Source: Nostoc commune NIES-4072 (lineage in GTDB: Bacteria; Cyanobacteriota; Cyanobacteriia; Cyanobacteriales; Nostocaceae). From it: 64,000 nucleotides of DNA. Below the pieces are notes generated by a model, which saw only the letters and a program-made list of their open reading frames with translations, was not told the DNA's origin and did not search any database. The stretch lies in assembly GCF_003113895.1 (NCBI RefSeq), contig NZ_BDUD01000002.1:186001-250000 (forward strand), read 5' to 3'. Shown here in pieces: positions 1 to 64,000 of the stretch. The translations under genes and the position numbers were made by a program. Numbering within the stretch: the first letter of the stretch is position 1; each line of letters begins with the position of its first letter.

Positions 1-546
1 CCAATGTCGCTAGCAAAGTTTTTCTTCGTTCCCTATTATTAATTCAACGGATTTGTTGTCTATTCCAGAAAAGTTGACAGTTTTCTATTATTCGTTAACA
101 GATTATTTGTTATACCAGATTAACGTCAGTTCGACGGGTTGAAAAAGATGCTTTAAAAGCTAAGACTGGAATAAGAAGAAAATTCAAGAGTGATTTTTAT
201 AACATAAAACCTCCTAAACCGAATCTTCGGGCTAGGTTTCCCACCAACACGCCACTCATCACTTTAATAGCCCACATCAGCAGCACTTTCGGTAATCACT
301 CGTGAGAATCAATTGAGGAGGCGATGACTACCCTCCATAAGAGCGATCGCTACTTCCTCCATCCCTAGATTTCCTTACTCAGCACCCCATCACCAGCAGC
401 CATGTCCTGTGTCCCGCCAAGGAAGAAGTTCAAAGTCGCGGATGCCCTCTGTGATACGCTAGCTGATGCTGACCTCTATACTTTGTAATACCAACTTCAA
501 GATTATTCGATTTTTGCGTAAAACATGAAACTTGAGGTGAATAGTA
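1..546. other. Gene-poor left edge, degenerate sequence
   Basis: I see no intact gene here. The stretch has one HIP1 octamer near 349. On the minus strand short open stretches broken by stops suggest a decayed gene between about 200 and 420, but nothing recognisable. It ends at the terminal repeat of the IS that begins at 547. Confidence 0.5.
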
Positions 547-1500
547 TTATAGAACCCATTTGAGATCTTTTTAGGCGATCGAGTAGAATCGGCAGAAGTA
601 GTTGGAATTGCTGGCAGGACAAGGCGAAAAATGGGGTATTCAAGCGACGTGACAGACAAAGAGTGGGGAATAATTGAGCCATTATTGCCTATTAAGAAGA
701 AAACAAGACCCCCAGTGTGGACAAAAAGACAAATTTTGAATGGGATATTGTATCAACTCAAGAATGGTTGCAATTGGGCAAACTTACCCAAAGATCTACC
801 GCCCTATTCGACGGTGTTTTGGCATTACAAACAATGGTGTGAGGATGGCGTCCTAGACAAAATCATGACAGAGCTACATCGACGAGTGCGCGAACAAGTC
901 AAAAAAAAAACCACAATGGACAACTCTAATCATGATTGATTCTCAAGCAGTGAAAAACACTTGTAAAGAAGAGTGTTGAGTCGAAAGGGTTTTGTTTTTA
1001 CAAAACGACAAATGGAATTAAACGACATCTAGCAGTAGATATCTTGGGATTCCCCTTCTTTACTCACTGCACTAAAGCCAACGTATCTGACGACCAAGGG
1101 TTGATTGAAATGCTCACACAAAACATCGATTACTTCAAATCTAAACCGAGCGAGCTACCGAAGATTACCCTCCTGGTTGATCATGGCTATCATCCTGATA
1201 AACTAACGATCGCTTTAGAGCAAATTTATCCTCAAATCATGACTAAGATTCAGTTTGAACTCAAAGCCTTGCCATCAAAAGGCGAAAAGGAGGCTCAAGG
1301 ACTATCTGGATTTGTTCCGGTGGCTGCTAGATGGGGGAAGAGAACGGTCAAATGCTTAGGTGGAGCGATGTAAAAGTTTAGTCAAAAATTTTGACCGGAC
1401 ACTCGCTCGTGCCAAGCTCAAGCTCAAGCTTTGTTTTATCCGATTGATGCTCAAACGACTTGCTGCTAGCTAGAAAAAAGATCTCAAATGGGTTCTATAA
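547..1500 (+). mobile_element. IS5-family insertion sequence, inactive
   Basis: A 954-bp element is bounded by identical 26-bp inverted repeats at 547-572 and 1475-1500 (outer bases TTATAGAACCCATTTGAGAT). It carries one transposase gene on the plus strand, broken by frameshifts and stops. The small IS5 elements of this type duplicate only 2-3 bp (often TA), so I cannot tell a target duplication from the repeat ends themselves. The right end also supplies the first codons of the open frame that runs into the Nif11 gene. A second, decayed right end of a related element lies at about 2117-2139. Confidence 0.85.
631..1473 (+). pseudogene. IS5-family transposase, frameshifted
   Basis: The N-terminal part (631-939, 102 residues) has the start typical of cyanobacterial IS5-type transposases (VTDKEWGIIEPLLP, then NGCNWANLPKDLPPYSTVFWHY), which matches the DUF4096 helix-turn-helix region. 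The catalytic DDE part follows in other frames: the IDSQAVKNTC strand near 930-970, then 1044-1373 (GFPFFTHCTKANVSDDQG), and the C-terminal tail (CKSLVKNF...RLMLKRLAAS) ending at the stop 1471-1473. At least two frame changes and a stop separate these blocks, so no full-length enzyme can be made without repeated recoding. Decay fits better than programmed frameshifting, since the breaks lack an obvious slippery site. Confidence 0.85.
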
Positions 1501-1643
1501 GCAAGATTCTGATAAATGAAGAGCAGCGCGTCGCGATAATCATCTTTCCCCCGAATCTTGATACCCTTGTGCTGCTAGTCTTAAAGAATATACTGCTGTT
1601 TTTCTTTATATTACGAGTAGCTAGCGAGGATCAAATTTTAAAT

Positions 1644-1859
1644 ATGGCTTTTGAGCAAATCGAAGCATTTTTAAAGAAAATGCAGTCTGAACCTGAACTT
1701 AAAAACGAGGTGCTCGCAGCACCAACCGCAGATGATGTTGCGCGAATAGCACTAAAGCTTGGTTTTGAATTTTCAGGTGATGAATTATTGAGAATGTCAG
1801 GTAAGAAAGTTGGCAGCATTACTGTTAGAAAAACTGATCTTCCTGGAGAGTACAACTAG
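1644..1859 (+). CDS. Nif11-family leader-like peptide
   Basis: This 71-residue protein begins MAFEQIEAFLKKMQSEPELKNEV and continues through the helical repeat with ARIALKLGFEFSGDEL, which is the pattern of the Nif11 domain. That domain serves as the leader of nitrile-hydratase/Nif11-type peptide natural products and also occurs in stand-alone proteins of unknown role. A typical precursor has a GG or GA cleavage motif followed by a Cys/Ser/Thr-rich core; here only about 20 residues follow the domain, with no GG and no cysteine, so a core peptide is not evident. No modification enzyme or transporter lies nearby. The frame stays open upstream to 1488 through the IS end, but 1644 fits the family start. 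It is sandwiched between IS remains. Confidence 0.8.
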   Translation: MAFEQIEAFLKKMQSEPELKNEVLAAPTADDVARIALKLGFEFSGDELLRMSGKKVGSITVRKTDLPGEYN

Positions 1860-2045
1860 GGGTCACGCGAGAATTTTTGAAGAAGGCAGAAGGCAGCCAT
1901 GCTGAGGGCAGAGGGCAGAAGGAACAATTGAATGGGGATTCAGACCCCAACCAATTGTCGGCGCCGTGTAGACAGCGGGACTTTAAACCCTTGTTCCATG
2001 ATTGTCACGGGCAGAGGGCTGGAAGCAGTATTCCCTGAGCGAACA

Positions 2046-2139
2046 CTATCGAATGCCACGACCAAGCTCAATCTTTGTTTTGTTAGGCTCATGCTTAAGA
2101 GACTCGCAGCTTCTTAGAGATATCAAATGGGTTCTATAG
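2046..2139 (+). pseudogene. Remnant of an IS5-type right end
   Basis: Codons 2052-2117 read NATTKLNLCFVRLMLKRLAAS and then stop. This is nearly the C-terminus of the transposase at 631-1473 (LKLCFIRLMLKRLAAS). It is followed by a decayed copy of the same terminal repeat (TCAAATGGGTTCTATAG at about 2123-2139). The rest of the element is missing or unrecognisable; 1870-1925 holds only short GGCAGA-type repeats. It lies in the same orientation as the element at 547-1500, so the Nif11 gene sits between two right ends. Confidence 0.75.
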
Positions 2140-2624
2140 GCATAAGTATTGGTTTACTGCCTCTGTTGTCCAACTGGCGAGTCCTTGCACAAAATCAATC
2201 ACAAAACATTGAGCTAAAAGTTTATAGTGAAAACGAGCAAAAACAAAGCTGTCCAGACAAAGTGATTGTCATTGAAAAACCCCATCCTTATCAAGAAGGC
2301 AGTTTTTCAACAGATGGCTCTGTTAACCTAAGTGCCTACGCCAGTAACATTTCTGTTCAAGCCAGTAATAGCTTTAGCGTTACATGGGTTGGTACACTCA
2401 AGCCGAGATACGCTAAATGCTTTGCTTCTGCTGGAATGACTAAGGTTGATGGAGAAGCCTACTCTGAACACCTTAATTATTTACGGATGCACTTCGTTAA
2501 AGGTAAGGTTTACTTCATCTTAGATTTGGCTGGTGGCTCCGATCCGAATAATTATCCTCTAGTCGTGCTAAACAACAGTTTCAAGAATGGCAATCCTGCC
2601 TGGACTTGGGGTGGAAGTGACTAA
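2127..2624 (+). CDS. Hypothetical protein, likely exported, 5' end altered by IS
   Basis: The frame of 165 residues starts inside the IS end (MGSIGI is encoded by the terminal repeat). The next residues, ISIGLLPLLSNWRVLAQ, look like the hydrophobic core and cleavage region of a signal peptide, so the original start has probably been replaced by IS sequence. The rest is a soluble, beta-rich-looking domain with two cysteines (SCPDK and KCFASAG). I do not recognise a family. No ribosome binding site is evident ahead of the ATG, so expression is doubtful. It could be an N-terminally truncated remnant of a periplasmic protein. Confidence 0.5.
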   Translation: MGSIGISIGLLPLLSNWRVLAQNQSQNIELKVYSENEQKQSCPDKVIVIEKPHPYQEGSFSTDGSVNLSAYASNISVQASNSFSVTWVGTLKPRYAKCFASAGMTKVDGEAYSEHLNYLRMHFVKGKVYFILDLAGGSDPNNYPLVVLNNSFKNGNPAWTWGGSD

Positions 2625-2627
2625 AGG

Positions 2628-2768
2628 TTATACTGGCACCATCCCAGATGTCTATTAGAAGTATTCCAAGAGCAAAAGTCTGTTGCACCGTCTGCTGTTG
2701 TGGAAGTTCCACCCGATGATGAGCCTTACACAGAACGTATACCTGGGGCAGTGGCTCCTTTGGGTTAA
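2628..2768 (+). pseudogene. C-terminal gene fragment, unidentified
   Basis: A 46-codon open stretch after a stop at 2622-2624 reads ...LLEVFQEQKSVAPSAVVEVP and ends with DEPYTERIPGAVAPLG at a taa (2766-2768). It has no start codon and its composition looks like real coding sequence, so it is probably the tail of a lost gene. The family is not recognised, and it could be chance. Confidence 0.3.
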
Positions 2769-2879
2769 CTTTGCTGGTGCGTGTAAGTCTGTGGTGTGCG
2801 ATTGGTTGGCGGAGGTGTAGGTAACAAAGCTCTTATATTAACTGTTGGAGCGCGATCTGCCAGGGTTGGTGCCTGAATC

Positions 2880-4085
2880 CTAGTTTCTGACAAAGTTAGA
2901 CGGGTCTTGATCTCGTCGATGCTTAGTGGGAATGGGGGCTGGCTGCCTATCACCCGCAAGGGCTGCGGTTTTCTCCAAGGATTGCCTCAATCGCTTGGCT
3001 GCGTAGATGGACATATCTCGCGGTACATTAATCCGATCGCCCAAATATCGGAGAGCAACATCAGATCCCGATGGAGGTACACAGTCTTCACCGATCATCA
3101 TGTGTGTTAAAGCACAACGTAGCGCTTGATCAAACAATTTATAATCTTTAGGGTTGACTCGGATAATATTGATGCGGTGTTCGATAGTTCTTTGAAGAGC
3201 TTCCATGCGGGAGTTTTCGGGTTCTGGATAAGCAACATCTGGTAGCCCAAACCAGGGCCCATTATCCACCCGCGCTTTATTGAGAAGCATCTGGGTTTCG
3301 CCGTTTTCCCAACAGCCCCCCATCTGGGGCGGCAAATCATGTGCGTGGGTGTGAAAGTCGCTCTGGGTACCGCAGTAGGTCGGTCGGCTTTCCATTGCCG
3401 CAAACCATGCGCTCAAGCGGGGGGTTTGCGATCGCAGGGAGTAGCCTTTGTAGTAGTAAAGGCTCGCATTCATCCGTTCGAGATATGGCGTAAAAATGAC
3501 ATCGACGATCCCGAAGCTATCTAAAAAGTAAGGGCTTGGGGTGCGACCCAGAGCTTCTTCTACCCTAGCCACCACTGCGATAAATTGTTCTCGGTTGCGT
3601 TGTTCTTGTTGAGAGGAACCGGCTTTAGAACACAGCCAAACGCACCAGGCTCTAAATAAAAGTCGTTCTAATTGACGTAGTGGAAGCACCGTGGGGTCTT
3701 CCATCCCTTGGCTTAATGGAGCAAAAACTTTTTCCAAAGCGATCAAAATGTCATCGCTTTCCTTTCTAATCCGTCCATCTAGCTCGATTGCAGGAAGCAT
3801 TCCTGACGGTACCTTACGTTTATACCAACTTTCTTTCTCTCCATAGCAGAACATTGTCACTTTTTCGATCCGGTAGGGGATCTGTTTTTCCTCTAGCCAT
3901 AACCAAACTTTTTGACAGTAAGGACACCAGGCGTGGTTATCGCGGTACAGCGTTACCCGCACATCAGATTCTCGCTGACCAAACAACCGCAACCTGGCTC
4001 TAGCGTTGGTAAGACCATTAACGGTATCTATTTGATAATCCGTGAGGGTTTCTAGTTCTTCCCAGCTTAACGGTGCGGTAGTCAT
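2880..4085 (-). CDS. Glutathione S-transferase family protein
   Basis: The protein has about 401 residues from the ATG at 4085; the frame extends seven codons further to a TTG at 4106, which is a weaker start. Residues about 45-125 form a glutaredoxin-like domain with the redox motif WCPYCQKVW, followed by the cis-proline region ([13 protein letters not shown]) expected of the GSH-binding site. An all-helical C-terminal GST domain follows, and then about 150 extra residues that I associate with a long GST-like family in cyanobacteria. The CPYC motif suggests thiol transferase or dehydroascorbate-reductase-like chemistry rather than classical conjugation; that is inference. It reads towards the IS debris and has no operon partner. 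This looks like cargo, not plasmid backbone. Confidence 0.8.
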
Positions 4086-4295
4086 AGGGGGAGTTGCGTA
4101 GGGCAATACTTAGGACAATTCTATACTCTACAATATTTTCAGTTACACCAAGGCATAATTTTACCGATAGGTTCGCCCACTTGAAAAAGATATTGGACAA
4201 ATAGCAATATTGAGCCAATTAAATTTGGTTAACTCGTAGAGACTGCACACGATTGGGCTGAGTGACAATTCTCACCGCTAATTGCAAGTATGTAA

Positions 4296-4445
4296 ATTGT
4301 TACTAGTCGGGAACAAAAAGCTTTGGAAAAAGCAGCAGTGAACTTACTGCGCGAGGGTCTAGCTATTGAAGTAATCATTCGGGTAACAGGTTTAACAGTG
4401 CAGCAAGTGCAGCAGTTACAGGCACAACTGTCAAGAGAAAATTAA
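4296..4445 (+). pseudogene. C-terminal fragment of an Rpn/PD-(D/E)XK-type nuclease
   Basis: The open frame from 4296 to the stop at 4443-4445 reads KALEKAAVNLLREGLAIEVI, then VTGLTVQQVQQLQAQLS. This is the usual C-terminal helical tail of the abundant cyanobacterial Rpn-family (recombination-promoting nuclease, formerly putative transposase) proteins. The nuclease domain is absent upstream: a stop lies at 4293-4295 and the preceding 200 bp have no matching frame. It is therefore a truncated relic. From 4446 to 4699 I see no feature. Confidence 0.65.
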
Positions 4446-4699
4446 TCTTAGTAGACATTCGTGTATCATCATTGATGTGTAAATTGTCGTTATAGTCTGA
4501 TATTTTGGAGCAAATGTTGTCAAAATTAATGAGATAGTAGTTTTTTCTGAAAAAGTTTTCGCTTTATTTCTGAATCCTCTGCTCAACTTAAAATAATTTA
4601 ACAGAACTATGCCAATTAAAAAACACATTAATCTTAATCTTGGAAGTTTCCTTAATCCCGCAGAGAAAAAGATAGTGATTATACAGCAAGGTTGGAATT

Positions 4700-4897
4700 T
4701 TACCCATCCCTGAAAAGGTTTTTACCATCTATGGCGATCGCTTGCTTTAAAGCCTTAATAGCCTCTGTATACTGCTGTTGAGATAACTGTAGCTCGGACA
4801 GCTTTTCGAGAGCAAAACCCTTGCGCTTAAGAGTTTTGAGGTCATTAGGAGCAAACTTGAGTGCAGTATCATAGATAGCGATCGCCCCTATTTTCAT
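4700..4897 (-). pseudogene. TPR-protein C-terminal fragment
   Basis: Sixty-five codons read [20 protein letters not shown], then LSQQQYTEAIKALKQAIAID, the A-L-A-P spacing of tetratricopeptide helices. The sequence starts in the middle of a repeat, with nothing homologous upstream, so it is the end of a larger lost protein. It is divergent from pyrC and its apparent start overlaps the presumed pyrC leader, which places a rearrangement junction at about 4890-4925. Confidence 0.6.
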
Positions 4898-4928
4898 GAG
4901 GCCCTTGTTGCCGTTTTATAATGAAAGG

Positions 4929-5957
4929 ATGCAAAAGCTTACCATCACTCGACCTGACGATTGGCATCTGCATCTCCGCGACGGTGCAGCACTGAAAGCG
5001 GTTCTGCCTTACACGGTGCGTCAGTTTGCCCGCGCGATCATCATGCCGAACTTGAAGCCCCCTATCCGCTCGGTGGCAGATGCGGCTTGCTATCGCGATC
5101 ACATCCTCGCCGCCATTCCAGAGGGACAACAGTTTGAGCCATTGATGACGCTCTACCTCACCGACAACACCAGCCCCTACGACATTCTCCGGGCGAAAGA
5201 ATCCCAGTTTATCAAAGCAGTCAAGTACTACCCAGCCGGTGCAACGACCAACTCAGACTCCGGTGTGACGGATATTCGGAAGGGTGATCGCGTCTTTGAA
5301 GCGATGCAGCAGGTGGACATGCCGTTATTACTGCACGGGGAAGTGACCGATAACGATGTTGATACGTTCGATCGCGAGAAGGTGTTTATCGAGCGACATT
5401 TAATCCCCCTCAAGCAGCGATTTCCCAACCTGCGGGTGGTGCTTGAGCATATCACCACCTCCGATGCGGTGCAGTATGTCCTGTCTGCCAACACCATCGC
5501 GGCAACAATTACGCCACAACATTTGTTGTTTAACCGTAATGCCCTGTTCAAAGGCGGCCTTCGCCCCCATTTTTATTGCCTGCCCATTTTGAAACGGGAG
5601 GAGCATCGTCAGGCTTTGTTGCAAGCGGCAACATCGGGGAATCCGAAGTTCTTTCTAGGTACCGATAGCGCTCCCCATACCCGCACCAGCAAAGAAAGTT
5701 CCTGTGGCTGCGCGGGATGCTTTTCGGCTCTGCACGCCCTTGAGTTGTATGCCGAAGCATTTGAAAGCGTGAAAGCCCTGGATAAACTGGAGGCGTTCGC
5801 TAGCTTCTATGGCCCAGATTTTTATCAACTGCCGCGTAATACCGAGCGAATTACCTTGTCCAAAACAACTTGGCGCGTTCCTGATGAAGTTCCATTTATG
5901 GAATCTGGGCTTGTACCTTTGGGGGCGGGGCAGGAAATGACATGGCAAATGGTATGA
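4929..5957 (+). CDS. pyrC: Dihydroorotase (pyrimidine biosynthesis)
   Basis: PyrC interconverts carbamoyl-aspartate and dihydroorotate in de novo pyrimidine synthesis in the cytosol. At 342 residues it has the length of the E. coli-type enzyme. All active-site positions are visible: HLH (His13, His15) in [12 protein letters not shown], the carboxylated Lys99 in [16 protein letters not shown], His136, His174 and Asp246 in GTDSAPH. The start at 4929 gives the family N-terminus [12 protein letters not shown]; the frame stays open upstream to 4896 but that part is not conserved. The gene is plainly richer in G+C than its neighbours and lies next to a truncated TPR gene, which suggests recent acquisition. 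pyrC is normally chromosomal, so this may be a second copy. Confidence 0.95.
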
Positions 5958-6087
5958 CATTTGCATTGTGCATCAGCCGTTGTGGAATCCTGTCGGTTAG
6001 CTTAGGTCAACGAGTAATTTGAATCCTGGCTCAAATTTGAGTCTGCGAATATTTTTCCAATGGTTATCGTAGATAAGACATAATATT

Positions 6088-7464
6088 TTAGCTAGCACTT
6101 ACCTGTTGCAATAACTTTGAGTCCCAGGTATAAAGTCCGATTTCTTCAGGTACTCTTGAAAATCTTCCTGTGCGATGCCCTCGCGATAATTCGTTCAGGA
6201 CTTTGGGCTTTACTTCTATGACATCTGATGGATCAAGTTCTCCATATAATTCTTCGATAATTTCCGCCACATTGAAAACTTTACCAGGATTTTGTTCCAA
6301 CAAAGAGGTCAGCGCATCAATCAAAAACTGCCCGGAAAATTCTCCTTGCATTGGTATAGTATTAGTTTGTGCCTGTGGGTCAGGTTTTCTGTTTTTGCTC
6401 TTCTTAAAATAACTAGTACGATTCGAGTTAAGCAATTTTAAATCTAGGGTAAAAGAACCTGGTTTACCAGGAACAAGCGACCATTTACCGCTTTCTCTGC
6501 CATAAGTTAATGTAGATTGAACTCTGCCCTTTACCAGTTTGAAAATATCTGGTTCTAAATCACCATAGAGTGATCGCACCACAAAATCTATGTGACATAC
6601 AGTACCCCTGTGTTTTTGCAATACCTTTAGGATCGCTTCTGTGCGGTTGAGAGATTGATATTCCGGCAACATTGGAATTTCTGACCACAAGAGGGATTTC
6701 TCTAAAGTTTCTTGTTGTGTCTCTATGTATGTAGATGTTGGCGCTGGTGGCTCGTCGGCTTCACCAGATGTCGAGGATGATTCATTTATTTCTAAATTAT
6801 TTGTTTGTGAGGCTTCAGCCTGAATCGGCTCTACCAACTTCACTTCGGATTCAGTAATGTTATCGCTATTTACTGGTAACGAATTATCTTCGGGTGTGTC
6901 TGTAACCACCTCATTTACTATTAAAGGCATCTCGATATTTTGAAATTCTGGGAATGGAGTTTCTAACTCTAAATCATTTGTTGGAGCAATCTCAGAATTG
7001 ATAGGTTCTACCAAGTTGACTGACACTTCAGCAGTGCGTAGGCGCAGATCATCATAGGCATCGCTGTTAATCAACGATAAATTTTCTAAAGCAAGAAGGG
7101 CTGGCTCACTAATGACTATCGGTGCTTTAATATCTTGCTTTGCAGAAGACGAATTCTCTGTTAGAGGCAGTTGAGAACTAACACGCTTTACCAAGTTGAC
7201 TTTTGGCTCTGGCGTGAAATCGTTATCCTCGAGGGGCAAGTTTTCTAAACTAGAAGCAACTGGCTGATTAATCACCTCCAGGGTTGGCTTCTGACCGTTA
7301 TCAGACCAGACAGATAACAATGCTTCTACGTGATTGAGATTTGCTAAAGCTTGTATGTATAACTTTTCGTACTTCTCCACAATCGGAGCATAGTAGTCTC
7401 GTAATGACAACAGGGGAGCAAGAAAGGTTTCAGGAGGAGGCTGTAATTGTGATTGACTATCCAT
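6088..7464 (-). CDS. Protein with two HARE-HTH-like winged-helix domains
   Basis: The protein has 458 residues. Residues 1-60 form a predicted helical segment (DYYAPIVEKYEKLYIQALAN). A long acidic, serine-rich linker follows, with a motif recurring about four times (N/K-LVEPI or VKLV preceded by acidic residues). The C-terminal half holds two similar domains: about 265-345 (RTEAILKVLQKHRGTVCHID, then VVRSLYGDLEPDIF) and about 370-455 (DALTSLLEQNPGKVFNVAEI, then IEELYGELDPSDV). Both end in a G+(W/F)S-VP--xG-(F/Y)T strand. This is the HARE-HTH/winged-helix pattern found in restriction and chromatin proteins, where it is thought to bind DNA. The role here is unknown; a plasmid DNA-binding or silencing factor is inference. 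Confidence 0.65.
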   Translation of the reverse strand: MDSQSQLQPPPETFLAPLLSLRDYYAPIVEKYEKLYIQALANLNHVEALLSVWSDNGQKPTLEVINQPVASSLENLPLEDNDFTPEPKVNLVKRVSSQLPLTENSSSAKQDIKAPIVISEPALLALENLSLINSDAYDDLRLRTAEVSVNLVEPINSEIAPTNDLELETPFPEFQNIEMPLIVNEVVTDTPEDNSLPVNSDNITESEVKLVEPIQAEASQTNNLEINESSSTSGEADEPPAPTSTYIETQQETLEKSLLWSEIPMLPEYQSLNRTEAILKVLQKHRGTVCHIDFVVRSLYGDLEPDIFKLVKGRVQSTLTYGRESGKWSLVPGKPGSFTLDLKLLNSNRTSYFKKSKNRKPDPQAQTNTIPMQGEFSGQFLIDALTSLLEQNPGKVFNVAEIIEELYGELDPSDVIEVKPKVLNELSRGHRTGRFSRVPEEIGLYTWDSKLLQQVSAS

Positions 7465-7694
7465 AAACTTTTAATTTCACCAAAACCGCTATCCCTTGTA
7501 CCATGACTACATTTTTTTGTTGATCCTGATGCAACTAGCTCGTCAAATCTGCTGCTAGCTAAATATGTACAACATCACGGGATCAATACATCGATAATAG
7601 CAATGAAATCGTTTTCATTGCTAAAAACACATCCAAGATACTTTTAGAATAACTACTTAGAAGGCATCTTGTTTGCTCTAAAAGTGTTCTCAGA

Positions 7695-7943
7695 TTATTT
7701 TGCCAAATTGACATCACTCTTGTAAGTCATAGCTCTGGGTTTTCTCTTCTTGACAGGGACTACTGATTTCTTGGGTGGTTGGGGAGGGCGGCATTTCTCG
7801 CAATATAGAGGTCGGACACCAAAGGTTTCTCGTTGTGTGGGTTGTTCGCACTGCTTACATACGAAGTTGAAAACGCGAGTGTGAATTTCCCGCTTGTGCG
7901 CTCTAACGGTGTACTCTCGGACTTGGATTTCTTTGCTTGCCAT
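7695..7943 (-). CDS. Small zinc-ribbon protein
   Basis: An 82-residue basic protein with CKQC (residues about 30-33) and CEKC (about 48-51), a four-cysteine zinc ribbon, and a lysine/proline-rich tail ([15 protein letters not shown]). Such small proteins often bind nucleic acid or act as adaptors; I cannot name its partner. It is divergent from the membrane-anchored gene at 8151, and the 200 bp between them may hold both promoters. The stretch 7465-7694 upstream of the neighbouring gene shows nothing clear beyond A/T-rich sequence. Confidence 0.6.
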
Positions 7944-8150
7944 TGCCTATTGCAATTAGTAACTTTTTGGATCTTAGCCTTTGCTAAGAAGATTTCAATG
8001 CTCTGGGTAAACATAATCACCCGTTTTCTGAATGGGAATTTTCATGGCTATGCCAAAACCAGAGTGAGAGTTGCAACGATCAAACACACGCTTCAAACCC
8101 AACTGCAACGCCTCACCACATTGAAAAATCACAAACCTTTGGAATTAATC

Positions 8151-8606
8151 ATGGATATCCAAGCTATTCTTACCCTCACGATCCAAGCAGTCGTTATGAG
8201 CTTTGTTGCGCTGATGGTTTTCGATTTCATAGATGGTTTGTGGGTTGTACCCTTACCGCCAATCGAATGGGAGCCATCGGTTATTGAACAGCCCACAGTT
8301 TCCGCAACAGCACCTATTCCACAACAGGAAATCCCACAAGCCACTCCAAGGGCAATCGCATTTGAGAAGATTTCCGACCCCTGGACTCTAGAACCACAAT
8401 CCCCTCACCATTCTGTTCCCACGCCAGCAGTTATAATCCCTTTCCCCAGACTCCGACTACTCCCACCTGCCAAAGCACAACCGACCAAACCCAAGCGGAC
8501 TAAAGCAAAATCGTCCACATCTAAGAAATCCGCCTCAACTAGTACTAAGCGCCAGTCCACCAAGCCACGCAAGATAACTGGAAAGTACCAAGAAAATTAT
8601 AATTAA
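8151..8606 (+). CDS. Small membrane-anchored SDPWTLE-family protein, copy A
   Basis: The protein has 151 residues. It opens MDIQAILTLTIQAVVMSFVA and continues into a single transmembrane helix, then a proline-rich linker, a short conserved block (FEKISDPWTLE), a second block (PFPRLRLLPPAK) and a very basic Lys/Thr/Ser tail. The frame is open upstream to 7833, but 8151 is supported because the paralog at 22918 starts with the same MDIQ and shares the same order of blocks. It lies 61 bp upstream of the giant helicase gene, and the paralog lies upstream of the other helicase copy. This pairing suggests a shared job, such as tethering DNA or the helicase to the membrane; that is inference. The family is not recognised. 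Confidence 0.7.
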   Translation: MDIQAILTLTIQAVVMSFVALMVFDFIDGLWVVPLPPIEWEPSVIEQPTVSATAPIPQQEIPQATPRAIAFEKISDPWTLEPQSPHHSVPTPAVIIPFPRLRLLPPAKAQPTKPKRTKAKSSTSKKSASTSTKRQSTKPRKITGKYQENYN

Positions 8607-8667
8607 CCCGTCCTTACGCTCAAACGGCTACGCCGAAGCGAAAGTGATGTACATCTATATGTAATGT

Positions 8668-11600
8668 ATGGTCAGCCTTATAGCCACACAAGGAACTCTA
8701 TTTGACCTAGAAACAGTTCTGGACTACGGACAATCAATCCTCAATGTTGCTCAAGAACTCACCAAATCACTGATTGAGAAACGAACTATCGGGACTAAAA
8801 CAATTCAGTCCCAGATGAATCGCCACTTTCACGGCACGGCAGCAGAGGGCGCATGGCAGTGGAAAGATGCTTACGAGGCAGTGGAAGTGGCGCAAATATT
8901 ATATCTGCGTCAAAAAGGTTACAAGCTTTTATTAGAGTCGCCGCTAACAGTATTATTGGAATTGGAGAAGTTAGTAGCCCTCTGCCCGACGCATACTCGC
9001 CGTAGTGAAGAGTCAGTACAGCTTCAGCAATTCTCGACACCGTTACCATTGGCTTATCTGGTAGCCAAAGCAGCATTTATAAAGGCTGATGATTTGATTC
9101 TGGAGCCAAGTGCCGGAACTGGTTTATTAGCACAAATGGCTAAACTGCACAGTGCAAGTCTGATGCTCAACGAGCTTGCACCCGATAGATCGAAGATTCT
9201 GCGTCGGTTGTTTCCAGGTACACCGCTATTCTCAGTAAACGCGGAACAGATCAACGACTATCTGGTTGGCAAGACTCAGCCCTCAGTTGTGCTGATGAAT
9301 CCACCGTTTTCGTCGTCCCCCAAAATCAACAGTCGCAATCCCGACGCGACAAAGAGGCATATCAACTCAGCACTACAAAGGCTAGCTGACGGCGGACGAC
9401 TGGTAACAATTACTGCTAACTGGTTTTCTCCCAATAATCCCACTTGGCGCGAGACTTTTGTTAAGTGGCACTCGGAAGCACGAGTTTTAATGTCGGTCGG
9501 GGTTAACGGCAAGGTGTACTCAAAACATGGTACACAAATCGACACCAGAATCACAGTAATTGACAAGGTTCCGGCTGACTCCAGCGAAATTCCTTGCATT
9601 ACTGAAACTTTGGATCTGCCTGAAATACTGGCACTGATTCAGCAATTACCTGGGCGTTCGTCTTTGACGTTGCCGCAGGCATCGCAATGGAATGCTGCAA
9701 CTATTAAGGCTGCTGTCGTTCCAGCGAAGGTTGTTAAACTGCCAACGAAGCGTACAGCGATCGCTAAACCAGAATCCTCCGCAGAAATTTCAGATGTGGT
9801 TGTTCTGGAGTATGAGGTTATCGAGTGGACGGCTAGTGAGGGTTTGAAAGATACCCTATACGAAACCTATCGCCCACAGCGAATCCGAATTAAGGACGCT
9901 TTACCTCATCCCTCGCTGCTTTGCGAAAGTGCAGCCCTAGCACTTGTCTCGCCACCAGCACCAACTTATAAACCGCATCTTCCTAGCAACATTATCACAC
10001 AAGGCTTGTTGTCAGAGGCACAGCTTGAAAGCGTTATTTACGCAGGTCAGGCGCACTGTGAATTTCTGTCTGGGTCTTATATTGTGGATGATTCTTGGGA
10101 TAATGTGACTGTAGCGGCAACTGGCGAAGAAAATGCCGTAAAATTTCGGCGTGGCTGGTTTCTTGGCGATGGGACGGGTGCCGGTAAGGGTAGGCAATGT
10201 GCAGGAATTATCCTCGATAACTGGTGTCAGAAACGAAGACAAGCAATCTGGGTATCAAAGAGTTCTGCCCTAATTGAGGATGCTCGTAGAGACTGGTGTG
10301 CGCTTGGAGGTAGTGAAAAAGACATTATCGACCTCTCAAATATCAAACTTGGCGACCCGATTCCTTTCACCCAAGGTATTCTGTTCTGCACCTACTCAAC
10401 TCTACGTTCTCAAAAGAATGGCAAAAGTCGGCTTAAGCAAATCGTTGAATGGGCAGGTAAGGACTTTGAGGGTGTCATTTCATTTGACGAATGCCACAGT
10501 ATGGGAAATGCTATGGCGCAAGAGGGAACGCTGGGTATGGTTGCAGCTTCTCAGCAGGGTATTGTTGGGCTTCGACTGCAAAATGCACTTGCCAAAGCCA
10601 GGGTTATATACGTGTCCGCAACTGGCGCGACAAAGGTTTCTAATCTCTCCTACGCGAACAGGTTAGGATTGTGGCAGACTGGCGACTTCCCATTCACAAA
10701 CCGTGAGGATTTTGTGGAGTCTATCTCTGTTGGTGGCATTGCGGCGATGGAGGTGGTGGCTAGGGATTTGAAGGCACTCGGTTTGTATTTGGCGCGATCG
10801 CTCTCTTTTGATGGTGTTGAATACGATACTCTTGAAATCGAGTTAACTAAAACTCAAGAAAGGATTTACAACAGCTACGCCGACGCTTTTCAAATTATCC
10901 ACAATAACCTTTATAAAGCATTAGAAGCGTGTAACATTACTGGCGCGAAAACATATAACCGTGCTGCAAAGATGTCCGCCATGTCTCAGTTCGAGAGCCA
11001 CAAACAAAGGTTCTTTAACCATCTTCTCACAGGAATGAAATGTCCCATGTTGATCAAAGCGATTGAACAGGATATTGCTCTGGGGCTAGCTGTTGTCATT
11101 CAAATCGTTTCAACTAACGAAGAGTTATTGAAACGACGACTTGATGAAGTTCCGGCTTCGGAATGGAAGGATCTCAATCTTGACTTGACCCCACGAGAAT
11201 ATGTGATGGACTACTTGATGAGTGCTTTCCCTGTTCATCTTCATTGCATTCATTCAGGTGTTGATGGAGAAGAAAAATCCGAGCCAGTCTTTGACGCTGA
11301 TGGCTCTCCGGTTATTTCTATTGAAGCTGTAGCCTTGAGAGATGGCTTAGTAGACAAACTCGCCAGCCTTGATCCAATCCCTGGTGCATTAGAACAATTG
11401 CTGTGGCACTTCGGTAATAAGCAAGTGGCTGAAGTTACAGGTCGTAGCAAGCGAGTTTTGAAAGATGATTCAGGGCGTTTGTTCGTTGATTCACGGGGTA
11501 GTGGGGCAAATATTGCTGAAACTGCTGCGTTTATGCAGGGTGACAAACAAATCCTCATCTTCAGTGACGCTGGTGGCACAGGCAGAAGTTATCATGCTGA

Positions 11601-13121
11601 TCTCAACGCTGTTAATCGTCGGCTCAGATCGCACTATCTGCTTGAAGCTGGCTGGAGAGCAGACAACGCCATTCAAGGGCTTGGACGATCGCACAGAACC
11701 AACCAAGCATCTGCGCCCGTGTTCAGACCAGTCACGACGAACGTTATAGGTGAACGCCGATTCATCAGCACTATTGCTCGACGGCTGGATAGCTTGGGCG
11801 CTCTTACTCGTGGTCAACGGCAGACGGGTGGCAATGGGATCTTTGAAGCTAAAGATAACCTTGAATCGAACTATGCAGAGTACGCACTATACGAGTTGTT
11901 TAAGCAGATTTTCCAAGGTCGATTTTATGAAGTGCCTTTAGGAAAGTTCGAGCAAATGACGGGACTGAGTTTAACCTCTCATGAAGGCGGGATGAAAATC
12001 GACTTGCCCCCATTGCGGCAATTCCTCAACCGACTACGGGAGCAACGCGATTTTGTGAGGTGCTAAAATCTGGGACGTATATAGCTTGTTTCAGGATGCG
12101 ATCGCAACTAAAAAACCAGATTTTGTTGAGAATATAGGGGTGTAATTGAGAACTAAACCCCGATCTCACTTTTTCGCGTTGCTCCCACCGACTACTGGCT
12201 TTACGCATCAATATGCAAAACGTCATTTTCGAGAGGTTTGAACTACTCTTGAGCCAGCAGGTTGAAGCAGCGATCGCGGCTGGTGTCTATGAGATGGGTG
12301 TGGAAACTTTACGGGCTGAACGGTTTACTGTTGAGAGCCAGGAAGCTGTGTACACTCACCCTGCCACAGGTAGCGTCACCAATTACTTGAAAGTACAACG
12401 CACCCAGAAGAACAACATTAAAACTGCTGACGAGATGTTAGAGTTCGCCACTCAATATCAAGGAAGGCTCATGATCAACTCCAAGTCTGGTAATGCTGCT
12501 GTATCAATTCCGACGCATAGTATCTACGACGCTGATGGTGGAGTTGTACCAAGAGTTCTGTTGGTTCGCCCACAGAAAGAAACTCGCGTACCAGTCCAAG
12601 ACTTGGAATCTTCCACTTGGCGGCAGGTTTCGGCTGACACCTTTGCTGCTGCTTGGTCTACTGAAGTAGACGCATTGCCCAAGTTCACAACCGATTATCT
12701 GCACTTAGTCACCGGTATTTTGTTGCCCATTTGGAAAATCTTGCCGCAGCAGAATAGTCGAGTATTCCGACTACAAACCAGCGATGGACAAAAGATTCTC
12801 GGTCGGGTGGTGAATGCTCACGACATTCAAACCGTGCGCGAACAACTTGGACTAAGGAACCAAGTGCTTTCTCCAGAAGAACTTGTCTCACTGGTACTCA
12901 ACGAGAGATATACACAGCAGTTGCCAGGTGGTGCAACCTTGCGACGTTCTTTCGTTGCTAATGAAGCTCGCATAGAACTGGTTAATACTATCTCACTGGC
13001 AGAGCGACTCTTAGCTGTGGGTTGCTTCACCGAGATCATCAACTGGCAAAAGCGGGTATTCATTCCAGTTTCAGACAAAGCACCAGCTATTCTAGCGGCT
13101 GTGATTGAAATCTTGGGATAA
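8668..13121 (+). pseudogene. Methyltransferase plus Strawberry-notch-type helicase, split by a MITE (copy A)
   Basis: Two open frames (8668-12066 and 12213-13121) are one gene interrupted by an insertion at 12038-12186. Removing 158 bp restores a 1431-residue protein. Residues 146-152 (EPSAGTG) and 211-214 (NPPF) are motif I and the catalytic motif of an N6-adenine-type methyltransferase. Residues 500-508 (GDGTGAGKG) are a Walker A and 607-610 (DECH) a Walker B of an SF2 ATPase of the Strawberry-notch (SBNO) family; GLGRSHRTNQ further on fits its C-terminal helicase lobe. Such proteins occur in phages and plasmids, with a proposed role in DNA modification, anti-restriction or remodelling. As the sequence stands, the first frame ends with the wrong tail (REQRDFVRC) after about 1124 native residues, so ATPase activity might survive but the C-terminal 300 residues are separate. 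Confidence 0.85.
12038..12186. mobile_element. 149-bp MITE with 9-bp target duplication
   Basis: The element starts GGGAGCAACGCGATTTTGTG and ends with the near-complement (CACTTTTTCGCGTTGCTCCC). It is flanked by the direct repeat ACCGACTAC at 12029-12037 and 12187-12195. Deleting the element and one repeat gives codons for FLNRLLALRINMQN, which matches FLNRLLALRIGMQN in the second helicase copy at about 24570-24606. It has no coding capacity. The arms match those of the element at 35699-35901, in the opposite orientation. Confidence 0.95.
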
Positions 13122-13132
13122 CTCTCAACCTC

Positions 13133-13166
13133 AAAGACCCAGACATTTAATCTGGGTCTTTTTTTA
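13133..13166 (+). terminator. Rho-independent terminator after helicase copy A
   Basis: An 11-bp perfect stem (AAAGACCCAGA / TCTGGGTCTTT) with a 7-base loop is followed by a T tract. It sits 12 bp after the helicase stop. Confidence 0.9.
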
Positions 13167-13292
13167 CTCTCACAAAAATTAATAAGCTAATCGGTATTGA
13201 AGCTGAAATCCAGGCATAACACTAAGGGAAGTGCAATCTACCATGCAAACGCTCCGCGAGAAATTAATGAAATTCTTGTGGAGAAAGCAATC

Positions 13293-14099
13293 ATGGCTAA
13301 GAAAGGCTTCACACCCGCCCAAGCCGTTGAGTTGTACATCGGCAACTATCGGTTTGATGCTATTAGGATTGTTGAAACGAAAGAGTACCGGATGTCTCAA
13401 AATCACATACTTGAGACAATAAGTATAAATAAGAACTGGCTGACCAGGTTACAGTTTAGCCGACGCCGTGTCTACAAAACCCTTATAGAGCAAGGGTTAA
13501 ATCAGGTTACACTTTCTGCGGAATATACGGTTAAAACAACAGTAACACGTGCTATAACGTGGTCACTAAGAGATGCCAGAATAATTTGGCGTTACTTTGA
13601 CACAAAAGGAAATGCACAAGCTCGGAGGTTAATTGATGCCTTATCTGAAGATTCACTCATCAGCAGATTCGGTCAAGTCTGGGGTGAACGACGTACAGTC
13701 GAACAGCGACGCATCGATGATTGCCGCATCCTTGATACCCCGCGTCCTTGGACAAAACTTTTTGAAACTGAGTTTGAGGAGAATCTAGCACGGATAAGCA
13801 AGCCGCATAAAAAGCATATACAAAATGGCAAATACTATTGGGAGTTTGTCTACAACTGGATGACTCCAGAAGAAAAAGCCAAGCTCGATATCGTTAATCC
13901 AATTTTGCCTAACGGGAGAAGGAAGTACAAAATACATCAAATGCTGTCGAAAGAAACAAAGGAGAGATTATCTCCCCATGTGATATCAGTTCTGGTTCTG
14001 ATGAAGTCGGCTAACTCGGTGGCAGAACTGAGGCGGCTGGTGCAGCGGCAGTACGGAATAGATCAGCCTAATCTGTTTGATGGTTGGGACATGAAGTAG
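13293..14099 (+). CDS. Conserved plasmid protein of 268 residues, copy A
   Basis: The protein starts MAKKGFTPAQAVELYIGNYR at an ATG preceded by GGAGA; the frame is open to 13197 but the paralog at 32642 starts at the same MAKK and has the same length of 268. The two share nearly all of the C-terminal half (FETEFEENLARISK, WMTPEEKAKLDIVNP, SVAELRRLVQRQYG, DQPNLFD). The N-terminal part (EYRMSQNHILETISINKNWL) could be a helix-turn-helix-like segment. Residues about 60-100 differ most between copies, which would fit a specificity region. The family is not recognised. It follows the helicase terminator and converges on parB. Confidence 0.75.
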   Translation: MAKKGFTPAQAVELYIGNYRFDAIRIVETKEYRMSQNHILETISINKNWLTRLQFSRRRVYKTLIEQGLNQVTLSAEYTVKTTVTRAITWSLRDARIIWRYFDTKGNAQARRLIDALSEDSLISRFGQVWGERRTVEQRRIDDCRILDTPRPWTKLFETEFEENLARISKPHKKHIQNGKYYWEFVYNWMTPEEKAKLDIVNPILPNGRRKYKIHQMLSKETKERLSPHVISVLVLMKSANSVAELRRLVQRQYGIDQPNLFDGWDMK

Positions 14100-14110
14100 T
14101 TAGTGTGAAT

Positions 14111-14140
14111 TTGCGGTAAGCTGACAATACCTTACCGCAA
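14111..14140. terminator. Hairpin between convergent genes
   Basis: TTGCGGTAAG and CTTACCGCAA form a 10-bp perfect stem with a 10-base loop, 11 bp after the stop of the 268-residue gene. No T tract follows, so this may be a weak terminator or a transcript-end stabiliser. Confidence 0.45.
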
Positions 14141-14291
14141 CCAAGTTGCATAATGATGTGATTGAAGCATCTGTATCCGGCTATGTTCAGAAGACATCTA
14201 TGTTAATAGTGGGTTTGTCACAGTGCGTTGCAATTGCTCGATACTGCCTGAGTTTATTGCTCTTGTCTTACTACTAAGTCCACTTCTGTTT

Positions 14292-15278
14292 TCAATTTTT
14301 GACAATCGTTTCAAGCTGACTAAGCAGATTCTCTAGCTGTTGAGTTTTTTTCGGATCACTCCAAAGCATCTTGTTTTTCTTTGCCACCTCAATCGTGTTA
14401 ATTAAGCGTTGTTTCAGGCTTACAGGTTCGGACTCGGACAGTGCTTTTTTACTACCATTCAATGCTTTAACTCGTTGCTTGATTTCAGAAAGGCTAAGGG
14501 AATTATTGATAGCTTCTTCTAAAACTTTTTGCCTGCTATCTTTGTCTTTGACACTAGCAATCAAAATTCCTTTAGTGTAATGAATTTTACCTTGACGAAT
14601 AGCATTCAATATCTCTACTGGTTTTTTAAATAAGGGAAGTCTAGTTGCAACGAATGATTGCCAAGTAATTCGCCCGAATGAATTAAATACCTGTTGAACA
14701 AGTTCAGCTTCTTGACTAACCAAAACGTTTTGGTTAACAGTATTTTTTGTGGCGTTGTTCATTCGATAAAGAAAACTAACAACTTGCTCAGTTTCGTAGC
14801 CCAGTTGAATTTCAAGCACTCGCAAAGTGTTGTCTAATTCCTCTAAAGCACTAAAGTCACGGCGATTTGTATTTTCTGATATCGCAGCATAAAAAGCGGT
14901 TCGATCATCCCAATCAAAAACCTTGACTGGTATATCTTCCAATTTTAGTATCTCTGCTGCTTTTAATCGCCGAAGTCCTGCAACCAACTCATATTTTTCA
15001 GATTGAGTGGGATGGGGACGTACCCACAGAGGAGAACGAATTCCATTGGGTTGAATATCATTTAGCGCCCATTCTTGTAGCTCTTCTAAATCATAGTAAT
15101 GTCGAACTGGCTTGCCATCTGGAATAAATGTGAATGTACAAACAATTGCGTTGTGCGGAATGATTTGTTCTTGAGCTACTGACGCTATTTGTACAATTTC
15201 CTGAGTAGTGGCTTGTCCAAAGACAAAGTTCAGTTCTTCATTGTTAGCAATATTATCCTTGAGTTTTCGTCGAGTCAT
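14292..15278 (-). CDS. parB: ParB-family partition protein
   Basis: At 328 residues this has the size of plasmid ParB proteins. Residues about 40-135 form the ParB/Srx-type N-terminal domain, with SPLWVRPHPTQSEKYELVAG and GLRRLKAAEIL, where family members have the GERR-type CTP-binding motif; a helix-turn-helix region follows (about 165-250). It would bind a parS-like site and stimulate the ParA ATPase. The start overlaps the parA stop (ATGA), so the two genes are co-translated. The gene itself contains one copy of the palindrome TAACCAAAACGTTTTGGTTA (14717-14736), in the part encoding NQNVLVS. Confidence 0.88.
   Translation of the reverse strand: MTRRKLKDNIANNEELNFVFGQATTQEIVQIASVAQEQIIPHNAIVCTFTFIPDGKPVRHYYDLEELQEWALNDIQPNGIRSPLWVRPHPTQSEKYELVAGLRRLKAAEILKLEDIPVKVFDWDDRTAFYAAISENTNRRDFSALEELDNTLRVLEIQLGYETEQVVSFLYRMNNATKNTVNQNVLVSQEAELVQQVFNSFGRITWQSFVATRLPLFKKPVEILNAIRQGKIHYTKGILIASVKDKDSRQKVLEEAINNSLSLSEIKQRVKALNGSKKALSESEPVSLKQRLINTIEVAKKNKMLWSDPKKTQQLENLLSQLETIVKN
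14717..14736. promoter_or_regulatory. Candidate parS / ParB-binding palindrome inside parB
   Basis: TAACCAAAACGTTTTGGTTA is a perfect 20-bp palindrome, identical to the core of the one upstream of parA at 16144-16165. Two identical 20-mers at one par locus are very unlikely by chance. The sequence differs from the Spo0J-type parS. Confidence 0.75.
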
Positions 15279-15964
15279 GATTCTGATTCAAATAACTTCA
15301 AAGCTTCTGTTAGGATTTTGACGTAAGCACTTGCCGCCGCTTTAGGAGCTTCTCCCTTCATACGAAATACTGTACTACCTTGTCCAGGTGCATCCTTGAT
15401 ACACTGACGGTCAGGAAGGGTAGTATTAAGCAAAGGTATAATACCGCTTTGCAAAGCTTCTCTAGCTTCTCGTAATAAAATAGTGTTGTCTTTTACTGCA
15501 TTTAGATAAAGCGCTGCTATCGGCAGCCCTCCTCGAATTTCCTTTGCTTGACGTACAAATTGTACAATTTTACCTGTACTTGCTAAATCGATCATGGAGT
15601 CCCTGCAAGGAATAAGTACTAAATTAGAACGGATCAAAATTGCTTTTGTCACCTCACTTGCATTTCCTGGTCCATCAACAATTACAACATCATAAGACTC
15701 TGCTAACTTTGGAAGTTCGTCAAATAAAACCTCTGGATCACCAATGACCTTACAAGGCAAGTTCAAATCCTTCAACCAACTTGATGAGCTTTCCTGCCCA
15801 TCTGCATCAACTAAGATAGTGGAATGCCCCATCTGGGTAAACCAATCAACAGCATGAACTGCTCCTGTTGATTTCCCTGCTCCACCTTTCTGGTTAGCAA
15901 ATGCCAAAATTTTAGGAAGCTTTTCAGATTTGGTCGTAGTTTTCGCCGGCTTGGATTTTACCAT
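15275..15964 (-). CDS. parA: ParA-family partition ATPase
   Basis: The 229-residue protein from the ATG at 15964 (a GTG at 15979 is an alternative) has the deviant Walker A KGGAGKS at residues 26-32, the A' region ILVDADGQ and the Walker B region DVVIVDGPG. It lacks an N-terminal helix-turn-helix, so it is the short, type Ib-like form, in which ParB usually does the repression. It would pattern plasmid copies on the nucleoid. parB follows with a 4-bp overlap, and a palindrome lies about 180 bp upstream. Confidence 0.9.
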   Translation of the reverse strand: MVKSKPAKTTTKSEKLPKILAFANQKGGAGKSTGAVHAVDWFTQMGHSTILVDADGQESSSSWLKDLNLPCKVIGDPEVLFDELPKLAESYDVVIVDGPGNASEVTKAILIRSNLVLIPCRDSMIDLASTGKIVQFVRQAKEIRGGLPIAALYLNAVKDNTILLREAREALQSGIIPLLNTTLPDRQCIKDAPGQGSTVFRMKGEAPKAAASAYVKILTEALKLFESES

Positions 15965-16143
15965 AGGAGCAATTCTCACTTTGCAACAATTGTATTAGTC
16001 TTCATAGAATTATCATTTCTAAGATAATTTTCAAGTATTCTTTTAGAACAGATTCAGCAGAGTATCTATTATCAAAAAAGTCAATTAACCCAAATATATG
16101 GCTTGATGTTATCACTGATTCAAAATAAAGAATAAAAATAAAG

Positions 16144-16165
16144 TTAACCAAAACGTTTTGGTTAA
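16144..16165. promoter_or_regulatory. Candidate parS / operator palindrome upstream of parA
   Basis: A perfect 22-bp palindrome whose 20-bp core is TAACCAAAACGTTTTGGTTA. It lies between divergent parA and the gene at 16205, where it could act as centromere, as operator of both genes, or both. Confidence 0.75.
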
Positions 16166-16204
16166 ATAAAACGAATATAAGTAACCCCCCTGACAGAAAG
16201 ACTA

Positions 16205-16738
16205 ATGAAATCTACCGAGCGTCCATCTAAAACACCAGAGAAACAAGAGCCAAAGCTCAACGGTCAAATTTCCAAATTTAGCCCTACCCCGGCTGATGAC
16301 AATTTGCCGAAAGAACTCACAACTGACCAACAGCCTGTCCATGCCCCTGTTAAGGAAAACCCCCTAGAGCCGCCAAAAGTTGAGCCGCAGGTGACTGGCA
16401 AGCGCAACAAGAAAAAAATAGATTCACCACCAGCAGCCAAACCTCATATACCCTTCCAAGACCGATCCGAAGAACCAGAATTACCGCCATCACCCTGTCA
16501 GCACATGCAATTCCTGGATTGCAACTTGGAGGTAGGACGTGTGATATTCGAGTGCTATCACTGCCAGCAGGGGATAATCAGCGAGTACACCGGGAAACCC
16601 GTAGTGGGCGAGTACAAAGGACGACCTTCAGTGATTTTCACAAAGGTAAAATGCCCTAACTGTGAGCAAACAGCGATTAGGCTGCAAGCAAGGGAAGTGC
16701 TTTCGATTACGGCGATACCTTCCCCTTGGCAGCAATGA
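16205..16738 (+). CDS. Hypothetical protein with C-terminal zinc ribbon
   Basis: The protein has 177 residues. The first 95 are low-complexity, rich in proline, lysine and glutamate, and look disordered. The C-terminal 80 contain CYHC and CPNC spaced by about 35 residues, a zinc-ribbon signature, preceded by another cysteine pair (CQHMQFLDC). It is divergent from parA across the palindrome at 16144, which may co-regulate them. I do not recognise the family. A link to partition is possible from position only. Confidence 0.6.
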   Translation: MKSTERPSKTPEKQEPKLNGQISKFSPTPADDNLPKELTTDQQPVHAPVKENPLEPPKVEPQVTGKRNKKKIDSPPAAKPHIPFQDRSEEPELPPSPCQHMQFLDCNLEVGRVIFECYHCQQGIISEYTGKPVVGEYKGRPSVIFTKVKCPNCEQTAIRLQAREVLSITAIPSPWQQ

Positions 16739-16789
16739 TGGCACACAACCTCTTGAAGAATGATTGGTAAGAGATATTAACGATTGATA

Positions 16790-17305
16790 ATGCAAAAGCT
16801 GAGATTTTTACCCTCAATAATAACTGCACTAACGGCACTGACACTAACTAGTTGCAGCACTACTACTGTTGAACAGTATGAAGCTACAGCACTCACGAGT
16901 TACACCTGGCAAGTAAAGTATGCGAATAATCTAACTAGTCAACCACAGCCACGCATTGAAACCTTTGCTAACACTTCAATGTTGAATCGGAATGGATTGA
17001 AACCGCCAGGAGCAGTTGTTGGCCCAGATGACCGGGGGCTATGGTGGCCTACTTTGCCGGTGCGACCAAGTGTTGATGAAGTTGAACAACACAAAAGACC
17101 TCAAGAAGAGGCAGGAAAACCTGAATTGGTGAAAGACGTAAAGTACAAACTGACCTACGGAGTGGGTAATACTCAGCAGACGCTACCTACTAATTATGAT
17201 GTTTATCGGCAAGTAGCAAAAGCTTACCCCCAAAAAACTCCTTTGGAATTGACTTTGGGTGTGAATGGTAATTCAGTAGAGAAAGCTGAACCTGTAAGCA
17301 AGTAA
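16790..17305 (+). CDS. Hypothetical lipoprotein
   Basis: The 171-residue protein starts MQKLRFLPS (an in-frame TTG two codons earlier is less likely) and has a lipoprotein signal peptide with lipobox LTSC at about residues 19-22. The mature part is hydrophilic, with a conserved-looking GPDDRGLWWPTLPVRPS stretch. Lipoproteins in conjugative plasmids may be VirB7-like, but this one is long for that and far from the secretion cluster. The function is unknown. Confidence 0.6.
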   Translation: MQKLRFLPSIITALTALTLTSCSTTTVEQYEATALTSYTWQVKYANNLTSQPQPRIETFANTSMLNRNGLKPPGAVVGPDDRGLWWPTLPVRPSVDEVEQHKRPQEEAGKPELVKDVKYKLTYGVGNTQQTLPTNYDVYRQVAKAYPQKTPLELTLGVNGNSVEKAEPVSK

Positions 17306-17722
17306 TAACGCACTCGTTACATAGTCAGCAAGAAGTTAAAGATCAAAACTGAATTGCTTTTCAACAAAAAATTGATAGTAAAGTATAAATCAAAGAGTCA
17401 ACGATGATCTAAATTAATTTCTGCTGCATTGATAAAAAGATTTCAAAAAATCATGATGGGGGCTATATAGGGGCTATATATACCCCAACAATAGCTCAAG
17501 ACTTTGGTGATATTTTGACTCCTATATAGGGTGCATATAGGTGCTATATGGGGTATATTTGACTGATTCATATTTTGTACCCCACTTAGCCCCCAAGGGG
17601 TTATGATAAACTCTTGAGTCTGGATCAAGAAGGGGTAGTTATTTTATTTTTCTCTCCCCCACTCCCCAAAATTATCTGAACAGATAGCTTTCACTTTCTC
17701 AAAGTGTATTACCTTTGTCTTT
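17306..17722. other. Non-coding leader of the first actin-like locus
   Basis: No gene is visible in these 417 bp. The left part is A/T-rich. The middle holds the TATATAG/GGGG repeats annotated separately. From 17581 to 17600 the strand reads CCCCAC...CCCCCAAGGGG, with a small GC-rich hairpin potential. Confidence 0.5.
17457..17560. repeat. Iteron-like CTATATAGGGG cluster (candidate parC)
   Basis: The motif (C)TATATAGGGG or its variants recurs: GGGGCTATATAGGGGCTATA at 17459, an inverted TATATACCCC at 17479, CCTATATAGGGTGCATATAG at 17521 and GGTGCTATATGGGGTATAT at 17540. Actin-type partition loci carry such iterons just upstream of the motor gene as the ParR-binding centromere. This cluster is about 160 bp upstream of the actin-like start. 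Confidence 0.55.
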
Positions 17723-18480
17723 ATGTCAAACATTCACACGTTGCAAAAAATTTTTCCTGCGGGTTTCGATAACGGTTACGGAAGCCTCAAACTTTTAGTC
17801 GAAGGGTTTGAAGTAGTTCGTGTGCCGAGCTATATAACTAATGCCGAGATGGAAGATGTTCCAGGACGGGTAGTTTTTAACGGCACTGCTTACACAGTCG
17901 GAGCGCGGCTCGTTCTTGGTAGGAGCCTCTAGAAACTAGAGGGGTATAACTAAGGTACAAAACTAAAGTCACTTTAGTTTTTGTATAACTGTTCTTTTGA
18001 TGTGAGTGATACCAAGTAACCTAGAAAGGTAAAGTCTCACCCTTGAGGATACAAGTGACTCCCTATCTGCCCACAGTGAGTAGACTCGGAATTCTACAGG
18101 CTGAAGCTGGGAACAGGACGCAATCAGAGCCTAAGCAGGAATGGCACACTGGCGTTAACGGGGAAATGGCATGGGCAAACAAGTCCTAGAAAAGTGTCTC
18201 AGTGTAAGGCTGCAACCTGGACAAGAAATGCAGACCTCATCCTTTCACTCTCACAGCATTTTTCAACAATAGCTGTAATATCCGAGAGAAGGATAGACAA
18301 ACTGGACTGCCCTAAACCATCAAACAATCAAAAGAACGGAACGAGTAAAAACGATATAAAGGTCTAGGGAAAGGTCGAAAAACCCTAGTAGGTAAGACGA
18401 GGTACGGAACTCCTTTATATCGGGTAGGACAGAGCGTAACTGCTCTGAGGTATTCAGAAAACGCTTTCTTGGAGTAGAGC

Positions 18481-20282
18481 ATGATTGGACGCAGTATAAA
18501 AACTAGCGAATCTTGGAAATCATTACCCTGGAAGAAATTCCGGAAGAACCTTTTCCGCTTACAAAAAAGAGTGTTTAAAGCTGTTCAAGTTGGAGACAAG
18601 CGCAAGGCTAAGTCTCTACAAAAGCTTATTCTGAAATCCTTTGCAGCTAGGTTTCTGGCTATACGTCAAGTAACACAGCTAAATGCTGGCAAAAAGACTG
18701 CGGGTATTGATGATAAAACCGCTCTAACATTTGAGGAAAGGTTCAACCTAGAACTGCTCCTCAGACAGCCTTGTTGGTATCACAACAAACTTAGACAGAT
18801 ACCAATTCCTAAGAAAGACGGCTCTATCAGATATCTCAAGGTTCCTACTATTGCAGATAGAGCTTGGCAGTGCCTAGCAAAATACGCTCTAGAGCCAGCA
18901 CACGAAGCAACATTTCATGCCAATAGCTATGGATTTAGAACTGGGCGCTCCGCCCATGATGCCCAAACGCAAATATTTGAAAATCTCAAAAGCACCGTTA
19001 ACGGAATCAACAAAAGAATCCTTGAGCTAGACATAGAAAAATGCTTCGATAGGATTAACCACTCAACCATAATCGACAACCTGATTGCCCCCAAAGGCTT
19101 AAAACTAGGTATATTCCGATGCCTCAAAGCCGGAATAACACCTGAGTTCCCAGAACAAGGTACATGTCAAGGTGGTGTGGTAAGCCCATTATTAGCCAAC
19201 ATCGCTCTAAATGGTATCGAAAAAGTACATAAGTACAAGAATCAAGACCCAAGACACTCCGACCCATGCGTAAGATACGCAGATGACATGGTGTTCTTCC
19301 TAAAACCAGAAGACGATGAAAAGCAAATACTTGACAAAATTTGCCAATTCCTAGCAGAAAGAGGATTAAAACCCACCTTCCGCACCCTAACTGTCACAAA
19401 GGTGTTTTCACTGTTTTTTAGAATAAAACAAAGCTAGTTTATATACTTAATCTCCTTGTTTTAACTGAGATTAAAAACTATGTCAGCATAATTTTTAGCT
19501 CAAAACCTGTCAAAAGTTAAGTGATTACCGATTGTGACACTCTGGGTGCGGAATGTGGGTTAAAAGTAAGCGAGAAAAAGACAAAGCTAACCGCTTCGAC
19601 AGATGGGTTTGACTTTCTCGGCTGGCATTTCGAGGTACAGCGAAACGGAAAATTCAGAAGTATTCCCTCAGAGGATAACTTCAAGGCTTTCCGCAAGAAG
19701 GTCAAGAAAATCGTCAATAGCTCGAACTATGGCGCTAGGGTAAAAGCTGCAAAGCTTGCCCCAATAGTCAGAGGATGGAGAAACTACCACAAATTCTGTA
19801 AAATGGACGCTTCCAGATTTTCACTATGGAACATGAGCCACAGAGCCTTCCAGGTATTCAACAGGGAAACAAAACTTGACCGCCACACTAGCCAAGTACT
19901 GCTAAACAAGGCGTTCCCATCGGTTCCCTACTCCGAGAACCGTCACATCAAAGTTAAAGGAAATAAATCACCTTATGACGGAGATACAGTTTACTGGAGC
20001 AAACGCAACAGTAAATTATATGACGGCATAACCTCAAAACTATTAAAGAAGCAAAGCCATACATGTGATTACTGTGGTATGAAGTTTACAAGTGAAGAAC
20101 GAGTACACTTACACCACATTGACGGTAATCATGATAACTGGAAAGGCTCTAATTTAATAGCAGTCCACGAAAGTTGTCACGACTACATCCACATGAGCAA
20201 AAAGGAAGTAGAGATTATTAATTCTTCTCAATCACAAAATCTCGTAACTAAGAGATTGGGAAGGGGAGATAAAGGAAACTAA
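18481..20282 (+). pseudogene. Group II intron reverse transcriptase/maturase, split by a MITE
   Basis: Two frames (18481-19437 and 19521-20282) become one 535-residue protein when 194 bp (19366-19559) are removed: LAERGLK then reads on into VSEKKTKLTASTDGFDFLGW. Visible domains are RT0-RT4 with the catalytic YADD at 266-269, the thumb/maturase X domain (PIVRGWRNYHKF) and a C-terminal HNH endonuclease (CDYCGMKF, then HLHHIDGNHDNW, then ESCHDYIH). Such an enzyme assists splicing and retrohoming of its intron. In its present form the insertion cuts the protein right after the RT core, so maturase and HNH parts are separated and mobility should be lost. Confidence 0.9.
19372..19559. mobile_element. 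188-bp MITE with 6-bp target duplication
   Basis: Terminal inverted repeats of about 27 bp (left end CCCACCTTCCGCACCCTAAC, right end the near-complement of it, GGGTGCGGAATGTGGG) flank A/T-rich DNA with no gene. TTAAAA is duplicated at 19366-19371 and 19560-19565. Removal of the element and one repeat restores the reverse transcriptase frame exactly. The ends differ from those of the other MITE family in this window. Confidence 0.93.
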
Positions 20283-20296
20283 CCTTAAGAATATCG

Positions 20297-20373
20297 GAAG
20301 CTGGATGCAGCGAAAGCGGCACGTCCAGATTTAACAGAGAGGTGCGAGGGGTAATATCCTCCATCGACTCTAC
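20297..20373 (+). ncRNA. Group II intron domains V and VI
   Basis: Domain V is seen at about 20297-20332: GCTGGATGC, then AGCGAAAGC with the GAAA tetraloop, then GGCACGTCCAG. Domain VI follows at about 20336-20373 (AGAGGTGCGAGGGGTAATAT, then CCTCCATCGACTCT), with an unpaired A suited to branching. This layout is diagnostic of a bacterial group II intron 3' end. Confidence 0.8.
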
Positions 20374-21107
20374 CAAAATAAAATCAACAACGCCCTCTTA
20401 ACTTTGTTCGGTGCATTAGCACATCTGCCACCCCGTAAGGCTTGGCATTTAAAATTAGTCGTCAGCTTACATGATGTTGGCTTGGCTGACAAATTGCAAA
20501 AAGTACTAAGTGGAGAATATCAGCCAATACTAGCTGGTAAACAATCAGACGTAAAAGTAGAAGTGCTAAAAGTTGTACTAGAAGGGATGGGTGCATTATT
20601 CGGGCATCCACTACCGAAAAAACTAACCATTTTAGACTTTGGCAATGGTACAACCCTGTATTCTCGTTACAACCGGGGTCAACGAGAAGTTCACACCGCC
20701 TACCCCATAGGTGTAGAAGTTCTCATCGATGATATTTCCCAAAAGATGAAATATTTAAATGGTGGAAAAATTGGGGATGCTTCCAAGATTCGGTTTTGTC
20801 TGGAGATGGGGCATACGAGGTATAGCCGTGACATCGATATCAAAGATATATACAGTGCGTGTTTGAAAGACTGGTATGAAAAATACTTGAAGAAAGTGGT
20901 GAATCTGACACTTGATGCCAAGCACCAGGGGGATGAAATCTGGGCGATAGGTGGAGGTTGCCTGTTACCAGGATTTAGGAAACTGTTAGAGAAGAACGGG
21001 TTTAAAATCCTGGAGAATCCAGTAGAAGCCAATGTCTTTGGGCTTTTAGAGATGGCAAAAACTATAAGTAGCAAAAATCCAACAAGTACATCTGGGAAAC
21101 TATAGCA

Positions 21108-21398
21108 ATGGCAGATAAACAAGATTTAGCACCGGAAAAAGTTCGCCTCAAAGATAACTACCGAGAGCGGATATTTGCAGAATCGCAAAAATTAGATAAA
21201 AGTTACCTGGACACGCTTTACTTTATAGTTGATTGCTATTTTGTTTTTATCAAAGCTGGATTACCTGCACAACTTGTAACAAACACACCGATTAATACGG
21301 AGTCAAATCAACTACCCTCAAGGACTTCAACTCCAGTTATAGAGGAGAAAGAGGAGGATTCTTCAGGGGAAACATTCAGCCTTGATTTTGATTTGTAG
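21108..21398 (+). CDS. Small partner of the actin-like protein (ParR-like position)
   Basis: The 96-residue protein starts 2 bp after the stop of the actin-like gene, so translation is coupled. Residues 10-55 form a charged, helical region (KVRLKDNYRERIFAESQKLD) that may be a DNA-binding dimer; the C-terminal part is acidic and ends FSLDFDL. In ParM-type loci the adaptor ParR follows the motor gene, binds the iterons with its N-terminus and the filament with its C-terminus. The order and size fit, but no ribbon-helix-helix is plainly visible. Confidence 0.55.
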   Translation: MADKQDLAPEKVRLKDNYRERIFAESQKLDKSYLDTLYFIVDCYFVFIKAGLPAQLVTNTPINTESNQLPSRTSTPVIEEKEEDSSGETFSLDFDL

Positions 21399-21451
21399 CT
21401 GTCAAATAATTCCGTGTTGACTGATTTTGTGAGATTTACCCAAGCAAAAAC

Positions 21452-21670
21452 ATGCCAGTTAATTTAATAATTTTAGTTGCGGCGGTGATTGTCGCTTTGA
21501 TAATTTTCAGGGCATTACTGGATTTATTGAAGACATTCCTCAGTACAGCAATCGCAATTGTTATCATCGTGATTATCTTGAAGGTTTTAGGATTTAGCCC
21601 ACAAGACCTGATGCACGAAATTGTTAACCTACCTCAAATTATCAACCATTTGCTCGGTGGGAACAAGTAA
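21452..21670 (+). CDS. Small membrane protein
   Basis: Of its 72 residues, two stretches are strongly hydrophobic (about 3-22 and 30-47, including AIAIVIIVIILKVLGF). It is a probable two-helix inner-membrane protein. Similar small proteins are common in cyanobacteria without known function. It follows the actin-like operon after 53 bp. Confidence 0.5.
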   Translation: MPVNLIILVAAVIVALIIFRALLDLLKTFLSTAIAIVIIVIILKVLGFSPQDLMHEIVNLPQIINHLLGGNK

Positions 21671-21717
21671 TAATTGCACTATGTAGTTAGAGATTTGCTG
21701 ACCTCTAGTTGAAAACT

Positions 21718-22464
21718 TCATTCCTCTTCATCCTCCTCGTCATAATCCTCATCGTCCTCGTTATATTCAAAATCCTCATGACCATGTTGTTCGTACCATA
21801 AGCGTTCTTCTTCAAGAGCTTCTTCTCTCTCTATTCTTTTCCTTTCGGCCATTTCTGCTTCAAAGATTTCTTGCTCCAACTTTTCTTGTTCAAATCTTTC
21901 TCTCTCCAGCCTTTCTCTCTCTTGGGTTTCTTTCTCGACCCTCTCTTTCTCAATTCTGATTAATTGTTGCTCGGTGCGATAACAGTAGAAATCCAAAGTC
22001 TTACCTGTGGCTGCACCTGTTACCGCTCCACCGACCAGAAAGATGAGTCCAGTTTTCCAGCCTTCAATGGGATTACCGCTCCATACAAGGCTTTTTTGGT
22101 TGAACCACACCAATAGGGAGTAGACAATAATCCCAACTACTGTATTAAGGAGAGCAAAAATTCTTGGTGTTATTTCAGTCTGGCGGAGAATCAGCCATTG
22201 TCCCAGGCAGAGGATGATACCAAAGACGACAGCAGCGATGGCACTCATGACAATATTATCTGGGAACTTGAAGGGATCAAGTCTCATGTTAATAATCAGT
22301 GGGACAAATATGAACGCACAGAGGAGAAAGCCGATGAATAGGCCAGCAGCGCTTATTAGGCTCCAGTAGCGACCCAAATAACCAAGACGGAATTCCAATA
22401 TCCACTCTTGTACTGGAAGCATTGTGACGTAAAATGCCATTCCTGCACTGACGTAATCGAGCAT
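21718..22464 (-). CDS. Membrane protein with acidic coiled-coil tail
   Basis: The protein has 248 residues. Four to five hydrophobic segments lie between about 35 and 165, including a glycine-rich last segment (LVGGAVTGAATGKTL). Residues about 170-225 are an almost pure Glu/Arg coiled coil (VEKETQERERLERERFEQEK), and the last 20 residues are nearly all Asp, Glu and Tyr. The tail should face the cytoplasm. The family is not recognised, and it is convergent with the gene at 21452. Confidence 0.6.
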   Translation of the reverse strand: MLDYVSAGMAFYVTMLPVQEWILEFRLGYLGRYWSLISAAGLFIGFLLCAFIFVPLIINMRLDPFKFPDNIVMSAIAAVVFGIILCLGQWLILRQTEITPRIFALLNTVVGIIVYSLLVWFNQKSLVWSGNPIEGWKTGLIFLVGGAVTGAATGKTLDFYCYRTEQQLIRIEKERVEKETQERERLERERFEQEKLEQEIFEAEMAERKRIEREEALEEERLWYEQHGHEDFEYNEDDEDYDEEDEEE

Positions 22465-22564
22465 TGGCTCAAGTTGTACCCGTGTGTTTAGCGTATTTTA
22501 CACAAGTTTCTAGGATATCGCTTTGCGATGAAGAGAGTGAAAATTATTGAACTAATACATCCAA

Positions 22565-22822
22565 ATGAATCCGAAACAATTAGAATCCTCCATTTTTGAA
22601 GCTGTTTCTGACGCGATTGGGAAAGAATGGACAATTGAAGAAAAAGAGTTGATTCAGAATAACTCAGAGCTACAAAATCACCTAAAAGAATGGCTAAATA
22701 ATTCCTTAAGTGATACTTGTTGGCATCAAGCCAATTACAAAATAGTCCGAGATTTAACCTCTTCAAAGTTCAGCCGTACCAGAGATTTATTTGATGACGA
22801 AGAAATTTACATTCCTTTTTAA
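22565..22822 (+). CDS. Small hypothetical protein
   Basis: The 85-residue frame begins MNPKQLESSIFEAVSDAIGK and is hydrophilic and helical, with no recognised domain. The coding-like composition and a position free of overlapping candidates support it. It lies between the acidic membrane protein and the second anchor gene. Confidence 0.5.
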   Translation: MNPKQLESSIFEAVSDAIGKEWTIEEKELIQNNSELQNHLKEWLNNSLSDTCWHQANYKIVRDLTSSKFSRTRDLFDDEEIYIPF

Positions 22823-22917
22823 TTTCAAACCTCTCGTATTCGGCTCGTACTTAATTGCCAGACGAATAGCGCTTCGCGTAACTTTTGTGAACATTACAAA
22901 AATTTCGGAGAAATACA

Positions 22918-23427
22918 ATGGATATCCAATCTACACTTACCCAAGCTATTGAAGTTATTGTTATGAGCTTTGTTGCTTTGATGATTTTCGATTTCGTGGA
23001 CGGACTTTACGTTGTGCCATTACCACCTATTACAATTGCACAATCAAGTGCCAATAGAGAATCCACAGTAACAGCGACTCCATTTGAACCACTATCTACC
23101 AGTGAACAACTAGTAGTCGAACCTCAACAAATCCCCTTCGTTGCATCACAGTTTGAGGAAGTTTCCGACCCCTGGACATTAGAATTAGAGCCTCACAACA
23201 GTTCTACCGAAACTCAACCAGTTGTACTCCAATTCCCCTCACTAAGGCTACTACCACCAGCAACAAAAGTACAACCGAAATCTAAAGCTAAAACCGCCAA
23301 AACTACCAAGCTCAAGTCCACTAAAACTACCAAGACCCAAACCACTAAAGGAACCAAGCAGTCCTTGACTAAACCTACTGTGACTGAAGAAAAGAGTAAA
23401 TCTGGTACGTCCAAAAAGGCTGCTTAA
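22918..23427 (+). CDS. Small membrane-anchored SDPWTLE-family protein, copy B
   Basis: This 169-residue paralog of the gene at 8151 begins MDIQSTLTQAIEVIVMSFVA, again one N-terminal transmembrane helix, then conserved blocks FEEVSDPWTLE and LQFPSLRLLPPA and a long Lys/Thr-rich tail. GGAGA lies 7 bp before the ATG, which fixes this start and, by comparison, that of copy A. The basic tail would suit binding DNA or an acidic partner. It is followed by a ruined helicase copy, so it may be an orphan now. Confidence 0.75.
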   Translation: MDIQSTLTQAIEVIVMSFVALMIFDFVDGLYVVPLPPITIAQSSANRESTVTATPFEPLSTSEQLVVEPQQIPFVASQFEEVSDPWTLELEPHNSSTETQPVVLQFPSLRLLPPATKVQPKSKAKTAKTTKLKSTKTTKTQTTKGTKQSLTKPTVTEEKSKSGTSKKAA

Positions 23428-23567
23428 CCACAATTGAGTTTGAACCACAGCGATCGCAGATGAAGCGGTGTGAAGGCGTAACGTCCCACTTCATAAGCGA
23501 TCGCTCAACTTTGTATCAGTGAAGGTGTTGCGGCTACGCCAATTTTTCATGAAAATTATAATTATAT

Positions 23568-25507
23568 GAACCTATCCCATTCACTGAAGGAATTTTATTC
23601 GTCACTTACTCAACTTTGAGATCGCAAAAAGGAGATAAAAGTCGGCTCAAACAAATGATTGAGTGGGCTGGCTCCAATTTCGAGGGAGCGATCGCCTTTG
23701 ATGAGTGTCATTCAATGGGCAACGCAATTGCGCAAGAGGGGAAGTTGGGAATGATCAAAGCATCCATGCAGGGCATTATCGGTTTACGGCTACAAAATGC
23801 ACTACCTCTTGCACGGGTTATCTACGTGTCAGCCACCGGAGCAACAAAAGTCTCAAACTTATCTTATGCAAATCGTCTAGGACTTTGGCAGACTGGTGAC
23901 TTTCCATTTACCTCCCGTGAAGATTTCGTGGAATCCATTGAAGTCGGGGGCATTTCGGTCACAAACAAGTTGCTGAAGTCACAGGACGGAGCAAAAGGGT
24001 ACTGAAAGACGAAGCTGGACGGTTGTTTGTGGATTCAAGAGGTAATGGTGCAAATATTGCTGAAACCACGGCATTTATGTCAGGTGAGAAACAAATCCTC
24101 ATCTTCAGTGATGCTGGTGGCACTGGTCGCAGTTATCACGCTGACTTAAATGCAGTCAATCGAAGACGGCGATCGCATTACTTACTAGAAGCTGGATGGA
24201 GAGCAGACAACGCAATTCAAGGTTTGGGACGCTCACACCGTACTAACCAAGCATCTGCACCAGTGTTCCGACCTGTAACGACCAATGTGCGGGGTGAACG
24301 TAGATTCATTTCTACCATTGCTAGACGGCTGGATAGTCTCGGCGCACTCACTCGTGGGCAACGGCAAACTGGTGGCAATGGCATATTTGATACCAAGGAC
24401 AATCTAGAGTCGAACTATGCTGAATATGCCTTGTATGAATTGTTTAAGCAGATTTTCCAGGGTCGGTTTGCTCAAGTTCCTTTAGGGACTTTTGAGCAAA
24501 TGACGGGATTATCCTTAACTTCCCATGAAGGCGGTATGAAAATCGACCTCCCACCACTGCGACAGTTTCTGAATCGGCTGCTGGCTTTGAGAATTGGGAT
24601 GCAGAATGTGATTTTCGAGAGGTTTGAATTGCTATTAAGTCAACAAATTGAAACAGCAAGAGCCGCAGGGGTGTTTGAGGTTGGTGTAGAAACTCTCCGG
24701 GCTGAAAGATTCTCTGTTGAGAGCATTGAGCCAGTTTATACACACTCTGGCACTGGTAGCGTCACCAATTACCTGAAGATAGAACGTACCCAGAAGAACA
24801 ACATTCAAACTGCTGCTGAAGCGGTTGAGTTTGCTACACATCACCAGGGACGGCTGATGACCAACTCTAAGTATGGTTATGGCGCAGTATCTATTCCCAC
24901 TCACAGTTTATTTGATGCCGACGGTGGAGTAATACCACGGGTTTTACTCGTTCGCCCACAGAAGCAAACTCGTATCCCCCTTGACAAACTGGACGATTCT
25001 ACTTGGAAACAGGTTTCGACTGATGAGTTTGTCGCCGTATGGTCGAAGGAAGTAGATCAGCTACCCAAGTTTACCACTGACCACATTCACTTGGTAACAG
25101 GAATACTTCTACCAATTTGGAAGGTACTGCCACAGCAGAACAGTCGAGTATTTCGATTGCAATTAAGTAGTGGAGACAAAGTACTGGGTCGTGTAGTGAA
25201 TGCGGAGAATATTCGTGCTGTTGCTGAACAATTGGGATTGAGGAATAAGCTTCTAAGTCCAGAAGAATTAGTTTCTTTGGTGCTTAACGAGCGTTACTCG
25301 GAACAGTTACCGGGAGGTGTAACTATGCGTTGTTCATTGGTTGCAAGTGAGAAGCGGATTGAGCTAGTGAATGCTTTATCGTTGGCTGACAGGCTTGTGG
25401 CTGTTGGTTGTTTCACAGAAATTATTCAATGGAAAAAGCGGGTATTCATTCCAACTAACGATAAAGCACCGTCAATTTTTGCTGCTGTGATTGAGATTCT
25501 TGGATGA
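23568..25507 (+). pseudogene. Deleted second copy of the Strawberry-notch-type helicase (copy B)
   Basis: Homology to copy A begins abruptly at PIPFTEGILFVTYSTLRSQK (copy A residue 564), so the methyltransferase domain and Walker A are gone. It keeps DECHSMGN, then at about 23951 jumps from copy A residue 691 to about 916 (GHKQVAEVTGRSKRVLKD), an internal loss of roughly 670 bp that shifts frame; the first frame stops at 24003-24005. From 24023 the remaining C-terminal part is open (494 codons) and intact to the end. Copy B preserves the uninterrupted FLNRLLALRIGMQNVIFERF stretch that is split in copy A. The 494-codon frame lacks any ATPase motif and probably has no function, unless it acts as a free C-terminal domain. 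Confidence 0.9.
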
Positions 25508-25512
25508 AATTT

Positions 25513-25543
25513 AGTAGCCACTCGACAAAAGTGGCTACTTTTT
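25513..25543 (+). terminator. Rho-independent terminator after helicase copy B
   Basis: Stem AGTAGCCACT / AGTGGCTACT with a 7-base loop and five T residues, 6 bp after the stop. It differs in sequence from the terminator of copy A. Confidence 0.9.
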
Positions 25544-25670
25544 CGATCTTACCATCCCACTTTCAACTCCAAATAAAAAACCTGTGCTTGCTCTAGATTA
25601 GCTGTCTCCATAGCTTTTTTATTGCTGAAAATGGCTATTTTAGGTTGAAGAAGGCAGGAGGCAGATAAAT

Positions 25671-28600
25671 CTATCTTTGTAAGTCTATTTGTTGTGTTTG
25701 AGATTTAGCTAATATTTTATCAATTTGAGTATTAACATCCTCAAAAGTTTGCAATATCTGTGGAGTTAGTTTATTAGTCTGCACTCTCCCTGATTGCAAG
25801 TTTAAAATTACCTCCCCATTTTTCTGCGAAATAGTTAAATCTCTCTGCTGGGTATTGAAAGCCAAGTCATAAATTTTTCCAAGAAATTGAGTGCCATTTT
25901 CATTAGACTTACCCCAGATCATGCCAATCCTTTGAGCAATTTGAGTCAGCCGACTGATTCTTTCAAGCTCAAATGTATCTTGATTCATTACTGTCAACGC
26001 TTCGGCTGATAATTGCTCACCAGACTTTAACTGATTGGCCACTTCCACAATGCGCTTTTTGTAATTTTCCGACTTCCCTAACTTATCTGCGGTATTGTAC
26101 CAATTTCTCAAGTCATCAATAGTAACTGATTGAGGTTGGACTTCTTGGTTGGCTACGGCTCTGTTTTGTGCTTCAGGAAACGGGACTATAAAACCCTCCA
26201 CATAATCCCCCAAGGGTTCAAGATGTAGTCCCCAAACCTGCTGTTTTTCGGTGAACAGTTCTGCTAATGCCGTGGGTGAGTGCTTTTCCATGTCAGCCCA
26301 TTGCTGTTGATAAACGGGGTCAGCAATCATATCAGGTGTGATTTGATACTGCTTACCGACTCGAAAGGCGACTTGCTTATCAATACCTGTAGCTAGAGCA
26401 ATATCACCCTCTTTAAATCCATACTGTTTGTAAGGTTGATAAGCTCTAGTGGTATGAGTCCGACCATATCCTCTCATCGCATCAATACAAGTGTTTACTG
26501 GTATTGGATTAGTGTTACCATGCATCATTAAAGGGTAGTTCATCGGAATCGGTTTGCCTTTGATGACAGGAGGGGCGACATTTTGAACCTCTTGGTTTGG
26601 GTGGAATTGAGCGCTTTGTTGAGGCGGGGACAATGCTGATTGAGATGGAGGTTTCAAAAACTGTGGTCGTGTGGCAAAGGAGTTAACTCTTTGTTGATAG
26701 TCACTATCCGATTCAATAATTGCCCCAAATTTATTGGTCATGTTCTCCAAACTTTTGGGGGGAATTGAACTGCTGACTAAGTGAAATACTGCTAGACCTT
26801 TTTTAGTTTCCCTAATAACATCTTCCATTGGTACTTGCTCCCACTTAACTTTTTGAGCAGTTAACCATTTAGTCACAGTCTCAGCTTTCTGGTTGTCAAC
26901 AGCCAAGCCCATGACTCCAAGTTTTTTGTTTGATTCTGTAGAAAATAAGAAAGTAGGACGCTCTTTAATATGATGGAGAATTTTCGCACTACTCTCAATC
27001 ATCTTTTGTTGTTCAGAATTAACCGATTGAGTCCTAAAAGCCTGAAATTCCTTCGTCCACTTCTGGGGATATTCAACGGTATTAGGGTCAATTTGAGCGC
27101 AAATAACAGAGAAATTACTTTGAATAATAGCGGGGGCTGGGGTAAGTTTTCCGGTTTTGAGCAATCCAAGTTGTCTGAGCGCGTCTTTGTCTTTTTTGAA
27201 GTGCAATACTCCCAAGGGTTCACCATTCAAAAATACAGCATCTCTAGTTTTAGAAGCTGAGGTTTCGATAGTCAGTTTTCGGTAATCTTGATCATTGAAT
27301 GTCTGACCAGAAAAATCATAAAAGTTGATTTTGTTGATTTTGAGGAGATTTCCATTGGGAGACTCACCCAGGACAAAAGCTTGATCTCCTGTCTCAGAGA
27401 TTGACGTGAGCTTTAATTTTAGGGGATTACCATTTTTCAGGTAATCAACTTGTTTCAACTGTTGGGCAGAATCACTGTCTAACTCCCCTAATGTTTTACC
27501 ATCTAACTTAATTTTTACTGTTTTGTCAGTCACCGGCACAGTGCCAAATTCTAAGTTTACGGGTTCGGCGTTAAAAACAAGTCCTGCGTAAGAGAAGTTC
27601 TTGAGTTCACGGATAGTAATTTCAATCGGTTCGTTTCCTGGTAGCCCAATAGTTGCTGATGCTGTGGCAGGTTCTACCCCAATGAAATTAGCTTGAGCCT
27701 TTGTACCAATTGGTAACATTCCAGCCCTGGTTTCGAGCATGGCGAATTCTTTATATTCGCCGTCACTATCCTGGACAAACATTAGCCTGGAAACGTGGCG
27801 TTCATGCCCGACTGGGTGGTGGCTAGCCCTAATTTCTATCGGGTGCAAATCATCCTTGTTCCAGTCTCGACCTAAAAATTGATTCGCTTCATTATTCAGT
27901 GTGACTAACTTCGGTTCAGTAAATTGCAATTTATCTAAGCGAGAAATAATCTCATTGGGGAAAGCAGCGAAGGCGAAATTAGAGACTTTTTTAGCGTAGA
28001 CGCGGAGCGGCTTGTCGCTAGACATCGCCTGGGGGTTTGCGTTTTCTTTTCTTGCAACTTCAAGTTCATCTTGGCGGGATGCACAGATGTTCCAAGCGGC
28101 GGCGGATAGAGCAAGTTTTTCTGACTCTGGGATCTTCGAGGAGAATGCGAGAGCCGTCTCCTGTGCCTTGTCGAACAGTAATTTAGTTTGGCTTCTAGTA
28201 AGTTCTGGTTTTAGTTCTAAGAGTTTAGCTCCCTGCATGGTCATCCCCGATTTGAAGTTGTGGTCAGTCACAGATTGTTGGCTAACTGTCCCCAGGTTCC
28301 GGTAAGCGGGTTTTCCATCCGAACCTTTCTCACCATTGATTTGTGCAACTGCTAGTAATTTGTGGGGGCGTTCTTTAGTTCGCCATTTCTCTGGTATTTC
28401 GTCTAGGCGAATGTTCAACGTTTGGGCTTTCCAAATCAGAGGATGCCCGTAACGGGTGAGATTGGTAATTTCGAGTTTTGCTCCCTGTGGAGTTTGGGCA
28501 ATTGCGGATGGCCCTTTCTCAGTTTCACGCCGTTGGGACATCCGAACCGCAGCGTTGAATTTCAGATCGAACTCGTACTTCGCGGCGATCGCTGCAAATT

Positions 28601-30881
28601 TCTGCTGTGGTGTAAATTCTACTCCTTTGAACAAGTCTTTAAACTGAACGATGGGGCGCGATTCTAATTGTGATTGCTGGAAATATTTATTAGTTTGATT
28701 AATTAATAATTCTACAGGAGAGTAACCAGTGGGAGTAATGCCAGAGTTTAAATAAACTGAACGTGATTTCTTATCTTTAATATAGTTAACATCACGATAT
28801 AAGTAGCGGCTGTTTTCCCTGATTTTATCCATCTCAGGTTTTTTAGCACTTTTGAATAAATCAACCGCTATTTGGTTTTGATAACACCCTTCTTCAATCA
28901 TTTCTCGGTACATCAGGCGATTAACATCCATCGCCTGCTGAATAATATCTGGCGTTCTGTTAGGATTCTCTGCTAGGGCTACAACAGATTGCATGAAAGG
29001 TTTGTACTCTGCTCTAATTGGTTTGGGCTTCTCGCCATGTTCCTGTTCAAATAAACTTTGATAGTGCTTAGATACTTGGTCTAAATAAGTTGACTGTTGT
29101 TCTAAGTTACTGTAAGTTTTAAGTACCTCAATTTCCGATTCTAATGCCTCTAGTGCCGTCACTTGATTGTTGATTATGCCCACGCTGATGCTATCACTCA
29201 TGTGGATAGCGATTTTTTCAAATGGGGGCTGGCTTCCATCTTCTAAATAAAATGATTGTTTTTTGAGCTTAACTGTGGGCGAATAGGCGTTTTGGGGAAG
29301 ATTTCTCCGCTCTGCTTCTGCTGTTAAATTGGGATATAAGCTAGCTCTTACTACACCAATGCAGTCACCATCGTAGTCTCGTGCTTGGCGTTCTGATTCG
29401 GTTTCTGCTGGATCTATAAAATCAACATCAATCCCTCGTGCTTCTAACTCTGTAATTCTCGCTTGTATGCGCTTGTGGTCTTCGTCATTGACTACAATTA
29501 TGCCTTTGAGGTCTTTACCATCTGGGCCAAGTCGATCCTCAACATATTTATTGTCAGAAACACACAAACCATTAGAATTAAGAAAAGGAGAGCGGAAGTT
29601 AATAACTTTTTCTTGCTCATCAAGCCAAGGAACACAAATTTCACCATTCTTGAGTTCCTTGGATGGAATAATCATCCCTCGGTCAAAAGTAAGCGTTTTT
29701 CCCAGAGCGATATCTCGCCATTGGCTCTGTACAAACCGACTTAATTCCTGTTTAACTTTTTCCGTTTCTAATAACTGCTGATGACCCAATAAGTCAGCTT
29801 TGATGAGTTTGTACATGAACAAGTCATCTTTAGTACTCTCGTCATCTAATTCCTCATCTGCATCTAAGTCATCATTTGTCCTTAAGTTTTTAACATCGGC
29901 TTCAAGGCTAGTGACTTCTCCTATTTTTAATTTACCTTGGTTCAACGATTCTTTGCGTTTTTCGTATTTTTCACAATAGTCAGCAGCAAGTTTCCTTGGG
30001 TCATCTTGAATAGAGGCTAATTTTTCAGCTTGTAGCTCTAATTCTTCGGCAAAATCTTTAATTCCTTGAGGGAAAGATGCCAAAAGTTGAGAAATAGACA
30101 TCTGACCTTGCTGAGATTGTCCTTTTTCGGCTAACCAAATATTTTGCTGATGTAATCCTGGCTTAATTTGAGGTTTAGTCGCCCCTGTTGGTCTATCCTT
30201 ATCTGTTCCCTTAAAACTACTTACAGGGAGAATTATGTCTATTTTTGGTTTGTTATTTTGATCTACATATTTGATTTCGTCTAGCCTGTATGGTCGGAGT
30301 GTTCCTTTGCCAAAACGATATTTAGTAGTATCCTCTCCATTTCCTTCTACCCAACCGAATCGGTGCTGGATAACACGGTAGCTTTTATCTTGCTGTGATT
30401 CTCTTGAAGTGAGCTTATCATAAAGTTGGGTTGAAATCTGCCCATAACAGTCACCAACTAATTTATATGCTAAATCATTTGATAATATTCCTCCATTTTC
30501 ACCCCTGTTGTCAGTAGAATCATCTACTACTAGAATATTTAGCCGTTCCGAAATTGCATTTTTACAAGCTCCGAGAAATATTGAACCATAAGCACCTCTG
30601 TCTTTACTATCTGGACAAATTTTTTGAATAGTTTCTAAACATTCTTTTTCTCCATAAAGTAAGCGGGTCTTAGAAGATAGTAATAAAATATGTCCATCTG
30701 GATGATTTCTTAAATCCTCGTCTGTACTGTATTCATCTGAATGTCCAAATGAAAACTTTTTATCAGGAAAGTAAGATTCAAGTAAAGTATTACTGAGCTT
30801 TTCGGTTAAAATAGTTCTACGGTCATCTGTATAAATCCATTGGTTAAGCCTGGGGTCAAAATGTTTTAATTCCAGTGTCAT
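25671..30881 (-). CDS. Giant protein with RNA-polymerase-like DYDGD motif
   Basis: The protein has 1736 residues. The N-terminal 220 residues are unrecognised. Residues about 330-395 are charged and partly acidic. From about 395 to 520 the text is FDRGMIIPSKELKNGEICVP, FRSPFLNSNG, GIIVVND and then ARDYDGDCIGVV, with D502-Y-D-G-D506. In multisubunit RNA polymerases and their single-chain relatives (YonO-like phage enzymes, QDE-1-type RdRPs) a DxDGD loop in a double-psi beta barrel holds the catalytic magnesium. The next residues (NLTAEAERRNLPQNAYSP) resemble the EAEARxLM...NILSP segment that follows this loop in beta'. Residues about 1480-1600 form another domain (NTCIDAMRGYGRTHTTRAYQ, PUA/ASCH-like by appearance). 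I infer a nucleic-acid polymerase-like enzyme; a dead or structural relative is possible. It is divergent from the gene at 30928. Confidence 0.55.
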   Translation of the reverse strand: MTLELKHFDPRLNQWIYTDDRRTILTEKLSNTLLESYFPDKKFSFGHSDEYSTDEDLRNHPDGHILLLSSKTRLLYGEKECLETIQKICPDSKDRGAYGSIFLGACKNAISERLNILVVDDSTDNRGENGGILSNDLAYKLVGDCYGQISTQLYDKLTSRESQQDKSYRVIQHRFGWVEGNGEDTTKYRFGKGTLRPYRLDEIKYVDQNNKPKIDIILPVSSFKGTDKDRPTGATKPQIKPGLHQQNIWLAEKGQSQQGQMSISQLLASFPQGIKDFAEELELQAEKLASIQDDPRKLAADYCEKYEKRKESLNQGKLKIGEVTSLEADVKNLRTNDDLDADEELDDESTKDDLFMYKLIKADLLGHQQLLETEKVKQELSRFVQSQWRDIALGKTLTFDRGMIIPSKELKNGEICVPWLDEQEKVINFRSPFLNSNGLCVSDNKYVEDRLGPDGKDLKGIIVVNDEDHKRIQARITELEARGIDVDFIDPAETESERQARDYDGDCIGVVRASLYPNLTAEAERRNLPQNAYSPTVKLKKQSFYLEDGSQPPFEKIAIHMSDSISVGIINNQVTALEALESEIEVLKTYSNLEQQSTYLDQVSKHYQSLFEQEHGEKPKPIRAEYKPFMQSVVALAENPNRTPDIIQQAMDVNRLMYREMIEEGCYQNQIAVDLFKSAKKPEMDKIRENSRYLYRDVNYIKDKKSRSVYLNSGITPTGYSPVELLINQTNKYFQQSQLESRPIVQFKDLFKGVEFTPQQKFAAIAAKYEFDLKFNAAVRMSQRRETEKGPSAIAQTPQGAKLEITNLTRYGHPLIWKAQTLNIRLDEIPEKWRTKERPHKLLAVAQINGEKGSDGKPAYRNLGTVSQQSVTDHNFKSGMTMQGAKLLELKPELTRSQTKLLFDKAQETALAFSSKIPESEKLALSAAAWNICASRQDELEVARKENANPQAMSSDKPLRVYAKKVSNFAFAAFPNEIISRLDKLQFTEPKLVTLNNEANQFLGRDWNKDDLHPIEIRASHHPVGHERHVSRLMFVQDSDGEYKEFAMLETRAGMLPIGTKAQANFIGVEPATASATIGLPGNEPIEITIRELKNFSYAGLVFNAEPVNLEFGTVPVTDKTVKIKLDGKTLGELDSDSAQQLKQVDYLKNGNPLKLKLTSISETGDQAFVLGESPNGNLLKINKINFYDFSGQTFNDQDYRKLTIETSASKTRDAVFLNGEPLGVLHFKKDKDALRQLGLLKTGKLTPAPAIIQSNFSVICAQIDPNTVEYPQKWTKEFQAFRTQSVNSEQQKMIESSAKILHHIKERPTFLFSTESNKKLGVMGLAVDNQKAETVTKWLTAQKVKWEQVPMEDVIRETKKGLAVFHLVSSSIPPKSLENMTNKFGAIIESDSDYQQRVNSFATRPQFLKPPSQSALSPPQQSAQFHPNQEVQNVAPPVIKGKPIPMNYPLMMHGNTNPIPVNTCIDAMRGYGRTHTTRAYQPYKQYGFKEGDIALATGIDKQVAFRVGKQYQITPDMIADPVYQQQWADMEKHSPTALAELFTEKQQVWGLHLEPLGDYVEGFIVPFPEAQNRAVANQEVQPQSVTIDDLRNWYNTADKLGKSENYKKRIVEVANQLKSGEQLSAEALTVMNQDTFELERISRLTQIAQRIGMIWGKSNENGTQFLGKIYDLAFNTQQRDLTISQKNGEVILNLQSGRVQTNKLTPQILQTFEDVNTQIDKILAKSQTQQIDLQR

Positions 30882-30927
30882 GATTTTAAAACTTAATGAA
30901 ACTTAGTTAATATCTTGGGAGGTTTTT

Positions 30928-31458
30928 ATGTCAAGAATTAAGCGTTGGATAAATATGCATAAAAAAGAATTCAATGCAGATGGAAGCTTGAAAAATGAAG
31001 CTCGGCAAGAAATGTTATCTGTGGGAATGAGTAACGAGGCAATTGATGATTATGCCTCTAGACTAAAAGCAAGATACGACGAGTGGAAGCACCTAGACGA
31101 GACTGACCCAGAGCCGTGGCCAATCTACACAGCCTACGATTTCTTCACTGAACAAGAGAAAAGGGAATTTAGCCCTGATGGTTCTCTCAAACCTGAATAT
31201 TTAGAATACGCTCAAAAAATGGGCTTTAGTGAAGGTGCGCTGGAACAGCTTGAGTGGCGTAAGAAAATGGAAGTTGATCATTACAACAAAGTGTCTGCTA
31301 AACACGCAGAACAAGGTATTAACTTTGGTGAAGAACGGATGAAAGAAAGGATTGAAGACAGCAAAACTTACGTCCAACGTCGGCAGCAGATGGAGCAAGA
31401 CTTGCGTAACTTTGAGGATGTTGACAGTCTGCCTTTCGACAAGGACACAGCATATTAG
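30928..31458 (+). CDS. Hypothetical protein with an internal duplication
   Basis: The 176-residue protein has a good ribosome site (GGGAGG, 30918-30923). Two copies of a motif of about 30 residues are visible: KKEFNADGSLKNEARQEMLS...GMSNEAI and KREFSPDGSLKPEYLEYAQK...GFSEGAL. The second half is charged and helical. No family is recognised. It is divergent from the polymerase-like gene across 46 bp, so the two may share regulation. Confidence 0.6.
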   Translation: MSRIKRWINMHKKEFNADGSLKNEARQEMLSVGMSNEAIDDYASRLKARYDEWKHLDETDPEPWPIYTAYDFFTEQEKREFSPDGSLKPEYLEYAQKMGFSEGALEQLEWRKKMEVDHYNKVSAKHAEQGINFGEERMKERIEDSKTYVQRRQQMEQDLRNFEDVDSLPFDKDTAY

Positions 31459-31489
31459 GCAGAAGCGATGCCGAGTGAGTGATAATATA

Positions 31490-31526
31490 AGCTGAAAGGT
31501 TTATCAAACAAAGCTTTCAGCTTTTT
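31490..31526. terminator. Bidirectional terminator
   Basis: Stem AGCTGAAAG / CTTTCAGCT followed by TTTT on the plus strand, with an A-rich region on the other side. It lies between two convergent genes. Confidence 0.75.
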
Positions 31527-31538
31527 GGTAAAATCCTT

Positions 31539-31898
31539 TTAATGGGGTTGAACAGCAGGTGGGTTGACAACAGCCGCAGATGGTTTAACAGAGCGAAATG
31601 TCCCATTGAGAAAGGCAATCATTCCTAAGATGGCAAAGGCTGTAATGATTACTCTTTGCAATGAATTGAATGCCGAGCGTTCTTTGATTACTTCAGCCCA
31701 CATCACTTGCAGTTGGTCTTGTGTTGTTTGCTTTGAAGCTAAATAATGGAGAGCTTCAATACAAGGGGATATGTCTTCCCCTTGTTGAACCTTCTGATAC
31801 AACAGATTTTCTAGTCGCTCTTTCTGTTGAGGGATAGTGAATGAGTCTGTTGACTTTTGAGGGTGTGTACCGTTGTGGGTTGGTAATTGTAGTGTCAT
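31539..31898 (-). CDS. Small protein with C-terminal membrane anchor
   Basis: The 119-residue protein has a soluble helical region (QQKERLENLLYQKVQQGEDI) and one transmembrane helix at about residues 80-100 (VIITAFAILGMIAFLNGTF), ending with a short proline-rich tail. It is a likely tail-anchored or bitopic inner-membrane protein of unknown role. It converges on the gene at 30928. Confidence 0.5.
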   Translation of the reverse strand: MTLQLPTHNGTHPQKSTDSFTIPQQKERLENLLYQKVQQGEDISPCIEALHYLASKQTTQDQLQVMWAEVIKERSAFNSLQRVIITAFAILGMIAFLNGTFRSVKPSAAVVNPPAVQPH

Positions 31899-32145
31899 AG
31901 CTTTAGTTCAAAGTTGGAAAAAGGTGTAGAACAAATATTTGAAATCAGAGAAAATGTTAAAGGGTACTAGGTCAGGGGAAAATTCTATCCCTTTCCCCCT
32001 TATCCTCTTCCCTTCCTCCCTGATTCTTTTTTATAAGAACTACACCTCTAGAGCATGTGAAAACGCTAACTAATAAGCCAAAGTTTAGGTCTTCTATTCC
32101 CAAAAAATCAATAACCAGGAGTCTACAAAAAAATCGTACTTTTGG

Positions 32146-32559
32146 CTAAATTTGGATTTCCATGTCTTCTTCACTAGAGGATTGAAACTGGTTTTGTTTC
32201 GAGGCAAGCACTGATGGTTGATTTGGTTGGAAGGGACTTGTGCCGTCATTGAAGATTTCTTGTGCAAGTGTGCGACCATCCCCGTCAGTATCGCTCTCCA
32301 AGATATATCCTGCAACGTGTTTAGGCATTCCTGCTGTTATGGCTTGCGCTAGTAGAGCAAGAGTAAATTCTGGTGATGCTTCACTCTCGCTCAAGACTTG
32401 CAATACAGACTCAGCATCAGCAGTAGTCATTTTGGTAATATCTTTAACTCCGGCTTCTTGCCAAACGTCATCAAAAAATTCCACTGAACGCTCATCAAAA
32501 CTTTGAGACGCAGCAAATTGGGCTAGCTGTTGGGTATAAAGTTCTTGGTCGTTATTCAT
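32146..32559 (-). CDS. Hypothetical protein with an EF-hand-like loop
   Basis: The 137-residue acidic protein contains DTDGDGRTLAQE at about residues 91-102, which satisfies the 12-residue calcium loop DxDxDGxxxxxE of EF-hand and dockerin-type sites. The flanking helices (AGYILES before, IFND after) are compatible. The rest is helical and acidic with no other match. A single loop usually needs dimerisation or a second site to bind calcium well. It is divergent from the 268-residue paralog at 32642. Confidence 0.5.
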   Translation of the reverse strand: MNNDQELYTQQLAQFAASQSFDERSVEFFDDVWQEAGVKDITKMTTADAESVLQVLSESEASPEFTLALLAQAITAGMPKHVAGYILESDTDGDGRTLAQEIFNDGTSPFQPNQPSVLASKQNQFQSSSEEDMEIQI

Positions 32560-32641
32560 ATATTTATGAGTCGTGATGGAGCAATTTAATAGTTGAATTC
32601 AGCGCTGCGCGAAGAATTAATGAAAATCTCGCACAGCTATC

Positions 32642-33448
32642 ATGGCTAAGAAAAATTTTGCCGCAGCCCAAGCAGTTGAGTTGTACATCGGCAACTATCG
32701 GTTTGACGCGATTAGAATTGTTGAAACTGAAGAATACCGGATGTCTCAAAATCAAATTCTTTCAATTATAGGTATAAATCGTAACTGGTTGATCATGTTA
32801 CCTTTGAAGTCACCTAAACTGAATGAAAAGCTTACACAGCAAGGCTTAAATCATGTTACACTTCCTGCGGAATATACTGTTAATGGTGTAGGAACTCGTG
32901 CTGAAACGATATCAATAAATGATGTCAGAATCATTTGGCGGTATTTTGACACGAAAGGAAACCTACAAGCTCAAAGGTTGATCGATGCACTTGCTGAAGA
33001 CTCACTTACGAGTAGATTTAATCAAGTCTGGGGTGAGCAACGCACGATTGAGCAACGCCGGATAGATGATTGTCGCATTCTGTCTACGCCCTGCCCTTGG
33101 ACTAAAATGTTTGAAACTGAGTTTGAGGAGAATTTGGCTCGGATTAGTAAACTGCATAAAAAGCACATCAAGAATGGCTTGTACTACTGGGAGTTTATTT
33201 ATAGCTGGATGACACCAGAGGAAAAAGCCAAACTTGACATTGTTAATCCTGTTCTTGAAAATGGGCGAAGGAAGTACAAAATTCATCAAATGCTTTCCTA
33301 TGAAACAAAACAGAGATTATCCCCACACGTCACATCAGTGCTGATTTTAATGAAGTCAGCCAATTCGGTAGCAGAACTGCGGCGACTGGTGCAACGACAG
33401 TATGGGGTAGATCAACCGAATCTGTTTGATGCCTGGGATGTTAAATAA
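32642..33448 (+). CDS. Conserved plasmid protein of 268 residues, copy B
   Basis: This is the paralog of 13293-14099, of exactly equal length. It begins MAKKNFAAAQAVELYIGNYR and keeps all blocks of copy A; the differences concentrate at residues about 45-80 (GINRNWLIMLPLKSPKLNEK here). The DNA just upstream of the start is also similar between copies (GAATTAATGAAAATC-type sequence), so the duplicated unit included the leader. Unlike copy A it is not next to a helicase gene but 7 kb from the ruined one. Function unknown. Confidence 0.75.
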   Translation: MAKKNFAAAQAVELYIGNYRFDAIRIVETEEYRMSQNQILSIIGINRNWLIMLPLKSPKLNEKLTQQGLNHVTLPAEYTVNGVGTRAETISINDVRIIWRYFDTKGNLQAQRLIDALAEDSLTSRFNQVWGEQRTIEQRRIDDCRILSTPCPWTKMFETEFEENLARISKLHKKHIKNGLYYWEFIYSWMTPEEKAKLDIVNPVLENGRRKYKIHQMLSYETKQRLSPHVTSVLILMKSANSVAELRRLVQRQYGVDQPNLFDAWDVK

Positions 33449-33518
33449 TTAGCTTGAATTATGCGATCGCTCAGAGAGGAAGCCAATTCTCATCGGTGCG
33501 ATCGCACTTCATAATTTT

Positions 33519-34763
33519 TCAACTGTTCAAAGGTTGTTCAGCCTCACGTTTTTTAGCGTATTCACGCAATTGGGCAAGGCCAGAAGTAGGGGTAGAGGGT
33601 CGTGGTTTATTGGGGTCAGGGACTAAATCTTGTTTGCGGTCGTAAGCAAAGTTCTTGTCTAGCATCAATATATAAGTAATGTGCGCCGTCCAGACATCAG
33701 CGACGCGCTCACCAAGACCCTTAGTATCAAGAGGAGCAGGGAATTGTACGCCGCCATTCCAAACAATGGGAGTAGCTTCTTTGTGGAAGTGGTCAGTTAA
33801 TTCTTTTTTGACATACTCAGCAGTCCCGCCACAAATGAGAATTTCATCTAGGACAGCAATATTTCTAATCCAGCGAACAAGAGCGCGGCAGTACTCATCA
33901 CGAATTGAGGGGAGAACTTTTTGAAATAAATTTAAATCAAATTGGACACCTTCAGGTGTGGCTTTGCGGGACAAGGGACGAAAAGCATCAAAGTTGCCCT
34001 TGGCTGCTGCGAGGATTGCTGTGATTAAACGTGAATCATTTTTTGACAAACCAACAGCAGTACGCTCAACAAATGAATTGATTACCCAACTCATGCCTAA
34101 ATCAGTAGATTCGCTCTTAGCTGGATTACCTTGAGCAGAAAGAGCAAAACTAGCATTGCGATAGCCCAACATAAGGATTCCAACATTTTTTTGAATATAG
34201 GTTTTGCCAAGAGTACGGCTACGATAGGTGAGAATGCCACTACCTTCAGCAGCAACACAAAAATTGCGTAACTTGCCCTTCAAACGACCATTAGGTGTGA
34301 GTATTCCAAGTTTGAGAATTTGTTTTAAAGAAGTTGTCAGATTACGGGCATCATTGACTTCCCCAGGTGGTAACAAGATTTGAATAAAAACATCAACATG
34401 ATTATGGTTTATACCGAACTTTTGGTAAGCCATTGATAAAAGACCAGCAATCTTGGGAATGGCATAGTGATATTTGTTATCTCTAAGCGCAGCACTACCA
34501 GCAAAGACTTCTTTGGCAATTGTACCTAAGACATAATATTCATCACCTACGCCAACCCAGGTACTAATGTTTTGAAAAGTTTGTACAGAAAAGCTGTTAA
34601 TCGAGTCAATTGATACATCTGCAATTTCCGGCGACATCGCCAGTACACAGGGAATGCCATCAGGATAAATTTGAGCAATCGCTTTGACTTGGCTACCACC
34701 CAAATCACAGGACAAAACTAACTTAATCCCAGGTTTGACTTGGGAGGAATTGGGAGTGTTCAT
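33519..34763 (-). CDS. Actin-like ATPase, ParM/StbA-type, second locus
   Basis: The 414-residue protein starts at ATG 34763 (AGGA 7 bp upstream), 7 bp after the previous stop; an in-frame start 30 bp earlier lies within that gene. It has phosphate-1 (CDLGGSQVKAI), an adenosine-type motif (ILICGGTAEYVKKEL), and the connecting region around TDLGMSWVINSF. This matches the actin/ParM/MreB fold used by plasmids to build segregating filaments. It is distant from the actin-like gene at 17723, so the two probably came from different plasmids rather than from a recent duplication. Confidence 0.8.
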   Translation of the reverse strand: MNTPNSSQVKPGIKLVLSCDLGGSQVKAIAQIYPDGIPCVLAMSPEIADVSIDSINSFSVQTFQNISTWVGVGDEYYVLGTIAKEVFAGSAALRDNKYHYAIPKIAGLLSMAYQKFGINHNHVDVFIQILLPPGEVNDARNLTTSLKQILKLGILTPNGRLKGKLRNFCVAAEGSGILTYRSRTLGKTYIQKNVGILMLGYRNASFALSAQGNPAKSESTDLGMSWVINSFVERTAVGLSKNDSRLITAILAAAKGNFDAFRPLSRKATPEGVQFDLNLFQKVLPSIRDEYCRALVRWIRNIAVLDEILICGGTAEYVKKELTDHFHKEATPIVWNGGVQFPAPLDTKGLGERVADVWTAHITYILMLDKNFAYDRKQDLVPDPNKPRPSTPTSGLAQLREYAKKREAEQPLNS

Positions 34764-34770
34764 TTTTTTC

Positions 34771-35265
34771 CTAAATTTTTGCTGGTTCGACACTAAAGGC
34801 TTTATTGGCTTGGATCATCTCTTCGGTCAATTCCAAATCCATCAATTCCTCGTCTTCATCTTCAGTTGCCATGTCGGTTTCAACTTGGGATGAGTACGAA
34901 TCCTCATTGGATAGAGAAACTGGGGCTGTGTCTATTACAGGTGTTGTCTTGAGGGAAGCAACTGGGACAGTAGTAGGCAGTTGCGTAGAAATAGGAGAAA
35001 CAACAGAACCTAAACCGCAAATCTCACGGATGGCAGAGGCTTGGGCTTCTAATTCATTGATTGCCCAAATAGCAACTTGCCTTAATTCTTCTCCCACTAC
35101 CCCTTGGGAATATAAAGCTAATGGTAGCCAATGTTTAAGGAGTGTGGAAGTAATTAGCTCTGGATGCTCTTTATCTAAATAGAGGGGATTCGACTTGAGG
35201 TAATTAATTACTTTACCTTCCAAACTATCATTAGAGCGTCTAATGGAAACTCTTGTTTCGCTCAT
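34771..35265 (-). CDS. Probable adaptor of the second actin-like locus
   Basis: From the ATG at 35265 the protein has 164 residues (the frame runs back to 35322, adding 19). It begins MSETRVSIRRSNDSLEGKVI, a basic strand-then-helix start that fits a ribbon-helix-helix DNA-binding domain, followed by helices and a disordered acidic tail (TDMATEDEDEELMDLELTEE). A basic DNA-binding N-terminus and an acidic motor-binding tail are the ParR layout, although here it precedes rather than follows the motor gene. Iterons lie about 150 bp upstream. Confidence 0.6.
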   Translation of the reverse strand: MSETRVSIRRSNDSLEGKVINYLKSNPLYLDKEHPELITSTLLKHWLPLALYSQGVVGEELRQVAIWAINELEAQASAIREICGLGSVVSPISTQLPTTVPVASLKTTPVIDTAPVSLSNEDSYSSQVETDMATEDEDEELMDLELTEEMIQANKAFSVEPAKI

Positions 35266-35379
35266 GTTGGTTGTAAAAACTTTTAATTGCTTTGGAATTC
35301 GTTCGTCGAATATCCTATTCACTAATTATCTAATATTTAGCTGAATAATCACTCTTGGAACAAGTATTTTTAATTTCCA

Positions 35380-35407
35380 TTTAAGTACATAAAATGTATA
35401 CTTAAAA
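35380..35407. promoter_or_regulatory. Imperfect palindrome, possible operator
   Basis: TTAAGTACAT and ATGTATACTTAA form an inverted repeat just upstream of the first iteron cluster, about 115 bp from the adaptor start. It could be an operator or part of the promoter of the adaptor-motor pair. Confidence 0.35.
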
Positions 35408-35417
35408 ACGTGGCGCT

Positions 35418-35541
35418 GATGACGGCACTATTGACGGCACTGTTGACGGCTTTATGCCGTCAAAATCGCGTTCTAAATAATTCATCAGCAAATTTGAAAG
35501 TGGTTGTGATGACGGCACTATTGACGGCACTGTTGACGGCT
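35418..35541. repeat. Seven TTGACGGC iterons (candidate centromere or origin)
   Basis: TGACGGCACTATTGACGGCA with a following CTGTTGACGGC appears at 35420-35450 and again at 35510-35540, three 11-bp units in each cluster (consensus TTGACGGCACTR). An inverted unit (GCCGTCAA) at 35456-35463 makes seven. The regular 11-bp spacing places units on one helix face. Iterons ahead of a ParM/ParR-type pair usually are the centromere parC; replication-origin iterons are the alternative. Confidence 0.75.
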
Positions 35542-35578
35542 TCCACTCCAGGGGTAAATTAGCAAATCAGCCGCCTCT

Positions 35579-35605
35579 AAATAAACGTACCTAGTACGCT
35601 TATTT
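35579..35605. promoter_or_regulatory. Strong hairpin, candidate oriT element
   Basis: AAATAAACGTAC and GTACGCTTATTT pair over 12 positions (one G-T) around a three-base loop. A T-rich stretch follows on the plus strand. It stands 340 bp before the relaxase gene (about 130 bp without the MITE). MobV relaxases act at hairpin-containing oriT sites near their own genes, but this could also be a terminator. Confidence 0.4.
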
Positions 35606-35698
35606 TTGCTATTCTTGATTTGGTCAAAATGCCATTTTTAAGCCTGAGTAAAAATACTCAGTGAGCCGAAAAAATAATTTTAGTTATCAGGTGAAATA

Positions 35699-35901
35699 GG
35701 GAGCAACGCGAAAAAGTGAGATCCTCGTGAAATAGGCAGGGGGGGCAGGGGGAGCAGGGGAAGCAGGGGGAGTAAAGAGAGAAAGTAGTAATTTTTGCTA
35801 CCGACATACCCTGAAGTATACTTAATTTCTTTCTCTCCCCCTGCCTCCCCTGCCTCCCCTGCCTCCCCTGCTTGCCTACCTCACAAAATCGCATTGCTCC
35901 C
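35699..35901. mobile_element. 203-bp MITE with 9-bp target duplication
   Basis: The arms GGGAGCAACGCGAAAAAGTG and CACAAAATCGCATTGCTCCC match those of the element at 12038-12186 in reverse orientation. GGTGAAATA is duplicated at 35690-35698 and 35902-35910. The interior differs: it holds GGCAGGGGGAG-type runs and their complement CTGCCTCCC repeated four times, so the whole can fold into a long hairpin. It separates the relaxase gene from the iteron/hairpin region. Confidence 0.95.
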
Positions 35902-35941
35902 GGTGAAATATTGTTGACGAGAGAAAAAAAGGTGATGAGGA

Positions 35942-37660
35942 ATGGCGTATGCGATCGCTCGTTTAAAAAAAATAAAGCAGAAGGATATAGGGAGTAGCGC
36001 GTCTCACACATCTCGTGAAAGGGAAACACCGAACGCTGATTTGTCGGTAGAGAATATTAGGTTTATAGGCAGCAGCGATCCCGAATCAAGGTTAGAAGAT
36101 TTGGTGATGGCAAAGATAAATGAGGCTCCGCAACACAGGAAGATAAGGACTGACGGTGTTTACTGCGTCGAGATGTTACTGAGTGCATCGCCAAGTTACT
36201 TCCGTGCCTCATGTCCAACCCAGGCAGGGTATTATGAGCAAAATAAATTAGATGTTTGGCTAGAAGCGACGCACCAATGGTTGTCTGAGGAATACGGTTC
36301 GCGGATAGTCAGGGCAGAATTACATTTAGATGAAGCCACGCCACATATTCATGCTTACTTTGTGCCAGTGGATGACCGGGGTCAGCTACGGTGTAATCAC
36401 TTTTTCAATGGGCGGCAAAAAATCCAGGCATTTCAGGACTCCTACTATGAAACGATGCGGCTGATTGGCTTGGAGAGGGGGTTGAAGGGTTCCAGAGCCA
36501 AACACGAGGATATAAAGGATTTTTACCGGATAGTAGAAACGGGACGGAACCTGGAAGTATCAGAGTTAAATTTGGAGCAAATCAAAGCCAAAGCCGCAGA
36601 TCGAGACAGGGTAGCCCGTCAACTTCAACAAATGGAAGCAACAGCTAGAGAACTGGCTCAAGCTAATGAACTGCTTCAACAACGCATTGCTCAATTAGAG
36701 AAAGAGAAAAAGGAATTAGCTAAACAGACTCAACAATTGCGTGAATTAGCCTTGGAAGATGTGGCTTGGGAGTTAGGTTTAGACTTTGAACCCAGTCAAT
36801 CTAACTCTTGGGTGGGTCACGGCCACATCATTGATATAAATGGGGATAAATTTCAGTCCGCCTCTCCAGCAGTAGAAAAAGGGGGGGCAATTGACTTAGT
36901 AATTCAGGTGAACAATTGCAATCTGCGACAGGCTTTGGTGTGGCTCAATGACAGATTTGGACTTCAGGGGGCAGAACGAGCAGCGATCGCCGCAATCAAA
37001 AAACAAACAGCAGATATTCTTCAAACCGAGCCAGCCCCCAAGTTTGTGCCACCAGTTGAGGATAAAAGCAAGTGGCTTGCAGTACATGATTACTTGACTC
37101 ACTTCTGGGGATTGCCATCAAACTTTGTACACGGATTTCACCAATCGGGGTTGATTTACGCTGACAAGGAGCAAAATGCAGTGTTTGTAATGCGAGATTT
37201 AAACCATCAAGTTAAAGGGGCTTACCTTGAAGGGAGTGAATTTAAGGGTTTGGCCATTGGAAGCGATCGCACAAAGAGTTGGTTTCATTTCCAGTTAGGT
37301 GAGCGAGGAACGAGCAAAGTAGAAAAAGTGGTACTTTGTTCCTCAACGATTGATGCTTTCTCATACGCAATGGTGGAATATTCCAAAACTGGGTCAATAC
37401 CAAAACAGCGAACACTGTACATGGCACTTGCTGACCCCAAAAGTACACCAGTAGAGCGATTAGAGGATATTTCTCAAATTAAAACGGCGTTCAACTCTGA
37501 TGAATTCGGGGAAGCCACGGCACTGGCTGTTAAGAAATTACTGCCCCATACTAGACGCTCAAGACCCAAAACACTCTCTTGGAACCAGGATCTGTTGCTT
37601 GAAAAGTCCCTACAGCAACAACAACAGCAACGTAAGTCAGAGGTAGATTTAAGTCTTTAA
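35942..37660 (+). CDS. MobV-type relaxase fused to primase-like domains
   Basis: The 572-residue protein begins MAYAIARLKKIKQKDIGSSA, as MobV/Pre relaxases do, and has the metal-binding motif HLDEATPHIH at residues 128-137 (His128, His135, His137). A coiled coil (about 205-270) follows. Residues about 275-350 (VAWELGLDFEP, KGGAIDLVIQV, ALVWLNDRFG) resemble the N-terminal part of DnaG-like primases in mobile elements, and about 370-540 (LIYADKEQNAVFVMRDLNHQ, VVLCSSTIDAFSY) resembles DUF3991/Toprim. Relaxases nick oriT and lead the strand into the recipient; a fused primase could start complementary-strand synthesis there. Ribosome site GAGG precedes the ATG. The C-terminus has a short glutamine run. 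Confidence 0.85.
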   Translation: MAYAIARLKKIKQKDIGSSASHTSRERETPNADLSVENIRFIGSSDPESRLEDLVMAKINEAPQHRKIRTDGVYCVEMLLSASPSYFRASCPTQAGYYEQNKLDVWLEATHQWLSEEYGSRIVRAELHLDEATPHIHAYFVPVDDRGQLRCNHFFNGRQKIQAFQDSYYETMRLIGLERGLKGSRAKHEDIKDFYRIVETGRNLEVSELNLEQIKAKAADRDRVARQLQQMEATARELAQANELLQQRIAQLEKEKKELAKQTQQLRELALEDVAWELGLDFEPSQSNSWVGHGHIIDINGDKFQSASPAVEKGGAIDLVIQVNNCNLRQALVWLNDRFGLQGAERAAIAAIKKQTADILQTEPAPKFVPPVEDKSKWLAVHDYLTHFWGLPSNFVHGFHQSGLIYADKEQNAVFVMRDLNHQVKGAYLEGSEFKGLAIGSDRTKSWFHFQLGERGTSKVEKVVLCSSTIDAFSYAMVEYSKTGSIPKQRTLYMALADPKSTPVERLEDISQIKTAFNSDEFGEATALAVKKLLPHTRRSRPKTLSWNQDLLLEKSLQQQQQQRKSEVDLSL

Positions 37661-37767
37661 CGGCTCACGCTGCTTGAGTGCAAATAAAAAACAATGGCCA
37701 GAAGTACGAGAAAATTGGGTACTTCAGACTGTGAGTAGAAAGTGAGTCAGCCTTTATTATCAGTTTG

Positions 37768-39408
37768 ATGCTCAATAATTTACCTATGAGTTCAGAACTG
37801 ATCAAAAGAATATTTTATTTACGCGAACAGAACAATCCCTTAATAGCAGTGGAATCTCCATTGCAGGAGAGGATAAGCTTACTTGAAAACCTAACTAAAG
37901 AATGTATTAATCTTGGTATTAATTGTTATATCTGGATGTTAGAGGATGACAAATTGTACCAGTTAACAATAAGTGATTGGGGATTGGCATTCTCAGAAAT
38001 TAAAGAATATAACAGAATCGCTTTTAAAGTTGTACGCGAAGATTCCTTTGAGATTTTGCGGTTTTGGAAGACAACCCAGTTACAAGGGATTTTGATCCTG
38101 GAAGGGATATACCCGTGGCTTGGACAAGGAGCGACGGATGCAGATTCCTTCCTGACAGCAGAATGGATTAAGTCAGCACTGATTAACATTAAGCTTTACA
38201 ACCATAACTCCTGTAAAACAGCTTTGTTGCTGGGGTCAAACGCAAGCCTCAAGTCAGATATAGCTGGTCTAATACCGATAATTACCCAAGAGTTACCCAC
38301 AGTTGAGGAAATTAGCGATTATCTGCCACAAATATTACCCGACTCAATTACACTAGCCCAAATCAATGAAATAGCGAATACTTGTGTCGGGATGTATTTG
38401 GCAGATATTGAAACAGGGGTAAAAACTGCCCTAGCAATTGACAACAGTGAATTAATCAAAAAAGTTTCTGCTTATAAAATTGAGTTGCTCAAACGAGTTT
38501 ACAATGTGGAATTTCTGCAACCAATGACAATTCCTGTCGGGGGACTGGAGTTAATGCAGTCAGCATTTAAGGGATACAGGCGACTCCTGACACCGTTAGC
38601 GAAGTCTTACAACTTGCGCCTACCAAAAGGTGTTTTATTGATTGGCCCACCCGGAACAGGTAAATCTCACTCCGCTAAGGCTTGTTCTCAAATACTAGAA
38701 TTACCCTTAGTAATCGTGGAGTGGGGCCATTTCCGCAGTTATGGAAATATGGCGGAATATAAACTCAAAAAGTTATTGGCACTGGTAGACCGAATTAACC
38801 GTATAATTTTTTACCTCGATGACTTTGACAAGGGATTTGCCGGAGATGATGATTTATCACGGAGATTAGGAGGGATGTTACTCACTTGGATGCAGGAAAG
38901 AACAAGTGATGTATTAATAATTGCTTCTGCCAATAATATCCAATGGCTACCACCAGAGTTAACCAGAAGTGGACGGTTTGATCAGATATTCAAAATCGAC
39001 TTACCAAACAACGGCGAAAGACATTCTATATTTAAGATTCACCTAGCAAGATTTGACAAGCGCTTTGCTGATGATGGAGATGCCTTTACCCCAGAAGAAT
39101 GGCAAAGATTATTGAAGATAACACATCGCTGTGTCGGTGCAGAAATTCAGGCAATTGTCGAAAGGGCAGCATTCTCAATATTTTGTCAATCCTTTGATGA
39201 AGAAACTCCAGCAACAGACGATTTGCCGCCATTACAAATTACCCTAACTGCACTATTAGAATCAAGAAAAAGCGTAAATCCTCTGGCAATACGTGAAGCT
39301 GACCGAATAGAAAGTATGCGTAATAAGGCAGATTTGCAAGGACTACCATCTAGTCCGGTGGATTCATCAATATATAGTCTGGGCGATATCGATATTTTTG
39401 GTAGTTAA
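37768..39408 (+). CDS. AAA+ ATPase, Ycf46-like
   Basis: The 546-residue protein has an unusual N-terminal half (residues 1-250) and a C-terminal AAA+ module: Walker A GPPGTGKS, Walker B IIFYLDDFDK, sensor region SANNIQWLPPELTRSGRFDQ and a C-terminal helical lid. The arrangement is that of Ycf46-type AAA ATPases of cyanobacteria and plastids. It lies between the relaxase and the secretion genes, followed after 4 bp by a DUF192 gene. It may remodel a secretion or DNA-processing complex; that is inference. The start is either 37768 or 37786; neither has a clear ribosome site. Confidence 0.75.
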   Translation: MLNNLPMSSELIKRIFYLREQNNPLIAVESPLQERISLLENLTKECINLGINCYIWMLEDDKLYQLTISDWGLAFSEIKEYNRIAFKVVREDSFEILRFWKTTQLQGILILEGIYPWLGQGATDADSFLTAEWIKSALINIKLYNHNSCKTALLLGSNASLKSDIAGLIPIITQELPTVEEISDYLPQILPDSITLAQINEIANTCVGMYLADIETGVKTALAIDNSELIKKVSAYKIELLKRVYNVEFLQPMTIPVGGLELMQSAFKGYRRLLTPLAKSYNLRLPKGVLLIGPPGTGKSHSAKACSQILELPLVIVEWGHFRSYGNMAEYKLKKLLALVDRINRIIFYLDDFDKGFAGDDDLSRRLGGMLLTWMQERTSDVLIIASANNIQWLPPELTRSGRFDQIFKIDLPNNGERHSIFKIHLARFDKRFADDGDAFTPEEWQRLLKITHRCVGAEIQAIVERAAFSIFCQSFDEETPATDDLPPLQITLTALLESRKSVNPLAIREADRIESMRNKADLQGLPSSPVDSSIYSLGDIDIFGS

Positions 39409-39412
39409 TTTT

Positions 39413-39928
39413 ATGCAAATGCTGAAATCTCAGTCAAAAATCGATTGGTATGCTGCTGGCTTTAAGCTGCTAAACATCGCTGGGCCAATTGCTGGGGTGT
39501 CAGTAATCTTGTTCACAGCAGTAGTATCTTATATCGAAACTCGTCCCCAAAAATTGCCTCTTCAGTATAAACTTATTCACAGTAACCAGACTTTTTATTT
39601 AGAAGCGGCAAATAGAACACAAGAACTAGAGAAAGGACTCAAATGGAGAAATAATCTAGAGAGCGATCGCGGAATGTTGTTTAACTTGGGTCGAGAGTAT
39701 AAGCGTGTACCCTTTTGGATGCACCAAGTCAAAGTGCCGTTAGACATTATATACCTTAAAAATAATCTGGTAACAACAATAGTTCGCAATGCACCACCAT
39801 GCATGAAAAATCTTTGTCCAATCTATTACGGTGTCGCTGCGAACCAGGTTTTAGAACTAAAAGCGGGTGCTAGTAATATTCAAGTTGGGCAGAAATTGAT
39901 AATAGAGCCTATACCTAAAAAACTGTAA
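39413..39928 (+). CDS. DUF192-family protein with N-terminal anchor
   Basis: The 171-residue protein (ATG 39413; an in-frame GTG at 39398 overlaps the AAA gene) has one transmembrane helix at about 20-40 and then a DUF192 domain: NRTQELEKGLKWRN, DRGMLFNLG, VPFWMHQVKVPLDIIYL and LELKAGASNIQVGQ. DUF192 proteins are small periplasmic beta-barrel-like proteins of unsettled function. It is coupled to the AAA gene by 4 bp spacing. Its presence at the head of a secretion cluster is unusual and could be an envelope accessory role. Confidence 0.8.
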   Translation: MQMLKSQSKIDWYAAGFKLLNIAGPIAGVSVILFTAVVSYIETRPQKLPLQYKLIHSNQTFYLEAANRTQELEKGLKWRNNLESDRGMLFNLGREYKRVPFWMHQVKVPLDIIYLKNNLVTTIVRNAPPCMKNLCPIYYGVAANQVLELKAGASNIQVGQKLIIEPIPKKL

Positions 39929-40021
39929 CAAATATTCTCTGTAGCCAAAAGAACTAGTTTTTTTTGTACTAGAGTCTGTAGGAGTTTGAAAGTGAGTTGT
40001 GAATAATGTGGATAAGATTTC

Positions 40022-40636
40022 ATGAACTCGCAAATTATGCAAATATCAGACTACGAGAATTCCAATACAACTAGCTTTGAGGCAAGACCAACAGCAGCTT
40101 TACCATCAAGAAAAAAGAAAGTTATTGAAGGTAGCACAATTGGGCTGATGGGAGTAACGGGAGCATTAATGATTCTGGAGATGTCAGTCCACAACATAAT
40201 GCTTGGAGGATTGATGATTGCAGGGGCAATAGCAGTTGCAATTCCAAAACAAACACAGGCATTATTAACAAATTTTGAAAAGCTACAACGGAAATGGGGA
40301 GTAAATTTATATGCAATATTGTTTGCATTTCTGTCATTAATATTTCTTTTGGATTTTGCTTCTTCGCCAGCCGAAGCCCAGTTTTTTAACAATGCTCAAA
40401 CCTGGATGAATGGTGCTTTTGGCAATGCTGGTAACGGGCAAACACAAGCAGTTATAGATTTGTTCTTCAACGTATTAAGAGGTCTGTTCCTGCTCTATGT
40501 AGGCATCAGCTTGGTAAGAATTGTTCAAGCAGCCCGAAATGACGAAGATTGGCAAACATTAGCCAGGACTCCATTAATTATTGTGCTTTCAGTCTTTGTT
40601 GGAGACTTAGTTACTGGCTTGATTACTGGAGCATAG
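40022..40636 (+). CDS. VirB2/TrbC-like pilin candidate
   Basis: Of 204 residues, the first 120 form a long N-terminal region with two or three hydrophobic segments, ending at a signal-peptidase-like site (SSPAEA before QFFNNAQTWMNGAF). The mature part has about 85 residues with two hydrophobic helices (LFFNVLRGLFLLYVGISLV and TPLIIVLSVFVGDLVTGLI), the standard VirB2 pilin layout. The location, just before a VirB3-like gene and VirB4, is the canonical order. Sequence similarity itself cannot be judged here. Confidence 0.6.
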   Translation: MNSQIMQISDYENSNTTSFEARPTAALPSRKKKVIEGSTIGLMGVTGALMILEMSVHNIMLGGLMIAGAIAVAIPKQTQALLTNFEKLQRKWGVNLYAILFAFLSLIFLLDFASSPAEAQFFNNAQTWMNGAFGNAGNGQTQAVIDLFFNVLRGLFLLYVGISLVRIVQAARNDEDWQTLARTPLIIVLSVFVGDLVTGLITGA

Positions 40637-40639
40637 TTC

Positions 40640-40710
40640 AGTGAACAGTGAACAGTTATCAGTTATCAGTGAGAGATTGATACTGATAACTCATAACTCA
40701 TAACTGTTAA
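40640..40710. repeat. Short repeats, CAGTTATCAGT type
   Basis: GTGAACAGTGAACAGTTATC, then AGTTATCAGTGAG and on the other side CTGATAACTCATAACTCATA with AACTG form a family of direct and inverted 7-10-bp repeats that can fold. These dispersed repeats are frequent in Nostoc-type genomes. Confidence 0.7.
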
Positions 40711-40743
40711 AGGCAACACCCATTTAGTCGCAGCATTTCTTGA

Positions 40744-41079
40744 ATGAGAAAAAGTGCCCTGATTCAAGAAATGCTTCATATTAACAAGCAATCAAAAAAG
40801 ATGAGAGATGAAAATAAATTTAGAAGTGTAAATAGAATCTTGGGAGATAGACCCCGATTAGGCCCATTTCCCGCCGATCAGATTTTCCCTTGGTCAGTTA
40901 TAGCAATATTAAATGTATTCATTTTCAACTATATGTTGAAAACAAGTTGGTTAGGCACAGGGTTAAGCATAGCTTGGGGATGGGCTACATGGTGGTTACT
41001 TTCATCGAATCAAGAATTTTTTGGCAAGTTTGTGGCAGTGCCTCGGATTACCAGAGGATACAAGAGGAATAATTCGTAA
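40744..41079 (+). CDS. VirB3-like small membrane protein
   Basis: This 111-residue protein has a basic N-terminus, the stretch DRPRLGPFPADQIFPWSVIA and two hydrophobic segments at about residues 50-65 and 70-88, close to WLGTGLSIAWGWATWWLL. Size, two helices and position directly before VirB4 fit VirB3/TrbD. Inner starts at 40771 and 40801 are possible. Confidence 0.55.
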   Translation: MRKSALIQEMLHINKQSKKMRDENKFRSVNRILGDRPRLGPFPADQIFPWSVIAILNVFIFNYMLKTSWLGTGLSIAWGWATWWLLSSNQEFFGKFVAVPRITRGYKRNNS

Positions 41080-41343
41080 TTGATGCTACACATTTTTATA
41101 TTTACATTGATGAACAAGGATGCCTTGTTCCTCTTTAATTACAAATTACGAACTTGTACTGAGCTTGTCCTGAGCATAGTCGTAAAGCCTGCGGCATAGC
41201 TACACTTAGGGCGCAGCCTCTCCAAGAGTTGGGTACAGCCAAAGTACTACTAAACACGAATTACGAACTACAAGCTATTAATTACGAATTACGTTCGCGT
41301 AGCGTGCCAGAGGCTCTATTACGAATTACAAATTATTAAAGTT
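41080..41343. repeat. ATTACGAA repeats before virB4
   Basis: No gene is seen in this 264-bp stretch. Copies of (A)ATTACGAA(T/C) occur at 41145, 41258, 41280, 41320 and 41328. A GC-rich piece (AAGCCTGCGGCATAGCTACA to GCAGCCTCTCC, 41184-41224) resembles dispersed cyanobacterial palindromes. It separates virB3-like from virB4 and may weaken their coupling. Confidence 0.65.
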
Positions 41344-44166
41344 ATGACAACAAAGCAGACAGATAAAATCAAGAAGCAAAGATTAGAAGCGGAGCAAATT
41401 AATGTAGTAAAAACTCTCACACCCTTTGAAGACATTATCCATTTAGCTGGGGTTTGCGATGTTGCTTTGGGAGGGAGAAAAGGGATAGGAGCATTAATTC
41501 TCAAAAATGGGGAATCGATTCAAATCAAATTCTGTTTTGATTGTATTGGAATTCATTCTAACTTAGCCTCAGAGCAAATCCTCCCAATCTTTGAGAGCAT
41601 AGAGGCAGGTTTAAAAGAGATCCCATCAGCAGAGTCATTAACCATACATTTGGGTTCCTTTACAGACGATTATTCGAGGCAATCAGAATTAGAGTCTATC
41701 GAAAGCAATTGTGATATTGAGCAATTGAAATTACTAATTAGGAGTGAGAGGTTACGAATCAAAGAATTAACCAAATCTGGAGTCAGGAAGAACAAGTTTT
41801 TAAGATTATGGTGTACTTATACAGCGTTAGCTGATTCAGAGATTAGCCAAGACATTGTAGAATCGACAATCCGAAAGTTAGAGAAAGTTTGGTTTAAATT
41901 CACCGGAGAAATTCACGCTTTTAACAATAGTAGGATTGAAAATATTCTCAAAAATTCATTTAGTGATGGTTTTTTGCAGTGGGAATCGTTGCTGAGTAAC
42001 AAGATGAAACTAGGGATTAGAGTTTTGAGTGCTGAAGATATTTGGAAAGTCTTATGGCATCAATTTAATCTCACATCACCGACACCAATTCCTAATCCCT
42101 TAGTGATTAGTCAAACTCAAGGATTAGTAGAAACTCAAACTAGTGATTTTCACATTCGGCATCATCTGTTGGAGAATGAAGAATCTGTTCCATTCTTAGA
42201 TCGGCAATGGGTAAAGATTCAAGATAAATATATTGGAGTGATGAACTTTAGCCAAAAGCCAGGGGGCTGGATAGATGAACGCTCTCAATTACGATATCTT
42301 TGGGAATTAATTTCCAAAGAAAGTATCTCAGATACAGAAATTATCTGTCAAATCACTAAAGCTAATCAGGCAATTACCAAAACTAATTTACAACGCCTTA
42401 CTAAACAGTCAATTACATCGACAGCCTTATCAACAAGTAAAGGAAACATCGATGTCAAAGCCGGAATAAATATTGAAGAATCTGTAGAGGCACAACGAAC
42501 CATTTACAAAGGAAGCGTTGTTGTTTATACCGGAGTAGCTTTTCTTGTCCATAGAAAATCGACAAGAGAACTCAATGAGGCTTGCAAATACTTAGCTTCC
42601 TACTTTTTAAGACCAGCAGCAGTAGATCGAGAAAAAGAATACGCCTGGAAGACATGGTTGCAATGTTGTCCATTTGTTTGGGAGCCACTGCTGGCAAAAC
42701 CTTTTAACCGCAGATTACCTTATTTCAGTTCCGAAGCACCAGGGCTGATGCCTTTGATTCGTACAGCTACAGGAGATCGGACTGGCTTTGAGTTGATTGC
42801 CGAAGAGGGGGGTACGCCAGTACACCTGGATTTGTACGAACAGCATAAAAATATAGCAGTTTTTGGTGCAACTCGTTCCGGGAAATCAGTACTGGTGGCA
42901 GGAATTTTAACACCTGCATTAGCCCAAGATATACCAGTAGTAGCATTAGATTACCCCAAACCAGACGGGACATCGACATTTAGTGACTATACGAATTTGC
43001 TAGGTAAGGATGGTGCATACTTCGATATTTCCAAAGAGTCGAATAATTTGTTTGAACTACCTAATTTGAGGGGGATGGATCAAGAAACCATTAATGAAAG
43101 ATTGAATGATTTTAAGGAATTCTTGAAATCAGTGTTAATGACAATGGTGATTGGAACTAGCGTCATTGGCGTTAGCCCTTCCATGATTACTAATATTGAA
43201 TCTATCATTGCCCTAGCCTTGAAAACGTTTTTTAATGATGATGAAATCAAAGTCCGGTATAAGTTGGCATTAGCCGCAGGAGTTGGCACTAAAGCTTGGC
43301 TGGACACTCCCACATTACAAGATTTTTTGAATTATTGTTCGCCAGCATTTCTCAAAATAGATTCTATAGCCAGCAATAGCCAGGAAATCTTATCAGCCTT
43401 GGAGCAAATCAGATTGAGATTAAAGTACTGGCTCTCCACAAGAGTTGGAGAATCTATTAGTCGTCCCTCAACTTTCCGAACTGATGCTAAGTTGCTAGTA
43501 TTTGCACTGCGGAATTTATCGAGTGAGGCAGATGCAGCGATTTTAGCTTTATCAGCTTATGCCGCAGCCCTTCGACGTGCTTTGTCTTCTAAAGCCAGTA
43601 TCTTCTTCCTGGATGAAGCGCCGATTCTATTCCAATTCGAGGCGATCGCCGAGTTAATTGGGCGGTTGTGTGCCAATGGCGCAAAAGCAGGGATACGAGT
43701 AATTCTCTCGGCTCAAGAACCAGAGAGTATTTACCAAAGCAAAGCCGCAGCAAAAATCTTCGCCAATATTACAACCCGATTGATCGGGAGAATCCAATCA
43801 TCGGCAGTAGATCCCTTTGTTGATAGATTTAAATATCCTTACGAAATCATTCAAACCAATAGTACAGAGCCTTTCTATCCAACAAAATCCGGCATTTACT
43901 CACAGTGGTTATTGGATGATTCAGGCAAACTTACATTCTGTCGTTATTATCCAGCATACTGTTTATTGTCCGCAGTCGCTAACAATCCTTCGGAACAAGA
44001 ATTACGAACTCTATTCTTGAAAAAATATCAAGATAATCCAATACTAGGACAAGTCATGTTTTCTGAAGATTATATCAGAATGGTTCGGGGAGAGCCGTTA
44101 TCTTCAACAGCCCAACAATTGCTTAAGAGTTTAACTTCTAAAACCTTAGTCGTCACATCAATTTAG
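41344..44166 (+). CDS. virB4: VirB4/TraC-type conjugation ATPase
   Basis: The protein has 940 residues, near the usual length of the family. The C-terminal ATPase domain has Walker A GATRSGKS (508-515) in HKNIAVFGATRSGKSVLVAG and Walker B FFLDEAP (Asp757, Glu758). The N-terminal half is the poorly conserved VirB4 domain. VirB4 energises pilus assembly and substrate transfer at the inner membrane. It is the best-defined marker of the secretion cluster. The downstream genes follow in the same direction with small gaps or overlaps. Confidence 0.88.
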   Translation: MTTKQTDKIKKQRLEAEQINVVKTLTPFEDIIHLAGVCDVALGGRKGIGALILKNGESIQIKFCFDCIGIHSNLASEQILPIFESIEAGLKEIPSAESLTIHLGSFTDDYSRQSELESIESNCDIEQLKLLIRSERLRIKELTKSGVRKNKFLRLWCTYTALADSEISQDIVESTIRKLEKVWFKFTGEIHAFNNSRIENILKNSFSDGFLQWESLLSNKMKLGIRVLSAEDIWKVLWHQFNLTSPTPIPNPLVISQTQGLVETQTSDFHIRHHLLENEESVPFLDRQWVKIQDKYIGVMNFSQKPGGWIDERSQLRYLWELISKESISDTEIICQITKANQAITKTNLQRLTKQSITSTALSTSKGNIDVKAGINIEESVEAQRTIYKGSVVVYTGVAFLVHRKSTRELNEACKYLASYFLRPAAVDREKEYAWKTWLQCCPFVWEPLLAKPFNRRLPYFSSEAPGLMPLIRTATGDRTGFELIAEEGGTPVHLDLYEQHKNIAVFGATRSGKSVLVAGILTPALAQDIPVVALDYPKPDGTSTFSDYTNLLGKDGAYFDISKESNNLFELPNLRGMDQETINERLNDFKEFLKSVLMTMVIGTSVIGVSPSMITNIESIIALALKTFFNDDEIKVRYKLALAAGVGTKAWLDTPTLQDFLNYCSPAFLKIDSIASNSQEILSALEQIRLRLKYWLSTRVGESISRPSTFRTDAKLLVFALRNLSSEADAAILALSAYAAALRRALSSKASIFFLDEAPILFQFEAIAELIGRLCANGAKAGIRVILSAQEPESIYQSKAAAKIFANITTRLIGRIQSSAVDPFVDRFKYPYEIIQTNSTEPFYPTKSGIYSQWLLDDSGKLTFCRYYPAYCLLSAVANNPSEQELRTLFLKKYQDNPILGQVMFSEDYIRMVRGEPLSSTAQQLLKSLTSKTLVVTSI

Positions 44167-44210
44167 AATCCTTCTTCATCAATTCAAAGTAAAAAAGGGA
44201 GTATTTCAGG

Positions 44211-45080
44211 ATGAAGGGACTTAAAAAGATTAGTCTAACTGTCATTATATCTAGTGGAGTTACAAGTTTATTAATTACTGCACCGAGTTATGGGCTATCA
44301 CTAGACCTAAATACTTTTTTAGCTTCAATTAGGAATCAGATTCAGAGCGAAATGAGCCAAATTAGCAGTATAGCTTCTGATAAAATTAATAATTTGTGGG
44401 CAGCAGCCCAAGAGGATGCTAATTCCGCAATTAATGGTGCTACTGGTGTAATGGGTGCGCCAGATCCAGTTGAAAGTGGTCAGCGTTTGAAAGTATCGTT
44501 AGCATCCAACTCGGATTGGGCAACAGCATCAACACAAGCACAAGGCTTACAGCGAGAAATTACTAAAGCATCAGTCTCTGGTGTATTAGGGCAACTTGGT
44601 CAGCAAGATACTGCCAACAAAATTGATCAAACTACACAAACGGCTCAAGACGCTTCAAACCTGGGGGAGCAAGCGCAAGAGATGAATGCCTCATATCAAT
44701 GGGCAATTGAATTAACAATGTTAGTTACAGCATTTCTCGGCCCGCTTGCTGTCGGAGGTTCTTTATTACCTTATGGAGCGAAATCAATTTACACTTGGCT
44801 GATTGGTTATTTCAGTATTGGTATAGGTAAACTCTCTTTTAACATGATTGTTGGTTTTGCTGGACAACTAATCTCTGATTCTCAAGCAGATCAACCCATG
44901 TTCTTCCTGTTTACAATTGGGATTTGCGCTCCCTTCTTGGCTACGGGATTAGCCGCAGGTGGTGGTTTAGCGCTGCTACAACAAATTAATAGAGCCTCAG
45001 AGACTTATGGTGCGATTGTTGCAGAAGCAGGCATTGCAATAATCACTAGAGGTGTTAGTTTGGCGAAGTCTAGAAAATAA
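44211..45080 (+). CDS. VirB6/TrbL-like channel component
   Basis: The 289-residue protein has a signal peptide (residues 1-29, ending ITAPSYG), a 120-residue helical periplasmic part (IRNQIQSEMSQISSIASDKI, then a Gln/Ala-rich stretch), and three or four hydrophobic segments at about 165-270 (ELTMLVTAFLGPLAVGG, FLFTIGICAPFLATGLAAGG). It thus combines a VirB5-like secreted part with a VirB6-like membrane part. The position between VirB4 and VirB8-like genes supports a channel role. Family assignment is by layout and context only. Confidence 0.55.
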   Translation: MKGLKKISLTVIISSGVTSLLITAPSYGLSLDLNTFLASIRNQIQSEMSQISSIASDKINNLWAAAQEDANSAINGATGVMGAPDPVESGQRLKVSLASNSDWATASTQAQGLQREITKASVSGVLGQLGQQDTANKIDQTTQTAQDASNLGEQAQEMNASYQWAIELTMLVTAFLGPLAVGGSLLPYGAKSIYTWLIGYFSIGIGKLSFNMIVGFAGQLISDSQADQPMFFLFTIGICAPFLATGLAAGGGLALLQQINRASETYGAIVAEAGIAIITRGVSLAKSRK

Positions 45081-45085
45081 GAGAT

Positions 45086-45850
45086 ATGGTCAACACGAAA
45101 AACCGAAAACCAGAGCGATTACAGCTACTGCAATTTAATAAATCAGTCCCGACAAGAATTGGAATCATTTCATTAGTAGGATTTTCTTGTGCAATATTTT
45201 CATTATTATTGCAATTTCTCAATTATGGAGCAATCAGAGGATTAAGTAAAAAGCAATTAGCTTTAGTACAGTTAGATGATGGCAAAACTATTACTGCTAA
45301 ATCAGTAGACGAAAATCAACGTTCGCCAGAAGTAATTAAGAAGTTTGTTGGCGATACGTTTACTAGAATGTTTAGCTGGGATGGATTAGTTAAAATTTAC
45401 AACGACAAGGGAGAACCAATTACCAAGCAAGACAAAGGGATAGATATTGATGCAGTAAGTGGAAAAAAGAAAGTTACGACTAAGGCTTATGAAGCTGCTT
45501 TTGCAATTAGTGAAAATCAGAACTTTCGAGTAGCGTTTTTACAAAAGCTGGCACAACTCACCCCCAGCAAAATATTTGAAGGAAATATGCAAGCATCTTT
45601 AATTCCTCGTTATATTGGAGAGCCGCGATTAATTAGAGATGGGGTCTGGCAAGTAGATATCGTCGCAACTATTGTGACTTTTACAACTTCTGATAATACG
45701 GGACAGGGAATTACCTTCAATAAGACTGTAACTGTAGAAGCAGTGAATACGCCACGAGAAATTACTGCTCTCACTGAACTTTCTCGGAAAATCTATGAAG
45801 CTCGTAGCGCTGGTTTAGAAATTACACAAATCAATGATTTAAAACCTTAA
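45086..45850 (+). CDS. VirB8/TraE-like bitopic protein
   Basis: The 254-residue protein has a short cytoplasmic N-terminus, one transmembrane helix at about 23-48 and a periplasmic domain of about 200 residues ending in an alternation of strands (GVWQVDIVATIVTFTTSD). This is the VirB8 layout. It starts 5 bp after the preceding gene and ends 5 bp before the VirB10-like gene, so the cluster is an operon. Confidence 0.65.
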   Translation: MVNTKNRKPERLQLLQFNKSVPTRIGIISLVGFSCAIFSLLLQFLNYGAIRGLSKKQLALVQLDDGKTITAKSVDENQRSPEVIKKFVGDTFTRMFSWDGLVKIYNDKGEPITKQDKGIDIDAVSGKKKVTTKAYEAAFAISENQNFRVAFLQKLAQLTPSKIFEGNMQASLIPRYIGEPRLIRDGVWQVDIVATIVTFTTSDNTGQGITFNKTVTVEAVNTPREITALTELSRKIYEARSAGLEITQINDLKP

Positions 45851-45855
45851 TAATT

Positions 45856-47421
45856 ATGTCACTAAAAAACGAACACCAGAATTTGACTATAGATCAAATC
45901 TTGAGATTTTCAGAGGATACAAATGATGGACAAAGGAGAGAAAAGCCGGAGCCGGAAGACTCTGAAGAATTTCCATCGATTACCAAGCACACTGTCAGTA
46001 CTTCTCCTTGGTCAAGATTGGGGATAATCGCTATTCCTTTTGGCTTCGGGTTTTTAGTAATCTTTTATTTTCTCAATGGCATTTTCAATCCTGGTAGAAG
46101 TCCAGAAGCGATAACTGCTAAAGCTGATAAAACATCCCCAGCTTTGGAGAAAGTCGAGCAGCAAGATGGTGATGTCTATGCCAAATTAGCCTTGAATAAA
46201 CAAGAAGATGAATTAAATAAGATTAATCAGAGTCAGGAGGAAGTTAAAATTAATAATAAACCTGTAAGTGTTGCAGCTTCGCCATCAACACCAACAGCTA
46301 GACCTGTAGCACAAACACAAAGTCCTAATCCTAGACGAGATTACGTTCCGAGTAGAACTAACTCGACTATTTCATCATCACCTCGTAATCAAATATTGCC
46401 AAGAATTAGTAATCCTGTTAGGACTGTTACGCCGATAACAGAAACGCCAACAGACGTGATAGCTGAATTTAATCGACTTCGCAGCTTAGGATCTTACGGA
46501 AAAATCGCTTATACACCTACTTCAAATAACCAGCAGATATCAGCAGAGGCAACATCCTTTCAAACGCCGAATACAACACGAATTCAAGTACAGCCACCCA
46601 ATAGTGGTTATACGACACAGCAAACACGCCCTAACTTTTTCAACAGTACACCCACAGAAATTGAGAAAATTCGCCCTCGTTGGTCAGCCAATTCTAAATC
46701 TGATAAACAAATAGCAGATGGTAATTACTTGCCTCAAGAAAACCAAATTCTGCAACAGCGTAAAACTCGCTATTTAGTTGTTGGGGAATTCGCAAATGGT
46801 ATTTTAGTGACTTCAGTCATCAAGCAGCAAAGCGAAAATCGCTTCCAACAACAGCAAAATCCAGATGATAGTAAACGCTATGTTGCTAGATTAACGGCTG
46901 ATTTGCATGACAACTATGGAAATGTGGCAATTCATAAAGGCACAATATTTACCGTTGAACCCCTACAGGTTAATGGTGGCTCTTATGTAAGTGTGCAAGT
47001 CACGAGCATTATCAAAGATAACACTGAGTACCCAATTAGTAGCGGTGCAATTTCTGTATTAGGAGAAGGCGGCAAACCCTTGTTAGCTAAACAGTTCCAA
47101 GATCACAAAGGCGGAGGTTCTGACTTGACTGTGGCATTAGTCAGTGGTTTGGGTCAAGTAGGAGCAATCCTGAATCAATCTGATTCGGGTACCAGTGTAG
47201 TTAATTCTGCTACTGGGACATTTAGCTCTAGCACGACTTCAAACAGCCAGCGCAATATTGGCGGGGCATTCTTGCAAGGTGCTTTTGGCAAGCTTAGTGA
47301 CACCATTACTCGTCGTGCAGAAACTTCTAACCAACAAATCACCCCTCGGACCAATGTTTGGTATATCCCACAAGGAACGAAGATTACCTTTTTGGTGAAC
47401 CGTTCTCTGGAGTTGCCATGA
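45856..47421 (+). CDS. virB10: VirB10/TrbI-like core-complex protein
   Basis: The protein has 521 residues: an N-terminal cytoplasmic part, a transmembrane helix at about 60-78, a long Pro/Ser/Thr/Asn-rich periplasmic linker (to about 300), and a C-terminal beta-rich domain containing ARLTADLHDNYGNVAIHKGT, VQVTSIIKDNTEYPI and a hydrophobic antenna-like segment, ending PQGTKITFLVNRSLELP. This is the domain order of VirB10/TrbI, which spans both membranes. The stop overlaps the next start by 4 bp (ATGA). Confidence 0.8.
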   Translation: MSLKNEHQNLTIDQILRFSEDTNDGQRREKPEPEDSEEFPSITKHTVSTSPWSRLGIIAIPFGFGFLVIFYFLNGIFNPGRSPEAITAKADKTSPALEKVEQQDGDVYAKLALNKQEDELNKINQSQEEVKINNKPVSVAASPSTPTARPVAQTQSPNPRRDYVPSRTNSTISSSPRNQILPRISNPVRTVTPITETPTDVIAEFNRLRSLGSYGKIAYTPTSNNQQISAEATSFQTPNTTRIQVQPPNSGYTTQQTRPNFFNSTPTEIEKIRPRWSANSKSDKQIADGNYLPQENQILQQRKTRYLVVGEFANGILVTSVIKQQSENRFQQQQNPDDSKRYVARLTADLHDNYGNVAIHKGTIFTVEPLQVNGGSYVSVQVTSIIKDNTEYPISSGAISVLGEGGKPLLAKQFQDHKGGGSDLTVALVSGLGQVGAILNQSDSGTSVVNSATGTFSSSTTSNSQRNIGGAFLQGAFGKLSDTITRRAETSNQQITPRTNVWYIPQGTKITFLVNRSLELP

Positions 47422-48149
47422 AGAAGTTAAACCTTGTGGCAGCGTTCCACCTTGGAGTTGCTGCTTTTTTGGCAGTGTGTCTAGTTCCAGTCAAAACCTA
47501 TGCTCAAAGTACAGTCCGCACCATAAAGCAATCTCAGGTTAGTGGCAGTACTGCCAAGCTGCAAAAAATTAAGGTCTGGAATGGCTCAGGCGTATCAATT
47601 TCATTTTATGAAGTCTTAGAGATGGTGAAGCGGGTGTGGATTGACGATCCCTCCCAAGTTTTGATTGACACTGATGGTTGTTTAGAGGGAATCGACCAGA
47701 ACTGTCAAAACAGTAGTGCTGGATTACTTCACTTACGCCGGATTAAAAAGGTTCCGGTTCCAGGACTGCCGCAAACAAGTGCAACTTTGCTTACAGTGAT
47801 TACTCAAACTGCTTCTGGCTCACGCAAAGTTTACCACTTTCAAGTTACCCCATCTAATTCCCGTCCTGAATACAGTCAAGTGTCAATTATCTCGGATAAG
47901 CCATCTTCTCTGGTAACACGACCGAGATTATCGCCACTAGTACAAACTATCAACACCATAAAACAAATCAGAGTGGGGATGAGAGTAGCGATTAGTAATG
48001 GTTTGCTCTCCTCATCTGATGAACTTCACAATCGGATTGAGCAATTCTTGACTCATTTTCAAGCTGGAGAGCAAATGCCTACTGCTGCTCTTCAAGCTGG
48101 TGTTTCACTTAAATTAGTTAACAAATTAATTGAGCTTGGACAAATATGA
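47418..48149 (+). CDS. VirB9/TraK-like secretin-type protein
   Basis: From the ATG at 47418 (overlapping the VirB10 stop) the protein has 243 residues with a signal peptide ending KTYA/QSTV. The body (KIKVWNGSGVSISFYEVLEM, DDPSQVLIDTDGC, LLTVITQTASGSRKVYHFQV) has the strand pattern of VirB9/TraK/TrbG, which forms the outer-membrane core with VirB7 and VirB10. The frame extends upstream to 47358, but the signal peptide fixes the start. It overlaps the following gene by 4 bp. Confidence 0.65.
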   Translation: MKKLNLVAAFHLGVAAFLAVCLVPVKTYAQSTVRTIKQSQVSGSTAKLQKIKVWNGSGVSISFYEVLEMVKRVWIDDPSQVLIDTDGCLEGIDQNCQNSSAGLLHLRRIKKVPVPGLPQTSATLLTVITQTASGSRKVYHFQVTPSNSRPEYSQVSIISDKPSSLVTRPRLSPLVQTINTIKQIRVGMRVAISNGLLSSSDELHNRIEQFLTHFQAGEQMPTAALQAGVSLKLVNKLIELGQI

Positions 48150-49360
48150 AATCATCAAAGCGTTCGCCCAAAATTAGTTTTGACACGATTCGCTATTTAA
48201 TATTGTTTGGATTGCTCGGAGGATTGTTTATTCACAGTTTTTGGAAATATGGAATTATGAATCAGGTAATTGGATTTATACTGCCCAAAGCCTCGGCACA
48301 AGTCCCATTTGTCAGTAGCAACAATGGCTTGATTCCAGACTGGTCAAAAATGAAGTTTCAAGACATGATTGTATCTGAATCTGGTCATGTGACTTACCCG
48401 ACTGACCGAGGGAATCAGACTAGAACTTGGCAAGCTGGACAAAGTATTGGCGATTTTATGGAGCTTGGAGATTTTGAAGATGCTAATCTGAATATTGAAA
48501 AGCTTAACCTCAAGGCGATATCTCAGGCATTAGCTATTGATTTAGATGGTTTAAAACTTGACGATTTTGGAATCATCAAAACTCAAACTCTTAGCGATTT
48601 AGTCAAAGCTATACCTGATTTAGCTAATCAATCAGCCAGGAATGTAGCACCAATAGCTGACTTTTTTCGCCAAATGGGTATCAGCACTAATCAAAGAATT
48701 GGTAATGTTGCTAATTATTACAACTTAGACAATATCCCTCTGGGTAATAAAATTGATTTGTCTAAATACAAGCTGACATCGATTCCGGGAATTGAAAACT
48801 CATCATTTGATGAATTTGCTAATTGGCAAGATACTCTAATTTCAGACATCCCCGGATTGAAGGATTTATCTTGGAATAATTTTCCTAGCGTACCAGAGCC
48901 GGATCTTTCTTTTATTGGTCAAGTAGATTTGCCATTGGGAGATATAGAAGCTAATCGGATTCGCAGCATTTCTGGCAGTTATCAAGAGGGTTTTAATGTC
49001 CCTTGCAAGTCCCATAATTGCGTCCACTTTGAAGCTTCAGGTCAAGGCCTGACCACTGGAGCGCAATGGATTTCGGGTAAAGTTCAGAAAGTCAAAGGTG
49101 GCTATGGAATTTTAGCTGTAGCTAATGGTGGCCTTGAGCCAACTGGTCGTCATCCCTTTGGTAAATCATTTAAACAAGTTGTTTGGGATATAGATGAATC
49201 TAGCGGTTCCGTTAACACTGCTATGTTTTTCCGTTTCTGCAAGACTATTCCTTTTGTTGGTCGGACTTGTACCCCCTATTTTATCGGGCCAGTACCATTC
49301 ATTACTTACCATGAAAAAGACCCAATTATTTTTGGTAGTCCTTCTAGCGTCCCCGATTGA
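48146..49360 (+). CDS. Secretion-cluster protein of unknown family
   Basis: The 404-residue protein has a signal anchor at about 15-35 (YLILFGLLGGLFIHSF) and a second hydrophobic, signal-like stretch ending PKASA at about 52. The middle is rich in asparagine, aspartate and isoleucine (DLDGLKLDDFGIIKT, then DNIPLGNKIDLSKYKLTSIP), almost a repeat of I/L-D-spaced turns. The C-terminal 120 residues contain six cysteines (NVPCKSHNCVHF, RFCKTIPFVGRTCTPYF). It overlaps the VirB9-like gene by 4 bp, so it is part of the operon. A cyanobacterium-specific secretion component or pilus-tip protein is possible; I cannot name it. Confidence 0.6.
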   Translation: MKSSKRSPKISFDTIRYLILFGLLGGLFIHSFWKYGIMNQVIGFILPKASAQVPFVSSNNGLIPDWSKMKFQDMIVSESGHVTYPTDRGNQTRTWQAGQSIGDFMELGDFEDANLNIEKLNLKAISQALAIDLDGLKLDDFGIIKTQTLSDLVKAIPDLANQSARNVAPIADFFRQMGISTNQRIGNVANYYNLDNIPLGNKIDLSKYKLTSIPGIENSSFDEFANWQDTLISDIPGLKDLSWNNFPSVPEPDLSFIGQVDLPLGDIEANRIRSISGSYQEGFNVPCKSHNCVHFEASGQGLTTGAQWISGKVQKVKGGYGILAVANGGLEPTGRHPFGKSFKQVVWDIDESSGSVNTAMFFRFCKTIPFVGRTCTPYFIGPVPFITYHEKDPIIFGSPSSVPD

Positions 49361-49507
49361 ATGGCACTAAGATTCATGTGAAACCTAGCCAGGAACATCA
49401 ATAATTTACGCTTAACAAGAGTGCCATTCCGTCCCCAATTAACTATTATTACTCCTGAATTGTTACGTTATGAGCAATAATTTGACTACTTGGCCAAGTA
49501 ATCAACC

Positions 49508-49696
49508 AGAACAATTCGCAATTCGCAATTCGCAATTCGCAATTGCGGACGTAATTAAATAATTGAGCCGTTAGGATACAGAGCAAATTTAATTTATTAA
49601 TGGAAGATTAAAAAATGCATAGCATCAATTTTCAAGCCCCTGCCTTCAGAGATAGGGTACTAATTGCGAATTGCGAATTGCGAATTGGTAATTGCT
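49508..49696. repeat. AATTCGC short tandem repeats
   Basis: Five head-to-tail AATTCGC units stand at about 49512-49546 and the complementary GCGAATT three to four times at about 49665-49687. The second group lies inside the start of the VirD4-like gene, the first between genes, so they could pair as a long hairpin around the start codon. Heptameric repeats like this are a hallmark of heterocystous cyanobacteria. Confidence 0.85.
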
Positions 49697-51447
49697 CTGA
49701 CAGCATTGGCAAGTATACCAATGCTTTGTTTACACCAAATGGACTGACAGTTTTAAGTTTAGTTGGTGCTTACATTTTAATGAGAGTCTTTTTGGGCGAT
49801 GGCAGTAGTAAAAAGAAGATTGCTACTAGCTATTGGGGAGGCAGAAAGGAGAGCAGTACAGCTAAGAAAAAAGCATTGCAACAAATAGCCTATCCCCGAT
49901 GTGATAGTGTCGCTTTGTATATTGGCAGACATCAATTCAAAGGTGCAAAAAAGCAAATTGGTAGTGGAGGAGTACCGATTTATGTACCATCCGTACAAAG
50001 GGGAACTGCTGCCATTGGCGCACCCGGAAGTGGGAAAACTTTCAGTGCCATTAATCCCATGTTGTTCTCCGCAATTGACCAAGGCTTTCCTATTTTACTA
50101 TATGACTTTAAGTATCCATCTCAGGCGAAAATTGCTGCTTATGCTAAAGCTCTTGGCTACGATGTCCATATTTTTGCCCCTGGATTTCCCGAATCAGAAG
50201 TTTGTAACCCTCTGGATTTTTTAAGAGATTCTTCTGACGCTGAAAATGCTCGGCAAATTGCGACGGTCATCAATAAAAACTTCCGCATTCTGAATAATTC
50301 TAATGAAGATGGATTTTTTGGCCCGTCCGGGGATCAGTTAACCCAAGCTGTATTGATGTTAACCAAAGAATTTGGAGATAGAGCTGATGTGATGACCAGT
50401 GCTGCCATCTTGTCTAGTGAGCAGATGATTGCGCGGTTAATGTCTGCTAATCTCAACCCTTGGGTAAAGATTGCCTTTGGTCAGTTGTTCAGTTCCGCCG
50501 CGAGTGAGAAAACCGTCGCCGGGATTGTTGCCACAGCTAGTATCATGTTTACCCGCTTCATGGCCAAGAACACACTGGGTTGCTTTATTGGTAAAACGAC
50601 TTTACCACTCTCAATTAAAGGTAAACAAATGATTATCTTTGGTTTAGACAGAGAGCGGCGGGATGCTGTTGCACCGTTGATGACTAGCGTTCTCCACATG
50701 ACCATCGCCCGAAATATAGCCAAAAAACGCTTAGATCCGTTAATAGTTGCATTGGATGAATTACCTTCCTTGTATCTGCCCGATTTATTCAGATGGTTAA
50801 ATGAATCACGAAGTGAGGGTTTCTGCGGCATCCTCGGCTGGCAAAATATGGGGCAGTTGGAAAAGAATTATGGTCGGGAAGTTGCTAAGACTATCCTTGG
50901 TGCTTGCAGTACGAAATTTATTTTTAATCCTGGAGAGAATGAATCAGCACAATTGTTTTCTTCGTTTCTGGGAGATGAAGAAATTAGGTACAAGCATAAA
51001 TCAAGATCCACGGGTGGTGGAAAGAGCAATAATACCATTAGCGACCAAGAGAAAACCAAAAAGCTATTTGAATCGGCAGAGTTTTTAAAACTACCAGCCG
51101 GGAAGTGTGTTTTTATAAATCCTGCATACTCCAATAAGAAAGAGGGGTCAGTTCCTCAGTTAAAAAACATCAACATTCCTCAAATTCTCCGCGACATCGA
51201 CAGATACAACGAAAAAAGATGGAAACCAGTTGTCAGTAAATTAGCTCGGAAAAGTACACAGAGATATCCGACTCAGTACGACTTAGATTTGAGAGTGAAC
51301 GATGTCAATAATCGTTTCCCTCCACCTGCTACACAAGACAACAATCCTAATAATAAAGTTTTGAGCGTTGGAGAAATTAAATCAATCCTGGACGAAAATG
51401 CTCAGAACCAAATTCCAGAGGTACTAAATAATGAGAATAATGATTAA
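49615..51447 (+). CDS. virD4: VirD4/TraG-type coupling protein
   Basis: The 610-residue protein couples the relaxosome to the secretion channel. Walker A is GAPGSGKT at 135-142, Walker B is LIVALDELPSLY near residue 380, and ILGWQNMGQLEKNYG fits the conserved Gln motif. Only one transmembrane helix is clear (about 43-60, TVLSLVGAYILMRVFLG); the family usually has two. The first 35 residues include an insertion encoded by GCGAATT repeats (IANCELRIGNC), so the N-terminus may have been altered by repeat growth, and a later start is possible. The stop overlaps the next gene. Confidence 0.85.
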   Translation: MHSINFQAPAFRDRVLIANCELRIGNCSDSIGKYTNALFTPNGLTVLSLVGAYILMRVFLGDGSSKKKIATSYWGGRKESSTAKKKALQQIAYPRCDSVALYIGRHQFKGAKKQIGSGGVPIYVPSVQRGTAAIGAPGSGKTFSAINPMLFSAIDQGFPILLYDFKYPSQAKIAAYAKALGYDVHIFAPGFPESEVCNPLDFLRDSSDAENARQIATVINKNFRILNNSNEDGFFGPSGDQLTQAVLMLTKEFGDRADVMTSAAILSSEQMIARLMSANLNPWVKIAFGQLFSSAASEKTVAGIVATASIMFTRFMAKNTLGCFIGKTTLPLSIKGKQMIIFGLDRERRDAVAPLMTSVLHMTIARNIAKKRLDPLIVALDELPSLYLPDLFRWLNESRSEGFCGILGWQNMGQLEKNYGREVAKTILGACSTKFIFNPGENESAQLFSSFLGDEEIRYKHKSRSTGGGKSNNTISDQEKTKKLFESAEFLKLPAGKCVFINPAYSNKKEGSVPQLKNINIPQILRDIDRYNEKRWKPVVSKLARKSTQRYPTQYDLDLRVNDVNNRFPPPATQDNNPNNKVLSVGEIKSILDENAQNQIPEVLNNENND

Positions 51448-51919
51448 GGAATATGCCCTCTCTGATTTTGAGATAATTAATCAATTAATGCAGACATTGA
51501 CTATTAGCTCTGGCAATCTCGTTAACATTCATGCTCCCGCTTGGGTCATTAATACTTATCACGTTTTAAGTAAACAAAGACCAAGATTAAAAAAGGTCGG
51601 AATTTATGTTCAAATTACTTTGAAAGGTTTCCCGATTAATTTATCACCGGATGTTTCTGAACAAATTCTCAATGAATATATCCAAGGCATCGGCTGGGAT
51701 GATTTGCAATATGTCACTTTCCTGAAATTTCATCAAGACTCTTTAGAATTCCATCTTATTTTTAATCGGGTGATGCCATCGGGGGAAGTGATTGACTTAA
51801 ATTGTCTCGGTGCTAAATCGCAGCAGTATGATGTTTTACAAAAATCTTTAACCAACCTTATTAAAACTGAATCCAGCCGTGGGGGTGACTTATGTTTGAT
51901 GAACGGCATTCACAACTAA
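51431..51919 (+). CDS. Hypothetical protein, possible relaxase-fold relic
   Basis: The 162-residue protein starts within the VirD4-like gene (second start at 51440). The segment SLEFHLIFNRVMPSGEVIDL resembles the strand with metal-binding histidines of MobA/VirD2-type relaxases (HxHxxxNRv...DG), but only one histidine is present, so enzymatic activity is doubtful. The context behind a coupling protein fits a DNA-processing accessory role. The assignment is tentative. Confidence 0.4.
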   Translation: MRIMIKEYALSDFEIINQLMQTLTISSGNLVNIHAPAWVINTYHVLSKQRPRLKKVGIYVQITLKGFPINLSPDVSEQILNEYIQGIGWDDLQYVTFLKFHQDSLEFHLIFNRVMPSGEVIDLNCLGAKSQQYDVLQKSLTNLIKTESSRGGDLCLMNGIHN

Positions 51920-52302
51920 TTTCTAGTTACGCTAAAAGCAGTGATTATTTTGCCAGAAATATCATAGCACCTTTAATCAAATATGTTTGCGTTGACACCG
52001 TAGAACAATGGAATAAAAAAGCAAGATTTGAACTAGGAAAAGACACTTATGCTCTTAAACTTGATCAAGGTGGAGGTTATTCTTGGGCAAAAGTAGATCC
52101 CAAAACTAATAACTTTGTACCTGTAGATGCAGAAGAAGCCCAAAAAATAGAAAAAATTGTAGAAGAATCCTTAGCAAATACAAACGCTCATCAACAGTCG
52201 CCAGCTTCTACAGAATCATTATCAACAAATACATCTCCAATCGGCTCTCGGACAAACAATTCTTTAACTTCTGATGATTCTCGCTCCGAAATAGAGTTTT
52301 AA
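51892..52302 (+). CDS. Hypothetical protein
   Basis: The 136-residue protein overlaps the previous gene by 28 bp and has a strong ribosome site (GGGGG at 51881-51885). The first 90 residues look folded (YSWAKVDPKTNNFVPVDAEE); the remainder is Ser/Thr/Asn-rich and disordered. Not recognised. It is tightly linked: its stop is followed after one base by the start of the DUF3854 gene. Confidence 0.5.
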   Translation: MFDERHSQLISSYAKSSDYFARNIIAPLIKYVCVDTVEQWNKKARFELGKDTYALKLDQGGGYSWAKVDPKTNNFVPVDAEEAQKIEKIVEESLANTNAHQQSPASTESLSTNTSPIGSRTNNSLTSDDSRSEIEF

Positions 52303-52467
52303 AATGGATGAATTCGTTAATTCACGGACAAATAATATTGAGCATAAACACTGGCATGAACTGGTAGTTAATAGCGCGATTCATCCTCTAATAGTATCTG
52401 CCAATTTTAAGTCTTTGTATTATGACTCCATAGAGCAGTGCCATGAGTCTTGGGAATACTTAATGTA

Positions 52468-54194
52468 GGGGTTGCTGAAAAAGTATGAAAAAGCAATCTT
52501 AAGGGTTGACTAGTTATTCAAGCAAAATCAAAGATAAGCTTTTCTTGTTTATAACTAATAAAATCATAATTTTCAGTTATACGGAACTGCAAAAAAGGTG
52601 CAGTTTTCAAAAATAGACATAAAAAAGCATAAAACACCCGCGACAGGTGAGTAGAAAGATTCATCACTAGAAAAGTAATAGCAATTGCAGTTTCAGAAGT
52701 GTGGGAAAGTTTCGCCATCACTCGATTGAGGCTAAACCTTCTTTTAGCTTGCCCAAATTTTCCTTCAATACAATTACGAATTCTCTCAGATTCTAAATCT
52801 TGTTTCTTTTTTTCTTTACTAACATTGGCTGGTGGTCTTCCCAAAGGAGGACCACTCATGATAATACCTCTTCCTTTGCACCAAGCTCTATTCTCTCTTG
52901 TGCGATAAATTTTATCTACATGAACCGATTCTGGATAATAGCCAGTATAGTTTTTATATGCTTCTACTTGTGATTTTAAGTCTCCTGATTCATTAAAATT
53001 ATCCCAACTAATATGGTCTAAAAATACATACCCATCAAAATAACTAGCTGATAATTTTGCCCCAAATTCCACGGCTTTCCCAGCTTTTCCACGGACAATT
53101 GGGCGGATATGTGGTTGGCTTAAACTAACGATTCGGTCATCAATACTCTGTTTTTTATTTTCATACAACCATAGTTGTTGACGATAAACTTCTACAACTA
53201 CAAGCAACATTTTATATTGTTTAGTACTTAGTTTTTCTAGAGTTGCTCCCGATCTGATTAGCTGGTCAATATGAGATAAGTTTCTTTTGATATATTGAAG
53301 CTGCTTTTTAATCGCTTTTTTCCTATCTTTTTGGGATACACGACGTTTTTTAGCGACTTCTAAGTAGTTTTTTCTCGCTATTTCCCGATAAGTCCTTGGT
53401 TTTTTCTCTAATGTACCTTTTATCTGTTCATAAAGAAGGTCTATTATTCGTTCTGTCTGTTTTCTTGCTTGATTTAATAGCTCGAAATCTGTTGGATAGC
53501 TGATGTCTGCTGGCGCACAAGTCGCATCTAATATTAATTTTCCCCGATTTTTCGGCGTGTTATCTTCTTTTTCTAATTCTTCTATTTTTTTTTGAGTTGA
53601 TTCAGTTGATTCAGTTGATTCAGTTGCTAAAGTCGAAGATGTTGTCTCTAGCATCCTTTTAACAGTTTCTTGATTTACTTTGTTTACTAAGTCTGCACTA
53701 ATTCTTTCACGAAAATGGACTAGCATAGATGGATCAAATGGAGCTTCATTAATATAAGATGATATTCCTATGAAGTACTGTAGATAAGGGTTTTCTTTAA
53801 TTTGTTCTACTGTTTCTCTGTCGCTTATTCCTAGTTTTTCTTTGATTATTAATGCGCCTAATGCCACCCGAAATGATTTTGCTGGCGCTCCCATCTCTGC
53901 CGAAAAAAATGAAGAATATTCCTCTTCAAATTCCGCCCACGGTATTAAATCAGCCATAATTACCCAACGATTATCTTCTGATAATTTTCCTTCAAACGGA
54001 AGTTCAAAGTTTTCTGGTGGGATTGTAGTTTGCTCCTGCTTTCGGTACATGGTTACTAATGACACACTTTAGTCCTGCTAGTCACGGTGATGCAAGGATT
54101 TTGGGTTATTTTACCCTCAACTCTTGCACCTGAATATCTTTCTTTGGTCTGATAATCTAGAGACTGTAACCTTTTCTTTTTTTTCAGCAACCCC
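52468..54194 (-). mobile_element. Insertion sequence, IS5/IS1182-like, 1727 bp
   Basis: Both ends are GGGGTTGCTGAAAAA (left at 52468; the right is the complement, TTTTTCAGCAACCCC at 54194), imperfect beyond about 15 bp. TAATGTA is directly repeated at 52461-52467 and 54195-54201. Removal restores the DUF3854 frame exactly, since 1734 is a multiple of three. It contains one intact transposase on the minus strand and is likely a recent arrival. Confidence 0.92.
52518..54050 (-). CDS. Transposase, IS5/IS1182-like, intact
   Basis: From the ATG at 54050 the protein has 510 residues (a GTG 15 bp earlier is an alternative). The N-terminal DUF772 region (MYRKQEQTTIPPENFELPFE, ALGALIIKEKLGISDRETVE) is followed by the DDE core: LILDATCAPADI (first Asp), ESVHVDKIYRTRENR (second Asp) and RNCIEGKFGQAKR (Glu), with a long helical insertion between them. 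A TES repeat (ATESTESTESTQ) sits near residue 150. All catalytic residues are present, so the element could still move. Confidence 0.92.
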   Translation of the reverse strand: MYRKQEQTTIPPENFELPFEGKLSEDNRWVIMADLIPWAEFEEEYSSFFSAEMGAPAKSFRVALGALIIKEKLGISDRETVEQIKENPYLQYFIGISSYINEAPFDPSMLVHFRERISADLVNKVNQETVKRMLETTSSTLATESTESTESTQKKIEELEKEDNTPKNRGKLILDATCAPADISYPTDFELLNQARKQTERIIDLLYEQIKGTLEKKPRTYREIARKNYLEVAKKRRVSQKDRKKAIKKQLQYIKRNLSHIDQLIRSGATLEKLSTKQYKMLLVVVEVYRQQLWLYENKKQSIDDRIVSLSQPHIRPIVRGKAGKAVEFGAKLSASYFDGYVFLDHISWDNFNESGDLKSQVEAYKNYTGYYPESVHVDKIYRTRENRAWCKGRGIIMSGPPLGRPPANVSKEKKKQDLESERIRNCIEGKFGQAKRRFSLNRVMAKLSHTSETAIAITFLVMNLSTHLSRVFYAFLCLFLKTAPFLQFRITENYDFISYKQEKLIFDFA

Positions 54195-55160
54195 TAATGT
54201 ATAGTGACCAGATTGAGCGTAAAAATGCTGGTCGTTTAACTGATAAAACTCTCCAAGTTTACGCATATCTTGATTCTACTGATGGCTGGTGGTGTAATGG
54301 TGGTGTTGACCCCCGCACTTTCTGTGATTTACTACCTGGGGATCAGCCGAAAGTAAAACTTTGGGGCTGTTACAAACCTGATTCTCCTAGACCTGATGCC
54401 CAAAAACCTGGGAAATTTATCAAATATGAACATCCCTACAAAGATGAACTTAGTATCTTCTTACTAGAAGTACCAAAAGCCATTGCTGAATTTATCTACT
54501 CCAAAGCTGGCGTTAATCCTAGCCTAAGCGATCGCCAATCAGGTTTTTGGTATTCTGTGTGGAAACACAATATACCAGTAACCATTGTTGAAGGCGCTAA
54601 GAAAGCTGCGAGTATTTTGACTCAAGGAGATGCTGCCATCGGCTTGCCAGGGGTTAATGCTGCATATCGCTCCAAAGATGACCAAGGTAATCCAATCGAG
54701 AGCAAATTACGCTCAGAAATTGCCATGTTTGCGACTCCAGACAGAGAAATCAGAATCTGCTTTGACCATGATTCCAAAAGTAAAACTCAAGTCAACGTCG
54801 GCAAAGCTTTGATTAAAACTAGTCAACTTTTGGTCAATCATGGCGCTGTTGTCAAAATAATCACTTTACCCGGGCCAGAAAAAGGTGTTGACGATCTCAT
54901 TGCAGCGCTTGGGGCAGCCGTTTATGAAAAGCTCAAAGCCTTAGCGGTTTCTTTTGAAGATTGGCAGCGAAATAACCCTTTGCCTGACCTGCGACAATTT
55001 ATTTTTCTCAAAAATGGACAAGAGTTAAAGCTTAAGAGTGTGGGAAGAAGTGAGATTCTCCTCACACCTGCTACAACTCCCACACCTCCCACAACTCCCA
55101 CAACTTCCACACCTCCCACACTCCCTGAATCTCTTACAACAAGTGATGAATCCAGATGCC

Positions 55161-55549
55161 CCGAAGCCTCTCTGACTCCCCTGCGTCCTCTATCTCCCTT
55201 ACCTCCTCTATCTCCCCTACCTCCTTTATCCCGTACTCACCCTCTGTATGCTGCTATCAAATCTATACAAATACAACAGGCATTATTAACCCAACAAACA
55301 GAGTCAAAAATTGCACCTCTTCCAAAAACTAATTCCCAAACAAATGATCGAGTAATTATTCCCAAAGCCTCTCTGACTCCCCTGCGTCCTCTATCTCCTT
55401 TATCCCATACTCGCCCTCTGTATGCTGCTATTATCAAATCCATACGAATACAACAGGCATTATTAACCCAACAAATAAAGGAAAAAATTGCGCCTCTTTC
55501 ACAAACTAATTCCCAAACAAATGCTCGAGTAATTATTCCCGAAGCCCCT
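55161..55549 (+). repeat. Two tandem repeats of about 190-200 bp inside the DUF3854 gene
   Basis: The unit encodes ASLTPLRPLSPL, RPLYAAIKSIQIQQALLTQQ, KIAPLPKTNSQTNDRVIIP twice, with the second copy from about 55363 slightly diverged. A shorter CTATCTCCCTTACCTCC repeat lies inside unit one. At 55625-55660 GATGAATTA codons repeat (DELDELDELDELD). Confidence 0.9.
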
Positions 55550-57094
55550 CAATCTCAAGTTAGTCCGCCTTCAGAACAGAGCAGCACTCATAACTCACAA
55601 AACACGGAATCAATATCAGTCGATGAATTAGACGAATTAGATGAATTAGATGAATTAGACCTATTGAAACGCCGTCGTCGCCAATCCGAAATTATTTCTG
55701 ACACCATAGAGGATAACAAAACTTTTGTTGAAAAACCCTCTAGTGTCAACAAGGATTTGTTGTCATCTAACAGCATACCTACTGGTAACAGTTGGGTCAA
55801 TATCAAACAGGTAACAGTTTATAAACAAACAATCCCTCGAAGGTTTTTAGAAGCTAAACAAAATCAAGACATTGCCTTTGCTGCTAGAGAGCTTGTGAAG
55901 ACTTATGGTGTTGAACAAGATGATGGCTCTACAGTTTACCGTGCCGATACTTTCCTAATTAAAAAGAATCAATCTACTTATAGTATTCATCGTCGTCAGG
56001 CGACAAACTTAGATAATCCAATTATGGAGTTTGAAGCCTCACAATATCATATTAATATTACTCAAAGACCTCAAGATAAATTTTTACCCATAGAGCGGCA
56101 AGAGTTTTTAATGGTTGCAGATACCTTGAAACAAGGTAAAGAGCTACCTGACCTTGATGAAGACCCCAGGAAAATTGCTAACACCCTAAGTTCTCTTTCT
56201 CCTGATGGCACTCATAAAATTCTTGAAAGTTTTAAATCTTTAGAAATCTTCAAAATACTTACAAATACCCTAGAAACCTTTAATTCTCACGATTTAGAAT
56301 TAGGTAATTATCGGATTACTTATACTTCTAATAATGAAAATAGTGGTGATATCAAGCTTTTAAAAACTGAACATAACGGCACTACTAGAGTTGCTGTACA
56401 TTTAGAATTGAGCCGAACTGATGAACAAATGAATCATCAAGTTCATTCTATGGCTATTACCTCCTTAGAAATTGACAAACTCAGGCTGCTGGCAACTAAA
56501 CTTCAAATCCCAACAATTAATTCTGCTGCTAATGCCCACGCAACTCGTGATATTCCTTTACCACTTCATCCAGCATTAGCTGAAATTTGGAACTTACTGG
56601 AGAGTTCTGTCAGATGGACATCTGGAGCAAACCAAGGTAATGAAGGTTTTCGTGAGCGATTTCAAAAAGACCCCAATGCTAAACTAACTTTGGGTGAGCA
56701 GTCACAACTTTATCAAGGCGATGACTTTAGCAAAAAGTCCCTGATTCCTGCCGTTGTTCAAACTATCATTGCTAAAGGTCAAGATACTAAAAATGAAGGC
56801 CGCGTTTATGAAGGCGTTCTTTATAGACTTCAATTACTTATTAAAGAAGGTATACAGTTTATCAATATTAACCGCAAAACCCAATCCAATCAAAAAGCTT
56901 TTGCTGCATATAAAGACCACACTAACGAGTTTACAATTACTTCAAATAACCTCTCAACCGAAGAAGCACAAAAAATCGTTGCTTTTAATCAGCAGCGAAT
57001 TGCAAAAGAACAATCTCAACCATCATCTATTAAAACCGATAAAACTCAGGAATTCTCATTTGATAAAGATGATAATTCCGAACTAGGAGGCTAG

Positions 57095-57381
57095 ACAGGG
57101 AAAACGCATCTAAATTACTCTTGATCACAACGAAGGTTAAGAATCAACGAAAAAATCTTTCCTTTTGCGCTTGATTATTTTTTAAGACCAAAGCGATGCC
57201 TGCGGTGGTCACTGAGCGCAGCCGTTCGCGCAGCGTCTCGTAGAGAAGTGCGGGCTTTCCCTACGCCTAAGATTTTCGCAATAAGCAAGACTTAATGACA
57301 TTATTTTCGCTCTATTGAGAATAAATTTTACTTATTGACATAATGCGGCCGCCTTGCCCACACCTCCCACACTCCTCACAC
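57095..57381. other. Intergenic region with a GC-rich palindromic repeat
   Basis: No gene is seen. At 57189-57270 a GC-rich piece (GCGATGCCTGCGGTGGTCAC to GGCTTTCCCTACGCC) contains CGCGCAGCGTCTCGTAGAGA and looks like a dispersed cyanobacterial palindromic repeat. Near 57350-57385 there is a run of CACCTCCCACACTCC. Genes on both sides converge here. Confidence 0.55.
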
Positions 57382-57621
57382 TTACTTAAAATACCCCATT
57401 AGTAATCCAAATATAAATCCACTGATTAAGACATACCGTCTTAATATTGGATTTATTTTCACAAAAGGAGCAATTATTGTTGCAAGAAATATGTAAAATG
57501 TGGCTTCAAATATATCAGTGCTGAATGTGATAACGGCAGCAAGAAACAGCCCACCAAATATCAAACATCCACCTACATACTCTATCTTATCCCATAGCTT
57601 AGTGTCGTCCAGGTAGCGCAT
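57382..57621 (-). CDS. Small membrane protein
   Basis: The 79-residue protein has two hydrophobic segments (about 17-50, including IFGGLFLAAVITFSTDIFEA, and 60-78, VLISGFIFGLLMGYF). Its start overlaps the end of the sensor kinase gene by 23 bp, so the two are translationally coupled; it might supply the membrane part that the kinase lacks. The family is unknown. Confidence 0.5.
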   Translation of the reverse strand: MRYLDDTKLWDKIEYVGGCLIFGGLFLAAVITFSTDIFEATFYIFLATIIAPFVKINPILRRYVLISGFIFGLLMGYFK

Positions 57622-58372
57622 GAGTCAATTTCGGCTTTTTCGGGATTGTAGCATCTACCCCATAAAAATTGTTTACTTGATAGGGAAATTTTATTGTAAA
57701 TATCGTCCCCTTACCAACAACAGAATCTACAGACAGTTTCAGCCCATGAGAATAAGCTACCATCATTGCAATATACAATCCTAACCCGGAGCCAGGTGAA
57801 GAAATAGTCCCACGATAAAAAGGTAGAAAGATATTCGCCAAATCCTCTGATCCAATACCAATGCCCGTGTCTTCAATTAAAACTACCAAGTCATCACCCT
57901 GGTTCAACAATCGCAAGAATATATCACCTGTCTTTGTATATGAGAGGGCGTTTTTAAGTAGATTTGAACACATTCTGTAAAGATGTGTTGCATCTCCTTT
58001 CACCCTAGTTCCATGTACATATTTTGTACAAGTCTTGTAGTGCAATTTTAAACCCCGATTAATAGCTTTTGGCATATACTCTTGATATAAATTATTCAAT
58101 AAGTCGCCAAAATCAAATTCATGAATCAAGGATGGATTTAAACCAATAAGTCTATCTCTTGATTGATGATTTCGATACATGTCTATCAGTTGAATCACTC
58201 TGTTATTAGTCTGCCATAAGGATATTAGGATTGTTTTTATCTCTTGGAGATTGCTTCCGTACTCTCCATCTATCATTTGCTTCAAAACAATTGATTCATT
58301 AACCACTGCATTGGATACGTCATGTACCAAGGCAGAAATATTAATTTTATTTCTTAATTCTCTTTGGGACAT
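57599..58372 (-). CDS. Soluble sensor histidine kinase
   Basis: The 257-residue kinase has no sensor domain: residues about 8-80 are the dimerisation region with phosphoacceptor His17 in LVHDVSN, and the rest is the HATPase domain with N box NLLKNALSYT, G1 EDTGIGI, F box FLPFY and G2 GSGLGL. It would phosphorylate a response regulator, most simply the divergent one at 58624. Without transmembrane helices it must sense through a partner or in the cytosol. Confidence 0.85.
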   Translation of the reverse strand: MSQRELRNKINISALVHDVSNAVVNESIVLKQMIDGEYGSNLQEIKTILISLWQTNNRVIQLIDMYRNHQSRDRLIGLNPSLIHEFDFGDLLNNLYQEYMPKAINRGLKLHYKTCTKYVHGTRVKGDATHLYRMCSNLLKNALSYTKTGDIFLRLLNQGDDLVVLIEDTGIGIGSEDLANIFLPFYRGTISSPGSGLGLYIAMMVAYSHGLKLSVDSVVGKGTIFTIKFPYQVNNFYGVDATIPKKPKLTHALPGRH

Positions 58373-58623
58373 ATAAACACTCCTTATCAGGATATAAGTT
58401 ATTCTATTAAACTGCTTTTTAGCAAAACTTATTACTTATAATTATAGCGGATCTCCCTGATATCTACCTTAATTACTTTTTGTTTAATCCAGTTATTTAG
58501 AAATGTTTGCACTCCCCTACTTTGGGAATATATTAAAATATATATACTTCAATTTTAATGCTTTTATTAAAACATTTATGATATAAAAATAGGAGAAGTT
58601 AAAGATTAACTCTTGGTGCAAAT

Positions 58624-59307
58624 ATGAGTATCATGACAATTCGGATAGTAGTAATTGAAGACCAAGAACTGTGTAGACTTGGCATTAGAACGGCGATCGC
58701 ACAAGAATCAGACATGGAACTGTGCGGTGAGGCTAGCTGTGGATTGGAGGGATTAGAGTTAGTCCAGTCAACAAATCCTGATATTGTCTTACTTGATATT
58801 GGGCTACCAGATATCAACGGACTGGAAATTGCAACCAGGATTAAGAAGCACACTCTATCCAAAGTTATTATCCTCAGCGCTTATTCTAGTCAAAATGTGA
58901 TTAACGAAGCTTTTGCCTGTGGTGCTGATTCATATTTCTTAAAGACAACCAAGATCGAGTCGATTAAAAACGCTATCCGTAGTATCTATCGAAACGAAGA
59001 ATATCTTGACCAAGCGATTATCAAGAGATTTCTGGAATTGAACCATCGTCAGAGTACAAAAATTAAAGGCAAAAAGTACAACGAGTTACCTACAACTCAA
59101 GAAATTGAAATTCTCAAATTAATTGCTAGTGGCTGCTCCAATAAGGAAATCGCTAATCAACTATTTATCAGTATTAGCACAGTCAAATCCCACACTGGCA
59201 ACCTTTTTCTCAAGTTGGGAGCTAGGGATCGGGTCAATGCCATTCTTAAAGCTCAAAGTTTTGGCTACCTAGAACCTTCGCCGCAAGACTGGAGAGCTAT
59301 TGGGTAG
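58624..59307 (+). CDS. NarL/LuxR-type response regulator
   Basis: The 227-residue protein has a receiver domain (acidic ED at 12-13, phosphorylation site Asp58 in DIVLLDIGLPD, SAYSSQN, and the Lys in YFLKTTK) and a C-terminal GerE helix-turn-helix (TTQEIEILKLIASGCSNKEI then STVKSHTGNLFLKLGARDRV). It is divergent from the kinase across 251 bp, which is A/T-rich and probably holds both promoters. It likely activates plasmid genes in response to a host signal. The start may instead be the ATG at 58633. Confidence 0.9.
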   Translation: MSIMTIRIVVIEDQELCRLGIRTAIAQESDMELCGEASCGLEGLELVQSTNPDIVLLDIGLPDINGLEIATRIKKHTLSKVIILSAYSSQNVINEAFACGADSYFLKTTKIESIKNAIRSIYRNEEYLDQAIIKRFLELNHRQSTKIKGKKYNELPTTQEIEILKLIASGCSNKEIANQLFISISTVKSHTGNLFLKLGARDRVNAILKAQSFGYLEPSPQDWRAIG

Positions 59308-59311
59308 TTCA

Positions 59312-59965
59312 TTATTTCTTGTTCTTTTGCATTTGAATCAAGCAATATCCTTTCAAGCGATTTTCTTCTTGACAAGCAGCCAGAGTTTGTTGATTCTCAA
59401 CAAAGAGCTTATAAGTTTGCTTACCTTCGCTAGATTTTACCCATTGTAAAATCTTCAGGTCGTTGTTTGACAAGATGACTGATTGATTTTGGCCCAAGTT
59501 AGTCATCACGTTCCAAGTCGTAAATGAAGCAAGCATCGCACCGGCTGCTGTCACTCCTCCTACCAGAGCGCAGATAGACCAAAAATGCATCCGAGAATTT
59601 CCTGTAGATAATCGCATCTCTTTTGGTGGCGATGATGTCGAGGATGCAGATGATGTTGATGCTTGTATCAGCTTCGGTATTTGTTCAGTTAAGACATCAC
59701 GCACAGCATTACTGACTACAGTGTTGTTCATTGATTGGGCTGTTTTAGAAGTATTCGCCACTTTCTCTTCGACTGTTAGTACCCAAGCTTCAATCATTGC
59801 CTCCATTCGTGCTTGCAGTGAAATCATTGTCTCTTCATATCTGCCAAGCGTTGCCATGACTTGAAACATCGGGTCATCTTCTGCTAACCCCAGTTGCTGC
59901 GCTGTTTCAACGATCCTCTGTTGTTCGGCTTCAGAATAACCCTGCAATATTTCTGATGTTCTCAC
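59312..59965 (-). CDS. Membrane protein of the minus-strand P-loop cluster
   Basis: The 217-residue protein starts at GTG 59965, with TAGGAG upstream and an overlap of 35 bp with the previous gene. Residues 1-100 are helical (SEAEQQRIVETAQQLGLAED), then a Ser-rich linker, one transmembrane helix at about 130-150 (WSICALVGGVTAAGAMLASF) and a C-terminal part with two cysteines. It may belong to the DUF6753 family of cyanobacteria, from memory and not certain. It stops 4 bp from the convergent response regulator. Confidence 0.6.
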   Translation of the reverse strand: MRTSEILQGYSEAEQQRIVETAQQLGLAEDDPMFQVMATLGRYEETMISLQARMEAMIEAWVLTVEEKVANTSKTAQSMNNTVVSNAVRDVLTEQIPKLIQASTSSASSTSSPPKEMRLSTGNSRMHFWSICALVGGVTAAGAMLASFTTWNVMTNLGQNQSVILSNNDLKILQWVKSSEGKQTYKLFVENQQTLAACQEENRLKGYCLIQMQKNKK

Positions 59966-60674
59966 CTGCTGATACTCCTAAGTAAATACTTGCGACTTGA
60001 TTATTTTTTACACTCTCAAAGAAATTTTTTAGCCAATGATAAATATATGAGCGATACAACACATATAGGGATTGCTCATGAAAACATTGTGAGTAAGGTT
60101 TGGCTAAATCCTCCATTGCTTGATAATGATCTCTGTGCAAGGCTGTTAATATAATTTCTGTGCCCCCAACCAATGGCAATTTTTGCTGTATTAATTGCTT
60201 ATACTCTTTAAACCTCGTATCAAAATGTTGATTTTTGACTATGACATAATTAGCATTGTCCGTTGCAAAATCTAATAGCTGCAAGAAATATTCCATGCAA
60301 TCACTTCTATGGGAAATTGGCTGTAAGAATGTTAGTTTCCAGTTGAGTTCAGCCAAAACAGTAAAAAAATCTGCCTCATATATGTAGTTACAGGTTTCTT
60401 GGATATACTGTCCCGGCATATCTACAAAAATCACATCTAATGAGTGATTAAGTAAATCGTCTAATACCAAATCCGGGTTGTCTGTGAAAAAATTTAAGCA
60501 ATAGATTGGCACTATTCCTGCATAAGCTTTGAACTTGTTACGGTTGTCATGGTTATAAATCTTAACAGCTTGATGTCGGCTAAGGAATAGTTCAATCAAT
60601 AACTTAATAACTGTAGACTTTCCCACACGCGAGTCACCTACAGTCATAACTACACGTCTATAAACGGGGGACAT
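59931..60674 (-). CDS. P-loop ATPase, divergent paralog of the next upstream gene
   Basis: The 247-residue protein has a P-loop GDSRVGKST at 13-21, which lacks the lysine of the ParA deviant Walker A, and a switch-like FVDMPGQYI. It parallels the gene at 60658-61638: both have an LxFFT stretch followed by VDxxLDDL and later NYVIVKNxHF or DYVVVKNLFF. I read this as a tandem duplicate that lost the signature lysine. It overlaps its neighbours on both sides. Confidence 0.65.
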   Translation of the reverse strand: MSPVYRRVVMTVGDSRVGKSTVIKLLIELFLSRHQAVKIYNHDNRNKFKAYAGIVPIYCLNFFTDNPDLVLDDLLNHSLDVIFVDMPGQYIQETCNYIYEADFFTVLAELNWKLTFLQPISHRSDCMEYFLQLLDFATDNANYVIVKNQHFDTRFKEYKQLIQQKLPLVGGTEIILTALHRDHYQAMEDLAKPYSQCFHEQSLYVLYRSYIYHWLKNFFESVKNNQVASIYLGVSAGENIRNIAGLF

Positions 60675-61638
60675 TTTCTAATCCTAAAATGCTTTTTGCC
60701 AACCAAACTTGTTCCTTGAATTTGCTAATCCAAGTACTTACCCTTCCTTTCACTGATGGCTTTTCTTTTTGCTCTATTCCTTGATTAAATGTCAAGCTAT
60801 TTTTGTCTAAATAATCATAAGCATGTTCTATTAAATCTGGCATCGTTATTTCTAAAAATGGAATATTACTTTCTATTAATATATCCTTCATCGCTGTTAT
60901 ATCTGAGGATTCTTTATATCTGACAAAGTTTTCTGGCGAACCGAAGAACAAATTCTTCACTACGACATAATCTACTTGGTCTTGACAAAAATCATATAAA
61001 GTTATTAACTGCTTTACCGAATCCATTACTCGACTAATTACAACTACAATTGTTACTCGCATATCATATAATTCATCAACTGTAGATAAAAATTTCATTT
61101 GTTGTACAACATCTTTTAAGATTCTCATGGACTGTGGTGGTAATTCCAATAAGAATAAAGACTTTCCGGGAATAACTGCTCCTTCTGTGTCTAGACTATC
61201 CTCTATTAACTCTTTCAAATCATCTAGAAAAATGTCTACATTCCCTTCTGTAAAAAAATCTAATTCTCTCACTAAACATTTATCCCCATAAAATCTGCTT
61301 AAATGAGAATTAGATATGTCCGCATCAAAAGCCAAAAATTCTTTTTTCATATCCAAATATGTTTGCGCTAATCCTCTGGCGAAAGTACTTTTTCCTACTC
61401 CTCCTTTATCTCCTGTCACTATCACTAATCTCCGACTCCACTGTTTTTTATTGGTGACTGCGGTTTTTATTTGTAGCAGGACTGTATTTTCTGCTTCTGT
61501 TTTTTCACCTATGGTTACTGCTCCTGGCATCTGCTGTATATCTTCTGTGCTTTCTGCTTCTGTTGTTTCATCTGTTACTAAGAGTAATTCTTCTACTCCG
61601 TTAAGGATCTCCGCCTCATCGTTTAAAATATCTGTCAT
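60658..61638 (-). CDS. ParA/MinD-like ATPase of mobilisation type
   Basis: The 326-residue protein has an N-terminal 60-residue acidic region, then VTGDKGGVGKST (deviant Walker A, Lys78 and Lys83) and LAFDADISNSHLS. Further motifs are LFLLELPPQS where ParA has the Walker B. ParA-like ATPases beside conjugation genes (MobD-, VirC1-like) help place the relaxosome at the pole or enhance transfer. With its paralog and a membrane partner it could be a positioning system, by inference. It overlaps the next gene by 17 bp. Confidence 0.7.
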   Translation of the reverse strand: MTDILNDEAEILNGVEELLLVTDETTEAESTEDIQQMPGAVTIGEKTEAENTVLLQIKTAVTNKKQWSRRLVIVTGDKGGVGKSTFARGLAQTYLDMKKEFLAFDADISNSHLSRFYGDKCLVRELDFFTEGNVDIFLDDLKELIEDSLDTEGAVIPGKSLFLLELPPQSMRILKDVVQQMKFLSTVDELYDMRVTIVVVISRVMDSVKQLITLYDFCQDQVDYVVVKNLFFGSPENFVRYKESSDITAMKDILIESNIPFLEITMPDLIEHAYDYLDKNSLTFNQGIEQKEKPSVKGRVSTWISKFKEQVWLAKSILGLENVPRL

Positions 61639-61679
61639 CTGATTTTCTCCTCTATTTTATGTTTAATCAGTTTCGGGCT

Positions 61680-62513
61680 TTATTCCAGTGCTAGCATCTC
61701 TGCTGAAAAGTAGTCTAATAGGTTTAAATACATTGGTTTTAAATCCTTGAAATTCTCAATTGATTTATTAACCATTGTTCCCAGAGCTTGTAATATTAAT
61801 CCTTGTTCTAGTACCTGATTTAGATCCGACTCATTTAATTTATTTAAATGGTAATAAACTAATAAATCTAATGATTGAGCTATCAACAAATTTGCCGATC
61901 TTATCACCAAATCTTCATAAACATATTCATAACTGCTGACTGACCTTAGTACTGTCTTCAATGCTTGAAAATATCTAGTTCTGGAGTCAATACTATTTAA
62001 ATCAATAGTCTGAGGACAGCTAGCTGGCAATGGAAGCTTTTTTAAAATAAACTTTAAATATAAATCAATACTATTTGATGACCAAGAATCACTATTTTGA
62101 AAATACAAATACTTTATCAAAGAATCTTTCTGATCATAATCTATTTCTTGAAATAAGTATTTTGGTTGCTCGATTGCAATCATCGTGACATCATTTTTAA
62201 ACACTGGCATCACATTTGTTCTTACCCATTGCATAAATTGCCTGACTACATTGTGTTCTACTACACTTGTTCGTGATATTAATGAGTGAATCGATAGAGC
62301 GCTGAGTGTTGATACCAAACTCACTTGATTATTTTCCATCATCACTAATCGTTTCTGAACTTCTATTGACCTCACCAAATCATCAATTAAAATTGGAGCT
62401 ATTATTTGCAATACATCCACTGCAAATAACTCTAGCCCTGTTGGTGTTGCTATCACTCTTACTACAGAACTTGATGGATGCTCAAATTCCCAATATCGCC
62501 AAACTTCTACCAT
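61680..62513 (-). CDS. Protein with BRO-N-like N-terminal region
   Basis: The 277-residue protein is the first of the four-gene minus-strand cluster. Its N-terminal 105 residues (EFEHPSSSVVRVIATPTGLE, FAVDVLQIIAP, SLISRTSVVEHNVVRQFMQW, VRTNVMPVFKN) follow the BRO-N/phage antirepressor pattern, where F--W----VMP closes the domain. The C-terminal 160 residues are helical and unrecognised. BRO-N proteins bind DNA and often regulate. It lies 41 bp upstream of the ParA-like gene. Confidence 0.5.
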   Translation of the reverse strand: MVEVWRYWEFEHPSSSVVRVIATPTGLELFAVDVLQIIAPILIDDLVRSIEVQKRLVMMENNQVSLVSTLSALSIHSLISRTSVVEHNVVRQFMQWVRTNVMPVFKNDVTMIAIEQPKYLFQEIDYDQKDSLIKYLYFQNSDSWSSNSIDLYLKFILKKLPLPASCPQTIDLNSIDSRTRYFQALKTVLRSVSSYEYVYEDLVIRSANLLIAQSLDLLVYYHLNKLNESDLNQVLEQGLILQALGTMVNKSIENFKDLKPMYLNLLDYFSAEMLALE

Positions 62514-63341
62514 TTCTCTACTAACTTTTTTGTTCTCCCTCCTCTTACTGCAAAAGTTAACTTTTTACTATAAGAAGATACATTAAATACATCAAAATTC
62601 ACTCCGTCAGAATTCACTCCGTCAGAATAAATCAATGGAGAATTCAGATCCATCACTGATTTAAGACCACTAAATTTTCTTGTTTTGTGGGGGTTTTAAA
62701 CCCCTTTCTTCACCCGCAATTCGTATAGAATTTATACTTATTTTCTGAATTCTGACAGAGAAGATTGGAGATTGAAGATAGCAGATTGCAGATTGAAGTT
62801 TTTGGTACAAGCCCCGCCGCAAGGGGCAGGAATGAATCTAAAATCTACTTTTCTCTTATCCTCAAGCTGCATCCAAGAGTGGGTGTAGTCAATCTCCAAT
62901 CTCCAATCTCCAATCGGCAATCTCCAATTGTTTGACGCATGTATTCTGTTTTAATCAGAATTCACTTTGCCAGAATGAGTGTTGCCCATGCTGAAGTCTT
63001 ACTTAGACACTATGGCATATTCCCCCACTTCAAAGGAATCGCTCGAAGTCTAAAAAAATATCGTACTTCTGGCTATTGCTTTTTGTTGACATCCTGTTAT
63101 AGAATTAGCCCTTTTGCCTGATTCAAAATAGATTCATTGCAAAAGTTCAAGTTTTTTAATAGTTAATTGCTAGTTTTAGCTTGCTATTTGAAATCAAATT
63201 ATTATATATTATTTAGAATGAAATTTAGCTCTCATTGATTTCATAAATACATCAAATTAGTTTTCCAAATCAAACTAAATTTAGCTTTTTTACTATCCAG
63301 TTTTTCCGAGAATAAATAGTTAGCTATTAAGCGAGAATAGT
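62514..63341. other. Long intergenic region with short repeats
   Basis: No convincing gene is seen in 828 bp. ATTCACTCCGTCAGA is repeated at 62599 and 62614, and related AGAATTCACTTTGCCAGAAT lies at 62958. ATTGGAGATTG-type repeats occur at 62764-62798 and inverted (CAATCTCCAATCTCCAATCT) at 62889-62926, so the stretch between them can fold back. Nearer the lipoprotein gene the sequence is A/T-rich (63130-63320) and may hold its promoter. Confidence 0.6.
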
Positions 63342-63995
63342 ATGCTTTTCAAAACTTCACAAATCGCCATCACTTTAGCTTTGCTCGTCGGTGGTGGTAT
63401 CATCTCTTGCCAGAGTAAAACGCCTGAACAGATTGCCAAAGAAACAGAACTTGAGTTGATTGCAGCAAAGCAAAAAGCAGAAGCATCTGTTGTTAAAAAA
63501 TTTGTTGATACTACTCCCGATCTGTATAGAGTTAATTGGAAAGTTTGTAGTGACGGTTTTCCAGGGCGAAACCACAGCGGCTGTGAAGAAAGTCGAGATG
63601 TCGCATCTAAAGGTTTTCGTGAAGCCGTCCTTGTTTGGGGCCCTGTTCAAGAGGTGAAGTTTGTCAGTAAACCTAATTTTGCTTTCAGTATGCAAAATGT
63701 TGGTTTGTTTGTTAAATCTAAAGGTTGTCTCTTATTGGGTAAACCCCAAGGAGGAGATCAGTTTTACAAAATAAACGAATTTTCACTCAGACAAGGTTCT
63801 GCCCTTCCAAAACCTGACAGCGCTAAAATTGATAAACTTTCTCCTGAAGATAAAACCAAAGCTATACGAGTAGCCATTAACAATGCCGAAGACGAAATTG
63901 CTTCTTTAAACAATTTCGGTGTTTCTTCCAGTGGATTTATACCTACTACTGCTTTACAACCTTGTCTCACCCTTGAGAAATGGAAAAACTTATAA
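63342..63995 (+). CDS. Hypothetical lipoprotein
   Basis: The 217-residue protein has a lipoprotein signal peptide with lipobox GIISC (Cys23). The mature part begins with a helical Lys/Glu region (ELELIAAKQKAEASV) and continues with a domain containing four cysteines (VCSDGFPG, SGCEESRD, KGCLLLG, QPCLTLEK). The stop is within the window, so the gene is complete. The family is not recognised; an envelope role is likely from the signal. Confidence 0.65.
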   Translation: MLFKTSQIAITLALLVGGGIISCQSKTPEQIAKETELELIAAKQKAEASVVKKFVDTTPDLYRVNWKVCSDGFPGRNHSGCEESRDVASKGFREAVLVWGPVQEVKFVSKPNFAFSMQNVGLFVKSKGCLLLGKPQGGDQFYKINEFSLRQGSALPKPDSAKIDKLSPEDKTKAIRVAINNAEDEIASLNNFGVSSSGFIPTTALQPCLTLEKWKNL

Positions 63996-64000
63996 ATTCA

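Follow-up and report, generated by a model that had tools for sequence, protein, structure and literature searches.

We put at roughly 60% the probability that the giant protein encoded at 25671..30881 on the minus strand of the window (the whole 64,000-nucleotide stretch analysed, G000:C2:186001-250000) is a single-chain polymerase with two double-psi barrels that transcribes its plasmid's own DNA. The genome comprises 8.2 Mb in 11 contigs, of which C2 measures 806,781 bp. A first-pass annotation made from the letters alone had described this open reading frame of 1736 aa and an RNA-polymerase-type catalytic loop, DYDGD, at residues 502-506; reading frame, strand, coordinates and length were all borne out, with an ATG start, as was the loop in its context, ERQARDYDGDCIGVV...TAEAERRNLPQNAYSP. 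It had also proposed a link to the two-double-psi-barrel superfamily, and membership in the single-chain branch of QDE-1, RDR and YonO-type enzymes is now supported by Pfam matches of relatives, profile-profile comparison, invariant residues in both putative barrels and a fold search. The features of the gene are as follows.

25671..30881, minus strand: single-chain two-barrel polymerase gene, 1736 aa (open reading frame, homologues, RDR2/QDE-1 fold match, dN/dS)
30117..30560, minus strand: putative first (beta-like) double-psi barrel region, aa ~108-255, with probable borders and equivalence (model strands; invariant Q172, R174, K192, K224)
29346..29690, minus strand: putative second (beta'-like) double-psi barrel region, aa ~398-512, with probable borders (model strands; hhalign to YonO-type phage polymerases)
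29364..29378, minus strand: catalytic loop DYDGD, aa 502-506 (translation and motif position)
28851..28874, minus strand: Q670, V673, D674 and K677 (QIAVDLFK) at the end of predicted helix 644-676, invariant in 106/106
25674..27914, minus strand: C-terminal extension, aa ~990-1736, of no known family (no Pfam family over cut-off; fold matches end by residue 993)
26139..26609, minus strand: optional module, aa ~1425-1581 (IDAMRGYGRTHTTR...), from the distribution of the DAMRG string

The D-x-D-G-D pattern occurs once in the window protein, with ~0.023 matches expected from its own composition; taken by itself it therefore carries little weight. The conservation of DxDGD is far beyond chance. 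Alignment A2 has 106 sequences, in which relatives share 19-93% identity with the window part; the loop's glycine and all three aspartates are unchanged in 106/106 rows, with position 503 being F in 94 and Y in 12, and the D.DGD string is present in 240/240 proteins among the matches listed in two protein searches; the proposal had been staked on conservation of the loop among homologues, which was thus upheld. Beyond D502, D504, G505 and D506, the residues invariant in all 106 sequences are Q172, R174, K192, G193, K224, G225, R430 and P432, followed by K541, Q670, V673, D674 and K677. The stretch QIAVDLFK presumably resembles the IAVDxxKTG text of eukaryotic RNA-dependent RNA polymerases (RdRPs). 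In addition, comparison with the plasmid copy of Nostoc sp. ATCC 53789 gave a dN/dS of 0.147 at dS 0.36, showing that the gene is under purifying selection.

Two residue sets that mark the superfamily, a DxDxD metal-binding triad in one barrel and two basic residues from the other, are found here as D502, D504 and D506 and as K192 and K224, all invariant in 106/106. For QDE-1, PMC1750930 gives Q736, K743 and K767 as invariant in the first barrel (DPBB1) and has the aspartates bind magnesium. The window residues follow the same order as the QDE-1 active-site residues, and from order and context K192 and K224 may correspond one-to-one to K743 and K767. Second-barrel strands in the predicted structure span residues 398-407, 425-429, 439-444, 461-465 and 507-512, the last coming after the DYDGD loop. 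Of the two segments that the first-pass annotation had fitted to barrel strands, FRSPFLNSNG (429-438) is bracketed by predicted strands 425-429 and 439-444, and GIIVVND (460-466) sits on predicted strand 461-465; absence of a barrel around 395-520 had been named as refuting the idea, and the predicted structure did not speak against it. The overall fold probably contains two double-psi barrels, a topology read from the RDR2/QDE-1 match.

The family link runs through relatives. On its own, the window protein matched no Pfam family over the cut-off and nothing significant among PHROGs or PDB sequences; a PLU-1 Pfam match (0.00085, 19 bits compared to 28.5) was set aside as below cut-off, and a PDB search with the A2 profile gave only unrelated low-score matches among the best 60 of 79. 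Nor did the protein match PF05183, the eukaryotic-type RdRP family. In one genome (G142:C20), however, it matches an L040-type relative at 3.5e-16, and that relative matches PF05183 at 3.7e-07 with 29.7 bits, over the curated cut-off of 23.8. PF05183 was matched at E<=10 by four of the seven relatives scanned, one of them over the cut-off, and by P0121 and P0132 with 24.8 and 25.4 bits. Across 388 genomes of the class it was matched at E<=0.001 in 15 and over the cut-off in 11, with most of the matching stretches falling on the second barrel (profile ~380-539), compared to 0/14 control genomes and none in the window's own genome at E<=0.001. Five of six cyanobacterial relatives scanned matched phrog_34895 (unknown function), and one or two of the six matched phrog_4291 (RNA-dependent RNA polymerase; E 1.9e-05 and 1.8e-04). 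A fold search with the predicted structure returned RDR2 as the best solved match, with QDE-1 also matched, at 11-14% identity in the structural alignments and with support from two fold programs.

By hhalign, the wider family of single-chain proteins aligned to YonO-type profiles, built from seven phage proteins with YonO itself not among the compared sequences, at 95.3% (E 2.3e-08) and 95.5% (E 1.4e-08). The window clade's own profile gave a weak 13.5%, which counts against the main reading and means that this link leans on intermediate relatives. Like the window protein, the YonO-type polymerases (SPbeta YonO; phrog_4291-type, e.g. that of Lactococcus phage 1706) are single chains with a second-barrel profile homologous at 95% to that of the wider family, but they are phage-borne and about half the length of the plasmid-borne protein. 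All six YonO-type phage examples have helix-turn-helix (HTH) matches near both ends by Pfam, over a cut-off in five, a feature seen in these examples and not a published criterion; the window protein has no HTH match at E 10, which again weighs against the main reading. Phage P23-45 gp64 and P74-26 gp62 differ in being phage proteins of ~590 residues, and gp96 in being a phage polymerase fused to a tail protein. RDR2 and QDE-1 (PF05183) are eukaryotic, whereas the window protein is found on a bacterial plasmid and has ~740 more residues past the matched part. The beta'/RPB1 largest subunit of multi-subunit RNA polymerase scored much lower, and in place of barrels on separate beta and beta' subunits both putative barrels here lie on one 1736-aa open reading frame. 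The RNA polymerase of a Kluyveromyces lactis linear plasmid (virus-like element) is likewise extrachromosomal and non-canonical (PMC6211774); that element is yeast cytoplasmic, and the likeness is one of description. As a jumbo-phage comparative study already counts YonO, together with relatives from mobile elements, among the members of this superfamily (PMC7824862), the kind of enzyme is known.

In the transcription reading that we prefer, the first barrel (aa ~108-255) would supply Q172, K192 and K224, the catalytic magnesium would be bound by D502, D504 and D506 of the second (aa ~398-512), and the helices after the second barrel may form a bridge-like part. The enzyme would make RNA from plasmid DNA, as YonO and P23-45 gp64 do for their own phages, so that transcription of replication or transfer genes need not depend on the host polymerase, possibly in the first moments after the plasmid arrives in another cell. 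Of the roles suggested at first pass, transcription, primer synthesis and defence, context favours the first. Three points lead us to prefer a DNA-dependent role: where the function of a bacterial single-chain relative is known, the protein is a phage transcriptase (YonO, PMC5467207; gp64, PMC10770324); when one cell contains several such plasmids, each has a polymerase copy to itself; and the polymerase gene is retained on plasmids that also have a linked primase. Against this reading, the best solved folds include the RNA-templated RDR2, and QDE-1, which takes both templates (its PDB entry titles name DNA and RNA), and the 34 upstream regions of the window share no motif above shuffled sequence.

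Alternatively, the protein could be an RNA-dependent RNA polymerase whose double-stranded product serves defence or a silencing-like pathway, in which a prokaryotic Argonaute might take part. Relatives do match PF05183, RDR2 is the best fold match, and a Piwi-domain protein is encoded on the same contig. Polymerase and Piwi genes occur together in 15/291 genomes compared to 7.4 expected (p 0.0018, a crude value uncorrected for lineage and genome size), a co-occurrence that leaves a silencing role possible. However, the two share a contig in just one of the 15 genomes, many of the assemblies being fragmented, and there they stand ~540 kb apart; linkage in an Argonaute-polymerase operon was tested and not supported. 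PF05183 also matches 5/6 YonO-type phage proteins, all below the cut-off, so the template cannot be read off from the family name. We regard RNA-templated synthesis as unlikely. The Piwi-domain (prokaryotic Argonaute) gene itself (L117) is at G000:C2:756836-757693.

The flanking genes in the window form a conjugative-type plasmid set that includes an AAA ATPase.

14292-15979: ParA and ParB (window gene scan)
30928..31458, plus strand: divergent 176-aa open reading frame, 46 bp from the polymerase start, a possible partner (relatives in L052, L104 and L105; annotated divergent neighbour elsewhere)
35942..37660, plus strand: MobV-type relaxase, Mob_Pre (Pfam; same order in pNsp_a)
41344..44166, plus strand: type IV secretion ATPase-like protein (weak sub-cut-off FtsK/TrwB/TraG matches)
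45856..47421, plus strand: TrbI-like conjugation protein (window scan)
49615..51447, plus strand: TrwB/TraG coupling protein (window scan)
54197..57094, plus strand: DUF3854 protein (window scan)

The transfer genes are on the far side of the polymerase start and are oriented away from the polymerase gene. The divergent 176-aa frame has no Pfam family over the cut-off, the ATPase-like gene is named as a type IV secretion system DNA-binding domain protein in 3/60 listed plasmids, and the DUF3854 protein may act as a plasmid primase. Plasmid pNsp_a of Nostoc sp. ATCC 53789, typed conjugative, MOBV and MPF_T, holds the most similar plasmid copy among those listed in nearly the same local order: polymerase, divergent small open reading frame, ParM/StbA, MobV and ATP-binding protein. 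A second polymerase copy, 87-89% identical, is located outside the window on the same contig (G000:C2:51000-55933); it is broken (three matched pieces, one internal TAG, no optional module), a point against the main reading. The window also contains a group II intron at 18481-20373 (reverse transcriptase frame 18481-19437; Rfam RF00029 at 20296-20373), just after it a ParM/StbA-related frame at 20404-21105, and two Strawberry-notch-type helicase regions, 8668-13121 and 24023-25507, the second comprising the C-terminal domain only.

A protein search with the window protein found 362 homologues, the best 120 of which, where named, are mostly Nostoc 'hypothetical protein'; two of the 120 listed are named Ribonuclease HI, and the 'ribonuclease H' or 'Ribonuclease HI' label of some relatives lacked Pfam support in the two scanned, L108 and P0023. 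A profile search gave 173 proteins, and many of the 120 listed carry precomputed PF05183, with one named RNA dependent RNA polymerase. Relatives of aa 1-1000 were found at E<=0.001 in 50/291 genomes of the class. Eleven matching genomes consist of no more than 11 contigs; in 10 of them (G189:C4 left out), nine places fall on contigs between 51,529 and 806,781 bp long and the two copies of G252 on one 6.77-Mb contig. Against PLSDB, tblastn placed the window protein in 77 of 72,556 records at 86 places, all 60 listed rows being cyanobacterial; 35 of the 77 records are conjugative, 15 mobilizable and 27 non-mobilizable. Nostoc sp. C052 has five polymerase plasmids and ATCC 53789 three, with one place on each. 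P0121, from another subfamily, retrieved 59 plasmid records, partly the same ones. Some plasmid copies are in several pieces or unannotated, and a single place covers at least 80% of the protein in just 45/77 records, which speaks against the main reading. Among phage records, only short matches of 33-35% were obtained, and the L038 paralogue, used as query against named phages, had no match.

The occurrence of relatives on many big cyanobacterial plasmids suggests that these plasmids come with a polymerase of their own. The general view is that plasmids rely on the RNA polymerase of the host. We propose, at somewhat less than even odds, that a private, plasmid-specific single-chain RNA polymerase is encoded on large conjugative plasmids of cyanobacteria, in most cases as a single diverged copy on each, that it frees plasmid transcription from the host polymerase, e.g. 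right after transfer, and that it is among the closest bacterial relatives of eukaryotic RNA-silencing polymerases. If true, a polymerase on plasmids with linked conjugation and replication genes would give plasmids a new kind of autonomy, might serve for orthogonal transcription in filamentous cyanobacteria and would make bacteria a reservoir of proteins related to the silencing enzymes. The T4SS ATPase-like family was found in 21 loci, window included, and in the 14 of these that were listed the gene is 4.4-8.3 kb downstream on the same strand, an arrangement from which the window differs. Going by the overlap of listed rows only, 46 of 60 listed plasmids with the ATPase-like gene (36 of the best 40) also appear in the polymerase listings; the 14 that do not, and the 33 of 79 listed polymerase plasmids absent from the ATPase listing, count against the main reading. 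In a literature search largely without subscription papers, no publication was found on the plasmid distribution, the copy-per-plasmid pattern, the replication and transfer linkage or the giant C-terminal forms.

Family A DNA polymerase and AEP primase-DnaB family genes, identified by a Pfam check of one example per family, are present in 11 loci (9 distinct contigs). In 10/10 positioned loci (8 distinct contigs) they lie upstream of the polymerase on the same strand, with the DNA polymerase 0.5-6.1 kb off. This position downstream of DNA polymerase and primase-helicase genes, together with co-occurrence with conjugation genes, would also suit an enzyme that makes RNA primers for plasmid replication or post-conjugation second-strand synthesis and not messenger RNA. 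Usual primases are far smaller than the window protein. With that size, with an AEP-type primase already in those loci (one example checked by Pfam) and with the relative YonO described as processive in PMC5467207, primer synthesis appears improbable.

DxDGD is present in 17/21 relatives taken from whole genomes; L045 and L055 have DFDKD or DFDRD with the triad intact, and L047 and L048 have lost it. Q172, K192, K224, the triad, D674 and K677 are kept in 19/21, L045 and L055 included. In L047 (G197) and L048 (G115), of ~925 aa, K192, K224, the triad and D674 are lost together, indicating that the active-site residues go as a set. Each shares a contig with an intact member (L046 and L049, respectively), and both are probably inactive paralogues kept beside an active one. 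As loss thus happens in 2/21 relatives, the window protein could have kept the polymerase fold and now be a non-catalytic plasmid factor, such as a scaffold or segregation protein, but with all active-site residues kept in it and in 105 other aligned sequences this is very improbable. That the motif is a chance resemblance in a protein that is no polymerase, as the empty Pfam, PHROG and PDB sequence results for the window protein alone might suggest, is extremely improbable in view of the family profiles, the direct relative over the Pfam cut-off and the two fold programs.

Finally, none of the fold-search matches extends past residue 993 of the window protein, and a separate model of aa 780-1736 (pLDDT 54.9, pTM 0.27) was too poor to read. 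The DAMRG module (~150 aa) is present in 23/24 listed homologues of at least 1700 aa and in 2/73 listed of 1570-1699 aa, and in the copies from Chroococcidiopsis (2179 aa) and Aulosira (2581 aa) it is flanked on either side by additional insertions. With its exchangeable modules, the long C-terminal half may read template or partner in a plasmid-specific way. The assignment gives a name to a large class of 'hypothetical proteins' of ~800-2600 residues. On the Aulosira laxa plasmid (L109, 4001-11746), the 2581-aa polymerase has a long insert that we took to look like a 2OG-Fe(II) oxygenase, for which there was no Pfam match. Relatives also occur on six IMG/VR contigs: L089 matches PF05183 at 9.5e-10, and L090-L094 have a DTDGD variant followed by a frame of 1861-1967 aa, that of L090 without a Pfam match. 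On the Leptolyngbya sp. BL0902 plasmid (L107, 6775-13315), ThiF/E1-like and JAB (Mov34) genes immediately precede the polymerase gene on its strand, and related sets are found ~2.6-7 kb upstream in other loci.
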